DNA of 54,259 nucleotides, taken from the IMG/VR virus record IMGVR_UViG_3300010401_000011, positions 1 through 54,259 of that record; one strand, given 5' to 3'. Below the pieces are notes generated by a model. It did not search any database, had not been told where the DNA came from, and worked only from the letters and a program-made list of their open reading frames with translations. How positions within the stretch are numbered: the stretch's first letter is position 1; each line of letters begins with the position of its first letter. This DNA is from a virus. Shown here in pieces: positions 1 to 54,259 of this stretch. The translations under genes were made by a program, and so were the position numbers.

Positions 1-126
1 GCCACCCCCGACGGTTGGCGCTCCCTGCTCGAGGACGACCTCGGGCTCTGGTTCCAGGGCTCGGACAAGGAACTCTACCGCCTGAGCAAGGGCGGCGCCA
101 TCGAGTGGCTGGGCAAGGACGTATAG
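1..126 (+). CDS. Tail nozzle protein, internal segment ending at in-frame amber codon (continues from 51488)
   Basis: This is the continuation, across the circular junction, of the reading frame that starts at 51488. Bases 1-123 are identical to 54137-54259 and are in the same frame. Codons 1-41 read on to a TAG at 124-126, after about 924 residues of the joined protein. The following codons stay open in the same frame to 738 and look like uninterrupted continuation of the same protein, so the TAG is either an amber mutation, a base error at the contig join, or a readthrough site. The segment is part of a P22 gp10-like packaged-DNA stabilisation/nozzle protein by its distal N-terminus. Confidence 0.75.
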   Translation, partial: ATPDGWRSLLEDDLGLWFQGSDKELYRLSKGGAIEWLGKDV

Positions 127-135
127 GACAAGCTC

Positions 136-738
136 TTGGCGTTCCCCATCGTGACCGCGGCGCTCTACGTCTCGAGCAAGCAAGAGGTTGCGTTCAGCGT
201 CACCAGCACGGACGGGCTCACGGGCGGCATCCTCCGGTACCGGGAAGAGCGCCAAGCCTGGTTCTTCGATGACGTGGGCGTGGTGACGAGCATGGCCGAC
301 TACCAAGGCCGCATCGCCATCGTACAGGCCGGCGTCGTGCTCATCCAGGATACGGCGCCTGGTGTCGGCACGGCCGTCCCCTACTACGTCAAGACGGGCA
401 TGTTCCAGGGCTTCCAGGCGCTCGGCTACGGCGCCTTACAACAGGTGGGCGTGCTCGGCACCTACCGCGGCCCGTTCACGCTCGAGATAAAGAAGAGCGT
501 CAACGGCACGGCCTTCCCCGAGAGCATCGGCATCTGGGTCGTGACCGGCGCGGACTTCGCCGTTGGCGATCGGGTGGTCAAGCTCGTGACTCCGGCCGTC
601 ATGCAGCACGACCAGTTTGCGCTCGAGTACCTGGTGACCCCGACGAGTGGCAGCGAAGGGTTGTGGCTGCACGCCGCCGCCATCGAGACCGACAAGCAAC
701 CGGGTTTTGCGCGTCTCGGCGCTGCCCACAATCTGTAA
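136..738 (+). CDS. Tail nozzle protein, C-terminal segment after the amber codon
   Basis: The frame is open from 127, directly after the TAG at 124-126; the first possible initiation codon is TTG at 136. There is no purine-rich ribosome site before it, so independent translation looks weak and the 204-codon segment is best read as the missing C-terminus of the gene beginning at 51488 (total about 1,128 codons). Content is beta-strand-like with no cysteine motifs. Stop TAA at 736-738, then a GGAGA site leads to the next gene. The family name (podoviral nozzle/stabilisation protein) is inferred from the N-terminus of the joined protein and its place before the ejection proteins. Confidence 0.7.
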   Translation: MAFPIVTAALYVSSKQEVAFSVTSTDGLTGGILRYREERQAWFFDDVGVVTSMADYQGRIAIVQAGVVLIQDTAPGVGTAVPYYVKTGMFQGFQALGYGALQQVGVLGTYRGPFTLEIKKSVNGTAFPESIGIWVVTGADFAVGDRVVKLVTPAVMQHDQFALEYLVTPTSGSEGLWLHAAAIETDKQPGFARLGAAHNL

Positions 739-756
739 CCCCCGGAGAACCAAGCC

Positions 757-972
757 ATGTCCCTGCAACTCAAGATGAAACTCCAAAGCGCCACGTGCAC
801 GACCGAGTCCGGGCAGATCGACTATCGACTCGAAGCGGTGAGCGGCCCCGAAAACGAGCCCTGGTCCAAGTTCACGCCGACCGGCTCGCTCCTCTTCAGC
901 GTCACCAACCCCGCCTGTGCAGAGCTCGAGGCGGGTGACTATCTGGTCACGCTCACCAAGGTCGAACCATGA
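757..972 (+). CDS. Small hypothetical protein of the tail region
   Basis: A 71-residue protein with a good start: GGAGA lies about 11 bases before the ATG. It overlaps the next gene by ATGA, so the two are probably co-translated. No known domain was recognised. The sequence alternates polar and hydrophobic residues as in a small beta domain. Its position between nozzle and ejection genes suggests a minor virion or tail accessory protein; that is inference from context only. Confidence 0.7.
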   Translation: MSLQLKMKLQSATCTTESGQIDYRLEAVSGPENEPWSKFTPTGSLLFSVTNPACAELEAGDYLVTLTKVEP

Positions 973-1310
973 GCATCCCCGCACCCCGCGTAGACACGAC
1001 CCGCCCCGCCGACGTGTGGCTGCACGTGGCCGACATCACGAGCGCCGACAAGGATCTGACCGCCGTGAGCAAAGCCGGCAAGTTCGCGGCTCAGATCGTG
1101 CGGCTCAACAACGCGACCGCGGCCGCGCTCACGGCCGTACTCATCCCCGAGCAGGCCGGGGCCGGGGTCGTCAGCCAACAGATCGTGGTCAACGCCGGGC
1201 AACAGTACGAGGTGCCAGTTCCAATCAAGAAGATCGTCGCCTCGGGCTCGGGTGCTCTATCCGCCGATTGCTTCTGGTGGAACGGCGGCACGCTCGAATT
1301 GAACGTTTGA
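969..1310 (+). CDS. Hypothetical virion-associated beta-rich protein
   Basis: A 113-residue protein starting at the ATG that overlaps the preceding TGA. It is rich in Val, Ala and Thr and ends with a short aromatic stretch (CFWWNGG). It resembles the small jelly-roll-like accessory proteins that sit in podoviral tail regions, but no specific family was recognised. Stop TGA at 1308-1310; the next gene follows after 22 bases with a GAGGGGAGA ribosome site. Confidence 0.7.
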   Translation: MSIPAPRVDTTRPADVWLHVADITSADKDLTAVSKAGKFAAQIVRLNNATAAALTAVLIPEQAGAGVVSQQIVVNAGQQYEVPVPIKKIVASGSGALSADCFWWNGGTLELNV

Positions 1311-1332
1311 CGACCGAGGGGAGACTAGCGCC

Positions 1333-3174
1333 GTGCCGTACTTTGACCGCAACCTCAACATGTATCGGGCCTCCACCGGGGGCTACTTTGCCACGGCTGC
1401 CCTTGCCAGCGCGGCAGAGCAGGCGGCGGCGGGAGCGCCCACGACCGTGGCCGCGGCGCTCAGGCCCAACGTTGCCCCCGACGTGGGCGACGCTTCCGCG
1501 CGCGTGAGCAACGGCGAGGCCACCAACCGACAAGATTTCTTCGGTGAGGGTGGCTGGACTCCGTCAGGCCAGAAGCCCGTCGTGGCCGATGCCGAGCGCG
1601 GCCCCGACGACATGCCCAACCCCCGCAACCCGGGCGGGATGAGCAACAACGACTACCAGCGGAACAAGGCGTTCCTGACCTCGCAGTCCCGGGCCCTTGG
1701 CAACAGCAACCTCAAAGCCGGCGGCGGCATCGGCTCGACCAGTGACGCCGCGATCGGGGCCCAGCAAAGCAACGCGCCCTTGCTCACGACTGGCTTTCGC
1801 CCGGGCCTCACGGAGCGCTACGAGGCAGGGCAGGCCGCGTTCGATGCGGTCCGTCGCACGCCCGAGACGCAAGCCGCGATGGACTCGTACGGGCTCGGCA
1901 CCAAGCTCTACAGCAAGGTGACGAACCAGGAGGTCCCCGGCATTCGCGGTGACCGTGACCCGCTCGGCAGCGGCAACAACCTCGGCATGTATGTCGACAA
2001 CGGCCAAGAGTCGGGCACCGACATCAACGGTAAGCGCGTCGCCTATGGGGCCACGACGGGCGCGGCCGTGGGCTTTCAAGCGGGCGGCCCCGTGGGTGCG
2101 GCGTTCGGTGCCGCATACGGCGGGCTCTTGGGCGCGGGCAGACGCGCGGGCGGCACGAGCAGTCATCTGGTCCCGACGGAAGGCACGGGCAGGCCCGTCT
2201 ACGATGCAAACAACAACCTCGTAGGCTACGAGGGCGGCACGGCGGGAGCGAACGCGAGCGGCGCTGGCACGGTCGGCTCGACCACGCCCGGCGCCCCCGT
2301 TGCCCCGGGTCCGGATCTGCCGAACTACGAGGCCGCGGGTGCGGACGTGGGCGGCGATGGCGGCACCAACGCCGAGACCGAGCAAGCCAAGGGCGACTAC
2401 TCGGACGAGCAATCAGAGAACGAAGTCGAGAACACCAACCTTTGGCAGAACGCCAACGACGTCCTCGACAACGTGGGCCACGACAACGCGCTCGGGGACG
2501 AGGCCCGGGGCTACCAGCGCGAGGGCTTGCGACAGCAACGCATGTTGCTCGACCGGATGCTGGGCTTCGATCCGAACCAGTACGCGACTCAGTTTTCCGA
2601 CCAGGCCCTGGCCCGCCAGATAGCGCTCGCGCGCAGTAGCGGCGGCGGGGCGGCCGCGCAACAGGCGGGCATCTTCGCGGCCATGGACCAGGCGCCGGCC
2701 CTCTACGCAGAAGGCGCGCGGCAAGCGTCATCCTTGGAAAACCAGCGCCTGAACGCGGCCGAGACCGCGGCCAAGAGCTTCGGTGAGCTCGGCACCATGA
2801 CGCGCGGTCAGGACGAGGCCCGGAGCGCGTTCGAGAGCAGCCTATCGCTCGACATCGCCAAGCAAGTCGGCAACCTCACCCAGGGCCAGGTGCAGATGAA
2901 CGAGCAGGACAGCCAGCGCTTTGCCGAGATCTGGATGGACTTCGCCAAGCTGCAATCGGTCTACGCCGGCATGTCGAGCGCCGAGCAGATGGCGTGGTGG
3001 CAACGCGAGGCGCAAGAGCGCGGCCAGGACAAGCAATTTGACGCCATCATCGCCGGGCTCAAAGCGGGCGGCAAGGTGAGCGACAAGGACCTCGTCGGCG
3101 GGCTCTTCCAACTCGGCGGCGGCGTCATCTCGAGCTACGGGCAGATCGAAGCCGCCAAGGCCAAGGCCGCCTGA
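1333..3174 (+). CDS. Putative DNA ejection (internal virion) protein with glycine-zipper segment
   Basis: A 613-residue protein starting at GTG, preceded by GAGGGGAGA. It is the first of three large Ala/Gly/Gln-rich proteins between nozzle and portal, the place and size pattern of P22-type ejection proteins (gp7, gp16, gp20). Around residues 238-275 lies a small-residue hydrophobic segment built of repeated GxxxG/GA steps (for example GAAVGFQAGGPVGAAFG), which could pack as a membrane-spanning glycine zipper when the protein is delivered into the cell. The C-terminal half is helical and Gln/Glu/Ala-rich. No enzymatic motif is visible. Function is inferred from context and composition. Confidence 0.65.
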   Translation: MPYFDRNLNMYRASTGGYFATAALASAAEQAAAGAPTTVAAALRPNVAPDVGDASARVSNGEATNRQDFFGEGGWTPSGQKPVVADAERGPDDMPNPRNPGGMSNNDYQRNKAFLTSQSRALGNSNLKAGGGIGSTSDAAIGAQQSNAPLLTTGFRPGLTERYEAGQAAFDAVRRTPETQAAMDSYGLGTKLYSKVTNQEVPGIRGDRDPLGSGNNLGMYVDNGQESGTDINGKRVAYGATTGAAVGFQAGGPVGAAFGAAYGGLLGAGRRAGGTSSHLVPTEGTGRPVYDANNNLVGYEGGTAGANASGAGTVGSTTPGAPVAPGPDLPNYEAAGADVGGDGGTNAETEQAKGDYSDEQSENEVENTNLWQNANDVLDNVGHDNALGDEARGYQREGLRQQRMLLDRMLGFDPNQYATQFSDQALARQIALARSSGGGAAAQQAGIFAAMDQAPALYAEGARQASSLENQRLNAAETAAKSFGELGTMTRGQDEARSAFESSLSLDIAKQVGNLTQGQVQMNEQDSQRFAEIWMDFAKLQSVYAGMSSAEQMAWWQREAQERGQDKQFDAIIAGLKAGGKVSDKDLVGGLFQLGGGVISSYGQIEAAKAKAA

Positions 3175-5225
3175 TGCCGAACCTCACGGGCTACGCCGAG
3201 ACCACGGATCCGAATTGGATCCAGGTGCAGTTTGACGACGGGTCGAGCCAGCACGTGCAGGACCCGACCGGGACCTATCGCAAGGAAGTGAACGAGGTTG
3301 CGACCAAGCTCGGTTTCCAAAAGCCCGACACCATGGCCAATGCCGTAGCGGGACCGGGCGGCGGTGACCAGCTCGCCGGCAACAGCCTGGCCATGCCGGC
3401 GACGGCGCCCATCTCACCCACGGAAGCGGCCCCGATGCAGGTGAGCGCCGCCGACCGCGCGGTGCTCGAGGGTAAGGCGCCCGTGCCCACGCCGAGCATG
3501 GTCAGCCCCGCCGAGCAGCGCGCGCTCTCTCCTAACCCGGCCGATCTCGCCGGCATCCGACGCGGGCTCGGGGACGCCACGCACTCGCCCGCGGGGACGG
3601 CCTCGCTCGAAGGCAACAGCCTGGCCATGCCCGCACCGGTAATGGGGCAGCCCCTGGCCGGCAACCAACTGGCCATGCCGGCACCCGCCAACGCGCCGCC
3701 GTTACCGTCGCCTACCGCTCCCGTGCTCGACCTCGACTCGCTGCCGCCCATCGATCGCGGCGGCGTTCGTCAGGGCTTGGCCGCGCAAGAGGCCGAGCAC
3801 CAACACGGGCTAATGGCGGGGCAGAGCCAGCAACAGGCCCAAGCCGAGCGCGAGCGCCAGGCCGCGGAAGCTGCAGCACGGGCGGGCTCCGCCGAAGGCC
3901 CGAGCATGTTCATGTCCCCGGGCACGGGCCCGCAAGTGACGACCGAGACGAGCCGCACGAGCACGGGGCTTGCCGGTGCGGATCGGACCAAGGTCGATTC
4001 CGCCAACCTCGCCGGCATCGAGGCGCGTGACAAGGCCAACCAGGCCGATCTCATCGCGCGCACCCAGCAAGTGAACGCCGAGTGGGGCCGGCTCTCGCTC
4101 GAGCAGAAACAGAAGCTCGCCGAGCAGGCCGTGCTCGCGCAACAGCAACGCGACTACGACACCAAGGTTGCGGCCAAGACGAAAGAGCTCGAGGACATCA
4201 CCTCCCGCAAGGTTGACCCGGGGCAAGCCTTCGCGGGGGATGCCCAGTGGTATGCGTTCATGGCCGGCTTTGGCGATAGCTTGCAGAACTTTGGCGCGGC
4301 CCTCGCGGGTCGTGGCCCCGTCGCCAACCCCGGGCAGACCATCGATCGCATCATCAACCGGAGCGTGGCGCTACAGACCGAGCAGAAGGAACAAGACTTC
4401 AAGATGGGCCGCATCAGTGCCGACCAGTTACTGGCCGAGCGCGAGACCATCCGGAGCAAGCTGGCGACGGTCGGCCTGCAGCTGTCTCAAAACCAACTGG
4501 CCAAGGCCCGCACCCAGGACGAGAAGCTGGCGCTCGGGGCCGTGGGGCAGAAGCTCGAAGCCGATCGGAAAGAAGCCATCGCCAAGGCCGCCGCGGCTAC
4601 CGCTCGGCACGAGTCCGTGACGGGCTCGACGTCGACCGCGCCAGGCACACCCGCCCACGCCAGCATGTTTGGTGGCGAAAAAGACAACTGGAACGACGTC
4701 ACGACGCACTACGAGAAGACAGCCGGCGTCAACATGATGGAGAACGGGCTGGGTCGCCTGGAAAAGGGGACCGGCTGGACGTGGGACGAGAAGGCCAACA
4801 ACGGCGCGGGCGGCTACATCGGCAAGGACGGCAAGCTCGTCACGGCGGAAACTGCATCGGTGCCAGGTGTCTCATTTGTCGGCGAGACACCACAGTTCCT
4901 TGCAGGAGAGGCCGGGCGTGAAATTCAAGGCGGCATCGGTGACCTCGCAGCGGGCGACGCAAAACTAAAGGACCCGGTGGGGGCACTGAGCGATAAGGGC
5001 GTAGCCGTCTCAAAGGAGACGATTGCCGCCACCACGGATGCCGGGCTACTGCGCGCGATGGAACGCACCCGCCGCGGGTTGCGCAAAGCCAGGGCAGACT
5101 TGGACGCGGCTTTCTCACCAGGCATCGTCAACGCCTCACGCCTAAGAATCCGACAAGAGACCCAGCATCAGAACAGCCAACCCGGCCTTCCCCCCTCCCG
5201 CGCACCCCGCCCGGATGAGCTCTGA
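3174..5225 (+). CDS. Putative ejection protein with LAGNSLAMPA-type repeats and coiled coil
   Basis: A 683-residue protein whose ATG overlaps the previous TGA. Three copies of a ten-residue motif, LAGNSLAMPA, LEGNSLAMPA and LAGNQLAMPA, occur in the first 170 residues, separated by Pro/Ala-rich linkers. Residues about 210-450 are Gln/Glu/Ala/Lys-rich and predicted coiled coil by eye. The C-terminus is charged and ends with a proline-rich tail. The position between two other large helical proteins supports an internal virion or ejection role; no catalytic motif was seen. Confidence 0.6.
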   Translation: MPNLTGYAETTDPNWIQVQFDDGSSQHVQDPTGTYRKEVNEVATKLGFQKPDTMANAVAGPGGGDQLAGNSLAMPATAPISPTEAAPMQVSAADRAVLEGKAPVPTPSMVSPAEQRALSPNPADLAGIRRGLGDATHSPAGTASLEGNSLAMPAPVMGQPLAGNQLAMPAPANAPPLPSPTAPVLDLDSLPPIDRGGVRQGLAAQEAEHQHGLMAGQSQQQAQAERERQAAEAAARAGSAEGPSMFMSPGTGPQVTTETSRTSTGLAGADRTKVDSANLAGIEARDKANQADLIARTQQVNAEWGRLSLEQKQKLAEQAVLAQQQRDYDTKVAAKTKELEDITSRKVDPGQAFAGDAQWYAFMAGFGDSLQNFGAALAGRGPVANPGQTIDRIINRSVALQTEQKEQDFKMGRISADQLLAERETIRSKLATVGLQLSQNQLAKARTQDEKLALGAVGQKLEADRKEAIAKAAAATARHESVTGSTSTAPGTPAHASMFGGEKDNWNDVTTHYEKTAGVNMMENGLGRLEKGTGWTWDEKANNGAGGYIGKDGKLVTAETASVPGVSFVGETPQFLAGEAGREIQGGIGDLAAGDAKLKDPVGALSDKGVAVSKETIAATTDAGLLRAMERTRRGLRKARADLDAAFSPGIVNASRLRIRQETQHQNSQPGLPPSRAPRPDEL

Positions 5226-7960
5226 TGGCTGACGTACCAGTCACCAACCCGACCACCGGGGAAATCCGGATGGTCCCCGAGGACGGGGTCAAGGCCTTCA
5301 CCGAGCAGACGGGCTGGAGCGTCTCGACCGCCGAGCAGCGCCACGCGGCCAAGCTCGCTCTCGGTGGCGGTATGCAAGCGGGCGATGTCGTCCAGGGCGC
5401 CGCCGAGAAGGCCGTGCGCACGGCCACGCTCGGTCTCGCCGGGCCCATGGGGCAACAGGAACGCGAGCGTCAAGCCGCCCTCGCGGAAGAGCACCCGTAC
5501 GTGGCCATGGGCGCGCAAGCCGCGGGCGCTCTCGCCCCGGCCCTGGTCGCGTCGACCCTGACCGGTGGGGCTGGCGCCGCGCTCGGCCTGAGTGCGAGCG
5601 AGGCCGGGCTCGCCGCGGGAGCAGCCGAAGGCCTCGCGGGCGGCACCGCGGACGAAATCGAGCAAGCCCGCTACGAGACGCGCGACGTGTCCGCCGGCAA
5701 CATCTTTCTCTACGGGCTCGGGGGCGAAATCGTAGGGCGCGCTCTCCCGCATGGTCTGGCAATGGGCGCGGGCCGCATCAAGCGGGCGCTCACCGCCGTG
5801 GAGGAAGCGGCAGGCGAGGGCATCCCGAGCGCACTAGCCGCGGCCGAGACCCGGAGCGTGGAGAGCCAGGCCCGGCTCGCCCGAGACCTGCCCCCGGGCA
5901 GCCCCGAGCGGGCGGCGGCGTTGCGTGATAGCGCCAGCCACCAGTACGAGCGGATGGCGGTAGAGAACGCGGACGATCTCGGCAAGCTCACCGAGACGAC
6001 CGCGCGCATGGGCGAGACCAATGGCAAGCGCGTAAAGGAGCGTTTGCGCGAGACCATGGCCGACGCGAGCCCGGCTCAGACCGAGTGGTTCACGAGCACG
6101 CGAGAGAGACTCGACGCGGCCAAGAAAGAGATCCGGGCTCCGCTCGAGGGTGAGCCTAGACCCGGAGCGAGGGCGCCCGAGGCTCCCGAAAACCCGGACG
6201 CGTTGCGCGAGCACTTGGGCTTCGAAGCCAAGGCCGCGGGCGATGCCGGCGCCGCTCTGGGCGAGGCCGTGCCCGATGCGGCGCTGCCCGAGCCCGGCGC
6301 GGCTCCGTCCCCTGCACCATCGGCACCCCTGCCCGAGGCGGCCCCGAAGCGAGCCCCGCGGACCAGGACCATCGCCAACAGTCCCGGCATGGCGCCCATT
6401 GCAAAGGACTTCGATTCCGTCATCGACAAGGGCCTCAAGCGCCTCGACAAGACCACGGACACGGCCGAGCAGTACCTGGCCGCGCGCGAGGTGAAGCAAC
6501 AGCTGCAGGCCCTGAGCGATCGGGTGGCCAAGCTCAAGGGCCCCGCCGCCGAGCAGATGAAGGGCGCCATCGACGGCGCCTGGCAGCACGTGGCCGACGG
6601 CTTGACGGACAAGAGCTTGTTTGGAGCGGCCGCCGACATCGAGCGAGAGATATCGTCCCCCTTCCGGGACAAGGTCGCGCAAAGCCTTGGCATGGTCGAA
6701 CAGGACTTGGCCCGGGGCGCCGGGGATGCCGGGCGCGAGTTCGACCCGAAAAAAGTCCGGGGCTTCCTCAAGGGGGACAAGGTCGATCGCGCCGTCACCC
6801 AAGGCCATCTCGAGCGCGTGCTCGAGGGTGCCGAAGAGCAGCTAGCCGCGCACGAGCGCCATGGCACCTGGGAGCCCGCCGAGATTGCCGCGAGCCGGGA
6901 GCGCATCGGCCGCATTCGGGAGTCGCTCGGCCTCGCCGACGAGATCCACGTGGCCAAGCAAGAGGCCATCCCCGTGGCGAGCAAGAGCAAGCCCGACTCG
7001 TTCGTGGGCAAGGCCATGAACGAGGCCACGAACGCGGGAGAGAGCGCGCTCCGGGGCCTGGCCGAGTCCGGGCTCGAGAGCATCATCAACCACGTCGTGC
7101 CCTTCGGTGGCACCATGCTCAAGCTCGGTAAGCGCCTGGTCGGCATCGACGGCGCCGCGCGCGCTGCCACCAAGCAAGTCGCGCGCAACCTGGCCGGGGT
7201 CGGGCTCGGCTACGCGGAGCGGGCCGGGCTGAGCCTGGCTCGTGGCGCCGCGGGCGGTGCCGCTGCAGCCGGCGCCATGACCGCACTCGCTCGGTTCACG
7301 GGCGACTACTCGGGCCCGGAAGAGTCGTTCGAGGCCAAGCGCAAGATACTCGACGCCGAGCAGGTGACCCCTGATGTCCTGTACGACGTGCTCGGGCAAA
7401 GCCTTGGCGACCTGCCCAAGGTCAACCCGGAGCTCTTCCAGCAGATTGCCGCGCGCACGGCGGGCAAGGTCCGCTACATGCGGGACAACCTCCCGCCCGG
7501 GCTGCAGGTGAGCTTGCTCTATCCGAACGGCACTCCAGTGAGCCGTAGCGCGCTCCGGGACTTTGCCACCCAGTGGAACACCGTGATGGATCCGGAGAGC
7601 GTGTTGCAGGATATCGACGCGGGCACGGCCACGCCCTTGCAGATGGAGACCCTCAAGGGCAGTGACCCGGACCTCTACCAGCAATTGCGCGGGGACATCA
7701 TCGAGCAGGTCGGCACGCACTTCGCTCAGGTGCCGATGTCGACGAAGCTACAGCTGGACTTGCTGCTCGGCGCGGATGGTCTGGCGGGCCCGATGTTTTC
7801 CACCAAGGCGGCGGACATGATTGGAGAAGCGATGCAGGCTCAGAAAGAGCAGGGCCAGAAGGCGCCGCCCCCACCACCCTCCGGTGAGAGCAAGGCGGGC
7901 TCCACCCCGAGCGGGCTCGAAGCCATCCGGACCAGCGTCACCAACCGGGGAGCGACCTGA
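5225..7960 (+). CDS. Putative large ejection (internal virion) protein
   Basis: A 911-residue protein; its ATG shares one base with the preceding stop (TGATG). An Ala/Gly-rich hydrophobic zone near residues 95-145 and another near 655-690 could insert into membranes. The middle is long, charged and helical with many Glu-Arg/Lys heptad-like stretches. Size, composition and place immediately before the portal suit the largest member of a podoviral ejection set. I see no lysozyme or transglycosylase motif. It ends with a proline run and a disordered tail. Confidence 0.6.
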   Translation: MADVPVTNPTTGEIRMVPEDGVKAFTEQTGWSVSTAEQRHAAKLALGGGMQAGDVVQGAAEKAVRTATLGLAGPMGQQERERQAALAEEHPYVAMGAQAAGALAPALVASTLTGGAGAALGLSASEAGLAAGAAEGLAGGTADEIEQARYETRDVSAGNIFLYGLGGEIVGRALPHGLAMGAGRIKRALTAVEEAAGEGIPSALAAAETRSVESQARLARDLPPGSPERAAALRDSASHQYERMAVENADDLGKLTETTARMGETNGKRVKERLRETMADASPAQTEWFTSTRERLDAAKKEIRAPLEGEPRPGARAPEAPENPDALREHLGFEAKAAGDAGAALGEAVPDAALPEPGAAPSPAPSAPLPEAAPKRAPRTRTIANSPGMAPIAKDFDSVIDKGLKRLDKTTDTAEQYLAAREVKQQLQALSDRVAKLKGPAAEQMKGAIDGAWQHVADGLTDKSLFGAAADIEREISSPFRDKVAQSLGMVEQDLARGAGDAGREFDPKKVRGFLKGDKVDRAVTQGHLERVLEGAEEQLAAHERHGTWEPAEIAASRERIGRIRESLGLADEIHVAKQEAIPVASKSKPDSFVGKAMNEATNAGESALRGLAESGLESIINHVVPFGGTMLKLGKRLVGIDGAARAATKQVARNLAGVGLGYAERAGLSLARGAAGGAAAAGAMTALARFTGDYSGPEESFEAKRKILDAEQVTPDVLYDVLGQSLGDLPKVNPELFQQIAARTAGKVRYMRDNLPPGLQVSLLYPNGTPVSRSALRDFATQWNTVMDPESVLQDIDAGTATPLQMETLKGSDPDLYQQLRGDIIEQVGTHFAQVPMSTKLQLDLLLGADGLAGPMFSTKAADMIGEAMQAQKEQGQKAPPPPPSGESKAGSTPSGLEAIRTSVTNRGAT

Positions 7961-7962
7961 AT

Positions 7963-9939
7963 ATGGCCAAAGCCCCGGAGTTCGGCACGTGGGATTGCGA
8001 GGCCTGGTATCTTCGCCGCGTCAAGGCCAAGGCGTGCTCGGAGCTCAAGGACCTGTGCGAGCGCGCGATGGTGGAGAACTGTTATCGGGCTACGCGCGCC
8101 TATCGGTACGCGAGCAAGTTTTCCGGCTATACGCTCACGAACCTATCGAGCTACGGCGCGGACGTGAGCGCATCGGGGCGGCCACTCGACACTAGCTGGG
8201 ACGCGCCGCTCATTAAAAACCGGCTGCCGCAACTCTGCAAGAGCTTCGTCGCCAAGAGCTTCGCCAATGATTCCCCGCTCCCTCAATTCACGACCAAGGG
8301 CGGGGACTACGAGCAGACCCTGAAAGCCGAGACCCTAGACCAGGCCATCGCGACCGAGTACGCGCAAGAGCATGGCAGCTTCAGTGACGTGGCCGAACTC
8401 CACCGGCACGGCGCGCTCATTGCCGCGAGCAGCACGGGCACGTACTTCGTTTTCTGCATCGACTACGACAACGCGACCCGGCCCGAAGCCGAGCTCGACG
8501 ACAGTCTGACCATCGGCATCTTTCGCGCCCACAAGTACGGCGCGATTCGCATGCTGGTGCGCACGATCTGGATGCTGCCCGAGGAAGCGATTCGCAAGTT
8601 TGGCAAGCGCTTCTCTGAGCAGATCTACGCCAACCTAGAACCGCGTGACGGCCAGTTCGTTGCCGGTCGTCCCGGGGGCGGGCTCGGCGGGGCCAACACC
8701 TTTGCGACCATCAACCGGCGCGAGGTGCGGATCCATATGGGCTGGGCCGTGCAGGTCGGCGCCGAGCCCGGCCGCCAGATGTTTTGCCTCAAGGACGGCA
8801 AGACCATCCTCCGGGACCGCGTCTACACGAAGCCGAAGCCACCGTGCGTGTTCTGGCACTACGAGGCCGATCTCGACGGCGAGTGGGGTACGCCGCTCAC
8901 ACAGCACGTGTTCCTGCTCAGCCAGTACCAGAACCGGATCCTGAACGACGTCGACACGGCCGAGCGCAAGACCAGCCAGGTGGTCATCGCCGTGCAGAAG
9001 GGCACGCAAGGGGCCAAGGCCATGACGAGCCAGGTGGTCAACACCAAGGCCGTGCAGGTCATCGAGGTGGACGGCCCGGTCGATAGCGCGATGAAGATCT
9101 TCGAGTCGCCCAAGTTCAGCAAGGACTCGCTCGGGCTCGAGGCCATTTACGATAACGCGCAGTTCGAGGACTCGGGCATCCCCCGCAACCATGCTCAGGG
9201 CACGCACGCGGCGGGCGCTCAAAGCGGCATCCAAGAGTCGCTCCGGGCGAGCTACTACACGGAGAACTTTGCCGACGCCGAGCGCCGCGCCATCCAGGTC
9301 CGCGCCATCGGCACGGCCACCATCTTTCTGTGGGTCTTGCAGTCCCTGGCCGAAAAGGGCTTCGAGCGCTGGATCGGGGACAAGAGCTTCCGGCGGCTCA
9401 TCAAGTCGACCGATCTCGATCTCGACGAGGACAAGTACATCACCGAGATCAAGGCCGTCGGCGAGGGCAAGGACAGCCCGGCGTCGCGCCTCGAGAAGGC
9501 CGAGAAGTGGCTCAACAACCCAGCCGTGGAGTTCAACGGCGGCAACATGGTCGAGATGCTCAAGACGTTCGACGTCAAGACCGCCGAGCAGCGCGCCAAC
9601 GCCATCCACGAGTGGGTCATCGAGCAGGTCGAGCGTTGGCGCAAGGCACCCGCTGCCGAGATGCGAAAGCCAGACTTCTATCAGCCCCCGGAGCGCTGGT
9701 TCCAGGTGCCGGCTTTGAAGGATGCCCTGACCACCCTGGCCTTCGAGTTCCTCAAGGCGCGCCAGGACAAGGTGCCGGACAATCGCCTCGCCTGGTTCGA
9801 AAAGTTTGGTAACGAGTGCACGGTCATCATCCAGACCGAAGAGCAGCGGATCGCCGCCTTGCAGAATCCGGGCGTACCCATGCCGGGTGCGCCTGCACCA
9901 CCCCCCGGGGCAGCACCGCCCGGAGCGATGGCGGCTTAG
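7963..9939 (+). CDS. Portal protein
   Basis: A 658-residue protein of the size of P22-like/podoviral portals. It builds the dodecameric ring at the capsid vertex through which DNA is packed and ejected. The region around residues 296-345 shows the typical portal pattern: a WHY motif, then TPLTQHVFLLSQYQN-type helix followed by the ILNDVD...AERKTSQ helix. The C-terminus is a proline/alanine-rich disordered tail. It follows the ejection genes and precedes scaffold and terminase genes in one transcription unit. It stops with TAG at 9937-9939, one of several ordinary uses of TAG as stop in this genome. Confidence 0.85.
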   Translation: MAKAPEFGTWDCEAWYLRRVKAKACSELKDLCERAMVENCYRATRAYRYASKFSGYTLTNLSSYGADVSASGRPLDTSWDAPLIKNRLPQLCKSFVAKSFANDSPLPQFTTKGGDYEQTLKAETLDQAIATEYAQEHGSFSDVAELHRHGALIAASSTGTYFVFCIDYDNATRPEAELDDSLTIGIFRAHKYGAIRMLVRTIWMLPEEAIRKFGKRFSEQIYANLEPRDGQFVAGRPGGGLGGANTFATINRREVRIHMGWAVQVGAEPGRQMFCLKDGKTILRDRVYTKPKPPCVFWHYEADLDGEWGTPLTQHVFLLSQYQNRILNDVDTAERKTSQVVIAVQKGTQGAKAMTSQVVNTKAVQVIEVDGPVDSAMKIFESPKFSKDSLGLEAIYDNAQFEDSGIPRNHAQGTHAAGAQSGIQESLRASYYTENFADAERRAIQVRAIGTATIFLWVLQSLAEKGFERWIGDKSFRRLIKSTDLDLDEDKYITEIKAVGEGKDSPASRLEKAEKWLNNPAVEFNGGNMVEMLKTFDVKTAEQRANAIHEWVIEQVERWRKAPAAEMRKPDFYQPPERWFQVPALKDALTTLAFEFLKARQDKVPDNRLAWFEKFGNECTVIIQTEEQRIAALQNPGVPMPGAPAPPPGAAPPGAMAA

Positions 9940-9986
9940 TTTCGAAGAGACCACCAGGGCCCGAGCGGCCCCTTTGAAAGGCAAAC

Positions 9987-10274
9987 ATGAACGAGCAATT
10001 TGACATCGGGCGAGCCGTCACCGAGATGCGGCACCACGGCAAGAAAGTGAGCCGCGAGGGCTGGAACGGCAAGGGCATGTATCTGGTCTTCCAGAAGAGT
10101 TACCCGGACGGCATCCCCATCAACAAGAACACCGCCGACGCCACGGGCATCCCCGCCGGCACGGTGTGCAGGTTCCTGCCCTACGTCCTGATGCACACCG
10201 CGGACGGCGCGTTCGTGCCCTGGCTGTGCTCGCAAACGGACCTGCTCGCCACCGATTGGGGTGTCGTCCCATGA
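9987..10274 (+). CDS. tad2: Tad2-family anti-Thoeris protein (DUF2829-like)
   Basis: A 95-residue protein with the hallmarks of the DUF2829/Tad2 family: N-terminal RAVTEMRHHGKKVSREGWNG, then GKGMYLVF, and the long conserved C-terminal block MHTADGAFVPWL followed by SQTDLLATDW. Tad2 proteins are known to bind and sequester the cyclic-ADP-ribose-type signal made by Thoeris ThsB, so that the ThsA effector is not triggered. The gene has its own ribosome site (GAAAGG, 10 bases upstream) and is embedded in the late operon between portal and scaffold candidates. Length matches the family. Binding-residue conservation was not checked in detail. Confidence 0.88.
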   Translation: MNEQFDIGRAVTEMRHHGKKVSREGWNGKGMYLVFQKSYPDGIPINKNTADATGIPAGTVCRFLPYVLMHTADGAFVPWLCSQTDLLATDWGVVP

Positions 10275-10501
10275 GCGCCGACGCCTTCGCCCAATACCTG
10301 CAACGCACCGTGAAAGAGCTTCGCCCCTATATCGAGGGCGAGAAGCTGCCGGCAACGCTCGCCATCTCCCCGGCGGACTCGAAGGCGGGCTCGCCCAAGC
10401 TCGGCGACATGATTGCCCGCAACCCGAAGAACCACCAGGACCAGTGGCTGGTGTCCGCGCAATACTTTGCCGACAACTTCGAGCCCATGGAGGCGCCATG
10501 A
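10271..10501 (+). CDS. Conserved small phage protein
   Basis: A 76-residue protein starting at the ATG that overlaps the Tad2 stop codon (ATGA). The C-terminal motif DMIARNPKNHQDQWLVSAQY followed by an acidic end recurs in small proteins near phage head genes, but its role is not known to me. The tight overlap with Tad2 means the two are probably made together. An alternative upstream in-frame start at 10166 would lie inside tad2 and is less likely. Confidence 0.7.
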   Translation: MSADAFAQYLQRTVKELRPYIEGEKLPATLAISPADSKAGSPKLGDMIARNPKNHQDQWLVSAQYFADNFEPMEAP

Positions 10502-10791
10502 ACGCGGAGCCCATGAGTGAGCCCGAGGGACCACCCACGGAGCCGCCCGCCGCCGGGATTCATTTTGGCGAGACCGTGAGCATTCGCATCTCGGTCGTCA
10601 ATGAACGCGGCGCGACCCTGGACATGTTTGGCATGAGCGCCCGCACGCGCGGCCTTGCGCTGGCCGGCATGAAAGAGGACGTGGAGACGCGCCTTCGCGA
10701 GGCGCAAGATGCTTTGGTTTTCGGCCAGGCCCGGGTCGAGGCCCTCACCAGACTGCGCGCGCACATCGAAAGCGAGACCGCCAATGCCTGA
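10498..10791 (+). CDS. Hypothetical protein
   Basis: A 97-residue protein whose ATG overlaps the previous TGA. The N-terminus is Pro/Glu-rich; the rest is one helical segment with RLREAQDALV-like heptads. No family was recognised. An upstream in-frame ATG at 10261 is disfavoured because it would bury the whole preceding gene. Overlaps the next gene by 8 bases. Confidence 0.65.
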   Translation: MNAEPMSEPEGPPTEPPAAGIHFGETVSIRISVVNERGATLDMFGMSARTRGLALAGMKEDVETRLREAQDALVFGQARVEALTRLRAHIESETANA

Positions 10792-11989
10792 CGCCGCCCC
10801 GGCAACCCCGGCACCTGCCCCCGCTGCCAAGGCCGCCCCGCCCCCGGTCGCGCCCGCGAGCACGTTCAACGACCGTATCGCCGCCGCCAAGAGCATGGGC
10901 ACCCCCGCGAGCACGGCCGCTGCCGTCACGGCCAAGCCCGCGCCCGTGGCCGAGACCCCGACCGAGAGCGTGGCCGAGACGGAGCCGGAAAGCCCCGAGC
11001 CAGCGCCAGCCGAAGGCGAGGAAGCCCCGGACTCGACCGATGAGGCCGAGCCCGCGGACGAGACGCCCATTCCCGGTACCGATGCCGAGAAGCTCACGAC
11101 CGGGCTAGCGCTCATGCAGAAAGGCGATCTCGACGCCGCCGTGCGCGCGCTCGGGGGTGACCCGAAGCTCATCCCACTGCCGACCAAGAAAGCGTTCCGG
11201 GCCATGGCGCGCCGGGAGCTCAAGGCCCAAGCCCGGGATGCCGCGTTCGACAAGGCCAAGGCCGAAGCGCAAGGGCATCTCTCGACCGAGAGCAACCACC
11301 TATCGCAACAGCAACGCGCGCTCGCGGCCCGGTACGCTCCCGCCGACGAGAGCCGCACGGCCTGGGAGAACGAGGACTTCCTCGCGTGCGGCAAGGCCCT
11401 GGAAAAGCACTTCAAGACGGATCTGGCCACTATCACCCAAAAGCTCGCCTCGGGTAAGGTCGGCAAGACCCCGGAAGAGAAGAACCTGAGCGCGGAGCGG
11501 GCAGCCCTTGCCAAGGAACGCGCGGACTTCGAAGCGGCCAAGGCCAAGGAAAGCTCGAGCAAGACCGTGGCCCAGAAGCGCGAGGCGGCCATCACCCGCG
11601 TCGGCGAAGGGCTCAAGCTGCACCCGTACATCGCCGGCACCGACGGCAAGCCCGACCCCGAGGCCCTGGAAGAGGTGTTCAGCGCGTACGAGAAAACATG
11701 GGACGGGGAGAAATTCACCAAGACCGCCAAGGCGTGTGCGGACGAGTTGCAGCAAAAGCTCGAAGCGCGGGCGGCCAAGCGTGGCCTGGTCAAGGCCGGG
11801 GCTACTCCTGCTCCGGTCTTGGGCAAGAACGGTAAGCCCGCCGTCGCGCCCCGCCCCCGCATCGCCGAGCCGCCACGGACGGCGCCGCGCAACAACCTCG
11901 GCACCGCTGCCGATCTCGACGCCACCCGCGCGTCCCGGCTCGCACTGGCCAAGCGCGTGACCGAGCAGCAACGGCGAGGTGTGCGGTGA
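10784..11989 (+). CDS. Putative scaffolding protein
   Basis: A 401-residue protein with a Pro/Ala-rich disordered N-terminus (about residues 1-100), an acidic stretch, and a long Lys/Glu/Ala helical region (about 130-300) likely to form coiled coil. This composition, a size near 400 residues and the position downstream of the portal suit a capsid scaffolding protein, which would direct shell assembly and leave before or during packaging. A second candidate is the protein at 19308 directly before the capsid gene. Start ATG at 10784 was chosen for its small overlap with the previous gene; the longer upstream start at 10709 would overlap far more. Confidence 0.5.
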   Translation: MPDAAPATPAPAPAAKAAPPPVAPASTFNDRIAAAKSMGTPASTAAAVTAKPAPVAETPTESVAETEPESPEPAPAEGEEAPDSTDEAEPADETPIPGTDAEKLTTGLALMQKGDLDAAVRALGGDPKLIPLPTKKAFRAMARRELKAQARDAAFDKAKAEAQGHLSTESNHLSQQQRALAARYAPADESRTAWENEDFLACGKALEKHFKTDLATITQKLASGKVGKTPEEKNLSAERAALAKERADFEAAKAKESSSKTVAQKREAAITRVGEGLKLHPYIAGTDGKPDPEALEEVFSAYEKTWDGEKFTKTAKACADELQQKLEARAAKRGLVKAGATPAPVLGKNGKPAVAPRPRIAEPPRTAPRNNLGTAADLDATRASRLALAKRVTEQQRRGVR

Positions 11990-12918
11990 AACTCACGGCC
12001 AAGAACAACACGATCCTGGTCAAGCCGAACTACGAGGTCCTCAAGCGCCTATCGCAGTTTCACGCGGACGGCGAGGTCATCAACCACCCCGTGTTCGGCG
12101 CGGTCAAGATGCATGCGAGCCAGGACTACGTGAACACGAGCCCGGGCAACAACATCGCATGGGGCACGGTCATGAGCGTCGGGCCAGGCGCGGCCTGGAT
12201 GGCGGGCAAGGCCACGTTAGATGAAGTACTGCAGCCGGGCGACATCATCGGCTTTGACGTGCAGCACGAGGTCAGTACGCCGTTCGAGGGCGAGAAGGTG
12301 TTCTTTCTGCCCGTGGACCAGGCCTTGTGCCGGTTCAACCCGGACGATCCGCTGCCGGTGCCGCTCGGCTTCTACATGCTGACCGTGGAGGAGCCGGGCG
12401 CGGCCGAGCGCTTCACGTTCAGCGGTGCCGCGCGGCAGTTTGCCTTACCGCGCAACTCCGCCCGGGGCTCGCTCCGGGTGAGTGACTCGCCGCACAGTAA
12501 CGTGAAATTCACGGTGGAGCGCGTGCTCGACGTCGGCCCGGGCGGCATGGGGCATAGCGAGATCCGGACCGAGCTCAGCAAACACGAGGAAGTGCGCGAG
12601 CACGTCCGGGTCAATGGCGAGACCATGGGCTCGCGTGTCATATCGAGCAAGGTCATCGAGAAGCGCCAGACCCCGGTCTGGATCCAACCGGAGGTGACGG
12701 CCATCGGGCAACTCGCCGTGTTCCTTTTCACGATGAGCGTCGACGTCATGATCCGCGGCGTGCGGCATCGCTTGACGAACTGGGACCGGGTGCGGGGCAC
12801 GGTCGAGGAAGACGCGCCCGTGGCGACCCTGGTTCCACCTACCGAGGCCGAGTGCCTAGAGACCCAGCTCGATGCGCTCGACGCCGCCGGTTACAAGATG
12901 CGATGGGGGACGGGCTGA
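11986..12918 (+). CDS. Structural-region protein with two GroES-like halves
   Basis: A 310-residue protein starting at GTG overlapping the previous TGA. Residues 1-118 follow the GroES pattern: NNTILVKPNYE near the start (like DRVIVKR), GTVMSVGPGAAW at 60-71 (like GEVLAVGNG), a LQPGDIIGFD block at 82-91, and a closing GEKVFFLPVDQALCRF block. Residues about 128-275 show a weaker second copy: VERVLDVGPGG, a GQLAVFLF segment, then RHRLTNWDRVRGTVE. Such a fold could assist folding of capsid protein with host GroEL, as T4 gp31 does, or it could be a structural domain that only shares the fold. It lies between scaffold and terminase genes. Confidence 0.5.
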   Translation: MKLTAKNNTILVKPNYEVLKRLSQFHADGEVINHPVFGAVKMHASQDYVNTSPGNNIAWGTVMSVGPGAAWMAGKATLDEVLQPGDIIGFDVQHEVSTPFEGEKVFFLPVDQALCRFNPDDPLPVPLGFYMLTVEEPGAAERFTFSGAARQFALPRNSARGSLRVSDSPHSNVKFTVERVLDVGPGGMGHSEIRTELSKHEEVREHVRVNGETMGSRVISSKVIEKRQTPVWIQPEVTAIGQLAVFLFTMSVDVMIRGVRHRLTNWDRVRGTVEEDAPVATLVPPTEAECLETQLDALDAAGYKMRWGTG

Positions 12919-13319
12919 CCGCCGTCGCCATCCCCCCGGACTGGCCCGTGTGCGGCGCGCCCAATCGCGATCCGCGCGTGGGCCAGGTATGCCGCGCCGC
13001 CGGTGACGGCTACGGCGGGCGCTGCCGCTGGCATGGTGGGCTCGCGCTCCCGCCCGGGGAGTGGACGTTGCTCTACGTGCAGACGGGCATCTACGTCGTG
13101 CCCTGGAACGCGGACGAGGCCGAGGACGCGTCCAGCGGCTTTCGGGTGTCCTGGCGCACGGCCGCGGCCCTGGTCGAGACGGGCAAGGTCCGGCGCGGCG
13201 TGTTCTTTCGCCGCATGGGTCAGAGCCTGCTCCGGCGCTTTCAGACCAGCGAGGTCACGGCCAAGGTCGTCTCCCACCACCGGTGCGTGCGGGAGTATGC
13301 GTTCGAGGTGGAGGCGTGA
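12903..13319 (+). CDS. Hypothetical protein with Cys/His cluster
   Basis: A 138-residue protein. The N-terminal 45 residues contain VCGAPNRDPRVGQVC and a later GRCRWHGG, a spacing that suggests a zinc-binding CxnC...CxxH site like those of phage HNH-adjacent or ribbon proteins. The rest has no recognised domain. The ATG at 12903 overlaps the preceding gene by 16 bases; a longer start at 12852 is possible but overlaps more. Confidence 0.6.
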   Translation: MGDGLTAVAIPPDWPVCGAPNRDPRVGQVCRAAGDGYGGRCRWHGGLALPPGEWTLLYVQTGIYVVPWNADEAEDASSGFRVSWRTAAALVETGKVRRGVFFRRMGQSLLRRFQTSEVTAKVVSHHRCVREYAFEVEA

Positions 13320-13432
13320 GGGGCCGGGAATGGTGGCGGGCGTTTCTCAACCCCGACAATTGGATCCGTTTCGTGGGCGGCTTGGCTCTTCAATACGTGC
13401 TCCGGCACTGGATCAAGGGGGACCTGCCATGA
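13316..13432 (+). CDS. Small hypothetical protein
   Basis: A 38-residue frame starting at GTG that overlaps the previous stop (GTGA) and ending in a TGA that overlaps the next ATG. It is aromatic-rich (REWWRAFLNPDNWIRF) with a short hydrophobic stretch. The double stop-start coupling is the main evidence that it is a real gene; no function can be assigned. Confidence 0.5.
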   Translation: MRGREWWRAFLNPDNWIRFVGGLALQYVLRHWIKGDLP

Positions 13433-13731
13433 GCGATCCTGATCTCGACCAGGCCTACACCGAGCGCAACCGGCTCGTGGCCTTTCTCGCCCGGTGCTTC
13501 CCGTCCGGGCTCCGGCGCACGGACATCCCGGGCTGGGATGAGGCCTGGCACGGGTGCGTGTTCATCGACACCCCCGAAGGGCAGATGTCCTGGCACTACC
13601 ACGACAAGGACGCGTTCTTGTTCGTGGGGCTGCCGCCCTACACCAAGCCCTGGGACGAGCACGGCACGGCCGAGAAGTATGAGCGACTGGCCATGCTCAC
13701 GACGCGCGTGGGTAAGCGTGACCTGCCATGA
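13429..13731 (+). CDS. Conserved phage protein, WDGH-type
   Basis: A 100-residue protein. The block GQMSWHYHDKDAFLFVGLPP followed by WDEHGTAEKYERLA matches a widespread small phage protein family marked by a WDGH motif (here WDEH). Function is unknown. Stop and start codons overlap neighbours on both sides. Confidence 0.75.
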   Translation: MSDPDLDQAYTERNRLVAFLARCFPSGLRRTDIPGWDEAWHGCVFIDTPEGQMSWHYHDKDAFLFVGLPPYTKPWDEHGTAEKYERLAMLTTRVGKRDLP

Positions 13732-14300
13732 CCGCCCTCGCCCCCATCCCCGATCCGGACGATGACGGCCTCACGAGCGCGCTCGCCGACGCCATCGTGC
13801 TCGCCATCGAGGAAGAGTGCATGCCGCGCAAGTTTGCGGCCACGTACAACGGCGTCTCCCCCAAGACCCTGGAACGCTGGATTGCGATGGGCGCGACCGG
13901 CACGGGCTCGGCCCTGCACGCGAGCCTGGCCAAGCGCGTGCTCCGGACCGAGGGCGGCAAGGTGGGGAAGGTCATGCGGAATTTGAGCGCCTTATCGTTC
14001 GAGGACGGCAAGGCGGGCGAGGCCTTCCTCAAGCTCTTCAAGCCCGGGGACTTTGGCGGACCGCGCCGGGAGCCCGACGAGTTCGACGGCATCGAGCGCA
14101 ACGCGCAGAAGCAAGACAAGCTCTTGCAAAGCCCGCCGCCGCGGCTCCGGGCCAAGATGGCGTTGCACGGCTGGTGGCAGTTCCCAGTCGATCTGAGCGG
14201 GGACGACCGGGCCGCGCTCGTGGCCATGCAACGCAAGTACCAGACGGCCGCGCTCCTAACGGCGCCGCCCTCCGACAAGGCACCGCAAACGAGCGAGTGA
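13728..14300 (+). CDS. Terminase small subunit candidate
   Basis: A 190-residue protein directly before the large terminase. Residues about 25-56 form a helix-turn-helix (FAATYNGVSPKTLERWIAMG), as expected for the DNA-recognition part of a small terminase that selects viral DNA and hands it to the large subunit. The middle is helical (possible oligomerisation region) and the C-terminus is proline-rich. The call rests on the helix-turn-helix plus position. Confidence 0.65.
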   Translation: MTALAPIPDPDDDGLTSALADAIVLAIEEECMPRKFAATYNGVSPKTLERWIAMGATGTGSALHASLAKRVLRTEGGKVGKVMRNLSALSFEDGKAGEAFLKLFKPGDFGGPRREPDEFDGIERNAQKQDKLLQSPPPRLRAKMALHGWWQFPVDLSGDDRAALVAMQRKYQTAALLTAPPSDKAPQTSE

Positions 14301-14311
14301 CGGCGTGGTGA

Positions 14312-15835
14312 GTGAGCGGCGAGTGGATCGAGGACTGGCAGGACTGCTTTAGCGAGTTCGAGCCGCGCTTTGACCTGAGCGCGCACCGGCACGCAAAGCA
14401 ACACGCCATCAGCATCGACCCGGCCTGGATCCGGGCCGTGTTGGGGACGCGCCGGTCGGGCAAGACGGAAGAGTTCTGTCTCGAGGCCCTGGAAGTGGCG
14501 GACCAGTTCCCGGGCGAGACCGTGCCCTACGTGATGCCCACCATCGGGCGCGGGCGCGATGTCGTGTTCCCGAAGATGGAGGAGCTGTCCAAAGCCTTCA
14601 AGCTCGGTCTGCACATCAACCGGAGCGAGTTCAAAATCTTCACCCCCGCGGGCGGCATCGTGCAGCTCTACGGGCTCGCCACCCGCCCCGACGCCGAGAA
14701 GGGCCGCGGCGGGCGCTTCCCGCTCGTCATATTCGACGAGTGCGGGGCTCAGCCACAAGACACTCTCAAGCTCGCCGTGACCCAGACTTTTGGCCCGGCA
14801 ACGGCGGACTTCCGGGGCCTAGGCGGGCGCGGCATCTTGATGGGCGGCACCCCCGGGTACGAGCCGGACTGCTACTGGGAACGGCTCATCGGGGGCAACG
14901 GGCATCAAAGCAAGTTGGGCGCAAGCGTCCACTTCATGACGATCTGGGACAACCCGTTCTTCCGGGGCCGCGAGCAGCTCATCATCGACGCTCACCTGGC
15001 CGAGAACTTCATCACCACGACCGACGCGGGCTTCCGCCGGGAGTGGCTCGGGGAGTTCTGTAGCAACACCGAGGGGCTCTGCTACCAGCGCTGGAACGGC
15101 CTGCTCTTGCCCCGCCATATGGTGCCGCGCGGCGGCTACACGGTCATGGGCCTCGACCTTGGAAAGCACGACCCGTGCGCGTGGGTGGTCATCCGCTTCG
15201 TCGTCACCGAGCAGGTGGTCGGCGACGTGGTCCGGTCGATCCACCACGGCCACGTCATCGCCAGCTACGAGAAAAGCGACTGCTCGGTGGAGGAGATGGC
15301 CTCGATAACCCGGCGCCTGAAAGAGGCCTACCATGTCTCACACATCGCAGGCGACTCGGCGGGCCTAGGCGCGACCGTCATCGAGGAACTGGCCAAGGTC
15401 TACGGGCTACCGATCGTCCCGGTGAAAAAGAGCGGCGTCAGGCTCGGGCGGATCTGGATGGCGGACAGCATGTTTGGCGCCGGCACGCTCCACGTCCACG
15501 AGGGTTGTGACTCGCTCAACCGGCAGCTCAAGGCCGTGCCCTGGGATGAAAAGCGCAAGGGGCACCACCCGCGCTACCCGGACCATTCCCTCGACGCGAT
15601 GCTGTACGCGCTCACGCTCAGCCGCCAGCACGAGGTAGACACGGCCCTGCCCGCCGAGCCCGGGAGCAAAGCGTGGTACGCCGAGCAGGAGCGAAAGGAC
15701 GAGGCCGCGGCGCTCGAGTACGCGCGCCTACGCCGCTCGGGCCTGGCCGCGTACGCGCCCGTCATCCACCTCCCGCGCGCGCCGCGGATCGTGCTGCCCG
15801 AGTTCGAAGAGTGGCAGCGCCGCCGCGCCGCGTGA
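14312..15835 (+). CDS. terL: Terminase large subunit
   Basis: A 507-residue ATP-driven DNA-packaging motor and nuclease. The ATPase half has Walker A GTRRSGKT at 45-52 and Walker B LVIFDE at 138-143. The RNase H-like nuclease half shows acidic residues in GLDLG (Asp282), HIAGDSAGLG (Asp348) and RYPDHSLDAMLYA (Asp424, Asp428). Start is GTG at 14312, 11 bases after the small-subunit stop. Headful or cos packaging cannot be decided from sequence, but the nozzle and portal types favour a P22-like headful mode. Confidence 0.93.
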   Translation: MSGEWIEDWQDCFSEFEPRFDLSAHRHAKQHAISIDPAWIRAVLGTRRSGKTEEFCLEALEVADQFPGETVPYVMPTIGRGRDVVFPKMEELSKAFKLGLHINRSEFKIFTPAGGIVQLYGLATRPDAEKGRGGRFPLVIFDECGAQPQDTLKLAVTQTFGPATADFRGLGGRGILMGGTPGYEPDCYWERLIGGNGHQSKLGASVHFMTIWDNPFFRGREQLIIDAHLAENFITTTDAGFRREWLGEFCSNTEGLCYQRWNGLLLPRHMVPRGGYTVMGLDLGKHDPCAWVVIRFVVTEQVVGDVVRSIHHGHVIASYEKSDCSVEEMASITRRLKEAYHVSHIAGDSAGLGATVIEELAKVYGLPIVPVKKSGVRLGRIWMADSMFGAGTLHVHEGCDSLNRQLKAVPWDEKRKGHHPRYPDHSLDAMLYALTLSRQHEVDTALPAEPGSKAWYAEQERKDEAAALEYARLRRSGLAAYAPVIHLPRAPRIVLPEFEEWQRRRAA

Positions 15836-15967
15836 GTCGACTGGCCTAGCGGTGCCGGCCGGCGCGTGTTACGTTCCGCGTTGCCAGCTGGCCCGGGTGC
15901 GCGTCAACCCACGTCGCAAGCTCCAAAGCGCGTGCCCGGGCCGCTTCCTCACGAAAGGCTTTTGGTG

Positions 15968-16339
15968 ATGAGTAGCGAGCAACCCGTAGGCATCGTGGTC
16001 TTGGTCTACGACGTGCCCACCGAGACGTCGCTCACGCACGCGGCGCTCGCGATCGAGACCGTGCGCCGGCTCGGCCCGGGCAAGGTCCTCGTCGACCATG
16101 CGGGCCCGGGCACGTACCTGGCCCAGCTACTTCAAGAACGCGGCATCAGCGTGCAGGCCATGAAAAAGCCGCTCGCTGGTCTCGCCGATCCGGACGACAC
16201 CCGCCTCCGGGTGCTCAACTGCCGGGCGCTACTCGAGCGGGCGGCGGCGGTGCTCGTCGGCGAGATGACGGACCCTGGCCTGGACGATAAGCGCAAAAAC
16301 CTGCTCTTCGATATCGAGGCGCTTTCCGAGCGGTGCTGA
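15968..16339 (+). CDS. Terminase-nuclease-like small protein
   Basis: A 123-residue protein next to terL. Its central stretch VLVDHAGPGTYLAQLLQERG then ISVQAMKKP lines up with the nuclease segment of the neighbouring large terminase (GDSAGLGATVIEELAKVYG then LPIVPVKKSG). It may be an RNase H-fold fragment or paralogue. ATG at 15968 follows a GAAAGG ribosome site by 9 bases; an in-frame upstream start at 15866 lies in the untranslated gap and has no ribosome site. Confidence 0.6.
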   Translation: MSSEQPVGIVVLVYDVPTETSLTHAALAIETVRRLGPGKVLVDHAGPGTYLAQLLQERGISVQAMKKPLAGLADPDDTRLRVLNCRALLERAAAVLVGEMTDPGLDDKRKNLLFDIEALSERC

Positions 16340-16836
16340 GCGTGGCGGATCAGCCCGGCAATCTCACGTTCAGCGAGTTGGCCTGGGTGCGACGCATGAT
16401 GACCGTCGACCAGGTGGGCGGCACCGAGCTGCACAGCGAGCAGCAACTCGGCTCCCGCGCCAAGCTCTTCGATGGCGTCGACCGGCAGATCCGGGCCCGG
16501 GTGGCAGCAACCATGCCGGGCGTCCTGAGTGACGCTCGCGAGCAGATCCTGGCTCAACTCGGCCCCGAGAAGCTGACGGCCGTGGTCGAGAAGCACCGGG
16601 ACGACGTGGCCAAGCGCATCGGCAAGCTCGAACGGCAGTTCGAACTCGAGGCGGGCAACCTCATCGATCGGGCCGTGGAACGAGCGCTCACGCTCGCGGG
16701 TGACCTCATCGTGTCCCGCATCGAAAAGCGAGTGCGCACCGTCGTCGCAACCGAGTGCGCCAAACAACTCCGGCGGGTCATGAATCCGCCCAAGGCCGCA
16801 ACGGCCCCAACCAACCGAAAAAGGAAATCCCCATGA
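16333..16836 (+). CDS. Hypothetical helical protein
   Basis: A 167-residue protein with GTG at 16333 overlapping the preceding stop; a second GTG at 16342 is also possible. Residues about 50-150 are strongly helical with Arg/Glu heptads, ending in a Lys/Arg-rich tail (NRKRKSP). It may bind nucleic acid or form a coiled coil. No family recognised. Confidence 0.6.
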   Translation: MLSVADQPGNLTFSELAWVRRMMTVDQVGGTELHSEQQLGSRAKLFDGVDRQIRARVAATMPGVLSDAREQILAQLGPEKLTAVVEKHRDDVAKRIGKLERQFELEAGNLIDRAVERALTLAGDLIVSRIEKRVRTVVATECAKQLRRVMNPPKAATAPTNRKRKSP

Positions 16837-17054
16837 CCGAGAACGAACTCGCCCGCGTCACCAAGCTCCGGGCCCGCATCACGGACCTCAAGGCCAAGGT
16901 GCAGACCGAGCGCGCCGCCAAGGCCGCGATCAAGGCGGAAGCGAAAGAGGCCATCGCGGCCATGAAGAGCAAGACCAAGACCGCCCCGGTCAAGGCCAAG
17001 CCGAGCCGCGCGCGCCGCCAGACCCGAAGCCAGTCCGCTTCCGCCGCTGCCTGA
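16833..17054 (+). CDS. Small Lys/Ala-rich basic protein
   Basis: A 73-residue protein, helical in the first half and Lys/Ala/Arg-rich at the end, reminiscent of histone-H1-like or other DNA-compacting tails. AAGGAAA lies 8 bases before the ATG. Possible role in condensing or binding virion DNA; inference from composition only. Confidence 0.6.
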   Translation: MTENELARVTKLRARITDLKAKVQTERAAKAAIKAEAKEAIAAMKSKTKTAPVKAKPSRARRQTRSQSASAAA

Positions 17055-17062
17055 GCCGCCTC

Positions 17063-17866
17063 ATGTTTTTGCGCCCACAATCCGAGCTCGGTTGGCTGAT
17101 GCTTCAATGGCTGGCCGTGCTCGTGTTGGGGCATAACGTGCAGAAGGATCCGAGCCTGCTCGGTGGTAGCCGGCGGGGCGGAAAGACGGCGGCGCTGGTT
17201 TCGCGGCAGGGTAACCATGAAGCCGCCAAGCCGCGCCAGGTAAAGCCACGCGACCCGGGCAGCTTCACGCTCGGGCCCGCCCCGCTCTGGTGGCTCTCGT
17301 TCGCGAGCGAAGCGGACGTGTTCCTGGGCCTGGCCATCGTGGAGGCCCGGAACCATACCGAGGCCGTCCAGCGCACGCTCACGCTCGGCATCAACCCGGG
17401 CGGGCAGGTGGCGGCCATCGAAATCCCCGCGGACTTACGCGCCACACACGAGCCCTACCGGGACCGGCTGCTCACCGAGGACGAGGCCCGTGCGCTCGAG
17501 GCCAAGCCGATCCGCGAGTGGGAAGAGACGGGTGACCTCACGCCCGAGATGCTCGAACACCTGGCAGCGTCCGGGCAACTCGTCACGCACACCCAGCCGC
17601 CACCCGAGTTTGACGCGACCGCTTTCCTCGAACGCCATTACGGCCCGCTCAAGGCAGCCCTCGGGGAGTCCCGGCTCCGTGAGTTCAGCGATCGGCTAGC
17701 CGCGCTCGCCCTGACCGACCCGCGCGACGAGGGTGCCGGGTATGTCGACCCGGCAACGGGCGAGCCTGACGAGGCGCTCTACAAGGTCCCTGGCGCGCTA
17801 CTGAACGTGACCCGCGCGTTTGCCGTGGAGATGGGGCTCGATCCGGAGAAGCTCGAGCGCGTATGA
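17063..17866 (+). CDS. Hypothetical protein
   Basis: A 267-residue frame. Residues about 70-115 (LGPAPLWWLSFASEADVFLG onward) look like a folded domain seen in uncharacterised phage proteins. The first 45 residues include a hydrophobic helix and GSRRGGKT, which fits a Walker A pattern, but no matching Walker B is visible, so I do not call an ATPase. The start is uncertain; no clear ribosome site precedes 17063. The stop overlaps the next ATG. Confidence 0.55.
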   Translation: MFLRPQSELGWLMLQWLAVLVLGHNVQKDPSLLGGSRRGGKTAALVSRQGNHEAAKPRQVKPRDPGSFTLGPAPLWWLSFASEADVFLGLAIVEARNHTEAVQRTLTLGINPGGQVAAIEIPADLRATHEPYRDRLLTEDEARALEAKPIREWEETGDLTPEMLEHLAASGQLVTHTQPPPEFDATAFLERHYGPLKAALGESRLREFSDRLAALALTDPRDEGAGYVDPATGEPDEALYKVPGALLNVTRAFAVEMGLDPEKLERV

Positions 17867-18072
17867 AAGCCGCCGCCCGCCAGGACTGGCGCCTGTCCCC
17901 GATCGGCGCCGAGCCGACGTGGCCCGCGGAGTGGGAGGCCAAGTACCGGGGACGCTGGCAGACCCGCACCGACGAGAAAGGGCTCTTCCCGGCGCCGGCA
18001 CCACCCAAGCCCCGCCCGCCCAAGCGCGACGAGTGCCAGTTCTTCATCATCATTGCCCGGCGGCCCACATGA
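17863..18072 (+). CDS. Small hypothetical protein
   Basis: A 69-residue protein, Trp- and Pro-rich (PTWPAEWEAKY), with a hydrophobic C-terminal patch (FFIIIARR). ATG overlaps the previous TGA and the TGA overlaps the next ATG. No family recognised. Confidence 0.55.
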   Translation: MKAAARQDWRLSPIGAEPTWPAEWEAKYRGRWQTRTDEKGLFPAPAPPKPRPPKRDECQFFIIIARRPT

Positions 18073-18311
18073 ACTGGCAGGCCCTCATCCGCTCGGCCGC
18101 GGTCGCGCGCTTTTACAAGACGGGGCTGTGTGATCCATTCAAGCTGGCGCGCGGGGACTTGCTTCGATTGCTGGCCGAGGTCACGGGCTGGACGCCGCGC
18201 GATCGGGACATGATGCTACGTGGCGAGGGCTTCCTACGCTTACAAGTGCGCGTCTACGTGCCGGAGCTGCAAATGCAAATCATGGTCGACGAGTGGGAGA
18301 AGGCGGCGTGA
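18069..18311 (+). CDS. Small hypothetical protein
   Basis: An 80-residue helical protein beginning at the ATG that overlaps the previous stop. No recognised domain. An upstream in-frame start at 17820 would overlap two other genes and is rejected. Overlaps the next GTG start by four bases. Confidence 0.55.
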   Translation: MNWQALIRSAAVARFYKTGLCDPFKLARGDLLRLLAEVTGWTPRDRDMMLRGEGFLRLQVRVYVPELQMQIMVDEWEKAA

Positions 18312-18640
18312 GCAAGGCTGCCGAGATGGCCGCCGACTGGTGGACGGAGCGCCTGCAACAGGGCGACAAGGCCGCGTTTCGGGCAGCGCTCTTGCCGCTC
18401 ATCGATGCGGAGCTGACCGAGCATGGTATCTGCCGTCTCGATTGCGACTACGACCCGCGCGGGGCGCTACTCGAAGCCGTGCACGCGGCGGGCTTGGAGT
18501 GCAAGGGCTTCATGTTCTCAGCCAAGGGCATCTTGCCCACCAAGCATTCGCTTCGCGTGACCCTCACCGAACTCGAGCCGAAAGAGGGTTACGGCAACTG
18601 GACGCCGACCATCAAGGTCGAGGAAGGGACGGAGCGGTGA
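18308..18640 (+). CDS. Hypothetical protein
   Basis: A 110-residue protein starting at GTG 18308 (GTGA overlap). The segment YDPRGALLEAVHAAGLECKG and the later GILPTKHSLRV recur in small uncharacterised phage proteins located in head gene clusters; the function is not known to me. The GTG was preferred over an ATG-like start at 18293 because of the stop-start overlap. Confidence 0.65.
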   Translation: MSKAAEMAADWWTERLQQGDKAAFRAALLPLIDAELTEHGICRLDCDYDPRGALLEAVHAAGLECKGFMFSAKGILPTKHSLRVTLTELEPKEGYGNWTPTIKVEEGTER

Positions 18641-19071
18641 GCGAACTCGACGAGTGTTTGAACAAGTGGCTCGACGATGACCGCATGGTCCGGAGCCTGT
18701 GCGAGACCGTGGCGATGAATAGCCCGGGAGCGGCGGCGGCCATGGCGCTGGTGCTCAAGACTTACAACGCGCGGGTCGAGTCAATCGAGATGCTCCGCGT
18801 CCAAGTCGGCCGCACCGAGATGGCGCTCGACCAGGCCGAGTCGCGATGCCTGACGCTAGAGGGTGCCAAGGACTCGCTACGCGCTCGCCTCGAGCGGGTG
18901 CGGGTCGCCTATGACCGGTGGAGCCGTAACGCCTCACCGTCGGGCGAGTTCGAGGCAGAGATGCGCGCCGCCCTTGGTCCCGAGCCCGCCCCAACGCTCG
19001 AAGCCCTCGACGAGGGCTGGACCGCGCTCCACCGGGCGATCGACGAGGACGCCGTCCCCGATCCGGAGTAG
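18637..19071 (+). CDS. Hypothetical coiled-coil protein
   Basis: A 144-residue protein starting at GTG (GTGA overlap). Residues about 45-95 have leucine/arginine heptads (RLRVQVGRTE-like, then RARLERVRVAYDRW), suggesting coiled coil. It stops with TAG at 19069-19071; that TAG is also the first half of a TAGGCT hexamer that resembles a -10 element for the next gene. Confidence 0.6.
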   Translation: MSELDECLNKWLDDDRMVRSLCETVAMNSPGAAAAMALVLKTYNARVESIEMLRVQVGRTEMALDQAESRCLTLEGAKDSLRARLERVRVAYDRWSRNASPSGEFEAEMRAALGPEPAPTLEALDEGWTALHRAIDEDAVPDPE

Positions 19072-19083
19072 GCTTCCGCCCCA
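19069..19083 (+). promoter_or_regulatory. Possible -10 element close to the start of the membrane protein gene
   Basis: TAGGCT at 19069-19074 fits TAnnnT and lies eight bases before the ATG at 19083, a spacing seen for leaderless transcripts in some bacterial groups. The -35 position is weak (AGGACG). A similar TAAGCT at 19296-19301 lies six bases before the next ATG. Confidence 0.3.
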
Positions 19084-19262
19084 TGTCGCTCATCTCGATC
19101 CTTGTCGTGCTCGTCATTGCAGGGCTCGTGCTCTGGGCTGTGAGTCAATTCCCGCTCGATGCCACCATCGTCCGCATCATCCGCGTGGTCGTCGTCGTGT
19201 TCGTGGTCTTGTGGCTCTTGCAGGCGCTCGGGCTGCTCGGGCACGTCGTCCAGATCCGGTGA
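19083..19262 (+). CDS. Two-helix membrane protein, Thivi_2564-like
   Basis: A 59-residue protein with two hydrophobic helices (about residues 3-18 and 30-52), an ILVVLVIAG helix and a VVVVVFVVLWLLQALGLL helix joined by a short polar loop (QFPLDATIVRIIR). The pattern matches the small Thivi_2564 family of membrane proteins. In phages such proteins could serve as holin-like pore formers or membrane modulators. It is far from the endolysin, so a lysis role is only one possibility. A TAGGCT hexamer lies eight bases before the ATG. Confidence 0.7.
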   Translation: MSLISILVVLVIAGLVLWAVSQFPLDATIVRIIRVVVVVFVVLWLLQALGLLGHVVQIR

Positions 19263-19307
19263 GGGCGCGACCTGCCCGCCCGCCCCGTTCGGTGGTAAGC
19301 TCCCGCC

Positions 19308-19871
19308 ATGAGCATCGAGAAAGAGCTCGCCCGGCGCCGCTTCCAGACGAGCGCCGACGGCATCCAGCGCCGGCACCGCCAGGCGCAAGAAACCGCCGCG
19401 CGCCTATCCCGCACGGTGACGCAAACGAGCCAGCCCAACGGCGTGCACCCGTCCTTCCGGGGCCAGATCGAGGCGGCTCAGCTCAAGGCCAAGGCCATCG
19501 CCGACGCGCCCCTCACGCGCCCTGACCTCGACCACGTGCTCGGCAAGCTCCGGGAGCAAGGCAAGCTGCCGCCCGTGGAGAAGCCCGACAATGTGGGATA
19601 CGAGCCGACCCCGGAGGAAATCCTAGGCGAGCTAGCCGCGTCCCCCGGCTCCGATCCGGCGGGGCTCGAGGACAGCCCGAGCGTGGACGATGTCCTGGCA
19701 TCCGGTGACGGCTCCGGTGATGACGCCGGCAGTGACGGCGACGCGGGCTGGGACGCCCCGCCAGCCCCGGGGATTGCCCCTGCCGGCACGCACCCACCCC
19801 CGGCACCGAACACGACGGTTGCGCTGCCCGGCCCGGTGCGGCACCATGTTGGTAAGCGCGGCCGCAAGTAG
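19308..19871 (+). CDS. Hypothetical protein, possible scaffold/capsid-assembly helper
   Basis: A 187-residue protein directly before the major capsid gene. The N-terminal 60 residues are basic and helical (EKELARRRFQ); residues about 95-160 are acidic and disordered (EDSPSVDDVLASGDGSGDD), then proline-rich, ending in a short basic tail (GKRGRK). An acidic disordered middle with a small basic C-terminus is typical of scaffolding proteins, so this is a rival to the protein at 10784. Stop TAG. Confidence 0.55.
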   Translation: MSIEKELARRRFQTSADGIQRRHRQAQETAARLSRTVTQTSQPNGVHPSFRGQIEAAQLKAKAIADAPLTRPDLDHVLGKLREQGKLPPVEKPDNVGYEPTPEEILGELAASPGSDPAGLEDSPSVDDVLASGDGSGDDAGSDGDAGWDAPPAPGIAPAGTHPPPAPNTTVALPGPVRHHVGKRGRK

Positions 19872-19897
19872 CGGTATCGCGCCCGGCTAGCGAACGA

Positions 19898-19918
19898 GGC
19901 CCCTCATGCGGCGGGGCC
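19898..19918 (+). terminator. Hairpin upstream of the capsid gene
   Basis: Inverted repeat GGCCCC (19898-19903) and GGGGCC (19913-19918) with a nine-base loop, in the 267-base gap after the protein at 19308. No T-run follows, so it may be an attenuator or RNA-processing site rather than a strong terminator. The remainder of the gap (to 20138) shows no ORF with a ribosome site and probably holds a capsid promoter that I could not define. Confidence 0.35.
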
Positions 19919-20138
19919 CGCTCGTGTGTCACCGTCAATCTCGGCGCTGCCTTCGCGAGCAGCCCCCCGAGTAGTCACCGCGGGGAAGCGTGACCGTGTC
20001 CACGGCGGACGTTTAAACGCTCGACGGCTCGTTCTGAGCAATGGCGGGGCCGTACCCCTGCCCACCCAGCACCGCAACTAGGGTCCGCGCAGCCTGGCGA
20101 ATTGGCTGTCCACCCCCAAGTGCTGGAGTGCAACGGCC

Positions 20139-21425
20139 ATGTCGGACGTCACGTTCGCGACCAATTTCCTCAACATCTCTTATGTTGACGGCGATCTAAT
20201 TCATCAGGCGTCAGTACGCGCCAACCCCTCGATCAAGCTCTTCACCATCAAGGAAGCCGGCGGCTCAGCCGTGGACTCCCGGTTCATGTTGCGCGGCGCT
20301 GCCGGCATGAGCGGCAACCTCACCGACGCGCAAGCCATCGCGGCTCAGAACAAGAACGGCCGCCACTACAGCTGGAACGTCCCGTTCGGTAAGACCCGCG
20401 GATCTTTCCGGATCCCCTACGAGGACATCATGGCCTCGAAGCTCGACGAGGCCGCCGAAGGCAAGGCCCTCGAGATCGAGATGGAGAAGGGCGTGGCCGA
20501 GTGCGGGAGCAAGCTCGTGCAGTTGCTCTTCGGTCGCTCGGGTCTCGCGGGCGGGCTCGGCGTCTACACGGAAGCGGCTTCCGGGGACTTCCCGACGTTT
20601 GCCATCCGCTTCACGGACGGTTCGGACGCGCGCAACTTCCAGCCCGGTGACAACATCGTCATCGCAGCGGGCACGGGCGAGAGCGCTCAGAGCCTGGTCG
20701 GGGACGTCGGCTACGTGCTCGATGCGGATGTCGAGGACGGCTTCGTCCGCGTTGCAGGTCTCTCCGATCCGGACACGGCGGGCAACCCCGGCGGCTGGGT
20801 CACGGGCACGACCTACTACGTGTTCAACCTCGGCCTGCACGGCAACGGCGCTCAGTCGGATGTCATCATCCCGATCGAGGCGTACCTGCCCGCGTCCCGC
20901 GCCAACGACACGTTCCTCGGCGTAGCCCGCTCCGACTCGTCCTCGCTCTCGGGCGCGCGCCTGAGCACGGCGGAAGAGACCGGCAGCATCGCGACCAGGG
21001 CCAAGCGGCTCATCACCAAGATGCGCGGCCGCTACACGGACATTGCCAAGATGGCCAACAAGGTCGTGCTCAACTCGGAAGACTTCGGCACGTGTGACGA
21101 GGATCTGAACGCGCAAGTCGTTCGCTCTCCCGCCATGACCACCGAGAGCGGCTACGAGGCGATGACCATCAACACCGCCAACGGCAAGACGGAGCTCATC
21201 AGTGAGCCCTATAAGAACAAGGGCTCGGGCTTCGTTCTGTCGCCGTCCTCGCTCGTGCTCTATAGCCAGCTGGGCAAGGGCCTGTTGCTGGACTTGGTCC
21301 GGCACAACGGCAACGTGACGCGGTTGATGGAGGGCTCGAACGATCTCGAGGTCCGCACCTTCTCCGCCCTGGCCAACACCATCGGAGCTCCTTTCGCCCA
21401 CGGCCGTTTCGCAACGACCGGCTGA
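20139..21425 (+). CDS. Major capsid protein
   Basis: A 428-residue protein that forms the icosahedral shell. It carries the features of the HK97-like phage capsid group seen in podoviruses: an N-terminal arm, an E-loop region rich in Gly/Asn with RHYSWNVPFGKTRGSFRI, and a long helix (ALEIEMEKGVAECGSKLVQL) followed by beta segments with FNLGLHG. GGAG lies ten bases before the ATG. It has its own upstream gap, consistent with strong separate expression, and is followed by a decoration-like protein. Assignment rests on size, composition, context and resemblance to podoviral capsids. Confidence 0.82.
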   Translation: MSDVTFATNFLNISYVDGDLIHQASVRANPSIKLFTIKEAGGSAVDSRFMLRGAAGMSGNLTDAQAIAAQNKNGRHYSWNVPFGKTRGSFRIPYEDIMASKLDEAAEGKALEIEMEKGVAECGSKLVQLLFGRSGLAGGLGVYTEAASGDFPTFAIRFTDGSDARNFQPGDNIVIAAGTGESAQSLVGDVGYVLDADVEDGFVRVAGLSDPDTAGNPGGWVTGTTYYVFNLGLHGNGAQSDVIIPIEAYLPASRANDTFLGVARSDSSSLSGARLSTAEETGSIATRAKRLITKMRGRYTDIAKMANKVVLNSEDFGTCDEDLNAQVVRSPAMTTESGYEAMTINTANGKTELISEPYKNKGSGFVLSPSSLVLYSQLGKGLLLDLVRHNGNVTRLMEGSNDLEVRTFSALANTIGAPFAHGRFATTG

Positions 21426-21457
21426 GCTCGGCTCCGCCAGAAAGGAGAACCGACAAC

Positions 21458-21856
21458 ATGTCCATCTCGGAATGTGGAACGCCGGTACGCGGCTCGGGCA
21501 AGGACCTCACGGTCTGGAAGCTCGAGTGGACGTATACGGACGGGAGCGGCGCCGTGTCCCTCGACACGGCCCAAAGCGACCGGAGCCAGGCCGTGCCGAC
21601 GCCCGTGGCCGATGGCGGCACCGGCATCGTGAGCGTGACGTTTCCAAAAAGCCTTCGGGCCTGGATGCTGCACGGCTCGATCGAACCGGCGACGGAGGCG
21701 ACGCAAGCCAACATCCGGCACGCCGTCCCCGTCGACATCAGCGCCACGGCCGGCACGATGAAGCTCTACACGTACGCCATCACCACGGATCCGGCAGAAA
21801 CGGACCCGGAGAGTGGCTCGCGCGGACGGCTCACGTTGCTGCTCGAACGCCCCTGA
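21458..21856 (+). CDS. Putative capsid decoration/structural protein
   Basis: A 132-residue beta-rich protein with an excellent ribosome site (AAAGGAG, eleven bases before ATG). The alternating Val/Thr/Gly pattern resembles immunoglobulin-like or other surface beta domains. Direct position after the capsid gene suggests a decoration or head-stabilising protein. No specific family recognised. Confidence 0.6.
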   Translation: MSISECGTPVRGSGKDLTVWKLEWTYTDGSGAVSLDTAQSDRSQAVPTPVADGGTGIVSVTFPKSLRAWMLHGSIEPATEATQANIRHAVPVDISATAGTMKLYTYAITTDPAETDPESGSRGRLTLLLERP

Positions 21857-21936
21857 CCTCACCCCTCCCCACTCAACCCTTTGACGAGGCGGGCCCCTAA
21901 CGGCTCGCCCATGCCCTCGCACCGGAGATCAATCAC

Positions 21937-22815
21937 ATGACCGCTACACTGGCCTGGAAGACTGGCGATTTCGACCCCTACACCCGCGACCAAGCGAGCC
22001 GCTTTCGCCTGCTGGCTCTCGGCTTTCTCGGCGTCGGCACGGCTGCCGAGCGCGCCACGGCTCAGGCGTATTTGACCAAGTCCCCGGACTTCGCCGCCGA
22101 GGTGCAGGCGACGACCGACACGAGCAACCTGCAAGCCGTCGACTTGACGGACGAGGGCGTGACGTTCCCAGCCCGGACCATTCGGGAGATAACGCTCAAG
22201 AGCTGGTGCCTGACCGACAATGACACCTACTACTACGAGACCACCGAGAGCGTACTTGGCGGCACGACCCCGGTGCTGCTTGGGCAGAAGATTATCTCGG
22301 GCTGGGCCGAGGAAGCGGGGGTACCGAGCGAGTACGGCCGCGTGCACTTCGCCGCCACCATCACGGCCCTGACCACCATCACCACCATCTTCGCCAGCAA
22401 GGGCTATGCCCTGGGCGACATCGCCTCGGGCAAAGCCGATCTCAACGTGCCCCCCAATCGGCTCCTGCTCTGCAAGCAAGCGACCCTCGACGCCTCGGTC
22501 GTGAGCGTGACGGCCGCGGGCGTGCAGGTCGGCATCGACTACACGAACCTAGACGGGCTCGGCGCCGGCACGGGTGGCGTGGTCTTCTATGAGCAATTCA
22601 CGACCACGGACGTGCTCACGGATGACCCGAAGCTGGCGACCCGGCTCGATCTCGCGTTCGAGGTCTGGCCCGCGTTCAACCATCGCCTGGTCATGAACTC
22701 CAACAACGTCGAGGTGCAGGTGACCGGGCACGACAACATCGGCGACGACAACCTCAAGCACTACGTGGAGGTATACGTCGGGCCCGCCCGCGCGATCGGG
22801 TACTCCGCGGTCTAA
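21937..22815 (+). CDS. Putative structural protein downstream of capsid
   Basis: A 292-residue protein with GGAG before its ATG. It is Thr/Ala/Val-rich and looks beta-folded, with a central stretch (RTIREITLKSWCLTDNDTYY) and a C-terminal NHRLVMNSNNVEVQVTGHDN segment. It follows capsid and decoration genes and is followed by a strong terminator hairpin, so it is likely the last member of the head block. It may be a minor head protein or a head fibre; no family assigned. Confidence 0.6.
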   Translation: MTATLAWKTGDFDPYTRDQASRFRLLALGFLGVGTAAERATAQAYLTKSPDFAAEVQATTDTSNLQAVDLTDEGVTFPARTIREITLKSWCLTDNDTYYYETTESVLGGTTPVLLGQKIISGWAEEAGVPSEYGRVHFAATITALTTITTIFASKGYALGDIASGKADLNVPPNRLLLCKQATLDASVVSVTAAGVQVGIDYTNLDGLGAGTGGVVFYEQFTTTDVLTDDPKLATRLDLAFEVWPAFNHRLVMNSNNVEVQVTGHDNIGDDNLKHYVEVYVGPARAIGYSAV

Positions 22816-22822
22816 CGTTTTC

Positions 22823-22867
22823 CGGGGCGACGGGCGAGTTATTAAGCCTTTCGCGCTCGTCGCCCCG
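22823..22867 (+). terminator. Strong hairpin terminator after the capsid block
   Basis: Two 14-base arms, CGGGGCGACGGGCG (22823-22836) and CGCTCGTCGCCCCG (22854-22867), pair fully with one G-U pair and enclose a 17-base loop. A short AT-rich tail (TGAATTTCT) follows. It sits just after the stop of the gene at 21937 and would limit read-through from the highly expressed capsid genes. Confidence 0.7.
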
Positions 22868-22907
22868 TGAATTTCTACGAAAGGCTTTGCCCGGAAAGGC
22901 TCGCCCC

Positions 22908-23894
22908 ATGCTCATCATCGCCACCGTCCTACTCGGTCCCGGCACGGACAAGACCGTGGCCGACGCCATCGCGTCCGTCGCCGCACACGTGGACCGGTTC
23001 CTGTTCATCGAGAGCGGGGGCGGCGCCGCTCCCGTCTACGCCGCGCAAGCCGCGGCCATAAAGGCGGGCAAGCCCTACACCCTGACCGAGTACCAGTGGC
23101 AAGCCGACTACGGCAAGGCACGGCAGTTTGCGCTCGAGCAGGCCCGGGCGGACGGCGCCGACTACGCGCTCACGCTCGATCCGGACGAGCGCGTGGAGCT
23201 CGACGGCAGTGTCCGGAACATGCTCGAAGCGCACCCGACGGTGGACGTCTGGGCCGTGAAGGATCGGGACGACGGCTACTTCAAGGAACGCCTCATCCGG
23301 TGCGCCGCCGCCTGCCACTGGCACGGCACCGTGTGTGAGAACGTCATTGGCCACGGTGAGCGCAAGCGTTTGCAAGGGCACTTCTGGGAGGTGCCCAAGA
23401 CCCCCGAGCAACTGCAAGCCCGCTACGCCCGCGGCGTCACCAGCATGCGCGCCCTCATCGACCAGGGCGAGGAGACCTATAAGTGGTATCGCCACATGGG
23501 CACGTGCCTGATGGGTCTCGGTCGGCGCGAGGAAGCGCTCGGCGCGTACCGGCGCGCCCGTGAATTGGCGCTCACGCCCGAGGACCAAGCATGGTCGAGC
23601 TACCTCATTTGCGAGCAACTCGTGCTCCGGGAAGAGCACGACGAGGCCAAACGCATGGCCGCGCTCGCGCTCGCGGACCATGGCGGATTCGTGCCCGAGT
23701 TCGGCTGGATTATCGCGTTCGTGGACTTCAAGGCGGGCAAGTTCCAGAACGCCTCGCGTTGGGCTCAGCTGGCGCTGAACTGCCCACCCGACGGCACGCG
23801 CGTGAGCTTCCGCGGCAAAAACTACATTCAGGGCTGCCGCAACCTGCTCTTTACCATCCACTCGGCGCCGGCTCAGGCCGAGCAAGCCGCTTGA
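22908..23894 (+). CDS. GT2-family glycosyltransferase with TPR repeats
   Basis: A 328-residue enzyme. The N-terminal half is a GT-A glycosyltransferase fold: the beta-strand start MLIIATVLLGPG, a long substrate region with YQWQADYGKARQF, and the metal-binding motif TLDPDERVEL (Asp91, Asp93). The C-terminal part (about residues 165-290) has TPR-like helices such as RREEALGAYRRARELAL. It would transfer a sugar from a nucleotide donor to a protein or surface glycan. Location between capsid and adaptor genes suggests a virion protein or a structure presented by the phage as acceptor, though lysogenic conversion of host surface is another option. GGAAAGG precedes the ATG by 10 bases; an alternative in-frame start lies at 22887. 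Confidence 0.78.
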   Translation: MLIIATVLLGPGTDKTVADAIASVAAHVDRFLFIESGGGAAPVYAAQAAAIKAGKPYTLTEYQWQADYGKARQFALEQARADGADYALTLDPDERVELDGSVRNMLEAHPTVDVWAVKDRDDGYFKERLIRCAAACHWHGTVCENVIGHGERKRLQGHFWEVPKTPEQLQARYARGVTSMRALIDQGEETYKWYRHMGTCLMGLGRREEALGAYRRARELALTPEDQAWSSYLICEQLVLREEHDEAKRMAALALADHGGFVPEFGWIIAFVDFKAGKFQNASRWAQLALNCPPDGTRVSFRGKNYIQGCRNLLFTIHSAPAQAEQAA

Positions 23895-23907
23895 AAGGAC
23901 AACGACC

Positions 23908-24165
23908 ATGGCCACCAAGGAACCGGACTACGATGCGATGGCAGACACGGCGGACGAGCCCACGGGCGCGCTCGCGCTCGGGGATGACGAGGAAGAGAGC
24001 GACCTCGACGCGGAGTTCCTCATGCACGCCAAGGAAGCTGGGCTTTCCGAGCCGCAAGCCCGGGCCATGAAGCTTGCCATCGAACGGTGCGTCGAACTCA
24101 AGGGCTCCGGCGACTACGGTGCCGAGGACGACGAGCCCGACGCCGACGACGAAGCGGCGGAGTAA
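23908..24165 (+). CDS. Small acidic protein
   Basis: An 85-residue, strongly acidic protein (Asp/Glu clusters at both ends) with one helical centre (AGLSEPQARAMKLAIERCVE). AAAGGA precedes the ATG. No family recognised. The acidic ends might mimic nucleic acid or mask a positively charged partner, which is speculation. Confidence 0.65.
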   Translation: MATKEPDYDAMADTADEPTGALALGDDEEESDLDAEFLMHAKEAGLSEPQARAMKLAIERCVELKGSGDYGAEDDEPDADDEAAE

Positions 24166-24174
24166 CCCGGCCCC

Positions 24175-24909
24175 GTGCTCACCAAGACCCTCGCGGTCGC
24201 GCTCAATCGGTGCGTGAAAGAGGCGGACATCGTCCTCGCCGCTGGCACGGACACGACCCGGCGCCACGACACGACCGACGCCGTCACCTACGTGAACGAC
24301 AGTCACCGCGCGCTCATGACCCTGCTCACGACGCGCGGATTTGACTTCTACCTGACCGAGACGGCGCTAGCCAACCTGCCGACGACGCGCGCGGACACGC
24401 ACGAGCAGTACTCGCTCATCGACTGGCCCGCGGCGTCCGTGCTCGTCAAGCGCGTCGACGTGTACAGCAACAGTGAGTGGCACGAGCTCGACCGGCGCGA
24501 CTGGACGCAACTGCGTTCCGAGTGCCGATCGAGCGACGGGGGCGCGTCTCGCCCGCTCGTGTTCGCTCCGAAGAGCCAGGGGTCTGTCGCGACCACGGTG
24601 TTCACGACCGGCAAGATTGCGCTCGCGCCCTTCTCGAGCAACGGCCAGTACAAGATTACGTACCTGCCCGAGTGGGCGGACATCACCAACACCGCGCATT
24701 TGTTCCTCTACCCGGACGAATGGTGCGCGCAGTGGGTGGTCTGGGACTTCGTCTGCAAGATATCGGCGCGCGACAACAACGCCAAGAACCGCTACGCCAT
24801 CGCGACCACCGAGCGGCTTCGGTGCGAGGAGATGATTGGGCATTTCGTGCCCCAGATTGTCGGCACCGGGCCGCTCACGGTCACGCGAAGCCCGGAGTAT
24901 AACCGCTGA
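24175..24909 (+). CDS. Head-tail adaptor (gp4-like) protein
   Basis: A 244-residue protein starting at GTG. The helical N-terminus (LNRCVKEADIVL...VTYVNDSHRALM) and the C-terminal YLPEWADI motif followed by the WDFVCKISARDNNAKNRYAI helix match the pattern of podoviral head-completion/adaptor proteins of the P22 gp4 type, which plug the portal after packaging. The next gene starts inside its stop (TGATG). Adaptor assignment is by pattern, not alignment. Confidence 0.6.
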   Translation: MLTKTLAVALNRCVKEADIVLAAGTDTTRRHDTTDAVTYVNDSHRALMTLLTTRGFDFYLTETALANLPTTRADTHEQYSLIDWPAASVLVKRVDVYSNSEWHELDRRDWTQLRSECRSSDGGASRPLVFAPKSQGSVATTVFTTGKIALAPFSSNGQYKITYLPEWADITNTAHLFLYPDEWCAQWVVWDFVCKISARDNNAKNRYAIATTERLRCEEMIGHFVPQIVGTGPLTVTRSPEYNR

Positions 24910-25616
24910 TGCCGCGCAATCGGAGACGGCGGCTGGTGAACGGGGGCCAAGGCGTGGTGACCGTGCCGCCCGCGTTCGTTGCCGTGCAAACCTGGACGGG
25001 CAGCACGGGAGCACTGAGCGTGGCCTGGCCCTCTCACGCCGCGGGCGACATCGGGCTCTTGCTCGTCAACACGAGCAACCAGACGGTAGCGACACCGTCC
25101 GGGTGGAACGCCGTCACCAATGGCGCGCAAGGCGTGGGCGCGGCGGGAGGGGGGACCGCCGTCGGGCTGCAATGCTTTTGGAGGCGCGCGACGAGTGTGG
25201 CCGAGGCCAATGCGGACGTGGCCGACTCGGGCAACCATACCAATGGCACCATCCTCAGCGTGCGCGGCTGCGTTGCCTCCGGCGATCCGATCAACATTTC
25301 GGCGGGCGACGCCACGAGCGACGCGGACACGACGGGCGTGTCCATTCCAGGGGCCACCACGACCATCGCGCAGTGCTTCGTCGTCGCCATCACGTGCCAC
25401 TCACAAGGAAACGCCTGCTCTCAATCCGGCGAAACAAACGCCTCATTGAGCGGGCTAACCGAGCGGCTAGATGCGGTGGTTTCGCTAGGCTTTGGCGGCG
25501 GTATCAAAATCGTCACCGGCAACAAGGTTGACGCTGGCGCTTACTCCGCGACCACGGCCACGCTCTCGGGCGCTCGTCGCCAGGCCCATGTTTCGCTCGC
25601 GCTCACTCCCGCGTAA
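24909..25616 (+). CDS. Putative tail fibre/receptor-binding accessory protein
   Basis: A 235-residue protein with a basic N-terminus (PRNRRRRL) followed by a jelly-roll-like beta domain: VQTWTGSTGALSVAWPSH, GDIGLLLVNT, and PSGWNAVTNG, a pattern common in uncharacterised phage fibre-associated domains. It lies directly between the adaptor and fibre genes. No enzymatic motif seen. Confidence 0.6.
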   Translation: MPRNRRRRLVNGGQGVVTVPPAFVAVQTWTGSTGALSVAWPSHAAGDIGLLLVNTSNQTVATPSGWNAVTNGAQGVGAAGGGTAVGLQCFWRRATSVAEANADVADSGNHTNGTILSVRGCVASGDPINISAGDATSDADTTGVSIPGATTTIAQCFVVAITCHSQGNACSQSGETNASLSGLTERLDAVVSLGFGGGIKIVTGNKVDAGAYSATTATLSGARRQAHVSLALTPA

Positions 25617-25662
25617 CTCGCGCGGGCATACATCAATCCCATTTCCAAAGGAGCCACCATCA

Positions 25663-25956
25663 ATGCAATCGCTCTCCGGCACCGGCAACCAGTTTGCCCA
25701 TACGACACTCGTAACGCAACTCAAGATGACAGCAAACGCGGCACCGAACGGCCACGGCTTGGTCAACCTTTTCAAGGCGCCGAGCACGGCCCCCATCGCA
25801 TCGTCGAGCATTAATGCTTCCGCAACGGTTCCGCTCAACCTGACCGCGGGCGACGTGCTCGAATACAGCGCAGGCGCTTTCGATATCGGCCAGACCCCCG
25901 CGTGGGCAGCCGAGGTTTCCTTGTTCGACCTCTCGGGCACGGCCGAAATCGGCTAA
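25663..25956 (+). CDS. Small structural-region protein
   Basis: A 97-residue protein with a strong ribosome site (AAAGGAG, ten bases before the ATG). It is Ala/Thr/Ser-rich and beta-like. A longer in-frame reading from 25492 overlaps the previous gene in another frame and is rejected. The position before the adhesin gene suggests a tail-fibre accessory role. Confidence 0.6.
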   Translation: MQSLSGTGNQFAHTTLVTQLKMTANAAPNGHGLVNLFKAPSTAPIASSSINASATVPLNLTAGDVLEYSAGAFDIGQTPAWAAEVSLFDLSGTAEIG

Positions 25957-25986
25957 CCGCGCGCCCCATCGCGCCCCGCCCGAGCC

Positions 25987-27645
<1,659 letters not shown>

Positions 27646-27659
27646 AATGGAGTCGATCT

Positions 27660-28289
27660 ATGGCAGAGAATAGTTTCCGTCGGTTTTACAGGCGCGAAGA
27701 GTTCCTCGCGCTCCCACCCGCGTCGGACATCAACGTGGAGGTGCTCGGCACGGTGTTGGGCGCGCTCGCGCTCGGGGCGCCGATTGCCGAGGTCCGTCTC
27801 ACTCAGCCACCCGGTGATGGCGTGGTCATCGAGTGGCTCGCGCCTCCCACGAGTGGCACGGACTTCCCGCTGGTAGATGCGGCGATTGCAGCGTTTGCCG
27901 GTGGAGCCACGACGAGCGCCCCCATCATTCAACTATCCGCGGCGGTCGCGACATCGACGAGTGCGACGCCCACCACCAAGATTGATTTCACGACGCCGCC
28001 GCTCGACGCCGGCACCTATCAGGTGATTTGGAACACTTCGCTGCGCATGCAAGCGGTCATCGCCAACACGGGCGTGCAAGGTGACATGACCCTCACCCGC
28101 TCGGATGGCGCGTCGGTGCACCAGGATGACGCTTGGAACCTATCGAACCGTCACGCCTTCAACGGGGCCATTACGTTCAGCGTGCTAGCGGGGCAGACCA
28201 TCCGGGCGCTTTTGACCTTCTCGCGACTCGGGGCTTCGGGCACGGCCGAGATGTCACTGGCGCGTGTCTCGATAGACAAGATTGGTTAG
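27660..28289 (+). CDS. Putative fibre-tip or tail accessory protein
   Basis: A 209-residue protein with AAATGGAG upstream. Residues about 95-190 form a beta-rich domain (GTYQVIWNTSLRMQAV, later FNGAITFSVLAG, RALLTFSRLG) like TNF-like or C1q-like knobs found in fibre tips. It directly follows the adhesin. Stop TAG. A longer reading frame from 27198 is rejected because it runs through the glycine repeats of the adhesin. Confidence 0.6.
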   Translation: MAENSFRRFYRREEFLALPPASDINVEVLGTVLGALALGAPIAEVRLTQPPGDGVVIEWLAPPTSGTDFPLVDAAIAAFAGGATTSAPIIQLSAAVATSTSATPTTKIDFTTPPLDAGTYQVIWNTSLRMQAVIANTGVQGDMTLTRSDGASVHQDDAWNLSNRHAFNGAITFSVLAGQTIRALLTFSRLGASGTAEMSLARVSIDKIG

Positions 28290-28290
28290 A

Positions 28291-28319
28291 GCTCAACCCC
28301 CGGCGGCGCCGCCCCGAGC
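28291..28319 (+). terminator. Possible hairpin after fibre genes
   Basis: A 12-base perfect palindrome GGCGGCGCCGCC (28302-28313), flanked by GCTC and GAGC, lies directly after the fibre-tip stop. It may act as a weak terminator or processing site between fibre and lysis genes. No T-run follows. Confidence 0.3.
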
Positions 28320-28376
28320 AAACACCAAAATCTCGGGGAGAGCCGAACGAAACCGAGCAATCGGAAGGGATCCACG

Positions 28377-28520
28377 ATGAACGCGTCCGGGCGCTCGCCG
28401 GGGGGAGAGCCCGGCAAGCATACCCTAGCGCCGCCGCTACGGCAGGAGCATTCCACGGGTGAGACATTGGCGCCGGGGCGGATTGCCACGCCGTTGCCAC
28501 GGCAGTGCCCGCCCGTGTAG
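28377..28520 (+). CDS. Small proline-rich protein upstream of the lysis genes
   Basis: A 47-residue frame with a good ribosome site (GGAAGGGA, eight bases before ATG). It is Pro/Gly/Arg-rich with no transmembrane segment or recognised family. Its TAG at 28518-28520 abuts the GTG of the next gene. Evidence is the ribosome site and gene packing only. Confidence 0.45.
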   Translation: MNASGRSPGGEPGKHTLAPPLRQEHSTGETLAPGRIATPLPRQCPPV

Positions 28521-29033
28521 GTGAGCGCCCGCGCGTCGACCGTGAGCGAAAGTGCTGCTAAAGTCCACGGCGTGCCCGAGCCACCCGACAAGGACACGCC
28601 CCCGACTGGATCCGCGCGCCTGAACGCGCCCCCGGCCGTGCCCACGGTCAAGACCCTGAGCCACCAGATCGTGGGAATAGCCGGGCAGCTGCACGGCGCC
28701 CGTGGCGACATCGATACCGTGCTCGAGTGGCAAAAGGCCATGGCTACGGACCTCAAGGCCGTGCGCACGGCCCTGCTCGGCGATCCACGGGTCTTGCACA
28801 TTTCGACCTTGCCGTCCCCGGGCTCGCTCATGCCGCCGCCGAGCTCGAGTTCCATCAACCCGCCCGCGCCCCGCCCGAGCATGGCGGTCAAGGCGGGCAA
28901 GACGACCGCACAGGTTGCCCCCTGGGTGCTCGTCCTGCTCGGCCTGGTGAGCGAGATTGCCGCCCGGCACACGGCCCACGGCGGGGCCTTCTCGGCCATC
29001 CTGAAACTGGTCTTTCCGGACGCGGTGCCATGA
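28521..29033 (+). CDS. Holin candidate (single membrane segment)
   Basis: A 170-residue frame. Residues about 130-150 are a hydrophobic segment (VAPWVLVLLGLVSEIAA) flanked by charged residues; the rest is soluble and Pro/Ser-rich at 95-125, with a helix near 45-80. Overlapping ATG of the endolysin (ATGA) makes it a holin or spanin-like candidate by position. Start is uncertain: GTG 28521 directly after a stop, or GTG 28572. No T-type holin family could be named. Confidence 0.5.
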   Translation: MSARASTVSESAAKVHGVPEPPDKDTPPTGSARLNAPPAVPTVKTLSHQIVGIAGQLHGARGDIDTVLEWQKAMATDLKAVRTALLGDPRVLHISTLPSPGSLMPPPSSSSINPPAPRPSMAVKAGKTTAQVAPWVLVLLGLVSEIAARHTAHGGAFSAILKLVFPDAVP

Positions 29034-29623
29034 CGCCCGAGGCCGTGCGCGCGTTCCAGAAGGCCCATCTCAACCACCTCGGCCGCCCGCTGAAAGACGA
29101 CGGGGAGCTCGGCCCGGAAACGCGCTGGGCTCTCGACGCCGATACGCTCAGCCCGCACCGGCGCGGCATCGTCCGTATCGCCCAAGCCTTCATCGGGCTC
29201 GAGGAACACCCGCCCGGGAGCAACTCCGATCCGGCCGGCACCATCCGAGACTGGCTCACGCACGTGGGCGCTCATCCGGGCGTTCCGTGGTGTGCGGCGT
29301 TTGCCAGCCACTGTCTCGGCACCGTCAGGATAGGCGGCGCGCAAGCCCTGGGTCGGCACTTCCCGGCCACGCTCAGCCCCTACCCGGGGGATATCCTGTG
29401 GTTTCCGACCGACGCCATCCACGGCCATTGCGGCATCGTCACGGGCTTGACCCTGAGCGAGGTCATGAGCATCGAGGGCAATTGCCTGAACGCCGTGCGG
29501 TGCGTGCGCCGGCAGCGCGACAAGGTCCGTTTTGCACGCGTCCTCGATGAGACGGTAGGAGTCTGCCCGGGAGTCGTTCCGAGCGTGCCGTGGGCCACTT
29601 CCGGCGCGGGAGGGACGCGGTGA
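29030..29623 (+). CDS. Endolysin: peptidoglycan-binding domain plus CHAP-like amidase/peptidase
   Basis: A 197-residue lysis enzyme. Residues 1-40 match a peptidoglycan-binding type domain (TPEAVRAFQKAHL...GELGPETRWALDADT). Residues about 45-195 show a CHAP/NlpC-P60-like catalytic domain: VPWCAAFASHCLG with catalytic-type Cys88, PGDILWF, and HGHCGIVTG with His133, followed by SIEGN. It would cut peptide or amide bonds in peptidoglycan at the end of infection. The ATG overlaps the previous stop. Confidence 0.85.
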   Translation: MTPEAVRAFQKAHLNHLGRPLKDDGELGPETRWALDADTLSPHRRGIVRIAQAFIGLEEHPPGSNSDPAGTIRDWLTHVGAHPGVPWCAAFASHCLGTVRIGGAQALGRHFPATLSPYPGDILWFPTDAIHGHCGIVTGLTLSEVMSIEGNCLNAVRCVRRQRDKVRFARVLDETVGVCPGVVPSVPWATSGAGGTR

Positions 29624-29865
29624 TTGGCCCGATCGTGCGCGGCCTGGTGGCGCTCATCGGCTGGATCCGCACCGGCACGGAGGCGGCCGTGGCCATCGAA
29701 GAGATTGCCGAAGAGGTGACCGGCCATAGCGCGCGGCCGCCGCCGTTACCGGACCGTTACAGCGAGGCGCCCGTGCCGCTCACGGCCAAGGACGTGGAAC
29801 GGCAACGGGACCTGGCTCGGAAGGCGGCGAGGGCGTTTCCGGGGCCGCCGCCGCGGAAGCGCTAG
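29620..29865 (+). CDS. Small protein at the end of the lysis block, possible spanin or holin partner
   Basis: An 81-residue protein starting at GTG (GTGA overlap with the endolysin). A hydrophobic helix (residues about 2-17, IGPIVRGLVALIGWI) is followed by an acidic helix and a proline/basic tail. It could be a membrane-linked lysis component; no lipobox was seen. Stop TAG lies in a CTAG shared with the opposite-strand gene. Confidence 0.5.
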   Translation: MIGPIVRGLVALIGWIRTGTEAAVAIEEIAEEVTGHSARPPPLPDRYSEAPVPLTAKDVERQRDLARKAARAFPGPPPRKR

Positions 29866-30287
29866 ACTTTCAGGATCATGACCCCGCTCCGTGGCCCGTA
29901 AGTCACGTTCTTGCGCGCGGTCATATCCGGGAAAATGCATGATGTCTTGCCCGCCACGGCCCGATCGCGCTCCGGGTCGAGCGCTTCCGTCACGGTCATC
30001 CACTCGTAGCCAAAGCACGCCGTGAACACCTGGCCGTCATCGAACGCATAGCTGAAATCGGTCGTGCGACTATCCTCCCACGGCCAGGGCCACCCCTGCT
30101 CGGGCCTCGTCCCGTCATCGCGGTGTGCCAGTCGCTTGTCGACCAGCGCCTCGAACTGCTCCCGTGTCGTCGCCGTCGCCAGTTCGTGTTTCGTCAGGAT
30201 GGTCTCCGGGTGTCCGTCCCACGCCACGCTCCCGAGCCAACGCGCGTCCGTGCCCCGGCCTATGTAGAAGTCCGCTCTCGTTCCCAT
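29862..30287 (-). CDS. Conserved phage protein (MGTRADFY-type)
   Basis: A 141-residue protein, last gene of the leftward operon. The N-terminus MGTRADFYIGRGTDARWLGS and the following SVAWDGHPE resemble a small uncharacterised phage family. It meets the late operon tail to tail: stop codons of both strands overlap in one CTAG. No function known. Confidence 0.7.
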   Translation of the reverse strand: MGTRADFYIGRGTDARWLGSVAWDGHPETILTKHELATATTREQFEALVDKRLAHRDDGTRPEQGWPWPWEDSRTTDFSYAFDDGQVFTACFGYEWMTVTEALDPERDRAVAGKTSCIFPDMTARKNVTYGPRSGVMILKV

Positions 30288-30517
30288 TGTTCATTCCCTT
30301 TCGCGCACGCGGCGCACTTGGACCAGTTGTCGACGCCGCCCGCAAAGCCGCCCGTGCTCCACTGTGCCGGCGCCTTCCACTCCCCGCACCCGGTGCACTT
30401 TCGGAGCGGCACGCGGCCCCGGAGTTCCAGGCGATGGACGAAGCCGCGGGCGTCCGTATCGTAGCGCTCCGGGCAGCGCTCGCACACGTGGGCGGCGTCG
30501 TGCAGGGGGCAGGTCAT
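30260..30517 (-). CDS. Small zinc-ribbon-like protein
   Basis: An 85-residue protein starting at the ATG that overlaps the upstream stop. Cysteines occur as CPLHDAAHVCERC, KCTGCGEWK and KCAACAKG, i.e. three CxxC-type pairs, strongly suggesting structural zinc sites. Overlaps the next gene by 28 bases. Possible nucleic-acid binding; function unknown. Confidence 0.6.
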   Translation of the reverse strand: MTCPLHDAAHVCERCPERYDTDARGFVHRLELRGRVPLRKCTGCGEWKAPAQWSTGGFAGGVDNWSKCAACAKGNEQWERERTST

Positions 30518-30732
30518 GACCTGGACTTTGCCTTCTCGGCAGCGAGCGCCAGGAACGCATCGACCGTTGCCGTGGTCCGCACGATGACGTTGACCTCGTC
30601 CTCCGTGACCTCGCCCCGGACTTGGCGCTTGGCTAGGTCCTCTGCCCATGCGTCGACCTTCTCGGCGTGCTCGCGCGTCATCAGGCCGCTCTTTACGGCG
30701 CGTTCGAGATCGGGTGGTAGCTTGCGGCTCAT
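30514..30732 (-). CDS. Small helical protein
   Basis: A 72-residue protein starting at ATG 30732 (ATGA with upstream gene). Mostly helical and charged, with a central RGEVTEDEVNVIVRTTATV. No family recognised. A longer in-frame start at 30765 lies inside the upstream gene. Confidence 0.55.
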   Translation of the reverse strand: MSRKLPPDLERAVKSGLMTREHAEKVDAWAEDLAKRQVRGEVTEDEVNVIVRTTATVDAFLALAAEKAKSRS

Positions 30733-30974
30733 GACCGATGCATCCCGCCCGGGCAGCACTCGCATTGCGGGCCCTTGCTCATGAACTCGCCGAGTTGCTC
30801 CGGGGTGAAATGGGCCACCTCCATCTCATGGCGCGAGCACCAGACCTGGATACCATCGCGTGTGAGCCCGATCCGGAACCGGGAATACTTGCGCGGGGAC
30901 TGGCGGTGAGCGCTGGCCTCACCCGCGCACCGGCGGCACTCGACGTAACTGTGTATGCGTTCGACGGGTGGCAT
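30729..30974 (-). CDS. Small hypothetical protein with Cys/His
   Basis: An 81-residue protein containing YVECRRCAG near the N-terminus and CECCPGGM near the C-terminus, possibly binding a metal. Its stop and start codons overlap both neighbours. No known family. Confidence 0.6.
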   Translation of the reverse strand: MPPVERIHSYVECRRCAGEASAHRQSPRKYSRFRIGLTRDGIQVWCSRHEMEVAHFTPEQLGEFMSKGPQCECCPGGMHRS

Positions 30975-31351
30975 CAGTTGGCTCCCTTGCTCACATAAGG
31001 AAGATCGATGCCCTTGAGCAGCAGCCCCTCGATCAACCGGTGCCGTTGGCGCCAGATGTTACTCGCGTTCGTGATGCGGGTCAGCTCGGCACGGGACATC
31101 AACTTTTGCCGGGCAGTGAACGCGGAAAAGGCCGCCAGGAACCTTTCGCCATCCGCCTCGCTATCGAGCCGGGCAAAGTTGTAGATGAACTCCTTACCAC
31201 CGTGTCTGAGGGCAACCACGGCATAACGACCGGGCGGGTCGCCGTTGACCACGAGGGGCGTGCCGATGAACACCTCCTCCGGCTCGAAGCCGAGGTTGGT
31301 GAGAATGTTGTGTGCCGCGTAGGCCTCGTGCACGAGTTGCTTGGTACGCAT
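30974..31351 (-). CDS. Hypothetical protein
   Basis: A 125-residue protein starting at ATG 31351 (the longer frame from 31402 would cover the preceding gene). A LTNLGFEPEEVFIG...NFARLDSEADGERFL pattern suggests a small alpha/beta fold. Shares bases with both neighbours. No family assigned. Confidence 0.6.
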   Translation of the reverse strand: MRTKQLVHEAYAAHNILTNLGFEPEEVFIGTPLVVNGDPPGRYAVVALRHGGKEFIYNFARLDSEADGERFLAAFSAFTARQKLMSRAELTRITNASNIWRQRHRLIEGLLLKGIDLPYVSKGAN

Positions 31352-31602
31352 CAGCAATCCTCGGGCTTGGCATCCCAGAGCAGGCGCGCCATGAGCCAGC
31401 AATCAGCCGGGCCAACCAGGGCCCCTGCGTAGAGGGCAATGGCCGCTTGCCGAATGAACGCGATGCGGTCCGCGCCAAACATCTTGGTCATGTGCACGGA
31501 GTCGGCGCCGGCCTTGCGAGCTTCAGCCAGCATCGAGTCGAGTTCCGCCTGCGAATGGGTAACGTCCACGTGGTGCGGGTCATGCCGGGCGTCGCGCGTC
31601 AT
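31351..31602 (-). CDS. Small hypothetical protein
   Basis: An 83-residue helical protein with start at ATG 31602, overlapping the upstream stop. HDPHHVDVTHS near the N-terminus is His-rich. A longer start at 31644 is possible but would overlap the upstream gene. No family recognised. Confidence 0.55.
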   Translation of the reverse strand: MTRDARHDPHHVDVTHSQAELDSMLAEARKAGADSVHMTKMFGADRIAFIRQAAIALYAGALVGPADCWLMARLLWDAKPEDC

Positions 31603-31835
31603 GGCTTCACCTCGCGCTCGGGCCAGCCGAAGCCGAACGACCAAGCCTCGCGCTCGGCAGCGGTGTGTGCCCGGCTGAGTCCGTGCTGATTGAACGGCTC
31701 CGGATCGATGCAGAAGTCATCGCAGACGGTCCGCACGACATGAGCCGCGATGGCGCGGACCTTCCACTCCACCGGCTTGCCGTCGACCGCGGCGTGAAAG
31801 GCCTCGTCCAGGGGCTTGGTCGCAACGATGGTCAT
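31599..31835 (-). CDS. Small hypothetical protein
   Basis: A 78-residue protein with ATG 31835 overlapping the previous TGA. Ends with the motif AAEREAWSFGFGWPEREV. No family recognised, but it belongs to the coupled leftward operon. Confidence 0.55.
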   Translation of the reverse strand: MTIVATKPLDEAFHAAVDGKPVEWKVRAIAAHVVRTVCDDFCIDPEPFNQHGLSRAHTAAEREAWSFGFGWPEREVKP

Positions 31836-32065
31836 AACCCGTCGCCCTCCACGCGCGTATCCGGTCCCATGAGCGGGCTCAGTTCCCGCATGATGTCCTG
31901 CTCGGTCTCACCCGCCATGAGCAGCACCGTGCCGACGAGGCCCGTGAACGCCTTTAGCTCGACCGAGATGGGCCGCCCCGCGAGCAGCATCTCGGTGTTC
32001 TTGCGGCTCAGCCCAAGGATGAGCAGGGGCTTGCCGTCGCCACCCTTCGCGCTCGCTTTAATCAT
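31832..32065 (-). CDS. Small conserved phage-type protein
   Basis: A 77-residue protein starting at ATG 32065 (GKPLLILGLSRKNTEMLLAG follows). The LILGLSxxN...L.AG.PI pattern and a closing GETEQDIMRELSP are shared by small uncharacterised phage proteins. No known function. The long upstream frame to 32221 is rejected as it overlaps another gene. Confidence 0.6.
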   Translation of the reverse strand: MIKASAKGGDGKPLLILGLSRKNTEMLLAGRPISVELKAFTGLVGTVLLMAGETEQDIMRELSPLMGPDTRVEGDGL

Positions 32066-32841
32066 GGCCGTACGAACTCCTTTCCCGCATCGCCACCGGG
32101 CCGCCGCCGTCCCGATTGCGGGTGCCGATACCAGCCCTCGGGCTCCCCGTGACCGTTCCAGGCGATGGCCGCGCGCCAGCCAGCGTCCACGCAGCCGGGC
32201 ACGTCGCTCGGGTAGTCCCACACGTCATCCATGTCCGGCGCCCCGATCGCGCCTATCCCAAGCCGGACCGAGCCGAAGCTTAGCGGGAGGAGGAAAACGC
32301 CCCGTCCGTCGTCGAGGTAACGGACCCAGAGATAGTCGTTTCCCGCGGCCCGTGCGCGCGCACCGAAGCCCTTGGCGTCCCGGAGTTCGTCATCGCCGAC
32401 CCCGTAGAGGAAAGCCGAGCCCGGATTATCGCCGTGACGGCCCGAGTCCGCACCATCGCCTCGACCGCCTCGTTCATGTCCCGAATGCTCGCTCGACTCG
32501 CTTTCATCTCCCCCCCTGTCAATGGGTAGCGGCTGCTGGGTGTGCTCGAACCGGTACCCGAAGAGCCAGCCCGCGCGCGTGTCATCGGTCGGCGCGAAGT
32601 TGTCCGCCACGTGTTCGACTTGATCCGGGTGGGCCTCGTTCACGTGCCGGCGCAAGGTATAGCCCGTGACCGCGGCCGCCATCCACGCGGGCGAGATGGG
32701 CGCGTCCCCGTTCAGCATGACCAGGACCATGGCATCGAAGAACTCGGTTTCGTCCGGTGACGGGGCGTGGTCCGTTGCCTTGGCAGGATCGTGGTCCTCG
32801 CCGCACTGGCAACGGTCGGGTGTTTTGGTGGTGTCAGCCAT
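32062..32841 (-). CDS. Hypothetical protein with conserved C-terminal phage motif
   Basis: A 259-residue protein. Early CQCGEDHDP suggests a small metal site; residues about 110-145 are a Gly/Ser/Asp/His-rich linker; the C-terminal 45 residues (GWRAAIAWNGHGEPEGWYRH and SGRRRPGGD) match a short conserved module found at the end of several unnamed phage proteins. No enzymatic motif seen. Confidence 0.65.
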   Translation of the reverse strand: MADTTKTPDRCQCGEDHDPAKATDHAPSPDETEFFDAMVLVMLNGDAPISPAWMAAAVTGYTLRRHVNEAHPDQVEHVADNFAPTDDTRAGWLFGYRFEHTQQPLPIDRGGDESESSEHSGHERGGRGDGADSGRHGDNPGSAFLYGVGDDELRDAKGFGARARAAGNDYLWVRYLDDGRGVFLLPLSFGSVRLGIGAIGAPDMDDVWDYPSDVPGCVDAGWRAAIAWNGHGEPEGWYRHPQSGRRRPGGDAGKEFVRP

Positions 32842-33112
32842 TGAGAATGTCCTTCACGGCCTGCTCGTAGTCGAACTCTTCGATATAGCGCCCGCGCTCG
32901 AACGCCGCCTCGATGGCCATGAGCTTCTCGCTTGCACGCTCGGCCTTGAGCAGCGATAGCGCGCACTCTTTCCAGTCCCGGTCCTCGGACTCTAGCTCGC
33001 TTACCCGGTGGTTGGCCCTGAGCAGTTCGTGGCTGAGCTCGGCGTTGCGGTGCATGAGCGCGGCGTGCTTCTCTTCGAGTTCGGTGTTGTAGGCGGTGTG
33101 CTCGGTGGTCAT
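32834..33112 (-). CDS. Small coiled-coil protein
   Basis: A 92-residue protein with ATG 33112. Residues about 10-80 have heptads of Leu with Glu/Arg/His (ELEEKHAALMHRNAELSHEL), a likely coiled coil. It overlaps the next gene by 8 bases. The upstream in-frame start at 33232 would overlap another gene. Confidence 0.6.
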   Translation of the reverse strand: MTTEHTAYNTELEEKHAALMHRNAELSHELLRANHRVSELESEDRDWKECALSLLKAERASEKLMAIEAAFERGRYIEEFDYEQAVKDILNG

Positions 33113-33198
33113 AGCTTGCCCTTTCGCAAGTCGGCCTCGATCTGGTCGGCGTCCTTGCGGGTCAGCTTCCAGCCGCGGCCATGGTCGTCCTCGGTCAC
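33109..33198 (-). CDS. Very small coupled ORF (29 residues)
   Basis: A 29-residue frame from GTG at 33198 to TGA at 33109-33111. The start overlaps the stop of the gene upstream (33195) and its stop overlaps the ATG of the gene downstream (33112). The peptide RGWKLTRKDADQIEADLRKG is a helical charged pattern. Dual coupling supports it as a real gene, too short for family assignment. Confidence 0.55.
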   Translation of the reverse strand: MTEDDHGRGWKLTRKDADQIEADLRKGKL

Positions 33199-33542
33199 GC
33201 CCCACCTCCAAACACGTTGCTGAACGCCTCACGCATGGCAGTCACCGAGGCCAGGGCCGCGCTCAGTTGCTCGTGCAAGTGGTCGAGGCCGGCGGCGGGG
33301 CTCGGGTTGCTCACGTGGCCATTGGAACTCGAGCGCCGTGCTTTCTTGCCTAGCTTGCGCGCTTTCTTTTTGGCACCAACTTTGCCCCCCCCGTTCATGC
33401 CGGCGGCTTTCTTCCAAGCGTAGATGCTGTTTTGACTCACGCGGTGTTTCTTCGCCGTCGCCGTTATCGAGGCACTCGCCAACTCGGCCAGGATCGCGGC
33501 CTTCTCGTCGAGGGTGAATGTCTTGTGTCTCTTCGCTGCCAT
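33195..33542 (-). CDS. Transposase-type helix-turn-helix DNA-binding protein
   Basis: A 115-residue protein. Residues about 8-48 (TLDEKAAILAELASASITAT then KKHRVSQNSIYAWKKAAGM) match the OrfA/IS3-type helix-turn-helix, and residues 51-70 are a Lys/Arg-rich arm. There is no transposase catalytic domain or inverted repeats nearby, so it looks like a domesticated DNA binder, perhaps a regulator. GAAAGG lies 12 bases before ATG 33542. Confidence 0.7.
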   Translation of the reverse strand: MAAKRHKTFTLDEKAAILAELASASITATAKKHRVSQNSIYAWKKAAGMNGGGKVGAKKKARKLGKKARRSSSNGHVSNPSPAAGLDHLHEQLSAALASVTAMREAFSNVFGGGA

Positions 33543-33585
33543 TGGTGTTTGCCTTTCGTTCTGTCTGTTCAATGACGTGAGCGGC

Positions 33586-33951
33586 TCACGTCGGCTCGAC
33601 CGGGCTCACGTGCTCGAGCGTGGCGCCGGGCATAAACCCGTCCGGGAAGTATTCGCGCGTGGCCAGGATGAGCGCGTCGTTGCTCTCGCGATAAAACAGG
33701 CACACGTGGGGATGCGTCTCGCGCCCGTCGGTTTCGGCCACGCGCGGGATACAGACGCGCTCCCCGGCGAGCAGGCGCGCGAGCGCTCTTGGGCCGCCCG
33801 AGAAGTCCAAGAACAGCCCCATGTGCGAGACGCCGTTTGCGCCGATGAAGCCAGGGATGGCCACGCGCTCGCCCGCGCGAAGGCGATCCATGAGCGTTCC
33901 CGGCACGAGGCCGATAAAGATCGCGCCCTTATCGTCCATGCCGCGGATCAT
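33586..33951 (-). CDS. Hypothetical protein
   Basis: A 121-residue protein with ATG 33951 overlapping the upstream stop; a second ATG (33939) is also possible. Two similar segments, LMDRLRAGERVAIPGF and ALARLLAGERVCIPRV, suggest an internal duplication of about 50 residues. Function unknown. Confidence 0.6.
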   Translation of the reverse strand: MIRGMDDKGAIFIGLVPGTLMDRLRAGERVAIPGFIGANGVSHMGLFLDFSGGPRALARLLAGERVCIPRVAETDGRETHPHVCLFYRESNDALILATREYFPDGFMPGATLEHVSPVEPT

Positions 33952-34397
33952 GGGCGCGCCGCCTTGCCGTGCTTGAACCAGCCGATCGCGAGCGGCTCCG
34001 CCAACAGCCACAGGTGCCGCATGTTGGCCACGTGCACGAGGTCCCGGTCTCGCGGGTAGATCTCGACCGCGTACCAGTCACCGTGCCCGGTCTCGCGCTT
34101 GCACCGCTGCAGGTCGTCCCATGGGATGCCCTGGTCCCAATGGCCATCACCGCGGATGGTGACGCGGTTGACGCTCAGCCGGCGCACCTCGACGCCGTTC
34201 AACGCGGGCTCACCGTACACGACCGCGAGATAGTGCCGGCTCCGCCACACGGATCGGGGGCGGACCGCTTCCGGTCGGTGAGGCCACTCGCTCTCGGGGA
34301 CCGCTGCCAGGTGCTCGGGCCACGCCGCCGCTTGTTTGCGCATATAGCTTGCCGTTGCTCGGCGTTCGGCTCGGCCTTGTGCGCGGATGTCCGCCAT
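33948..34397 (-). CDS. DUF7694-like phage protein
   Basis: A 149-residue protein with ATG 34397. The block RSVWRSRHYLAVVY, then RLSVNRVTI and GIPWDDLQRCKRETGHGDW followed by YPRDRDLVHVANMRHLWLL matches an uncharacterised phage domain family, DUF7694-like as I recall it. Function unknown. A longer in-frame start at 34607 is rejected because it overlaps the upstream gene. Confidence 0.72.
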   Translation of the reverse strand: MADIRAQGRAERRATASYMRKQAAAWPEHLAAVPESEWPHRPEAVRPRSVWRSRHYLAVVYGEPALNGVEVRRLSVNRVTIRGDGHWDQGIPWDDLQRCKRETGHGDWYAVEIYPRDRDLVHVANMRHLWLLAEPLAIGWFKHGKAARP

Positions 34398-34558
34398 CAC
34401 GTCCCGCCCTTCGAGCGCGCCACCGTCACCCAAACGCCGGGCGCCACTTCGGCAGAGACGTGACCGCCCGTGAACGCTTGGTGCCATCTCAACTGCCGCT
34501 CGACCCAACGCCGCTCGCGTCGTTGGCGCCGATGCCGGGCCTTGGCTGAGCGCCCCAT
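34397..34558 (-). CDS. Small basic protein
   Basis: A 53-residue frame from ATG 34558 to TGA at 34397-34399. The N-terminal half is arginine-rich (KARHRRQRRERRWVERQLRW), suggesting nucleic-acid or membrane binding. Its start shares a base with the stop of the upstream gene and its stop shares a base with the ATG of the downstream gene (TGATG on both sides). Confidence 0.6.
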   Translation of the reverse strand: MGRSAKARHRRQRRERRWVERQLRWHQAFTGGHVSAEVAPGVWVTVARSKGGT

Positions 34559-35448
34559 CAATCCCCCTCACCCGATCGCTTGGTGCGCTCGTAGCTTTCG
34601 AGAGCATCCGGCGGCGCGGGCTCTACTCTCCCGGTCTCTCGCGCTCGGTCACGCACGGTCTCGGTCAGGGTGTAGGCGGGGCGGAGCCGTTCGAGTTGCG
34701 CGTCGAGTGCCTTTTGCGCCGGGTAGGGGCCCTCGCCGTCCTGCCCACGTCCGTGGCATGCATCGGCAAAGCGCTTCGCTGCCCGGTAGAGGACATTGAA
34801 GTCCTTGATCAGCCACTCGTCGGGGGCGCGGGGCGGCGCCGCTACCTGGTGGCGGATGACCTTGGCGCCTTCGCTTAACGCAGGCCCGGCCTCACGCAGG
34901 AGCGCTATCGAGCGCGCGTTGACGGCGTCGGCGTCGGCCAGCCCTTTCTCGGCCAGCTCGAGCGCGCGCAACAGCCGAAGCACGATGCGGCCGACGAAGC
35001 CCTCGGGGGCGGCTATCTCCCTCACGTCGAGCCAATTGGCCGCCATCGCCGCCCATTCGAAGCGCTCGTGCCCGGTCGGATCGCCCTTATCGAGCCCGGA
35101 CTTGTCGAGGTTGAGGAAGTTGCAGCACTCGATGAGTGACGCGAGCGGCCCGCCCTCGTCGAGCCCACACACGAGCGTACCCACGTTGCGGCCCCGCACG
35201 AACACGGTCACGTGCTTGTGCGCGCCGCGTGTCACGAGGCCGACGCTCGAGATGAAGCGCCGGCTCGCTTCCGGGGGCGCCGCGGGCTCGGCCTCCACGT
35301 CCGTCTTGATGTAGATGCCCGAGCGCGTGAGCGTGCCGCACCCGTGGCAGCGCTCGGACGGGCCGCTCGTGACCCGTGGCGAGGGCTTGCCGGGGTTGCG
35401 CTGGTCCCAACAGTCATCGCAGAAGGGGGCGCTTTGCCACTTAGCCAT
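34558..35448 (-). CDS. Hypothetical zinc-ribbon protein
   Basis: A 296-residue protein starting at ATG 35448. Residues about 9-40 contain FCDDCWDQ and RCHGCGTLT, two CxxC pairs separated by about 25 residues, a classic zinc ribbon. The rest is mixed alpha/beta and helical with no known catalytic motif. The largest member of the leftward operon. Upstream in-frame codons to 35577 are rejected. Confidence 0.62.
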   Translation of the reverse strand: MAKWQSAPFCDDCWDQRNPGKPSPRVTSGPSERCHGCGTLTRSGIYIKTDVEAEPAAPPEASRRFISSVGLVTRGAHKHVTVFVRGRNVGTLVCGLDEGGPLASLIECCNFLNLDKSGLDKGDPTGHERFEWAAMAANWLDVREIAAPEGFVGRIVLRLLRALELAEKGLADADAVNARSIALLREAGPALSEGAKVIRHQVAAPPRAPDEWLIKDFNVLYRAAKRFADACHGRGQDGEGPYPAQKALDAQLERLRPAYTLTETVRDRARETGRVEPAPPDALESYERTKRSGEGD

Positions 35449-35713
35449 TGGCCACCTCGAACAAGTGAAACATCTTGGCGCTACCAAGCGTCTGAAACGA
35501 GCCGACGTGACGAGTGACCTCGCCCACGACTTGGCCGGTGCGCGCCAATCGAAAGTGCCGCGGCGCCGAGCGCACACGGGTATTGACCAGAGCCCAGATG
35601 CAGGGCTGGCCGTGCTGCACCTGCACCGCGAGCACTTCGGCCCCCTCGGGCAGTTCGAGGGCGAAGGCGTCGGCGATGGGCACCGGGTACTTGAAGACGC
35701 GGCGGTCCGTCAT
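35441..35713 (-). CDS. DUF7352-like small conserved phage protein
   Basis: A 90-residue protein. The pattern RRVFKYPVPIADAFALELPE, GAEVLAVQVQHGQPCIWALV and later GSFQTLGSAKMFHLFE matches a widespread unknown phage family (DUF7352-like as I recall it). Function unknown. Stop and start overlap both neighbours. Confidence 0.75.
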   Translation of the reverse strand: MTDRRVFKYPVPIADAFALELPEGAEVLAVQVQHGQPCIWALVNTRVRSAPRHFRLARTGQVVGEVTRHVGSFQTLGSAKMFHLFEVANG

Positions 35714-36054
35714 GCTTGCACCGTCCTCTTACCCGGGAGCGACCGCGTCCGGATGGCCCGGACCAGGGCTTGCATCTCGAGCACCTGAGCCCGGAACGCG
35801 GGCGGCAGCGCCTCGATCTCGGCCGTGTCCACGCGCACGAGTGAGAGGGCATCGTCGTATCGGTTGATGCCCCCGCACGCCGTGCACACGCTGAACGCGC
35901 CGGGCTCGGGCTCGCAACCCTTCTCACCGCACGCCACGTCCCGGCGCCGCCCGCAATGACCGCACGTGCTCGCCGCCGTCCTGGTCGTGCTCCCGGTCGC
36001 CATCGCGAAGTCCTTTATGGCGCTGAACGCGGCGCTCCCGTTTTGGTCAGCCAC
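35710..36054 (-). CDS. Zinc-ribbon-like hypothetical protein
   Basis: A 114-residue protein with STCGHCGRRRDVACGEKGC and SVCTACGG, i.e. CxxC pairs typical of zinc ribbons. The C-terminal half is helical. Overlaps the next gene by four bases. Function unknown; possible nucleic-acid binding. Confidence 0.62.
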   Translation of the reverse strand: MADQNGSAAFSAIKDFAMATGSTTRTAASTCGHCGRRRDVACGEKGCEPEPGAFSVCTACGGINRYDDALSLVRVDTAEIEALPPAFRAQVLEMQALVRAIRTRSLPGKRTVQA

Positions 36055-36445
36055 GGCCCACCTCCCGCTTCGGCAAGAGCGCCTCGAGTTCCTCCGGATG
36101 GTTTCTACCGAGCAGGATGAGCGCGGCCACGTACGGCATGAGCGCGTTCAGCATGGCCGCCGTCTCGCGACGACGCTCGGGGCTACCCGTGTCGGGCTCG
36201 GCCAGCGCCGTCCGTGCCGCGCCAAGGAAGAACGGCAGCGACGTGTCCGGCGACGCGAGTCGCGCGGTCATGACGCAACCGGCGCAATTGGCGTTCGAGC
36301 GATGGCCAAGGTCATCGTGGTCAGCGGCAACCCATTTGTGCCCGGGCTCCCACTTACCGGGCACGCCCGGCTTGCCACAGAGCGCGCGCCCTTCGTGAAG
36401 TAGATGCACTATGGCGGTTGGGATCTGCAATGTCGTGTCAGTCAC
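36047..36445 (-). CDS. Hypothetical protein
   Basis: A 132-residue protein with ALCGKPGVPGKW, then CAGC at about residue 55, a possible metal site. The C-terminal part is helical and hydrophobic (MLNALMPYVAALILLG). Overlaps the upstream gene by four bases. Confidence 0.6.
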   Translation of the reverse strand: MTDTTLQIPTAIVHLLHEGRALCGKPGVPGKWEPGHKWVAADHDDLGHRSNANCAGCVMTARLASPDTSLPFFLGAARTALAEPDTGSPERRRETAAMLNALMPYVAALILLGRNHPEELEALLPKREVGRG

Positions 36446-36639
36446 TGGTCGGCCCCTTTCTCTCGTTCAGCGCCCACGCTCACGAACGCGGCGCGCAAAT
36501 CGTGCCAGCGCACCCGGCCGACCTCTGTCGCGCGCAGCCCTTCGCGTACGCGGCGAGCGTAGGACGTGCGGCGCGGAAGATCTATTTCACGACATTTCAC
36601 GGGCGGTTCGAGCTCCGCCTCGTCGCCCGTTACAGCCAC
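36442..36639 (-). CDS. Small hypothetical protein (start uncertain)
   Basis: A 65-residue frame starting at GTG 36639, overlapping the regulator gene by ten bases and overlapping the next ATG at 36445. It has an acidic N-terminus and basic middle (RRTSYARRVREGLR). No family recognised. A longer frame to 36849 shadows the regulator and is rejected. Confidence 0.45.
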   Translation of the reverse strand: MAVTGDEAELEPPVKCREIDLPRRTSYARRVREGLRATEVGRVRWHDLRAAFVSVGAEREKGADQ

Positions 36640-36926
36640 TGCAACCCCGCCTTGGTCACGTCCTGATGCTTGGTGATGACGCCCTTGGTCTTGACCAGGG
36701 TGCAGGGCGTGATCAGGCCCTTCTCTTCGAGGATCCGCATGTGGGTCTGACACCCGTTGCGAGAGGTGAGTTGCATCTCTTCGCTGATCTCGGCGAGCGA
36801 CGGGACGCGGTGCAGGCGGTTTTTCAGACGCGCGAAGGCTCGAAGGCACAGCACCTGGCCTTCCGACGGGATATTCTCGGGGTTCATCCGGGGCAGGGTG
36901 ACGGGGCGTTTCGCAATGGCGTTCAA
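36630..36926 (-). CDS. LexA-like winged helix-turn-helix regulator
   Basis: A 98-residue protein starting at TTG 36926 with AGAGGAG eight bases upstream. Residues about 25-72 (LCLRAFARLKNRLHRVPSLA, then EISEEMQLTSRNGCQTHMRI and LEEKGLI) match the LexA N-terminal winged helix. There is no C-terminal autopeptidase. It is the first gene of the leftward operon, so it probably represses this or the divergent operon and may control lysogeny. A longer ATG start at 36992 lies upstream of the promoter-like hexamer and is less likely. Confidence 0.7.
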   Translation of the reverse strand: MNAIAKRPVTLPRMNPENIPSEGQVLCLRAFARLKNRLHRVPSLAEISEEMQLTSRNGCQTHMRILEEKGLITPCTLVKTKGVITKHQDVTKAGLQWL

Positions 36927-36975
36927 GGCTGGCTCCTCTGGGGGTGAATTGTATCGGGTATGTCCCGCATAGCCT

Positions 36976-36983
36976 CTAGTATA
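36976..36983. promoter_or_regulatory. CTAGTATA half-site overlapping a -10-like hexamer of the leftward operon
   Basis: On the minus strand TATACT (36978-36983) is one mismatch from TATAAT and lies about 50 bases before the regulator start. The same octamer CTAGTATA recurs at 44598-44605 inside a large palindrome. The sharing of this AT-rich octamer in a GC-rich genome suggests a common operator. Confidence 0.4.
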
Positions 36984-37020
36984 CGACGTCATTGCGCTCG
37001 TCCAGGGTCTCGACTAACCC

Positions 37021-37040
37021 GGTGACGATATGCTGTCACC
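37021..37040. promoter_or_regulatory. Palindromic operator candidate in the divergent control region
   Basis: Perfect inverted repeat GGTGAC (37021-37026) and GTCACC (37035-37040) separated by eight bases. Further GTGACC (37094-37099) and GTCACC (37122-37127) half-sites lie downstream, flanking a possible sigma70-like promoter. Likely target of a lysogeny regulator. Confidence 0.45.
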
Positions 37041-37091
37041 CACACTCGTTCCCCCTCGCCCACCAAACTGCCACGCCGCCCCATTTCGGTA

Positions 37092-37127
37092 TTGTGACCT
37101 TAGAACGGTCTCTCTATCAATGTCACC
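37092..37127 (+). promoter_or_regulatory. Possible rightward promoter
   Basis: TTGTGA (37092-37097) and TATCAA (37115-37120) are spaced by 17 bases, four of six matches to each sigma70 hexamer. GTGACC overlaps the -35 and GTCACC lies just after the -10, so the promoter is likely regulated by the half-site binding factor. It reads toward the excisionase-like gene at 37186. Confidence 0.4.
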
Positions 37128-37185
37128 TATTCGGCACGCCTACGTGTCGAGCCGCCGAAGGGACTTGGCGGCGAGAGGACGATGC

Positions 37186-37563
37186 ATGGGGCATGACATG
37201 GGCCGGGACGATGGGGGCATGGCGCAAGAATTGGTGCGCTATTTCGCGCGCTTGGTGGCCGCGGAGTTGCGTGGCGCCGATGTTTCCCTCGTCTCCGGGG
37301 CTACCAGCCCACTGGGCGCCCGCCGCCACAATGCCGCCGTGCGCCGCCGCATCGCCGAGCACGCCGCGGGGGAGCTCCCGATCTCGGGGGCAAGCAAGGT
37401 CGGCAAAACGCACTACCTGACGCAAGAGGCCCTGGCCGAAGAGCTTGGGCGCCCATCGGGCCCGAGCGTCAGCAAGACCAAGCCCCGCGAGCCCTCGCCC
37501 GACGACGACGAGCAGGCCGCGTACAACGCCGTCATGGGCCGCTACCCGGGAGCAAAGCAGTGA
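37186..37563 (+). CDS. Excisionase-like/helix-turn-helix small protein
   Basis: A 125-residue protein starting at ATG 37186 (GAGAGGA seven bases upstream; later ATGs at 37198 and 37219 are possible). The C-terminal LPISGASKVGKTHYLTQEAL then AEELGR pattern resembles the winged helix-turn-helix of excisionases. It overlaps the integrase gene by four bases (GTGA), as recombination directionality factors often do. The N-terminal RYFARLVAAELR region is helical and basic. Confidence 0.5.
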   Translation: MGHDMGRDDGGMAQELVRYFARLVAAELRGADVSLVSGATSPLGARRHNAAVRRRIAEHAAGELPISGASKVGKTHYLTQEALAEELGRPSGPSVSKTKPREPSPDDDEQAAYNAVMGRYPGAKQ

Positions 37564-39152
37564 CGGCCAAGCTCACCAAGGGCGGCGCCAAGGACCGCGT
37601 CCGGCTCGGCGCGGGCGCGCGCACCCCGATCCTGCTCCCGGGCGTGACCAGCCTGACCGTGGCCGAGGATCGGTTCAGCCGGTTGCGGCAAATGGTGACG
37701 GCGCTGGTCGATTCGAAAAAGCAATCGGAGGCACCCCGTATCATTGCCGACGCCGCGCGCGTCGCCAACAACCCGAAGGCCTTCGCGGGCATCGAGCGGG
37801 CCGTCCGGGACCTCTGCACGCGAGAGGGCGCCCTCGACAAGCCCATGACCATGAATGAGCTTTGCCACCTCTACACGAGCGGCGAGCTGCAGCGGCGCTA
37901 CCCCCGGCACGTCGACGTCAAGGGCAAGACGGACGAGACCCGGGAGCTCGAGCGCCGCCGCCTGGCTCTGCTCTGCAAGGTCATCGGAAACATCCCCGTT
38001 GCAGATCTCACCCGGGACGACTGCGAGCGCGCCATGCTCGAGGTGCCGGCGACCGCGAGCAGCGGCTGGCGGCGCTCGCACTCTCAGCCGCTCTTTCACG
38101 TGCTCGATATCGCGTGCCTCAACATGCGGCTCATCGAGGCGAGCCCGCTACCGCGTAGGTGGGCCGACGCGCCCAACGCTCCCGCGATGACGGCCATCCT
38201 ATACCCGAAAGAGGAAGCCCAACTCGCCGCGTGCCCCGACGTCGACATCGACTTCCGGGTGATGTGGGGCGTGCAGATCCGGGAAGGGTTGCGCCCGGGC
38301 GGCGTGGCCTTGCTCCGCCGGGACGAGGTTGACCTCGACTCGGGCACCATCACCCACCGGCACAAGACCAAGTCCTATCGCATGTGGACGCTCGGTGCCG
38401 ACGTGGTGCGGGTGCTCCGGTGGTGGCTCGACTACCGGCCCGATCCCGAGTTCGTGTTCCCGCACGTGGCACGCGGGCACCTGGTCAAGCTGGCGGCGTG
38501 GTTCCGTGAGGCCCTCGTCACGGCGGGCGTCAACCGGCGCGCGCTCCATGCCGAAGCCACGGCGGGCAAGCGCCCGATCCGCGCCCACGATCTCCGGACG
38601 TCGTTCGTCACGGTCGCGTTTGCCGACGGTCGCCCCGAATCTTGGATTTCGGCTCGCACTGGTCATACCACGGCGGCTCAGCTGGCCCGATACAAGCGGG
38701 TTGCCGAATCGCTAGAGGCCCTGGATCTAGGCTGGTTTGCACCGCTCGACGAGGTTTTAGGGGTGGGCTCGGGGGTGGGCCCGATTTGCAAATCCACCGG
38801 GGAAAACCCTATGTCAAAAACACCAGCTTGTTCTTTAAAAGGCACCGAAAAGCGCTCTCGAGCAGCGAAAAGCTCGCTGAAACCACCCTCAGGCGTCCTG
38901 AGCGCGCCTGAGAACCGAGCCCAGGGTGGGGGGGGTGGGCTTTGTGGGCCCGCACCGGAAGCAACGGTCACGGCACTCGACGAGGATAGCCTAACCGACC
39001 TGCTCGCGCTCGCCACCAAAGCCAAGCGTTGGGATCTGGTGGCCAAGGTCGGTGCACAACTCGAGGACATCGAACGGGTCAGGGCCGCCACGGGCAGCCC
39101 CAAGGTCGCGTCCCTCGATGCCGCCCGGGCCAAGCGGGAGCGGACCAAGTGA
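37560..39152 (+). CDS. int: Tyrosine recombinase (integrase) with C-terminal extension
   Basis: A 530-residue site-specific recombinase starting at GTG. The catalytic residues are present: Arg245 (REGLRPGG), Lys269 (HKTK), His343-Asp-Leu-Arg346 (AHDLRTSF), His369 (TGHTTAAQL) and Tyr378 (ARYKR). It would catalyse integration and, with the excisionase, excision. The last 130 residues lie beyond the catalytic tyrosine and are low in conserved features: they hold an AT-richer segment and a palindrome that could be the attachment site. Its extended length is unusual for this family. Confidence 0.92.
   Translation: MTAKLTKGGAKDRVRLGAGARTPILLPGVTSLTVAEDRFSRLRQMVTALVDSKKQSEAPRIIADAARVANNPKAFAGIERAVRDLCTREGALDKPMTMNELCHLYTSGELQRRYPRHVDVKGKTDETRELERRRLALLCKVIGNIPVADLTRDDCERAMLEVPATASSGWRRSHSQPLFHVLDIACLNMRLIEASPLPRRWADAPNAPAMTAILYPKEEAQLAACPDVDIDFRVMWGVQIREGLRPGGVALLRRDEVDLDSGTITHRHKTKSYRMWTLGADVVRVLRWWLDYRPDPEFVFPHVARGHLVKLAAWFREALVTAGVNRRALHAEATAGKRPIRAHDLRTSFVTVAFADGRPESWISARTGHTTAAQLARYKRVAESLEALDLGWFAPLDEVLGVGSGVGPICKSTGENPMSKTPACSLKGTEKRSRAAKSSLKPPSGVLSAPENRAQGGGGGLCGPAPEATVTALDEDSLTDLLALATKAKRWDLVAKVGAQLEDIERVRAATGSPKVASLDAARAKRERTK
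38783..38794. repeat. 12-base palindrome in AT-rich island within integrase extension
   Basis: GATTTGCAAATC is a perfect palindrome, flanked by GGTGG on the left and CCACC on the right, and followed by the AT-rich stretch around 38800-38845. The compositional dip in a GC-rich gene, positioned after the catalytic tyrosine, resembles phage attachment sites located inside int (as in Myxococcus phage Mx8). Confidence 0.35.
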
Positions 39153-39538
39153 GCGAGCAGGACGAGCGCACGGGGCGCCTGGCTGCCGAGGAACGGCTAC
39201 GACGCGTGCGGGCCGCGGTCGGTGGCTGGCCGGCGCGGACGTGGTCGCAAGACATACACGAGTGGCAGGTCGCGACCTTTGGCGAGACCACGACGCCGGA
39301 GCGGGCGTTTGAGCGCACCAGCCAGGAGTGGGACGAGTTGCTGTTGACGCTTCATGAGCCAGGGGCCGCCGCGTCGGACATCGCCGAAGAGTGCGCGGAC
39401 GTCGCCATCGTGCTGTGCCGTGTCGTCTCCGCGCTCGGTCTCGACCTGGCTGACGCGATCGAAAAGAAGATGGCCAAGAACCGCGCCCGCAAGTGGCCAG
39501 CGCCCGGTGAAGGCCCGAGCCAGCACATCGAGGACTGA
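39149..39538 (+). CDS. MazG-like nucleotide pyrophosphohydrolase
   Basis: A 129-residue protein starting at GTG (GTGA overlap with int). Residues about 38-115 show an all-alpha NTP pyrophosphatase pattern: EWDELL at 60-65, DIAEECADVAIVL at 78-90 with the Glu80-Glu81 and Asp84 metal ligands, and a closing DAIEKKMAKNRARKW. It would hydrolyse dNTPs or alarmone-like nucleotides, for example to adjust the nucleotide pool during infection. Confidence 0.75.
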   Translation: MSEQDERTGRLAAEERLRRVRAAVGGWPARTWSQDIHEWQVATFGETTTPERAFERTSQEWDELLLTLHEPGAAASDIAEECADVAIVLCRVVSALGLDLADAIEKKMAKNRARKWPAPGEGPSQHIED

Positions 39539-39644
39539 GCCACCCCCAAGTCACTCCGGCGCCAAGGACGGCGCCGGTAAAGCCATCCACACACGTTGCC
39601 GGGCCGCAAGGACGCGCGCCCGGTGGAAGGACGAGAGACTCAAA

Positions 39645-39860
39645 ATGAAGGAAAAGAAAGACACTCCCAACCCGGAGCGCCAGGCGGAGTTGCGCGCCCT
39701 GGTCAAGGCGGCGAGCGTGCACACGGTCAGCCAGGACCTGGGTCTGAGCCGCACCCAGATCCTGCAGTACCTCGCCGACGTGCCCATGAACGCGGCAGTC
39801 GTGCGGGGCATCGAGAGCACCTTGGCCAATCGAGGGCGCGACCGTGGACTTCGCCGATGA
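39645..39860 (+). CDS. Small helix-turn-helix regulator
   Basis: A 71-residue protein with AAGGACGAGAG upstream of ATG 39645. Residues about 21-42 (KAASVHTVSQDLGLSRTQIL) form a helix-turn-helix. It overlaps the replication gene by 17 bases. Possible transcription regulator such as Cro-like; the precise target is unknown. Confidence 0.6.
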   Translation: MKEKKDTPNPERQAELRALVKAASVHTVSQDLGLSRTQILQYLADVPMNAAVVRGIESTLANRGRDRGLRR

Positions 39861-40791
39861 GAGTTACGCTCGGCAGTACACGCGCAAGACCGAGACGAAC
39901 CGCGAGCTCGGCTGGGAGGGGCGCGCCGTGATGCATGCCATGCTCGGGGAGTTCGATCGGTCGGGGCGGTTCGGCTTCCGTCGCGACCCGGTGCGCGGCA
40001 TCGCGGCCGTGACCGAAATCCCGGTGGACATCGTCCGGGTAGCACTCGAGCGCCTGCTCGAGACCGAGACCTGGCGGATCGAGGGCAACCACGTCGTGTG
40101 GCCCACCTATGAGGAAGCGCAAACGTGCCGCAAGAGCGATCGGCTTCGCAAGCAAGCGAGCCGTGGTCACCTCCCGTCACCTCCCGTCACCAGCGGCCAC
40201 CCCGAGTCACCACCGTCACCGTTGGTCACGCTTAGCTTAGCTCAGCCTAGCCTAACTCAGCCTAGCTTAGCTCTTCCGGAGAGCGCGCGGGTGGTGGAAC
40301 CAATCCACAACGGACCCGGGACGCGTCGCCCGGGCTGGTCGAGCTTCCCCAAGGGCTGGCGTTGGAGCACCGAGACCGAGCAGGCCGCGGCCATGGTCGG
40401 GGTCACCCCCGCTCAGCTGCAAGAGCACGTGGACTTCTGGACGCTCCGGGACTTCTCGGGCGGCGCCGTCAATGACCTGGACGGTGAGCTCCGGCGCGTC
40501 ATCGGCGACATCCGGAAACGCGCCGAGGTGCAGCAGGCCAAGGCCAAGCGCTTGGCGGCCAGCGCCGGTCCGCGATCGTACGGCTCTGCCCCGTCCACGC
40601 CCTGGGAGCCCACGTCCCGGCACCGGGCCTATGCCGCAAAGCACAAGCTCGACATCGAGGCCCTGGCCCGAGAGTTCCGGCTCGCGGAAGTGCCTGAGCG
40701 CCGGACGTTGCACTCGTGCAATGAAGAGTTCGGTCGACGCATGAGCTTGGTTGCCAAGGGCGGCACCATGGGACTCGAGGCGGTGTTGTGA
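39844..40791 (+). CDS. Replication initiator-like winged-helix protein with internal repeat array
   Basis: A 315-residue protein starting at GTG. Residues about 20-90 look like a winged helix of phage replication initiators or replisome organisers (GRAVMHAMLGEFDRSGRF then VTEIPVDIVRVALERLLETE). Residues 108-148 are a Ser/Pro/Leu-rich low-complexity linker encoded by tandem DNA repeats, reminiscent of the lambda O gene that contains the origin. The C-terminal half is helical with a basic region. It would bind the origin and recruit host helicase. Confidence 0.6.
   Translation: MDFADESYARQYTRKTETNRELGWEGRAVMHAMLGEFDRSGRFGFRRDPVRGIAAVTEIPVDIVRVALERLLETETWRIEGNHVVWPTYEEAQTCRKSDRLRKQASRGHLPSPPVTSGHPESPPSPLVTLSLAQPSLTQPSLALPESARVVEPIHNGPGTRRPGWSSFPKGWRWSTETEQAAAMVGVTPAQLQEHVDFWTLRDFSGGAVNDLDGELRRVIGDIRKRAEVQQAKAKRLAASAGPRSYGSAPSTPWEPTSRHRAYAAKHKLDIEALAREFRLAEVPERRTLHSCNEEFGRRMSLVAKGGTMGLEAVL
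40170..40275. repeat. Iteron-like repeats inside the initiator gene; origin candidate
   Basis: 40170-40230 holds direct repeats containing GTCACC (TCACCTCCCG twice, then related copies). 40231-40275 is a run of nine pentamers of CTTAG/CTCAG/CCTAG type. The region is markedly richer in A+T than its surroundings, as expected of an unwinding element next to iterons. This could be the phage origin of replication, placed inside the initiator gene. Confidence 0.45.
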
Positions 40792-41249
40792 GCAAGCCCA
40801 AAGCGAAAGCGACCAAGCCGGTCCTAACGGATGACGAGCGGGCCGCCCTCGAGGAGCGATTGGCTAAGCGCGGCGCCTTGGAGCGGGCCGCACGCGAGGC
40901 CAAGTGGGCAGCTACGACGGACGAGCAGCTGCTCCGGATGCGGCTCGATGAGAGCCGCGAGGCGTGCGATCCGATGCTGGCACTGTTCCTCGCCGCGGCG
41001 GTTCCAATGTGGATCGACCAGATGAAGGGCTGGGACCGGAAGCGCATCGAACGGACGGCACACGAACTGACCGATACCGTCACGAGCAGCCAGGGCATTG
41101 CGGCCATGGTCGACCCGGACGCTCGCGGCACCGAGCGCAAGGGCGACCTGGCGAAAGCATTCAACGCCGTTGCTCAAGGCCTGGCCTGCCTCGCGTTCTG
41201 CCCGGGTGGGATCGTGTTCGGTGGCCACCATTGGGAGGTGACAGCGTGA
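40788..41249 (+). CDS. Paralogue pair member A, unknown
   Basis: A 153-residue protein starting at GTG (GTGA overlap). After a Lys/Ala-rich N-terminus, residues about 60-153 share with the next gene product a pattern ending KAFNAVAQGLACLAFCPGG then FGGHHWEV. Also shared is PMWIDQM/PLWIEKI. No known family; possibly a duplication giving a heterodimer or two related regulators. Confidence 0.6.
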   Translation: MSKPKAKATKPVLTDDERAALEERLAKRGALERAAREAKWAATTDEQLLRMRLDESREACDPMLALFLAAAVPMWIDQMKGWDRKRIERTAHELTDTVTSSQGIAAMVDPDARGTERKGDLAKAFNAVAQGLACLAFCPGGIVFGGHHWEVTA

Positions 41250-41557
41250 TTGACATCGCATTGAGCGCGACGGTTCCGCTCTGGATCGAGAAGATCCGCC
41301 ACATGACGATCGACCAGCGAACGAAGCTTGCCGCGCTCGCGGCCCGCACCATCGCGTGGGGCCAGAAGAACGATGAAACGCGGGGTCAGCACGGTGCAGG
41401 GCCGGCGCTTCTAGCCCACGGCGAGCAGGCCCTCGGGGCTGACATGGGCGGTCCGGCGGCAGTATTCAACGCCATGGCGGCGGGGCTAGCCATCGGCGCG
41501 TTCCAGCCCGGCGGCGTGAGCTTCATGGGTCACCATTGGGAGGTGAAGAATGGTTGA
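41246..41557 (+). CDS. Paralogue pair member B, unknown
   Basis: A 103-residue protein starting at GTG (GTGA overlap), without the Lys/Ala-rich N-terminus of its neighbour. It ends AVFNAMAAGLAIGAFQPGG then FMGHHWEV, clearly matching member A. The next gene overlaps it by eight bases. Function unknown. Confidence 0.6.
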   Translation: MIDIALSATVPLWIEKIRHMTIDQRTKLAALAARTIAWGQKNDETRGQHGAGPALLAHGEQALGADMGGPAAVFNAMAAGLAIGAFQPGGVSFMGHHWEVKNG

Positions 41558-42428
41558 CGTAGAGCCCCATCTTCGGGCCATCACCCAAGAAGCCCGCCGG
41601 CTGCGTTACGCGCTCCCGATCGACCACGCCATCGAACTGCAGGACCTCGTCTCGGCTGGCGTGGCGCACAGTCTCGAGTTCCTACGGTTCGACGGAGTCC
41701 CAAGTCCCGCTCTGGTCAGGGCCAACGCTCGACAGGGTATGCTGGCCGAGGTCCGGCGCTGGGACCATGGGACACGGGACCACCCTGTCTATGCATCCCA
41801 ATTCGTCGACATCGACGAGAGTTCCGAGTGGAAGATCAGACGCAGCCACCCGGCCCCGCCCATCGAGCTCATGATCGATCTGCTAAGGGAAGTCCTCAAG
41901 CTTCGCATGTCCGAGGCGCTGGCGTTCGTCTCACACGTCCTATGTGAAAACGAACACGAGGTTGCGGCGCGTGAGTTACGGATGGCGCCCTCCTCCATGC
42001 GAAACTATGTCGCGTCGGCACGGCGTCAGCTCAAAGCGGCTCTCGTCGAGTACACCCCGACACCAGCGAGGTCCCCGTTCGAGCGAGCAGAGCAGCTATT
42101 GCGACGGGGCGATTCTGTGCCGGCCGTAGCAAAGGCCGTGCACATCAATCCAGAGCAACTGTACGCGCTGCAGGATCGCATCGATCCAACGGCCAAGGCT
42201 CGGCGCGCCGTCCTGGCCAAGCAAATGCGAGCGGGTCGGGAGGACATTAGCACCAGTGACCTCGTCAAGCTGCGCGCGGCTGGCATGACGATCGAGGCCA
42301 TCGCGAAAGACCTCGGGTGTTCGATGCAGCTCGTGAACAAGCGACTGAAGAAACTCGGCGTCGACACCTCCAGAATTGACGGCTGGCATCGCCGAGCGGA
42401 AGGGATGTCCCATGCTGCAGCCGAATGA
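41550..42428 (+). CDS. Sigma-70-like regulator with extra helix-turn-helix domains
   Basis: A 292-residue protein. Residues about 12-75 match sigma region 2: QEARRLRYALP, ELQDLVSAGVAHSLEFLRFD, then GMLAEVRRWDHG, close to the FliA/SigB-type pattern. Residues about 120-163 match sigma region 4 (EHEVAARELRMAPSSMRNYV as the helix-turn-helix). Two more helix-turn-helix-like segments follow (about 180-206 and 236-270). No region 1.1 was seen. It may direct host RNA polymerase to phage promoters or act as an anti-sigma-resistant regulator. Confidence 0.55.
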   Translation: MVDVEPHLRAITQEARRLRYALPIDHAIELQDLVSAGVAHSLEFLRFDGVPSPALVRANARQGMLAEVRRWDHGTRDHPVYASQFVDIDESSEWKIRRSHPAPPIELMIDLLREVLKLRMSEALAFVSHVLCENEHEVAARELRMAPSSMRNYVASARRQLKAALVEYTPTPARSPFERAEQLLRRGDSVPAVAKAVHINPEQLYALQDRIDPTAKARRAVLAKQMRAGREDISTSDLVKLRAAGMTIEAIAKDLGCSMQLVNKRLKKLGVDTSRIDGWHRRAEGMSHAAAE

Positions 42429-42885
42429 AACTGACCTGCTAGGCGCCATTCAAGGCGTGTGGCTCCGGATGCGCTACGCGGTCGGACCAACCCGGTTCAT
42501 GGCGTATCTGCGCGGCCGTGAGAAGGCATGCATTCTGAGTGCCTTCGGTGAACTAGAACGCATCTGGCAGGCCTACTCGACGTCTCTCGCTACCGCCGAT
42601 TCCAGGGCAGGGGCCGCGAATACTGCCCGCAAGTACCGGGACTGGCTGAACGCCGTGCGGGACATGGCGCTGTCCGCGTCAGTCATCGCTTACGACCCGA
42701 CGCTAAAGGGCGACGTTGGGGTTGGTGACGACGCAATCCCAGGCGTCATCGACCCGCTCTACTTCTGGGACACGGCGGACGCCTACCGCTCGCTTACAGA
42801 CACGACTTTGCACGCCAAACTTTGCGCCGCGGGCTGGCAATTGCCGCGGCCGCTGGAAACACCAACACCGGAGCACGCACCATGA
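42412..42885 (+). CDS. Hypothetical protein
   Basis: A 157-residue protein with GAAGGGA eight bases before ATG 42412. Residues about 20-60 (RMRYAVGPTRFMAYLRGREK) and a helical middle suggest a soluble alpha protein. An upstream TTG start (42376) is less likely. Overlaps neighbours. Function unknown. Confidence 0.55.
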   Translation: MLQPNETDLLGAIQGVWLRMRYAVGPTRFMAYLRGREKACILSAFGELERIWQAYSTSLATADSRAGAANTARKYRDWLNAVRDMALSASVIAYDPTLKGDVGVGDDAIPGVIDPLYFWDTADAYRSLTDTTLHAKLCAAGWQLPRPLETPTPEHAP

Positions 42886-43106
42886 TCCGCACCCTGACCG
42901 ATCTCATCGAGCGCCTGGAAGGCATCAAAGCCGACATCCCCGTGACGGGCCTGACCGTGACCGAGTACGGCGAGGTAGGCTGGGCACGGCGCCCGCTCGA
43001 TACCTTGCTCGAACGCTGCCGCGAGCATCTCGACGACCTGAATTGGCAAGCCCAAGACCAGGGCGAGCGGGCTCGGTTATCGAACGCGCTCGAGGCCGCG
43101 CAATGA
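42882..43106 (+). CDS. Small hypothetical protein
   Basis: A 74-residue helical protein with ATG 42882 overlapping the previous TGA. No recognised domain; stop overlaps the next ATG. Confidence 0.5.
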   Translation: MIRTLTDLIERLEGIKADIPVTGLTVTEYGEVGWARRPLDTLLERCREHLDDLNWQAQDQGERARLSNALEAAQ

Positions 43107-43582
43107 CCAGCGGCGCGCCTTCTGGTGGAACGGCCGCACCGTCCACGTTACCGGAAGCGGGCCTCGATCTCGCAGCCTCGCTCATGGCCTATCGCGACTG
43201 GATGGTGTCGCAGGCCCTCATCCGCACGAGCGGCAACAAGAGCGAGGCGGCCAAGCTCTTGAAGGTCAAGCGCACGACGCTGAACGAAATCTTGCGCACG
43301 GCGTCCCCGGTGCAACTCGTTCAGCGGCCGGCATCGAGCAAGCGGGCACCGTCTGAGCCGCCGCCTTCGCAAGCCGAGCCGGACACGGGCGTACACGAAC
43401 GCGCTCGACCCGCCGCGCCCGTGCTCATCAAGCGCTCGACCGTGGCCGCGTTCGCGGCTCAGGGCCTGAACGTGCGGCAGATTGCGACGGAGCTCGGCTG
43501 CAACCGCTACATGGTCGAGAAGATATTGCGCGAGTTGAAAGACCCGCCCCTGGCCAAGTGCAGGGAGAAGCGGGAGCCATGA
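43103..43582 (+). CDS. Fis-type helix-turn-helix regulator with second HTH
   Basis: A 159-residue protein. Residues about 24-65 match the Fis/NtrC C-terminal helix-turn-helix (QALIRTSGNKSEAAKLLKVK then RTTLNEIL). Residues about 112-146 form a second helix-turn-helix (AAFAAQGLNVRQIATELGCN). Possible DNA-bridging regulator. A longer start at 42716 is rejected. Confidence 0.65.
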   Translation: MTSGAPSGGTAAPSTLPEAGLDLAASLMAYRDWMVSQALIRTSGNKSEAAKLLKVKRTTLNEILRTASPVQLVQRPASSKRAPSEPPPSQAEPDTGVHERARPAAPVLIKRSTVAAFAAQGLNVRQIATELGCNRYMVEKILRELKDPPLAKCREKREP

Positions 43583-43920
43583 AGCGCGTCATCATCGAGT
43601 CACCGTTCCGGGGCGAGACGGCCCGAATCTGCGAGCGCAACGAACGCTACCTACGGGCCTGCTTACGGGACAGCCTCTTGCGCGGGGAAGCCCCGTACGC
43701 GAGTCACGCCATCTACACGCTCCCGGGTGTGCTCGAGGACCAGCAACCGAGCGAGCGCGAGTTGGGCATCACGGCCGGCTTCATGTGGCGACCCGCGGCG
43801 GAATTGACCGTGGTGTATGACGACTACGGCATCACCGAGGGCATGCGACGCGGCATCGCTCACGCCAAGGACCTCGGGCAGGCGATCGAGGTGCGCCGGA
43901 TCTGGGAGAAACGAGCATGA
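43579..43920 (+). CDS. DUF7768-like conserved phage protein
   Basis: A 113-residue protein starting at ATG 43579. The pattern MKRVIIESPFRG, then RNERYLRACLRDSLLRGEAP, YASHAIYTLPGVL, RELGITAGFMWRPA, TVVYDDYGITEGMRRGI is a widespread unknown phage family (DUF7768-like as I recall it), with a Rossmann-like fold similar to nucleoside deoxyribosyltransferases. A role in nucleotide metabolism is possible but not shown. Overlaps the methylase gene by four bases. Confidence 0.75.
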   Translation: MKRVIIESPFRGETARICERNERYLRACLRDSLLRGEAPYASHAIYTLPGVLEDQQPSERELGITAGFMWRPAAELTVVYDDYGITEGMRRGIAHAKDLGQAIEVRRIWEKRA

Positions 43921-44519
43921 ACCACCCCGGCTTCATCCCGCGCAACCACCCAAACGCCGTCAAAAAGCGCGGCGTGGACGACACCATCGACGATCGGGAA
44001 ACGCCGCCATGCGTGTTCGATCCGCTGCACACCGAGTTCGGCTTCACCCTGGACGTTGCCGCGAGCGTGCACAACGCCAAGTGCAAGAGCTTCTGCACCC
44101 TCGACGGCACGTTTGCATGGTCCGAATACAACCCGCACCCGGGCGAGGGCTCGTGTTGGGATATGCGCAACGGTCTGCAATTCCCGTGGGGCGGCGAGCG
44201 CGTCTGGTGCAACCCGCCCTTCTCCAAGCTCTCACCCTGGGTGGAGCGGGCATGGAGCGAGCCAGCCCAAGTCGTCTGCATCCTCCTGCCCAACAACCGA
44301 CAAGAGCAGCCTTTCTGGCAGAACATGGTCGAGCCGTTCCGGGACCGTCCGGGCTCGATCCTGACGACTCGGTTCCTACGTAAGCGCCGCCCGTTCCTGC
44401 ACATGGGCGAGGGCATCGGCAACCGGACCAGCAAAAACCCGCCTTTCGGGCTCGTGCTGCTCGTGTGGGACAAGCGAAGCCCGATATCACCCGTCCGCCA
44501 TCCCACCCCGGCACACTGA
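43917..44519 (+). CDS. Dam-like phage N-6-adenine DNA methyltransferase
   Basis: A 200-residue protein of the phage Dam family. Residues about 27-60 show DRETPPCVFDPLHTEFGFTL then DVAASVHNAKC, and the catalytic motif is CNPPFS (Asn99-Pro-Pro-Phe102), the DPPY-like element, followed by VVCILLPNNRQEQPFW. It would methylate adenine in phage DNA, likely protecting it against restriction or affecting gene expression. End of the first part of the right operon. Confidence 0.82.
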   Translation: MNHPGFIPRNHPNAVKKRGVDDTIDDRETPPCVFDPLHTEFGFTLDVAASVHNAKCKSFCTLDGTFAWSEYNPHPGEGSCWDMRNGLQFPWGGERVWCNPPFSKLSPWVERAWSEPAQVVCILLPNNRQEQPFWQNMVEPFRDRPGSILTTRFLRKRRPFLHMGEGIGNRTSKNPPFGLVLLVWDKRSPISPVRHPTPAH

Positions 44520-44588
44520 ACGGACTTTCGACAATCGACACGCCCCGCCCTCAAACACGGGTCCGGCAGGTGGCGTGACGTATAGCGT

Positions 44589-44609
44589 TTGATATAACTA
44601 GTATATCAA
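44589..44609. promoter_or_regulatory. Large palindromic operator in the 44520-44719 gap
   Basis: Arms TTGATATA (44589-44596) and TATATCAA (44602-44609) are perfectly inverted around ACTAG. TATAAC (44593-44598) within it resembles a -10. CTAGTATA (44598-44605) matches the octamer in the leftward operon promoter at 36976-36983. The remaining gap has no coding evidence. It is the only strong operator between the two early blocks. Confidence 0.55.
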
Positions 44610-44719
44610 TCGGACGACACCCGGCGGGGCGGCTCGAGGTCACTGGCAACAGAGTACGCCAACACCCGTCCCCGCCGGCTCGAGTCCGAACCTCTCTCTC
44701 CCCATCCGAGCCCATCACC

Positions 44720-44902
44720 GTGACCAAGCGCCCCACCAAGTCCGCCGCCCTCGAGTCTGGTAAGAGTTCCTCGACCCTCAAAGCCGCCCTCGATTCGCTC
44801 GACGCCACGGCGGCTCAGGTCAACACCCTGGCCGAGCTCAGGGCCTGGCGAATCGCGATGGCGAAGAAAATCATCCGCCCGACCACCAAGGGAAAGAAAT
44901 GA
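44720..44902 (+). CDS. Small basic protein
   Basis: A 60-residue protein starting at GTG; Lys/Arg-rich at both ends with a helical middle (LDATAAQVNTLAELRAWRIA). The ribosome site is weak. First gene after the operator; overlaps the next ATG. Function unknown. Confidence 0.5.
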   Translation: MTKRPTKSAALESGKSSSTLKAALDSLDATAAQVNTLAELRAWRIAMAKKIIRPTTKGKK

Positions 44903-45159
44903 TGTTTGCCGTTCAATTCATCCGCGGGCGCCGGCCCCAACACGAGGACGTGGACGACAACGATCTCGATTGGGAGACGGTCATCGAAGCGCCGTACACG
45001 ACCTGGTCCGCGGCTGACGATGCCGCTCGTGACTACGAGGCCAGCTTTGACGGCACCCAGACCTTCCGCGTGGTCGAGCTTCGGGTGCACCTTCCGGAGC
45101 CCGTCAAGGTGCGGCCCGAGTTCGAGGCACTACGGCTTGCGCTCACGGGGCGCGCATGA
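44899..45159 (+). CDS. Small hypothetical protein
   Basis: An 86-residue protein with ATG 44899 overlapping the previous stop. Acidic stretch (HEDVDDNDLDWE) in the N-terminal half. No family recognised. Confidence 0.55.
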   Translation: MMFAVQFIRGRRPQHEDVDDNDLDWETVIEAPYTTWSAADDAARDYEASFDGTQTFRVVELRVHLPEPVKVRPEFEALRLALTGRA

Positions 45160-45344
45160 GCGCCATCGACGAGCGTGTGACCGAGGCGGACAAGGCCATC
45201 GTCGAGGCCGCCATCGAGTGGTTCCGGGTACACTGGCCAGACACCCGTAGCGTGGCCGAGTACAACCTGGCAGCGGCCGTGATGACCAAGCTCGACACCG
45301 AGCATTCCCTTCGAGTCGCCGCCGCACACGAGGCCAAGCCATGA
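45156..45344 (+). CDS. Small hypothetical protein
   Basis: A 62-residue helical protein; start and stop overlap neighbouring genes. No family recognised. Confidence 0.5.
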   Translation: MSAIDERVTEADKAIVEAAIEWFRVHWPDTRSVAEYNLAAAVMTKLDTEHSLRVAAAHEAKP

Positions 45345-45589
45345 GCGGCCCCCGACACTTCCGCGAGCACAAGGCCCAGCAACGCTTTTCCCGAAATATG
45401 CAGTTGCTCGATCTGGAACTCGCCGTGGGCACCCCGCGCCGGCACCTCGACGTGCTGGTCGAGTTGCTCGAAGTCCTCGTCGAACAATGCGGCAACAGCA
45501 TCCAGACCGACGCCTTCCGCTCCGAACTCTCCCACGCCAAACGCCGGGTCGCATCCCGCGGCAACCTCAGACTGGTACAACACCGATGA
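45341..45589 (+). CDS. Small hypothetical protein
   Basis: An 82-residue protein; a central hydrophobic helix-like stretch (HLDVLVELLEVLVEQCG) is flanked by basic segments. Coupled to both neighbours by ATGA. No family recognised. Confidence 0.5.
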   Translation: MSGPRHFREHKAQQRFSRNMQLLDLELAVGTPRRHLDVLVELLEVLVEQCGNSIQTDAFRSELSHAKRRVASRGNLRLVQHR

Positions 45590-45930
45590 CCACCACCCGC
45601 CGCTTCCGTGACGAGTCCATCCCCACCAACGTGTGCTGTCCCAACGGCTGCACCGTGCGCATCAACGCGGCCGTGTTCGAGGGCTACAACGCCCTGTGCG
45701 GCTGCTACGATGGCGCGGAAGACTCGGGGCCGCAATTGATTGGCTACGGCAAGACGCCGGCCGAAGCCCTGGACGCTTTCCTCGAGCGCGAGGAAGAACT
45801 GCAAGAGGTCTGGTGGTGGCTGACATCGCTCGACCTGCTCGTTCGCGCCGAGAGCCTGGCCACCCGGGACTGGCGCGTCATCGATGGCGTTTATGGTCCC
45901 GTCTCGCAACCGAGCGCGGCGGCGGGCTGA
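45586..45930 (+). CDS. Hypothetical protein with Cys motif
   Basis: A 114-residue protein starting at ATG 45586. NVCCPNGCTVRI and ALCGCYDG suggest metal binding or disulfides. The C-terminal WWWLTSLDLL is aromatic. The upstream frame to 45487 is rejected by coupling. Confidence 0.55.
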   Translation: MTTTRRFRDESIPTNVCCPNGCTVRINAAVFEGYNALCGCYDGAEDSGPQLIGYGKTPAEALDAFLEREEELQEVWWWLTSLDLLVRAESLATRDWRVIDGVYGPVSQPSAAAG

Positions 45931-45983
45931 CGCTCGGCTTTACTTCTCCAAACACCAAACACCCAACCCGAAAGGCTCAGCCC

Positions 45984-46562
45984 ATGGCACAGCAATTCAA
46001 AGCGACGATTACCGAGTTCGAAGCGGACGACATCCGCGCCTTTTACGATTCCGTAGTGCTCCGCGTGTGGCATCTCGGCGGCAAGCCCCGCACGTTCAAG
46101 ATTGCCCAAAAGCCACAACAGATTGTCACCGAGTTCCGTAACGAGACCCGCACGCGCGCGGTGCTCACCCTGGTGGACCGGGACGGCGTGGTGCAGCTGC
46201 CGTTCGAGCTCAACCCCACGAACCGCAAGACGATTAGCACGCTGTACGGCACCAAGCCGAGCGCGTGGGCGGGCAAGTTCATTACACTTTACCCGACCAC
46301 GACCGAGATGGCCGGGCAGACCGTCGACTGCATCCGTGTGCGCCCGACCGTCCCTGGCACCGAGGCCAAGGCGGCCAAGCCACGAACGAACAAGCAAGGC
46401 GCCAACGTGCCACAACCCAAAGCGGACACGGCCCAGAGCGAGCCCGCCGAGAGCACGCGCGAACCGGGCGACGACTCCACCGAATCGCCCGATAGCGAGC
46501 CGCCCGTGGGCGCCCTCACCACCGACGCTGCAGCCGACTCCACCACCGAATACGGAGCTTGA
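45984..46562 (+). CDS. Conserved phage recombination-associated protein
   Basis: A 192-residue protein with GAAAGG nine bases before the ATG. Residues about 80-120 (NPTNRKTISTLYGTKPSAWA, GKFITLYPTTTEMA, CIRVRPTVPG) match a widespread unknown phage family that sits next to exonuclease genes, so it may bind single-stranded DNA or assist recombination. The last 60 residues are acidic and disordered. No catalytic residues seen. Confidence 0.65.
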   Translation: MAQQFKATITEFEADDIRAFYDSVVLRVWHLGGKPRTFKIAQKPQQIVTEFRNETRTRAVLTLVDRDGVVQLPFELNPTNRKTISTLYGTKPSAWAGKFITLYPTTTEMAGQTVDCIRVRPTVPGTEAKAAKPRTNKQGANVPQPKADTAQSEPAESTREPGDDSTESPDSEPPVGALTTDAAADSTTEYGA

Positions 46563-46568
46563 AAAGAC

Positions 46569-47372
46569 ATGGGCCTCGCACTCGTTCAGCAGCCATCCGC
46601 TCCCGCCCTCACCCCCGAGCCGCTCCGCTTCTCGCGCTTGAAGCGCATGGGTAAGAGCGCCATGCACTACGCCGATGAGACGGCGTGGGAAGAGACGGGG
46701 CCCATGCGCAAGGGCACGGCGCTGCACTCGTTCCTGCTCGGCGGCCGCGCCATCGTCATGTACGAGGGCCGCCGGGACCCGCGCATGGCCGCGTGGCGAG
46801 ACTTCCAGGCCGAGCACGCGGGCAAGGTCATCCTGAGCCCGAAAGAACTCGGCGCGGTCGGTGGCATGCGAAAGAGCCTCGAACGGCACAAGCGCGCGCG
46901 CGAGTTGCTCGATGACGGCGTGCAGGAAAACCGAATCGAGTGGGACCTGGCCGGTCGAGCCTGTGCCGGAACACCGGACGTCATCCGTCCGAAGAACGGT
47001 CGGAAACGCCTGGTGGAGCTCAAGACCGGCAACACGTCCGCGCCGGGCCTGTTCAAACACAAGGCCAAGGGCATGGGCTACCACGCTCAGGTGGCCTGGT
47101 ACGCGGACGGGTGCGAGCGGACCATGAGCTACGAGCCCGGGGCCGTGACGGAGGTGTTCATCGTGGCCGTGGAATCGTCCTCGCCATACCCGGTCACGGT
47201 CTTCCGCGTGTGCGAAAGCATGCTCACGCTCGGCCGCAAACAATACCGCGCTTGGTTCGAGGCGGCCCGCAACTGCGAGCACGCGGATCACTTCCCAGCC
47301 TACGCGGAAAATGACGTAGACTGGGAGGATGAGGAGGGCGACGGGGACGGGCTCGATTGGAGCGACGAGTAA
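46569..47372 (+). CDS. PD-(D/E)XK exonuclease (Cas4/RecE-like)
   Basis: A 267-residue nuclease. The motif series is GTALH (49-53), GTPDVIRP with Asp137, VELKTG with Glu150-Leu-Lys152, and AQVAWYADG with Gln174 and Tyr178. These fit the PDDEXK phage exonuclease family used in single-strand annealing recombination. It would resect DNA ends and, with the upstream protein, mediate recombination. The C-terminal tail is acidic. Confidence 0.82.
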   Translation: MGLALVQQPSAPALTPEPLRFSRLKRMGKSAMHYADETAWEETGPMRKGTALHSFLLGGRAIVMYEGRRDPRMAAWRDFQAEHAGKVILSPKELGAVGGMRKSLERHKRARELLDDGVQENRIEWDLAGRACAGTPDVIRPKNGRKRLVELKTGNTSAPGLFKHKAKGMGYHAQVAWYADGCERTMSYEPGAVTEVFIVAVESSSPYPVTVFRVCESMLTLGRKQYRAWFEAARNCEHADHFPAYAENDVDWEDEEGDGDGLDWSDE

Positions 47373-47382
47373 GGAAAAGCCC

Positions 47383-47398
47383 GGGCCCTTCGGGGCCC
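47383..47398 (+). terminator. UUCG-tetraloop hairpin after the exonuclease gene
   Basis: Perfect stem GGGCCC (47383-47388) and GGGCCC (47393-47398) with a TTCG loop (47389-47392), directly after the exonuclease stop codon. UUCG loops are very stable. Its 3' arm overlaps one arm of a longer inverted repeat (47394-47406 with 47465-47477), so alternative folding is possible. Confidence 0.6.
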
Positions 47399-47477
47399 TA
47401 GCCCGCTCTGAGCTGTCAAGCGCGTGCCCCAGGTGGTCGACACACGGGGGAGTGCAGGCACGGGGCGGGCTAGGGCC
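47394..47477 (+). ncRNA. Possible structured RNA or attenuator
   Basis: A 13-base perfect inverted repeat, GGCCCTAGCCCGC (47394-47406) and GCGGGCTAGGGCC (47465-47477), encloses further pairing: CGTGCC (47423-47428) with GGCACG (47457-47462). The first arm shares bases with the UUCG hairpin (47383-47398), so only one can form at once. This looks like a switchable element before the gene at 47510. No homologue known to me. Confidence 0.4.
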
Positions 47478-47509
47478 AAGCAAGGCCAGCAAACGAAAGG
47501 CTAAAGACA

Positions 47510-48007
47510 GTGGGAAAGCGCAACACCGTAGTAACCAAGCCAACCGTGGCAACCGAGCCGAGCGAGGCGCACTTCGACGAGAGCGAGCCGAGCGACCCGA
47601 TGCAGTTCGAGCAGGCCTCGCTCGGTCGGGAGATGGCGGCTCTCGGGCGAGTGAGCGTGCCGACGGTGCTCAACCCCGAGGCCATCGGCAACCCGAACCT
47701 GACCCCGATCGTCCAGCTTCCGCCCGACATGGCTCAGGCACTGGTCGACTCGGGTCAATGCGCGCGCGTGTCGACACCCAAGCCCGCCGCCACCCGCCCC
47801 CGCCGCGTGAGCGCGGAAGCGACCAAGGCCGAGACGCGCCTCATCAACCTCGAACGCGCCACCCAGGCCAGCATCGCCGCCTGCACCGCGGGCTGGGCTG
47901 CCAAGCGCCAGGCCCTCATCGCGTCCCTGCCCCACGACGTGCAGGGCATGCTCTTGGCCGGCGGCGTCATCACGGACGATGACCTGGAAGGGATTCGACC
48001 GCTGTGA
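47510..48007 (+). CDS. Hypothetical protein
   Basis: A 165-residue protein starting at GTG with GAAAGG upstream. The N-terminus is Thr/Val/Glu-rich; the middle has LIVQLPPDM-like and a helical stretch (KAETRLINLERATQAS) may be a coiled coil. No family recognised. Overlaps the next GTG by four bases. Confidence 0.55.
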   Translation: MGKRNTVVTKPTVATEPSEAHFDESEPSDPMQFEQASLGREMAALGRVSVPTVLNPEAIGNPNLTPIVQLPPDMAQALVDSGQCARVSTPKPAATRPRRVSAEATKAETRLINLERATQASIAACTAGWAAKRQALIASLPHDVQGMLLAGGVITDDDLEGIRPL

Positions 48008-48309
48008 CAGGCTTTGCCACGCGCCTGGCTCGGCTCGAGGCACTGCACACCCATGAGCTCGCCGGCATGGCAGCGGACTACGAGCGGGACAGCCTCGCCC
48101 CGTCCCCCGACTACAGCACCATGGAGACGCTCCCGCCGCCGGCCCCTGACACGTGCGGGTGCGAGGAAGCCGTCTCGCTCCGGGCCCGGCTCGTTCAGGC
48201 CGAGCGCCGCGCCATGCTTTGGCACAAGCTCGCGCGCATGAAGCACCGGCTCTTGCACGTGAACGACCACGAGCGGTGCGACTCGCAGCTGACGAGGCCG
48301 GTGCCATGA
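48004..48309 (+). CDS. Small hypothetical protein
   Basis: A 101-residue protein starting at GTG. Residues about 55-85 (SLRARLVQAERRAMLWHKLA) are helical. No recognised domain. Coupled to the next gene by ATGA. Confidence 0.5.
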   Translation: MTGFATRLARLEALHTHELAGMAADYERDSLAPSPDYSTMETLPPPAPDTCGCEEAVSLRARLVQAERRAMLWHKLARMKHRLLHVNDHERCDSQLTRPVP

Positions 48310-48686
48310 CGGAGCCGAACCGGACCCACTGTTGCCGAGAGCCCGTGGACCGTGGCGATGGGCGCTACTGTAACGAGTGCCTTTCGCGGCCATGCCGGTG
48401 GGCGGACTCGCTTGGGCCATTCCCGGAGACTGACCTGGAAACCAAGCTACGCGCCGTCATGGCCGAAGCCGACGAGTGGGGCACCGTGGCGGACTTCGAG
48501 CGGTCCTTGCGCGAGCAGGGCTTGCACGTCGTGACCGCGGCTGAGAAGGCCAGACTGGACGCGCTCGATGCCGTGCCGGCTGATGTCCTCGACGACTGGC
48601 GCGCCTTCACGGTGCACGTCCGGCATATCCCCGCGTGCCACGATCTGGCAGTGGCCGTGCTCGCCCGGCGAAAGGCCACACCATGA
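48306..48686 (+). CDS. Hypothetical protein with Cys motif
   Basis: A 126-residue protein starting at ATG 48306. HCCREP, YCNECLSRPC near the N-terminus suggest a zinc site. The rest is helical. A longer upstream frame is rejected because it overlaps coupled genes. Confidence 0.55.
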   Translation: MTEPNRTHCCREPVDRGDGRYCNECLSRPCRWADSLGPFPETDLETKLRAVMAEADEWGTVADFERSLREQGLHVVTAAEKARLDALDAVPADVLDDWRAFTVHVRHIPACHDLAVAVLARRKATP

Positions 48687-49342
48687 CATCCGCCGCCCAC
48701 GCTACCCCCATCACCAACACCCCGGTGCAAGACGCCGTCCGCGCGTACACGGCCCGGGGCTTCCGTTGCGTGCCCCTCTACGGTGTCGACGACCACGGCA
48801 ATTGCATGTGCGGCAACCCGTCGTGCAAGCCGCGGGACCACGGAAAGCACGAGCCGCCCGAGACCGACGGCACCTGGAAGGACGGGCGCACTTTCGGCCC
48901 CGAGGACTTCCGCGCAACGGACAACGTGGCCATCGCGCTCGGCCCCTGGAAAGCCAAGCATGGGCAACACTCGTGGCTGGTCTGCCTCGACATGGACGGC
49001 ACCGATGACGCGCGCGTGTTCTTTCCGAACCTGCCCCCGACGCTCACGCAGAAGAGCCAGCACGGGCTGCACCTGTTCTTCACCGTCCGCGAGTTCGAGC
49101 CGCTCGGCAATTGGGTCGATTGCTTCGGGACCAGGGCCGCCGGCTTCCAGCTCGATCTCAGGTACGCCCGCGGCCGTATCGTGGTCGCACCATCCCGGGG
49201 AGCTTGGGGCCGCTACGAGTGGCAGGACTGGCGCGCTCCCGTGCCCTTGCCGAGCGAGGCTTTGAGCGCCATCTACGGGCAACGCCAGACCCGCGGCTTG
49301 CCCGTGCTCGAACGGTGGGAGCGGGGGAGCAAGGCGCCGTGA
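48683..49342 (+). CDS. Bifunctional primase/polymerase N-terminal (prim-pol) domain protein
   Basis: A 219-residue protein of the AEP prim-pol family. Residues about 18-34 (AVRAYTARGFRCVPLYG) begin the domain; a metal site is suggested by NCMCGNPSCKPRDHGKHEP; catalytic Asp103 and Asp105 lie in VCLDMDG; His127 in KSQHGLHLFF and RGRIVVAPSRG follow. The C-terminal helicase found in many family members is missing, so it would prime or extend DNA alone or with host helicase. Confidence 0.82.
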   Translation: MTSAAHATPITNTPVQDAVRAYTARGFRCVPLYGVDDHGNCMCGNPSCKPRDHGKHEPPETDGTWKDGRTFGPEDFRATDNVAIALGPWKAKHGQHSWLVCLDMDGTDDARVFFPNLPPTLTQKSQHGLHLFFTVREFEPLGNWVDCFGTRAAGFQLDLRYARGRIVVAPSRGAWGRYEWQDWRAPVPLPSEALSAIYGQRQTRGLPVLERWERGSKAP

Positions 49343-49581
49343 GCCGACGTAGCAAGAAACGCGAGCCGTGGCGCTTCCAGGGCTGGCAACGCGGCTTCAT
49401 GGCGGCGGCTCGTCATCTCGACCCGGCCATGTTGCGTCCCCGGGCACGTTGGCGCGGGATGCTGCAGGCCATGAAACGCAAGCCACGCGAGCCGTACGAG
49501 ATGCGCGTCGTGGCCTTTCCGGGCCTCGTGGGCATGTGCGTGCACCGGCTCGGGAGCTTTTCGACCAGTGAGGCACCGTGA
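49339..49581 (+). CDS. Small basic hypothetical protein
   Basis: An 80-residue protein starting at GTG. The first 30 residues are Arg/Lys/Trp-rich (SRRSKKREPWRFQGWQRGF). No recognised family. Coupled to the next gene by a GTGA overlap. Confidence 0.5.
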   Translation: MSRRSKKREPWRFQGWQRGFMAAARHLDPAMLRPRARWRGMLQAMKRKPREPYEMRVVAFPGLVGMCVHRLGSFSTSEAP

Positions 49582-49832
49582 ACGAACTCGCCAAGGCCAT
49601 CGAGCGCATGCTCCAAGCATCGCGTAAGTACGACACCGCATGGGACCCGCCCCACAATCCCAACCCGATCGTGTGGGTCACCGGCATCGTGGTGGCGGAC
49701 GAGGCTTTCGATACGGCACTGGACGGCTACCTCAATCACACGGGTGGGCAAGCGGACGATCCGAACTGGTTCGACATCCTGACCTGCAACGGCCCGGTCC
49801 GCATCTATCGGCAAAGCGGTCTGTCCACATGA
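49578..49832 (+). CDS. Small hypothetical protein
   Basis: An 84-residue protein starting at GTG. WDPPHNPNPIVWVTGIV and later ADDPNWFDILTCNGPVRIYR suggest a small alpha/beta fold. No family recognised. Confidence 0.5.
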   Translation: MNELAKAIERMLQASRKYDTAWDPPHNPNPIVWVTGIVVADEAFDTALDGYLNHTGGQADDPNWFDILTCNGPVRIYRQSGLST

Positions 49833-50011
49833 CCAACACCCGTCGCCGGGAGCTCGAGCGCGTGGAAGGTGCTCGCCTGACACCCACCGAGCAGCGAGAG
49901 GGCTGGCACTTCTGCCCGGAGTTTGACGAGGACCTCATCCAGGGCGAGGACACCCCCGGTCAGGTCCGGTGCGGCTGGTGCGGCTTTGACGGGGGCGCGG
50001 TGACGCCATGA
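49829..50011 (+). CDS. Small zinc-site-like conserved protein
   Basis: A 60-residue protein starting at ATG 49829. EGWHFCPEFDEDLI then QVRCGWCGFD resembles a conserved short phage protein with a zinc-like CxxC site. Function unknown. Coupled at both ends by stop-start overlaps. Confidence 0.6.
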   Translation: MTNTRRRELERVEGARLTPTEQREGWHFCPEFDEDLIQGEDTPGQVRCGWCGFDGGAVTP

Positions 50012-50289
50012 GCTACGCCCGCCGCGGCTACGCCTTCCTCGGGCCCGAATACGCCTCCGACGTCTACGTGTACCATCACACGAGCGGGGACTTCTGTTGC
50101 GACGATTGCCCACGGCTCGGCCACCACTTCGAGCCGACCGCGCTCACCATGGCGGTCCATCTCGTCGACGACCGGGCAGCGGGCTACACCGTCCAGCAAG
50201 ACACCATCGACGAGCTCATCTGGGAGGCGGAAAACAAGGACTGCCCTGGCGAAAAAACCACTCCCGTTTCAGGCGCGCGCGCGAAATGA
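50008..50289 (+). CDS. Small Cys-containing hypothetical protein
   Basis: A 93-residue protein with FCCDDCPRLGHH, which may be a metal site. Helical C-terminal half. It ends the coupled early block. Function unknown. Confidence 0.55.
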   Translation: MSYARRGYAFLGPEYASDVYVYHHTSGDFCCDDCPRLGHHFEPTALTMAVHLVDDRAAGYTVQQDTIDELIWEAENKDCPGEKTTPVSGARAK

Positions 50290-50488
50290 CCCCCCGGCCC
50301 CTCCCGCCTATCCCAAGGACGGGCCCGATCCTGGAACGTCGCACACTTTCTCACGCCACCCGCGTCTAGGAACTTCCCGCGTTCCAAGGCCCGCCCCACC
50401 CCGGCACCCTGAACGCCCGTCTGAAATTGCGCCGCGGCCCCGCCCCGTGCCCTCTACGCGGGCGCAAATATTCCGTTCAGTAAGGGTG
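50290..50488. promoter_or_regulatory. Intergenic gap before the lipoprotein protease gene
   Basis: A 199-base gap with a five-base hairpin (GGAAC 50369-50373 and GTTCC 50381-50385) and an AT-rich stretch just before an AAGGG ribosome site. A weak promoter is likely for the lipoprotein gene. No coding potential was seen. Confidence 0.35.
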
Positions 50489-51013
50489 ATGCAACGCCTT
50501 GCCGCTCTTCTGGTTCTGACCCTCGCCGCGCTCGTGGGCTGCTCCGCCCCGGTCGAGCCGAGCCCCGAGACGGCTAGCGTCGAGGCAGCCCAGAGCGCCC
50601 CTGAGCCCGCCCCGCTGCCGTGCGGGACCGTGTTCACGCCCGACCCTGAGCTGCTCGCGGACGTGACCGCCGCGGCCGCTCGCTGGTCCGTCGCCACCGG
50701 GTGCGATATCCGGGTGGGTCAAGGTGGCACCCGCGTCCGCCTCGTGAGCGAGATCAACGACAACGGCACGCTCCGCCCCGGGCTGACCCATTACGAGGCC
50801 GACGGCGTGACCCTGGTCATCGACGTCATCGCGGCCCGATCGGCAGCCGTGCTCATCCACGAGATGGGCCACGTGCTCTTTCCGCGCCCTGGCCACGTCG
50901 AGGGCGAGACGGCGCTGATGTCGCATGCCGGCGGCAACGGCCGCATCACGGCGGCGGATCTCGAGTACGTGTGCGCCGGCTACGGCTGCACGGTGTTCGT
51001 GCTCGAGGCGTGA
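50489..51013 (+). CDS. Secreted lipoprotein zinc metalloprotease (metzincin-like)
   Basis: A 174-residue protein starting at ATG 50489 (AAGGG four bases upstream; a longer in-frame start at 50447 lacks a ribosome site). Residues 1-18 are a lipoprotein signal with lipobox LVGC (Cys18). The mature part has the zinc-binding series HEMGH (His124, Glu125, His128) with a third histidine at 136, and ALMSH with a Met-turn-like Met144. Cysteines 45, 72, 162 and 167 could form disulfides. It would be a lipid-anchored protease outside the cytoplasm. The gene sits alone between two operons, so it may be a lysogenic-conversion or lysis-related gene. Confidence 0.72.
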   Translation: MQRLAALLVLTLAALVGCSAPVEPSPETASVEAAQSAPEPAPLPCGTVFTPDPELLADVTAAAARWSVATGCDIRVGQGGTRVRLVSEINDNGTLRPGLTHYEADGVTLVIDVIAARSAAVLIHEMGHVLFPRPGHVEGETALMSHAGGNGRITAADLEYVCAGYGCTVFVLEA

Positions 51014-51026
51014 ACGCGTCCGGAGC

Positions 51027-51065
51027 GCCTACGTCAAACTTGACGGCGTCACATTTGACGTAGGC
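51027..51065. promoter_or_regulatory. Nested palindrome upstream of the late operon
   Basis: Arms GCCTACGTCAAA (51027-51038) and TTTGACGTAGGC (51054-51065) are perfectly inverted; the loop contains TGACGGCGTCA, itself a palindrome, so the site carries four TGACG-like half-sites. It lies directly after the metalloprotease gene and before the late operon. It may be both the terminator of the early operon and the operator of the late promoter. Confidence 0.5.
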
Positions 51066-51083
51066 CGGGCCCGGCGGTAGGCT
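51055..51083 (+). promoter_or_regulatory. Late promoter candidate
   Basis: TTGACG (51055-51060) and TAGGCT (51078-51083) are spaced by 17 bases. The -35 lies in the palindrome, so an activator or repressor binding it could control the late genes. A 12-base palindrome GCCGGGCCCGGC (51064-51075) lies in the spacer. The first late start is GTG 51112. Confidence 0.4.
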
Positions 51084-51111
51084 ACGGGGCCAACATGCCG
51101 GGCCCGCTGCC

Positions 51112-51237
51112 GTGATAGCTTGGGCGTCGCTCGCCCCCTACGTCCTCGTAGCCGCTGGCTTCGGGGCGTGGATGCATTGGCGCTTCCGGCAGCGCCGCCG
51201 CATGTGGGCGCCCTTCCGTGACGGGCGGCGCCGGTGA
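51112..51237 (+). CDS. Small membrane protein at the head of the late operon
   Basis: A 41-residue frame from GTG 51112. Residues about 3-21 are hydrophobic (AWASLAPYVLVAAGFGAWM), the C-terminal half is Arg-rich (RQRRRMW). It could be a membrane peptide such as a holin or antiholin-like factor. The GTG overlaps the stop of a short leader peptide (ATG 51095, MPGPLP) and its TGA overlaps the next GTG. Confidence 0.45.
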   Translation: MIAWASLAPYVLVAAGFGAWMHWRFRQRRRMWAPFRDGRRR

Positions 51238-51488
51238 GCGACGACGACGTGCTCCGTGAGGTCAAGCCCGTGACCAGCGATGACGTGCCCAAGGTGCTGC
51301 ACGAGGCGCTCAGCCTGGCCGTGCAGGGCAAGCTCCGGGGCGTGGTGGTGTTCATGTCCTTCCACGGCTCGACTCAGCTCCGGCACGTGCAGGGCGGGCA
51401 CATGAACCTGGCCGAGGTCAGCATCACCGTCGACCACTGGAAGTGGCAGCACTTCCTGAGCGAGCAAGCCGGGTTGGAGCGAGCCTGA
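51234..51488 (+). CDS. Hypothetical protein upstream of the tail nozzle
   Basis: An 84-residue protein starting at GTG 51234. Ser/Asp-rich N-terminus, then KVLHEALSLAVQGKLRGVVV and HVQGGHMNLAEVSI; alpha/beta look. No family recognised. Its stop shares a base with the nozzle ATG (TGATG). Confidence 0.6.
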   Translation: MSDDDVLREVKPVTSDDVPKVLHEALSLAVQGKLRGVVVFMSFHGSTQLRHVQGGHMNLAEVSITVDHWKWQHFLSEQAGLERA

Positions 51489-54259
51489 TGCCCGCCATCA
51501 CGCTCTTCCCGTTCAACGGCGGGCTGTCCACGCACATCGATACGCGGCTCTTGCCCGATGGCGCGCTGAACGACGCCGTCAACGTGGAGCTCGACCGGCA
51601 AGGGCGGCTCATTGGGCGGGCGAAGTACACGGCGCAAGCCATGACCGTGCAGGGCGGCACCGCCATCTCGGCGGGCACGCTCGTCGCCTATGACCTGTTC
51701 TGCCTGAACGATCGGCTCTTCGCGCTCGCCGATGCGTTCGGCTTTGGCTTCGCCACCGACATCTACGAGCTCATGCCGAGTGGCACGGCCAAGCGTTGGC
51801 GCCCCACCTCGATCGAGGCGGCGGGTGGCGCTACCCCGCGCCTGCCACGGGCAACGCAGGTGCGGGACATGGCTCGCCCACCCGACGCCAAGGACAGCAT
51901 CAGCAACATGGACGGGGCGGCGGGCGCGGGCTTTGCGGCGCTGGTCTGGAACCTCGACGCGAGCCCGAGCGTGAGCGTCAACGGCTACGTGCACATCGTG
52001 AGCGCGGCGAGCGGGGAGAGCGTGCTGTATGCCGAGATGCAAGCGGCCGGGGACGGGCCCGTTGCACTGCTCCGCGTGCTGGCGCTTTCAGACCGGTTCC
52101 TCTTCATCGGGCTAGACTTCGGCACGACCGGCATCGGGCTCTCGCGCTTCATCTACGCGACCGACGAGGCAGTGACGCTGGTTACATCGCACGTGACGGG
52201 CCTCACGGGCACGACGCCCGCGTTCAACGTGTGCAAGGTCGCTGGCTCTGACCAGTTCGTGGTCGTGTCCAACGTCGTTGGCACGGTGCACGTCCAGCGT
52301 TTCAGCAACGCGGGCGTCTTGCAGGTGCCAAGCGGCGGGGCCTACGCGGACATCGTGGCGGCAGCCACTTATCTGGCCGTGGAGGCGTCGAGCACCGCCA
52401 ACCAGATAACCGTGGCCATGCTGGTCGGCGGCGAGGCCCGGCTCTTCTCGTACAACCTGAGCACCGGCGCGGCCATCGGCGTCGGCCCGTTCGTGCCCTT
52501 CACGGGGGAGACCAGTATCGATGTCGCCCTCGTGCGGGTGAGCTCCACCGTGCTCGAGGTGCTGAGCAGCGTGACGAGCGAGACCGCGCCCACGATCTTC
52601 TCGCGCCGCTACACGGTCTCGACCAATGCGTTCGGCACCCTGCTCCGGGCCGTGACTGATTCGCAACTGGCAGCGTCGCCGGCCTTTCAGGGTGAGGTGT
52701 TCTTCGGCTCGCGCGCGGGGCTCGGCACCGTCGGCAATTCGCCCAACATGCTGCTCTCGCACGGGGACGACGATGACGAGGTGACGCCGCTGGTCGTCAA
52801 GGACTTCGAGGTTGCCGGCACCATGACCGCCAACCTCCTGCCCAGCATCAGCCAGGACGCGAGTACGGGCAAATGGTACTGGCCCACGGCCGCGGCCAAC
52901 CCGGACGGGGACCTCGCTCCGGTGCTCACCGAGTTCGAGATGGGCAGCACCGCGCGACGCCAGACGGCCATCTACGGCAACCACGTCTTCATTGGCGGCG
53001 GCTGCCCGCTCGTGTTCGACGGGATTAGCGTGGTCGAGAGCGGCTACCTCGAACGGCCCCGCATCATCAGCCTGACCCCGAGCAACGGCGCGGGTGAGCT
53101 GCTCGGTGGCGGCACGTACCGCTACCGCTGCCATTGGGAGTGGATCGATAGCGAAGGTGACCTGCACCTGAGCCCGCCGAGCGCCATCACGAGCGTCGAC
53201 CTGGCTAGCGCGCATGACACGGTGGCGGCGGTCGTTACGACGCCGCACAGCATGCGTTGGAACCAGGGCACCATCGACGGCACGGTCCGGTGCGTGCTGA
53301 GCCGCACGCTCGCCACCGTCTCGAACACGCCCGCCACGTTGCTCGGCACGGCCGCGCTCACCCCGCCGAGTTCATCGCTCGACACGCTGACCCTCAAGCT
53401 CTTCGCGCTGCCCGGCTTTACGTCATACACGGTCACGTTTTCGGCCGCCGCCATCACGGCCACGGTCGTAGCGAGCGAGATCAACGCCGTCACGAGCGCC
53501 AAGATTACGGCCACGAACGAGAATGAGTATTTGCGCCTGACGAGCGTAGCCTCGGGAAGCACGAGTTTCATCGGCATCCTCGGCACGGGCACCGCCAACG
53601 CCATCCTCGGGTTTGCCGCCAACCAAAGCGATCTCGGGGAGACCGAGTACACGGTCGGGGAGAACTTCCAGCGCGCGGCCGTCGCGTACACGGCGCTCGG
53701 CGGGTCTGCCGTGGCGTCCTACGTGACCATCACGGATCTCCGAAAAGACCAGTCCGATCCCATCCTGGACTCAGACCTCATCCGGCAGCAAGTCCTCTAC
53801 AGCCAGGGCACGGCCTCGGGCGCGCACCATGCCCCGCCGCCCTCGGAGTGTCTCTGGGCAGGGCGTGAGCGGCTCATCGCGAGCAAGCAAGCCAAGCGCT
53901 CCCGCTACACGGCAAGCAAGCTCATCGTCCCGGCCGAGCCAGCCGAGTTCGCGAGCGAGGGCCTGCTCGCCTTCTCCGGCACGGTGGCGGGTGACATCGA
54001 GGCGAGTGCCATGCTCGGTGACACCATGGTGCATTTCACGCGCCGTCAGATCTGGTTCGTCACCGGCTCGGGCCCGGACCGCTCGGGGCAGGGGTCGTTC
54101 TTCGCCGCGCAACTCATCAGCAAAACCATTGGGCTCGCCACCCCCGACGGTTGGCGCTCCCTGCTCGAGGACGACCTCGGGCTCTGGTTCCAGGGCTCGG
54201 ACAAGGAACTCTACCGCCTGAGCAAGGGCGGCGCCATCGAGTGGCTGGGCAAGGACGTA
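51488..54259 (+). CDS. Tail nozzle / packaged DNA stabilisation protein (P22 gp10-like), runs across the junction
   Basis: An open frame from ATG 51488 through the end of the window and into bases 1-126. The N-terminus (LFPFNGGLSTHIDTRLLPDG, ALNDAVNVELDRQGRLIGR) is typical of podoviral nozzle or packaged-DNA-stabilisation proteins, which form the narrow tail below the adaptor. Most of the rest looks beta-rich, with repeated Gly/Thr/Ser segments. An in-frame TAG interrupts it at 124-126 on the circular map. Without the stop the protein would be about 1,128 residues. Confidence 0.7.
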   Translation, partial: MPAITLFPFNGGLSTHIDTRLLPDGALNDAVNVELDRQGRLIGRAKYTAQAMTVQGGTAISAGTLVAYDLFCLNDRLFALADAFGFGFATDIYELMPSGTAKRWRPTSIEAAGGATPRLPRATQVRDMARPPDAKDSISNMDGAAGAGFAALVWNLDASPSVSVNGYVHIVSAASGESVLYAEMQAAGDGPVALLRVLALSDRFLFIGLDFGTTGIGLSRFIYATDEAVTLVTSHVTGLTGTTPAFNVCKVAGSDQFVVVSNVVGTVHVQRFSNAGVLQVPSGGAYADIVAAATYLAVEASSTANQITVAMLVGGEARLFSYNLSTGAAIGVGPFVPFTGETSIDVALVRVSSTVLEVLSSVTSETAPTIFSRRYTVSTNAFGTLLRAVTDSQLAASPAFQGEVFFGSRAGLGTVGNSPNMLLSHGDDDDEVTPLVVKDFEVAGTMTANLLPSISQDASTGKWYWPTAAANPDGDLAPVLTEFEMGSTARRQTAIYGNHVFIGGGCPLVFDGISVVESGYLERPRIISLTPSNGAGELLGGGTYRYRCHWEWIDSEGDLHLSPPSAITSVDLASAHDTVAAVVTTPHSMRWNQGTIDGTVRCVLSRTLATVSNTPATLLGTAALTPPSSSLDTLTLKLFALPGFTSYTVTFSAAAITATVVASEINAVTSAKITATNENEYLRLTSVASGSTSFIGILGTGTANAILGFAANQSDLGETEYTVGENFQRAAVAYTALGGSAVASYVTITDLRKDQSDPILDSDLIRQQVLYSQGTASGAHHAPPPSECLWAGRERLIASKQAKRSRYTASKLIVPAEPAEFASEGLLAFSGTVAGDIEASAMLGDTMVHFTRRQIWFVTGSGPDRSGQGSFFAAQLISKTIGLATPDGWRSLLEDDLGLWFQGSDKELYRLSKGGAIEWLGKDV
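54137..54259. repeat. Terminal overlap identical to 1-123
   Basis: The last 123 bases repeat the first 123 exactly and in the same frame. This is the normal result of assembling a circular or circularly permuted genome, not evidence for a fixed terminal repeat. The unique length is therefore 54,136 bases. Confidence 0.9.

Follow-up and report, generated by a model that had tools for sequence, protein, structure and literature searches.

In the tail protein gp12 of phage T7, a propeller is followed by a fibre dock and, at the C-terminal end, by an adaptor-binding platform (PMC6702177). An in-frame TAG in a phage gene is familiar from another group, the code-15 phages, in which TAG is read as glutamine; in phAss-1, for example, it is reported from 41 ORFs (PMC10607447). 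A different kind of background comes from sequence assembly. JGI-type pipelines run MEGAHIT with the k-list 23, 43, 63, 83, 103, 123 (PMC6243002, PMC6081815). The window analysed here is a virus contig of 54,259 bases, taken at its full length. It carries a probable tail-nozzle gene that runs over the contig joint and is interrupted there by one TAG.

The interrupted frame

The two ends of the contig are identical over 123 bases and no more, which gives a circle of 54,136 bases. When the frame from ATG 51488 is closed over the joint, it reads 924 codons, meets TAG, continues for 203 sense codons (127-735) and ends in TAA (736-738), making 1,128 codon positions in all. The features are as follows.

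51488..54259, + strand: N-terminal part of the nozzle gene, 924 codons, to the contig end; 50-54% identity to the single frames of relatives
1..123, + strand: end overlap, exact copy of 54137-54259; probably the k of the assembler and not a phage terminal repeat
124..126, + strand: in-frame TAG, its T being the first base past the overlap
127..738, + strand: C-terminal part of the nozzle gene, 203 codons plus TAA; 46-52% identity to the C-termini of relatives
125..138, + strand: AGGA (125-128) and then TTG 136, the sole candidate for a restart, without conservation in relatives

The amber codon had been placed in frame at the assembly junction by the initial annotation, and both the exact overlap and the closed frame confirm this. 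The frame past TAG is open as it had stated, the 204 codons that it counted being 203 sense codons plus the stop. This frame also looks like coding sequence. GC3 is 0.87 past TAG and 0.885 before it, whereas the two alternative frames have 0.65 and 0.44. The codon-usage score, whose training genes were mostly ones with relatives, is 0.39 per codon past TAG against 0.31 for the nozzle gene itself. No other TAG of the window is followed in frame by an extension with a coding score. The interruption of the nozzle gene by one codon is a correct observation and more than chance. A run of two unusual bases, in GTA TAG, was considered as a sign of local error and dropped, since GTA accounts for 17 of 355 Val codons and is not rare enough.

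A structural gene with an in-frame TAG is what reassignment of TAG to an amino acid (genetic code 15 or similar) would produce. However, this is the single such codon among 85 called genes. Six other genes end in TAG without a coding extension, the TAG stops listed in the initial annotation are the ends of called genes, and the structural gene at 7963-9939 ends in TAG about where the gene of a relative ends. Neither a tRNA gene nor a suppressor tRNA was found in the window. Reassignment is largely refuted by these gene ends, and a recoded genetic code, already held unlikely in the initial annotation, has a practically negligible chance of being the explanation.

The window also contains an integrase gene (37560-39152), an exonuclease VIII-like gene (46569-47372) and a primase-like gene (48635-49342). 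The virus is probably temperate and encodes recombination functions of its own; named phage records include no close relative of it. The protein encoded at 7963-9939 has 658 residues and is 72% and 57% identical to proteins of relatives. It matched nothing in PHROG or among PDB sequences; since its gene lies among structural genes, it is a candidate for the portal protein.

The gene in relatives and the fold of its product

The nozzle gene was found in five records (G001, G003, G005, G006 and G011), which were reached via one direct match, terminase loci and record handles. G005 and G006 are nearly identical, leaving four independent relatives. In all five records the gene is a single open frame without internal stop, of 1116-1136 codons except for one of 1264 that is open further upstream. 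At the column of the stop the relatives have one residue each, encoded by CGC (Arg), GAG (Glu), GAA (Glu), CAG (Gln) and CAG (Gln). TAG differs by one base from two of these codons, and by this alignment the column is variable and hydrophilic. In the same alignment, relatives and window share 50-53% of residues upstream of TAG and 46-52% downstream of it. None of the relatives ends at the stop with a separate second gene. The parts of 924 and 203 codons are therefore best read as one gene and not two, in agreement with the earlier view that the text on both sides of TAG is one protein.

Other searches added little. The 203-residue C-terminus alone had no match among viral contigs, and the 170 residues before the stop found one relative there. 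Profile scans for further relatives returned none that was new, or known ones only, and neither bacterial and archaeal genomes nor named phage records gave a match to the nozzle gene. An exact-DNA search across the junction found no second assembly of the same phage in the set searched, outside of which near-identical records possibly exist. Shortly past the nozzle gene of G003 (L032, near 887-1850) lie frames with counterparts at 29015-29620 and 49829-49990 of the window (44% and 59% identical), where they are far from the nozzle gene. Judging from such comparisons, small genes of this phage group seem to change their position between genomes.

Sequence libraries do not name the product. PHROG, Pfam and PDB sequences gave no match of weight to a curated nozzle or tail tubular family, leaving only phrog_511 'internal virion protein', with an E of 0.024. 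A structure model of the full length had a poor pLDDT (40), and Foldseek was therefore run with a C-terminal model only. This model, built from a four-sequence alignment, comprises the last 326 residues of the G005 relative, i.e., the C-terminal third of the protein. Its mean pLDDT is 68, with values of 73-89 in blocks around the stop site, and it has antiparallel strands resembling a propeller and, after them, long strands (propeller plus barrel). In PDB the 15 best ranks (E from 6e-8 to 4e-5) are filled by tail or portal-tail chains of phages, including Pa223, the phi-crAss001 muzzle, SU10, Pan3, GP4, E1004, HRP29, P22 gp10, Sf6 and LME-1, and the T7 tail chain ranks just below them. Matches in BFVD are 'stabilization protein' and P22 gp10-like entries. 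An alignment with the T7 tail chain 7ey9_s by VIA-align gave Z 9.5 over 171 residues with an rmsd of 5.8, a score that unrelated propellers reach as well. Over the query, TM-scores to nozzle structures reach only 0.25-0.38, for which uncertain placement of domains in the model is the probable reason. The nozzle family is therefore supported by the rank and consistency of the matches and not by tight superposition. The fold expected of a nozzle, a beta-propeller and then barrel or platform domains, is predicted for the C-terminal part of the relative, and the gene product is probably a podophage-type tail nozzle or hub protein. Thus the tail-nozzle identity proposed in the initial annotation is probably right, supported by fold though without a sequence family match.

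The stop of the window falls at about residue 122 of the model, where a short helix (residues 119-127) separates strands of a propeller blade. A product ending at TAG would, according to the model, be without the end of the propeller and all beyond. A split gene would give products of 924 and about 200 codons, the second of them from a translationally coupled restart at TTG 136, and the two would serve together in the nozzle. The absence of a ribosome site before TTG 136 had been put too strongly, as AGGA, missed at that time, lies 7 bases upstream and the distance from stop to restart is 9 bases. However, no relative splits the gene, and none of the five records has a start codon at the position of TTG 136 (a mid-frame GTG is found near it in G001 and in the near-identical pair G005 and G006). 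Most of the AGGA bases are also present in relatives that do not split the gene, and the cut falls within the propeller blade and not at a domain border. A split gene is very improbable.

Programmed amber readthrough, or suppression by the host, would give a short and a long nozzle protein from the same gene, and the intact, coding-like frame past the stop is compatible with it. But the stop is not conserved, being absent in 5/5 records of relatives. The RNA past it (127-246) is less structured than its shuffles (z = +2.06), with no sign of a stimulating structure, and the window has neither a tRNA gene nor an Rfam element. In addition, the short product would lose the end of the propeller and the part beyond, where T7 gp12 has its adaptor-joining platform. 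Readthrough is exceedingly doubtful as an explanation. The wider proposal that the amber is real and fixed, with a nozzle that is two-part through restart at TTG 136 or dual-length through leaky readthrough, has a slim chance of being correct.

The contig joint and the origin of the stop

The T of the TAG is base 124, the first after the overlap, and the length of the overlap, 123, is the largest k in the published MEGAHIT k-lists. In 30 other contigs of at least 25 kb, drawn blindly from the same collection, exact end repeats were found in nine: four of 127 bases, then 114, 100, 99, 80 and 25. None of the nine in this small sample is of 123 bases; end repeats in the collection often reflect the k of the assembler. 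A genuine phage terminal repeat was considered and judged improbable, since 123 is a known assembler k and the G011 relative is opened inside the terminase gene instead, from which it follows that the genome has no conserved end at the joint. No end overlap is present in the long records of relatives. In G011 (56515 bases; L013 and L045) the terminase gene is split between the two ends of the record without end overlap, implying that this genome is circular or permuted.

A random circular sequence with one variable base served to build a toy de Bruijn graph with k = 123. The arm of the variant starts exactly 123 bases before the variable base. When the loop is opened at this arm, the end overlap is 123 and the variable base is at position 124, as in the window. 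If the circle were opened arbitrarily, the suspect base would fall at position 124 with a chance of 1 in 54,136. This coincidence with the joint is strong but is not proof: the argument was made after the position had been seen, and the use of MEGAHIT ending at k = 123 is itself inferred.

The likely origin of the TAG is a single variant or wrong base at the assembly joint, in a nozzle gene that the functional virus would carry intact. The assembly graph would have branched at base 124 and the circular contig would have been opened there, with reads that disagree at this base, either by an error of sequencing or PCR or because a minority allele is present. In the functional virus the nozzle gene would then be read without a break over about 1,128 codons, a sense codon taking the place of the stop. 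That TAG cuts inside a continuous propeller fold speaks for this reading. Among the other structural genes covered by relatives none is interrupted inside its coding part, and the stops met in these comparisons lie before start codons or in other frames. On the other side, T could be the common allele; a popped bubble in such assemblers normally keeps the better-covered arm.

The same point favours the main rival, namely that the nonsense mutation is real and present in most or all of the phage population, as in a defective prophage or a recent mutant. T is the base that the assembler kept, and a genome with an integrase gene could survive in the prophage state even if its tail did not function. 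In that case the nozzle would lack its C-terminal part along with the end of the propeller. However, the remaining structural genes are unbroken as far as relatives cover them, and if every copy carried T, the exact match with the contig joint would be left unexplained. A fixed nonsense mutation is unlikely. The initial annotation had offered a base error at the contig end, a nonsense mutation and programmed readthrough as options; the first is favoured here over the second, and the third is disfavoured. As a biological feature of the virus, the interrupting stop is probably absent.

Comparison with known systems

T7 gp12, P22 gp10, the SU10 nozzle and the phi-crAss001 muzzle are among the best PDB or BFVD matches across the whole C-terminal model, whereas no sequence similarity to these proteins is detectable. 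As in T7 gp12, the C-terminal model of the relative has a propeller with further beta domains after it. The gene is longer, at about 1,128 codons compared with T7 gp12 chains of about 790. A nozzle gene is thereby placed in a phage group where sequence libraries name none.

The likeness to code-15 phages (TAG to Gln) is an in-frame TAG in a structural gene. While those phages show many such codons, here there is one, no suppressor tRNA accompanies it and TAG still serves as a stop. This takes away what looked like an attractive example of recoding in a structural gene of a phage.

The closest parallel for the stop itself is with circular metagenomic contigs, in which the overlap equals the k of MEGAHIT and, as in the toy graph, the suspect base is the first one past the overlap. 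This offers a general check for such contigs: a single-base oddity at that position is suspect, because disagreement in the graph would land there.

Follow-up and report, generated by a model that had tools for sequence, protein, structure and literature searches.

Organization of the leftward gene block

The window analyzed here, 54,259 nt in all, is the closed genome of a temperate phage and has a 123-bp terminal repeat. Its minus strand carries a block (29862 to 36926), flanked by the late genes on one side and a divergent integrase operon on the other, in which 21 likely genes were counted, in agreement with the original prediction of about 20; they are numbered leftward below. Nineteen were called from codon usage by a program trained on the window, and two (34397 to 34561 and 36442 to 36639) were added by hand. 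The predicted tight packing was recovered, with 19 of the 20 junctions in the 21-gene set overlapping by 1 to 28 nt and a 43-nt gap at the single remaining junction (15 of 18 junctions overlapped without the two hand-added genes). Individual overlaps are approximate because starts were picked by score and RBS. The stop of gene 21 overlaps the end of the last late gene (29620 to 29865, plus strand). TAG recoding, suggested by an amber codon at positions 124 to 126, was considered and dropped; TAG is the stop codon of 8 of the 93 called genes.

Gene 1 (36630 to 36926; 98 aa, TTG start, called by the codon model) matched the LexA DNA-binding domain (PF01726, E = 5e-7; 29.8 bits, cutoff 23.7) over 31 residues and scored 25.4 bits against the NCBIfam lexA model, far under its cutoff of 111. 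The LexA-like leader that had been proposed was thus upheld for the DNA-binding domain only: the C-terminal self-cleaving peptidase domain of the LexA repressor is missing from gene 1, which therefore cannot self-cleave as LexA does. A 259-bp divergent control region (36927 to 37185) separates gene 1 from the first gene of the opposite arm (37186 to 37563, plus strand, 125 aa), which adjoins the integrase in relatives and whose product is putatively excisionase-like. The tyrosine integrase itself (530 aa; PF00589, E = 2e-12) is encoded at 37560 to 39152 on the plus strand. Opposite to the late genes and adjoining the integrase, the block lies as an early-left arm would. The control region holds a candidate operator (37021 to 37040). 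One perfect palindrome in this gap was picked out by looking, and such a site also occurs in 13 of 100 shuffles. One promoter-like match was found, at chance level, and terminators numbered 5 versus 4.6 in shuffles, likewise chance level, so that none is claimed. An inverted repeat of 11 nt next to gene 1 was dropped, its chance expectation being about equal by our own estimate.

Gene 2 (36442 to 36639; 65 aa, hand added) is, judged from its sequence, an integrase relic, with two colinear integrase matches (34.7 bits versus a control maximum of 27.3) and no Pfam match. About 86 residues between the aligned parts are absent, as is the end bearing the catalytic Tyr, and the catalytic domain is thus incomplete. 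Gene 2 is also the least certain call, since the caller favored an opposite-strand ORF (36430 to 36666, score 16).

Proteins with two or more CxxC motifs, consistent with the expectation of at least four zinc-ribbon-like products, were encoded by 4 of the 21 block genes versus 0 of 73 genes elsewhere in the window. These were gene 4 (35710 to 36054; 114 aa, two motifs), gene 6 (34558 to 35448; an N-terminal pair), gene 18 (30729 to 30974; 81 aa, two motifs), and gene 20 (30260 to 30517; 85 aa, three motifs), all called by the codon model. Gene 6 encodes the largest product of the block (296 aa, close to the 300 anticipated). The search for a viral relative of the 296-aa protein found none, as did that for gene 17 (30974 to 31351; 125 aa). 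The 29-aa gene expected among the tiny genes was found as gene 11 (33109 to 33198; GTG start, codon model plus RBS), and the expected 53-residue gene is probably gene 7 (34397 to 34561), a hand-added 54-aa frame that overlaps both neighbors and had no Pfam match above the cutoff. Apart from genes 5, 8, 10, and 21, described below, the remaining genes called by the codon model were gene 3 (36047 to 36445; 132 aa), gene 9 (33586 to 33951; 121 aa), gene 12 (32834 to 33112; 92 aa), gene 13 (32062 to 32841; 259 aa), gene 14 (31832 to 32065; 77 aa), gene 15 (31599 to 31835; 78 aa), gene 16 (31351 to 31602; 83 aa), gene 17, and gene 19 (30514 to 30732; 72 aa).

Protein families within the block

The three families named from the sequence in the original prediction all scored above Pfam cutoffs. 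Gene 5 (35441 to 35713; 90 aa) belongs to DUF7352 (PF24043, E = 2e-22; 79.4 bits, cutoff 27), which was found in 40 phage records. Gene 8 (33948 to 34400; up to 150 aa) belongs to DUF7694 (PF24746, E = 2e-14; 53.8 bits, cutoff 27), which was found at 11 viral loci. Gene 10 (33195 to 33542; 115 aa) encodes an HTH_Tnp_1-type DNA-binding protein (PF01527, E = 5e-7). Foldseek comparison of the gene 8 structure model (pLDDT 82.9) with the PDB gave no match at an E value of 0.001 or better. Histidine-triad proteins were frequent among the weak matches, and assignment to that group was dropped at a best VIA-align Z score of 6.8 (81 residues aligned, root mean square deviation [rmsd] 3.2), under the relatedness level.

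Gene 21 (29862 to 30287; 141 aa) represents a widespread viral family, termed MGTRADFY here. The family was seen at 77 viral loci and on 8 genome contigs, yet just 4 of the 50,697 annotated phage records contain it, and none was found in plasmids. Carriers include prophages of cultured hosts, such as Frateuria or Herbaspirillum. Its conserved parts are an invariant MGTR-DFY start and a core of WLGS..DGY and WPWPW..S..TDY. Neither Pfam nor NCBIfam nor the solved structures gave a match to the family, and comparison of 70 members with PHROGs gave a single marginal one. The confident gene 21 model (pLDDT 89.6) had 43 Foldseek matches in the PDB with E values as high as 10, none of them reaching 0.001, and the best VIA-align Z score was 2.3 (66 residues aligned, rmsd 5.8). 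It did match A0A385ED46 of Caulobacter phage CcrPW (Foldseek E = 6e-11, TM score 0.77, 32% identity), a likewise uncharacterized protein encoded in a 308-kb phage. MGTRADFY is the only part of the block to be called undescribed, relative to the libraries searched. At other loci, genes of the DUF7694, DUF7352, and MGTRADFY families lie near replication or recombination genes. Within the literature collection searched, full-text queries found no paper on these three families, nor one on a LexA-associated leftward operon of hypothetical genes in a temperate phage.

Gene turnover in related phages

No match to the whole-block DNA was found in 50,697 phage records, and megablast with the first 25 kb gave no match. 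A capsid-type protein (its identity guessed), used as a host probe in bacterial and archaeal genomes, yielded 0 of 306 candidate stretches. In all four long relatives, a leftward block of 10 to 35 genes occupied the same slot, but 0 of the 21 block genes had a match in these relatives, versus 24 of 43 late genes. No recombination or replication genes were recognized in the window block, whereas the block of relative G001 contains RecT and an exonuclease and that of a more distant phage, L118 (IMGVR_UViG_3300049452_000027), carries SSB.

In L118, the integrase and a homologue of the 37186-to-37563 gene diverge from an operon led by a LexA-domain gene. As in the window, that operon includes an HTH_Tnp-type gene along with DUF7694, and it also holds part of gene 6 (the C-terminal domain of the 296-aa product; E = 5e-10). 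L118 further has a weak relative of gene 3 (E = 0.001); most of its small genes differ from those of the window block. Neither the LexA-domain proteins nor the HTH_Tnp-type proteins of the two phages gave a BLAST alignment with each other. Phage L119, whose integrase and DUF7694 lie on one strand, unlike in the window, encodes a protein sharing a C-terminal stretch with gene 13 (E = 7e-6). What recurs in L118 and L119 is limited to DUF7694 and portions of three or four further block genes. Among the 77 viral loci with gene 21, a second block gene (DUF7352) was present in one only (L033), and among 79 loci with gene 21 or DUF7694, DUF7352 was the sole second block gene, in two (L033 and L109). 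Co-occurrence of the block genes as a set, put forward as a check of the prediction, was therefore not seen; the genes do not travel together. They are gained and lost one by one, and thus the slot is conserved and its content is not. This slot, which separates the late genes from the integrase switch, shows the fastest gene turnover in this phage group.

Interpretation of the block

We interpret the block as the early-left arm of a temperate tailed phage, with a probability of about 0.7. The overlaps at 19 of 20 junctions, the integrase across the 259-bp gap, the occupied slot in all four relatives, and the plan of L118 point to this reading, as do the RecT and exonuclease genes in the G001 block, the replication or recombination neighbors of DUF7694, DUF7352, and MGTRADFY genes elsewhere, and the palindrome in the gap. 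A hypervariable early-left arm is most likely, and not one system, because the slot is kept without gene sharing and L118 repeats the plan. Several observations count against it: the LexA-like gene of G001 lies on the rightward side, the first leftward gene of relative G003 had no Pfam match, BLAST aligned neither the LexA-domain nor the HTH_Tnp-type proteins with their L118 counterparts, L119 has its integrase and DUF7694 on a single strand, the promoter-like match and the terminators are no better than chance, and palindromes like the one in the gap turn up in 13 of 100 shuffles.

The original prediction thus held for an accessory or early block that runs opposite to its neighbors, beside a regulator-type gene and an integrase, in a hypervariable slot, and ordinary housekeeping roles for most genes, the outcome named as its refutation, were not found among the block genes. 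Its suggestion of one undescribed system was not supported. That some twenty products act together is highly improbable: the unbroken overlapping genes and the common leader gene would suit such a system, but DUF7352 was the sole second block gene at 2 of 79 loci, L118 and L119 keep only DUF7694 and fragments, and the four relatives share none. Host-takeover and anti-defense regions are known in phages elsewhere, and an island of this type, kept because most of its small proteins disable host functions or defenses, would resemble them in its many small unassigned proteins, four of them CxxC rich, and in a fast-changing slot with 0 of 21 genes shared with the four relatives. PADLOC, which mainly models defense and not anti-defense, matched 0 of the 10 block proteins tried (of 21), and the recurring block genes sit with replication or recombination genes. 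We consider such an island unlikely as an account of the whole block, though it overlaps the early-left-arm reading, in that single early-arm genes may well be anti-defense.

Temperate phages commonly place lysogenic-conversion cargo in the stretch from the late genes to the integrase, and a regulator-type gene stands at the head of the block, as would suit a cassette that the prophage expresses under its own repressor-type gene. The tight overlap and a leader divergent from the integrase fit an early arm better, and the association of DUF7694, DUF7352, and MGTRADFY genes with replication or recombination genes also argues against a cassette, which we judge very unlikely.

For an early-left arm, the region 36927 to 37185 would drive one polycistronic leftward transcript headed by the LexA-domain winged-helix protein and, divergently, a rightward transcript of the excisionase-like gene and then the integrase. 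Binding of the LexA-domain protein to this shared region is probable, presumably at an operator within it, and would determine how the two arms are balanced. The remaining small products are probably early and may act singly, on the DNA metabolism of phage or host, in regulation, or in modulating the host.

As a whole, the block would be one more hypervariable early-left arm, and its value is mainly as a pointer; it draws attention to the conserved MGTRADFY family, whose function is a testable question for a conserved family without a useful library model. We offer tentatively, and with more doubt than conviction for the combination, that MGTRADFY is an undescribed widespread family carried by phages that differ greatly in size and host, possibly with a new small alpha/beta fold, expressed early, often beside RecT/ERF, and perhaps a recombination accessory or counter-defense protein, and that the gene 2 relic is maybe kept as a working integrase modulator and not as debris.

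Lambda-like temperate phages possess an early-left (pL-type) arm. The window differs from that arrangement in that its integrase lies on the other arm, a recombination-type exonuclease (46569 to 47372) is on the right arm too, and the block showed no peptidase-type repressor. As in the lambda-like arm, the genes of the block are read leftward, against the late genes, away from a control region close to the integrase.

Layout of the genome and content of the leftward block

The viral contig comprised 54,259 bases, with a G+C content of 64 to 73% over 2-kb stretches. Because bases 1 to 123 were identical to bases 54137 to 54259, the contig most likely represents a whole genome, closed and circularly permuted, of ~54.1 kb; the collection lists it as linear despite these ends. 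From the presence of a large terminase (phrog_2, E = 5e-31) and a tyrosine integrase (PF00589, E = 2e-12), we infer that the virus is probably temperate. Late genes ran rightward up to 29865, a block of genes ran leftward from 36926 to 29862, and a second rightward arm began at 37186 (+ strand), with genes for the integrase, a MazG-type hydrolase, a Dam-type methylase, a DUF3799 exonuclease-type protein, and Prim-Pol. The late region was common to relatives, and its 428-amino-acid (aa) product of positions 20139 to 21425 (79 to 81% identical in relatives) is probably the major capsid protein, judging by position and conservation; this protein had no PHROGs match and no relative across 84,980 prokaryote genomes. 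Another late-region protein (11986 to 12918) had a weak GroES-like match (phrog_3188, E = 0.0026). A single in-frame TAG was found at 124 to 126, inside a gene spanning 51443 to 54259 and continuing at 1 to 738, whose homologues in three long viral relatives (G001 to G003) were intact (1115 aa), with a Glu or Gln codon there. Since TAG is a normal stop elsewhere in the window (8/93 genes), this codon may be read through, may truly split the gene, or may be an assembly artifact.

The leftward block contained 21 genes (19 from a codon-usage caller and 2 added by hand), with overlaps at 19 of 20 junctions, which bears out the original prediction of about 20 small leftward genes. Pfam families above cut-off were LexA_DNA_bind, DUF7352, DUF7694, and HTH_Tnp_1, the last three agreeing with the DUF7352, DUF7694, and transposase-type helix-turn-helix proteins proposed earlier; the 16 other proteins scanned (the 29-aa protein was left out) matched no family above cut-off. 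The leader (36630 to 36926, 98 aa), described as LexA-like, has the LexA DNA-binding domain alone. At least two CxxC motifs occurred in 4 of 21 block proteins versus 0 of 73 genes elsewhere in the window, so the zinc-ribbon character predicted for these proteins is more than chance.

The second gene (36442 to 36639, 65 aa) was not recognized by Pfam. Its frame was colinear with two parts of the window integrase, residues 218 to 253 (E = 4e-4) and 340 to 353 (E = 1e-3), with ~86 intervening integrase residues missing, and it scored 34.7 bits against the integrase of another viral locus (L119), above the 27.3 bits of the best among 28 control regions in the window. The simplest reading of these alignments is that the gene is what remains of an earlier integrase that ran leftward; its open frame allows for a retained small protein without demonstrating one.

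Turnover of the block among relatives

Terminase relatives were found in 10 viral loci (66 to 77% identity), and four long records (G001 to G004) were compared with the window piece by piece. In all four, the corresponding slot was occupied by a leftward block, with 10 called genes each in G002 and G003, 24 in G004 (a reversed record, where one small opposite call divides the block into two runs), and 35 in G001 if circular (29 plus 6 across the record ends). None of the 21 window block genes had a match in these records, compared with 24 of the 43 late genes and 8 of the 30 on the right arm; among all 18 relative pieces, DUF7694 was the only block match, to a partial locus (L002). RecT (E = 5e-45) was encoded in the G001 block, as was a PDDEXK exonuclease-type protein. 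The arms also exchange early genes, the Dam-type methylase gene lying on the right arm in the window (43917 to 44519) but in the leftward block in G001 (50138 to 50761).

The best reading of the block is that of an ordinary early-left arm of hypervariable content, a leftward pL-type gene block beside the integrase; the functions of all its proteins are putative. The original prediction considered it the most likely place of an undescribed system, and there is no sign of its being one system, because its genes do not occur together and those that recur have replication or recombination neighbors.

A widespread family at the end of the block

The part of the block worth pursuing is the family of its last gene (29862 to 30287, 141 aa), here called MGTRADFY. 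Of 80 candidate viral stretches, 77 held relatives, as did 8 of 62 candidate genome stretches (a Polyangiaceae metagenome-assembled genome [MAG], Frateuria, Bradyrhizobium, Herbaspirillum, and others) and 4 of 50,697 phage records (from two Caulobacter phages with two records apiece); none of 72,556 plasmids did. Sixteen alignment positions were invariant among 70 members, for which PHROGs gave one marginal match; no Pfam or NCBIfam match rose above cut-off. The predicted structure was confident (pLDDT, 89.6; pTM, 0.86), with no convincing match among solved structures and one strong match among viral models, a CcrPW protein.

Of the 77 viral records, 50 were examined for neighboring genes. 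Integrase matches were present in 22, RecT matches in 9, and ERF matches in 7 (RecT or ERF in 15 altogether). In 8 of these 15, the MGTRADFY gene lay ≤4.5 kb away on the same strand, with 1.1 expected under uniform position and random strand, the limit having been set once distances had been seen. Because of this post hoc limit, and because early genes cluster anyway, the proximity is better evidence for an early position than for a shared function. On a 7.4-kb contig of the Polyangiaceae MAG, an MGTRADFY gene (47%) was accompanied by a relative of the DUF3799 protein of the window (31%), a weak hint of the possible host group.

A putative divergent switch and recurring families

A DUF7694 profile search returned 11 loci out of 48 candidate stretches. 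In a more distant phage (L118, IMGVR_UViG_3300049452_000027), the integrase and a homologue of 37186 to 37563 occupied one strand and a LexA-domain operon the other, with genes for an 80-aa LexA_DNA_bind protein (E = 2e-9), DUF7694 (74%), a protein with the same C-terminal domain as the 296-aa block gene (E = 5e-10), an HTH_Tnp-type protein that fell slightly short of the cut-off (E = 1e-4), a weak relative of 36047 to 36445 (E = 0.001), and SSB (E = 2e-31). Some findings count against a shared plan. Neither the LexA-domain nor the HTH_Tnp-type proteins of the window and L118 gave a BLAST alignment to each other. L119 differed from this plan, with DUF7694 and integrase on the same strand, and in G003 the leading gene of the leftward block had no Pfam match. 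The LexA-like match in G001 was distant (E = 9e-4; 36% across 56 aa) and lay opposite the integrase, yet on the rightward side, and the best Pfam match of that protein itself was HNH_repeat, below cut-off. We read this gene order as suggesting a recurring divergent integrase/regulator switch with shuffled arms.

The 259-bp gap between the leader gene and the rightward arm held one perfect GGTGAC-N8-GTCACC palindrome (37021 to 37040), the sole such site in the window (0.15 expected per whole window; at least one in 13 of 100 shuffles). The equivalent gap in L118 held GGTGACGATA, without the full palindrome. The window site is a candidate operator only.

The DUF7694 model (pLDDT, 82.9) had no convincing fold match. 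Among known phages, Gordonia phage Nettuno has DUF7694 flanked by a DNA methyltransferase and a RepA/helicase loader/RusA group, and Vibrio phage VvAW1 has it next to DUF1367/DUF1364 genes. In a Vibrio phage, DUF7352 adjoins DUF2800, with an RNase H-like gene close by.
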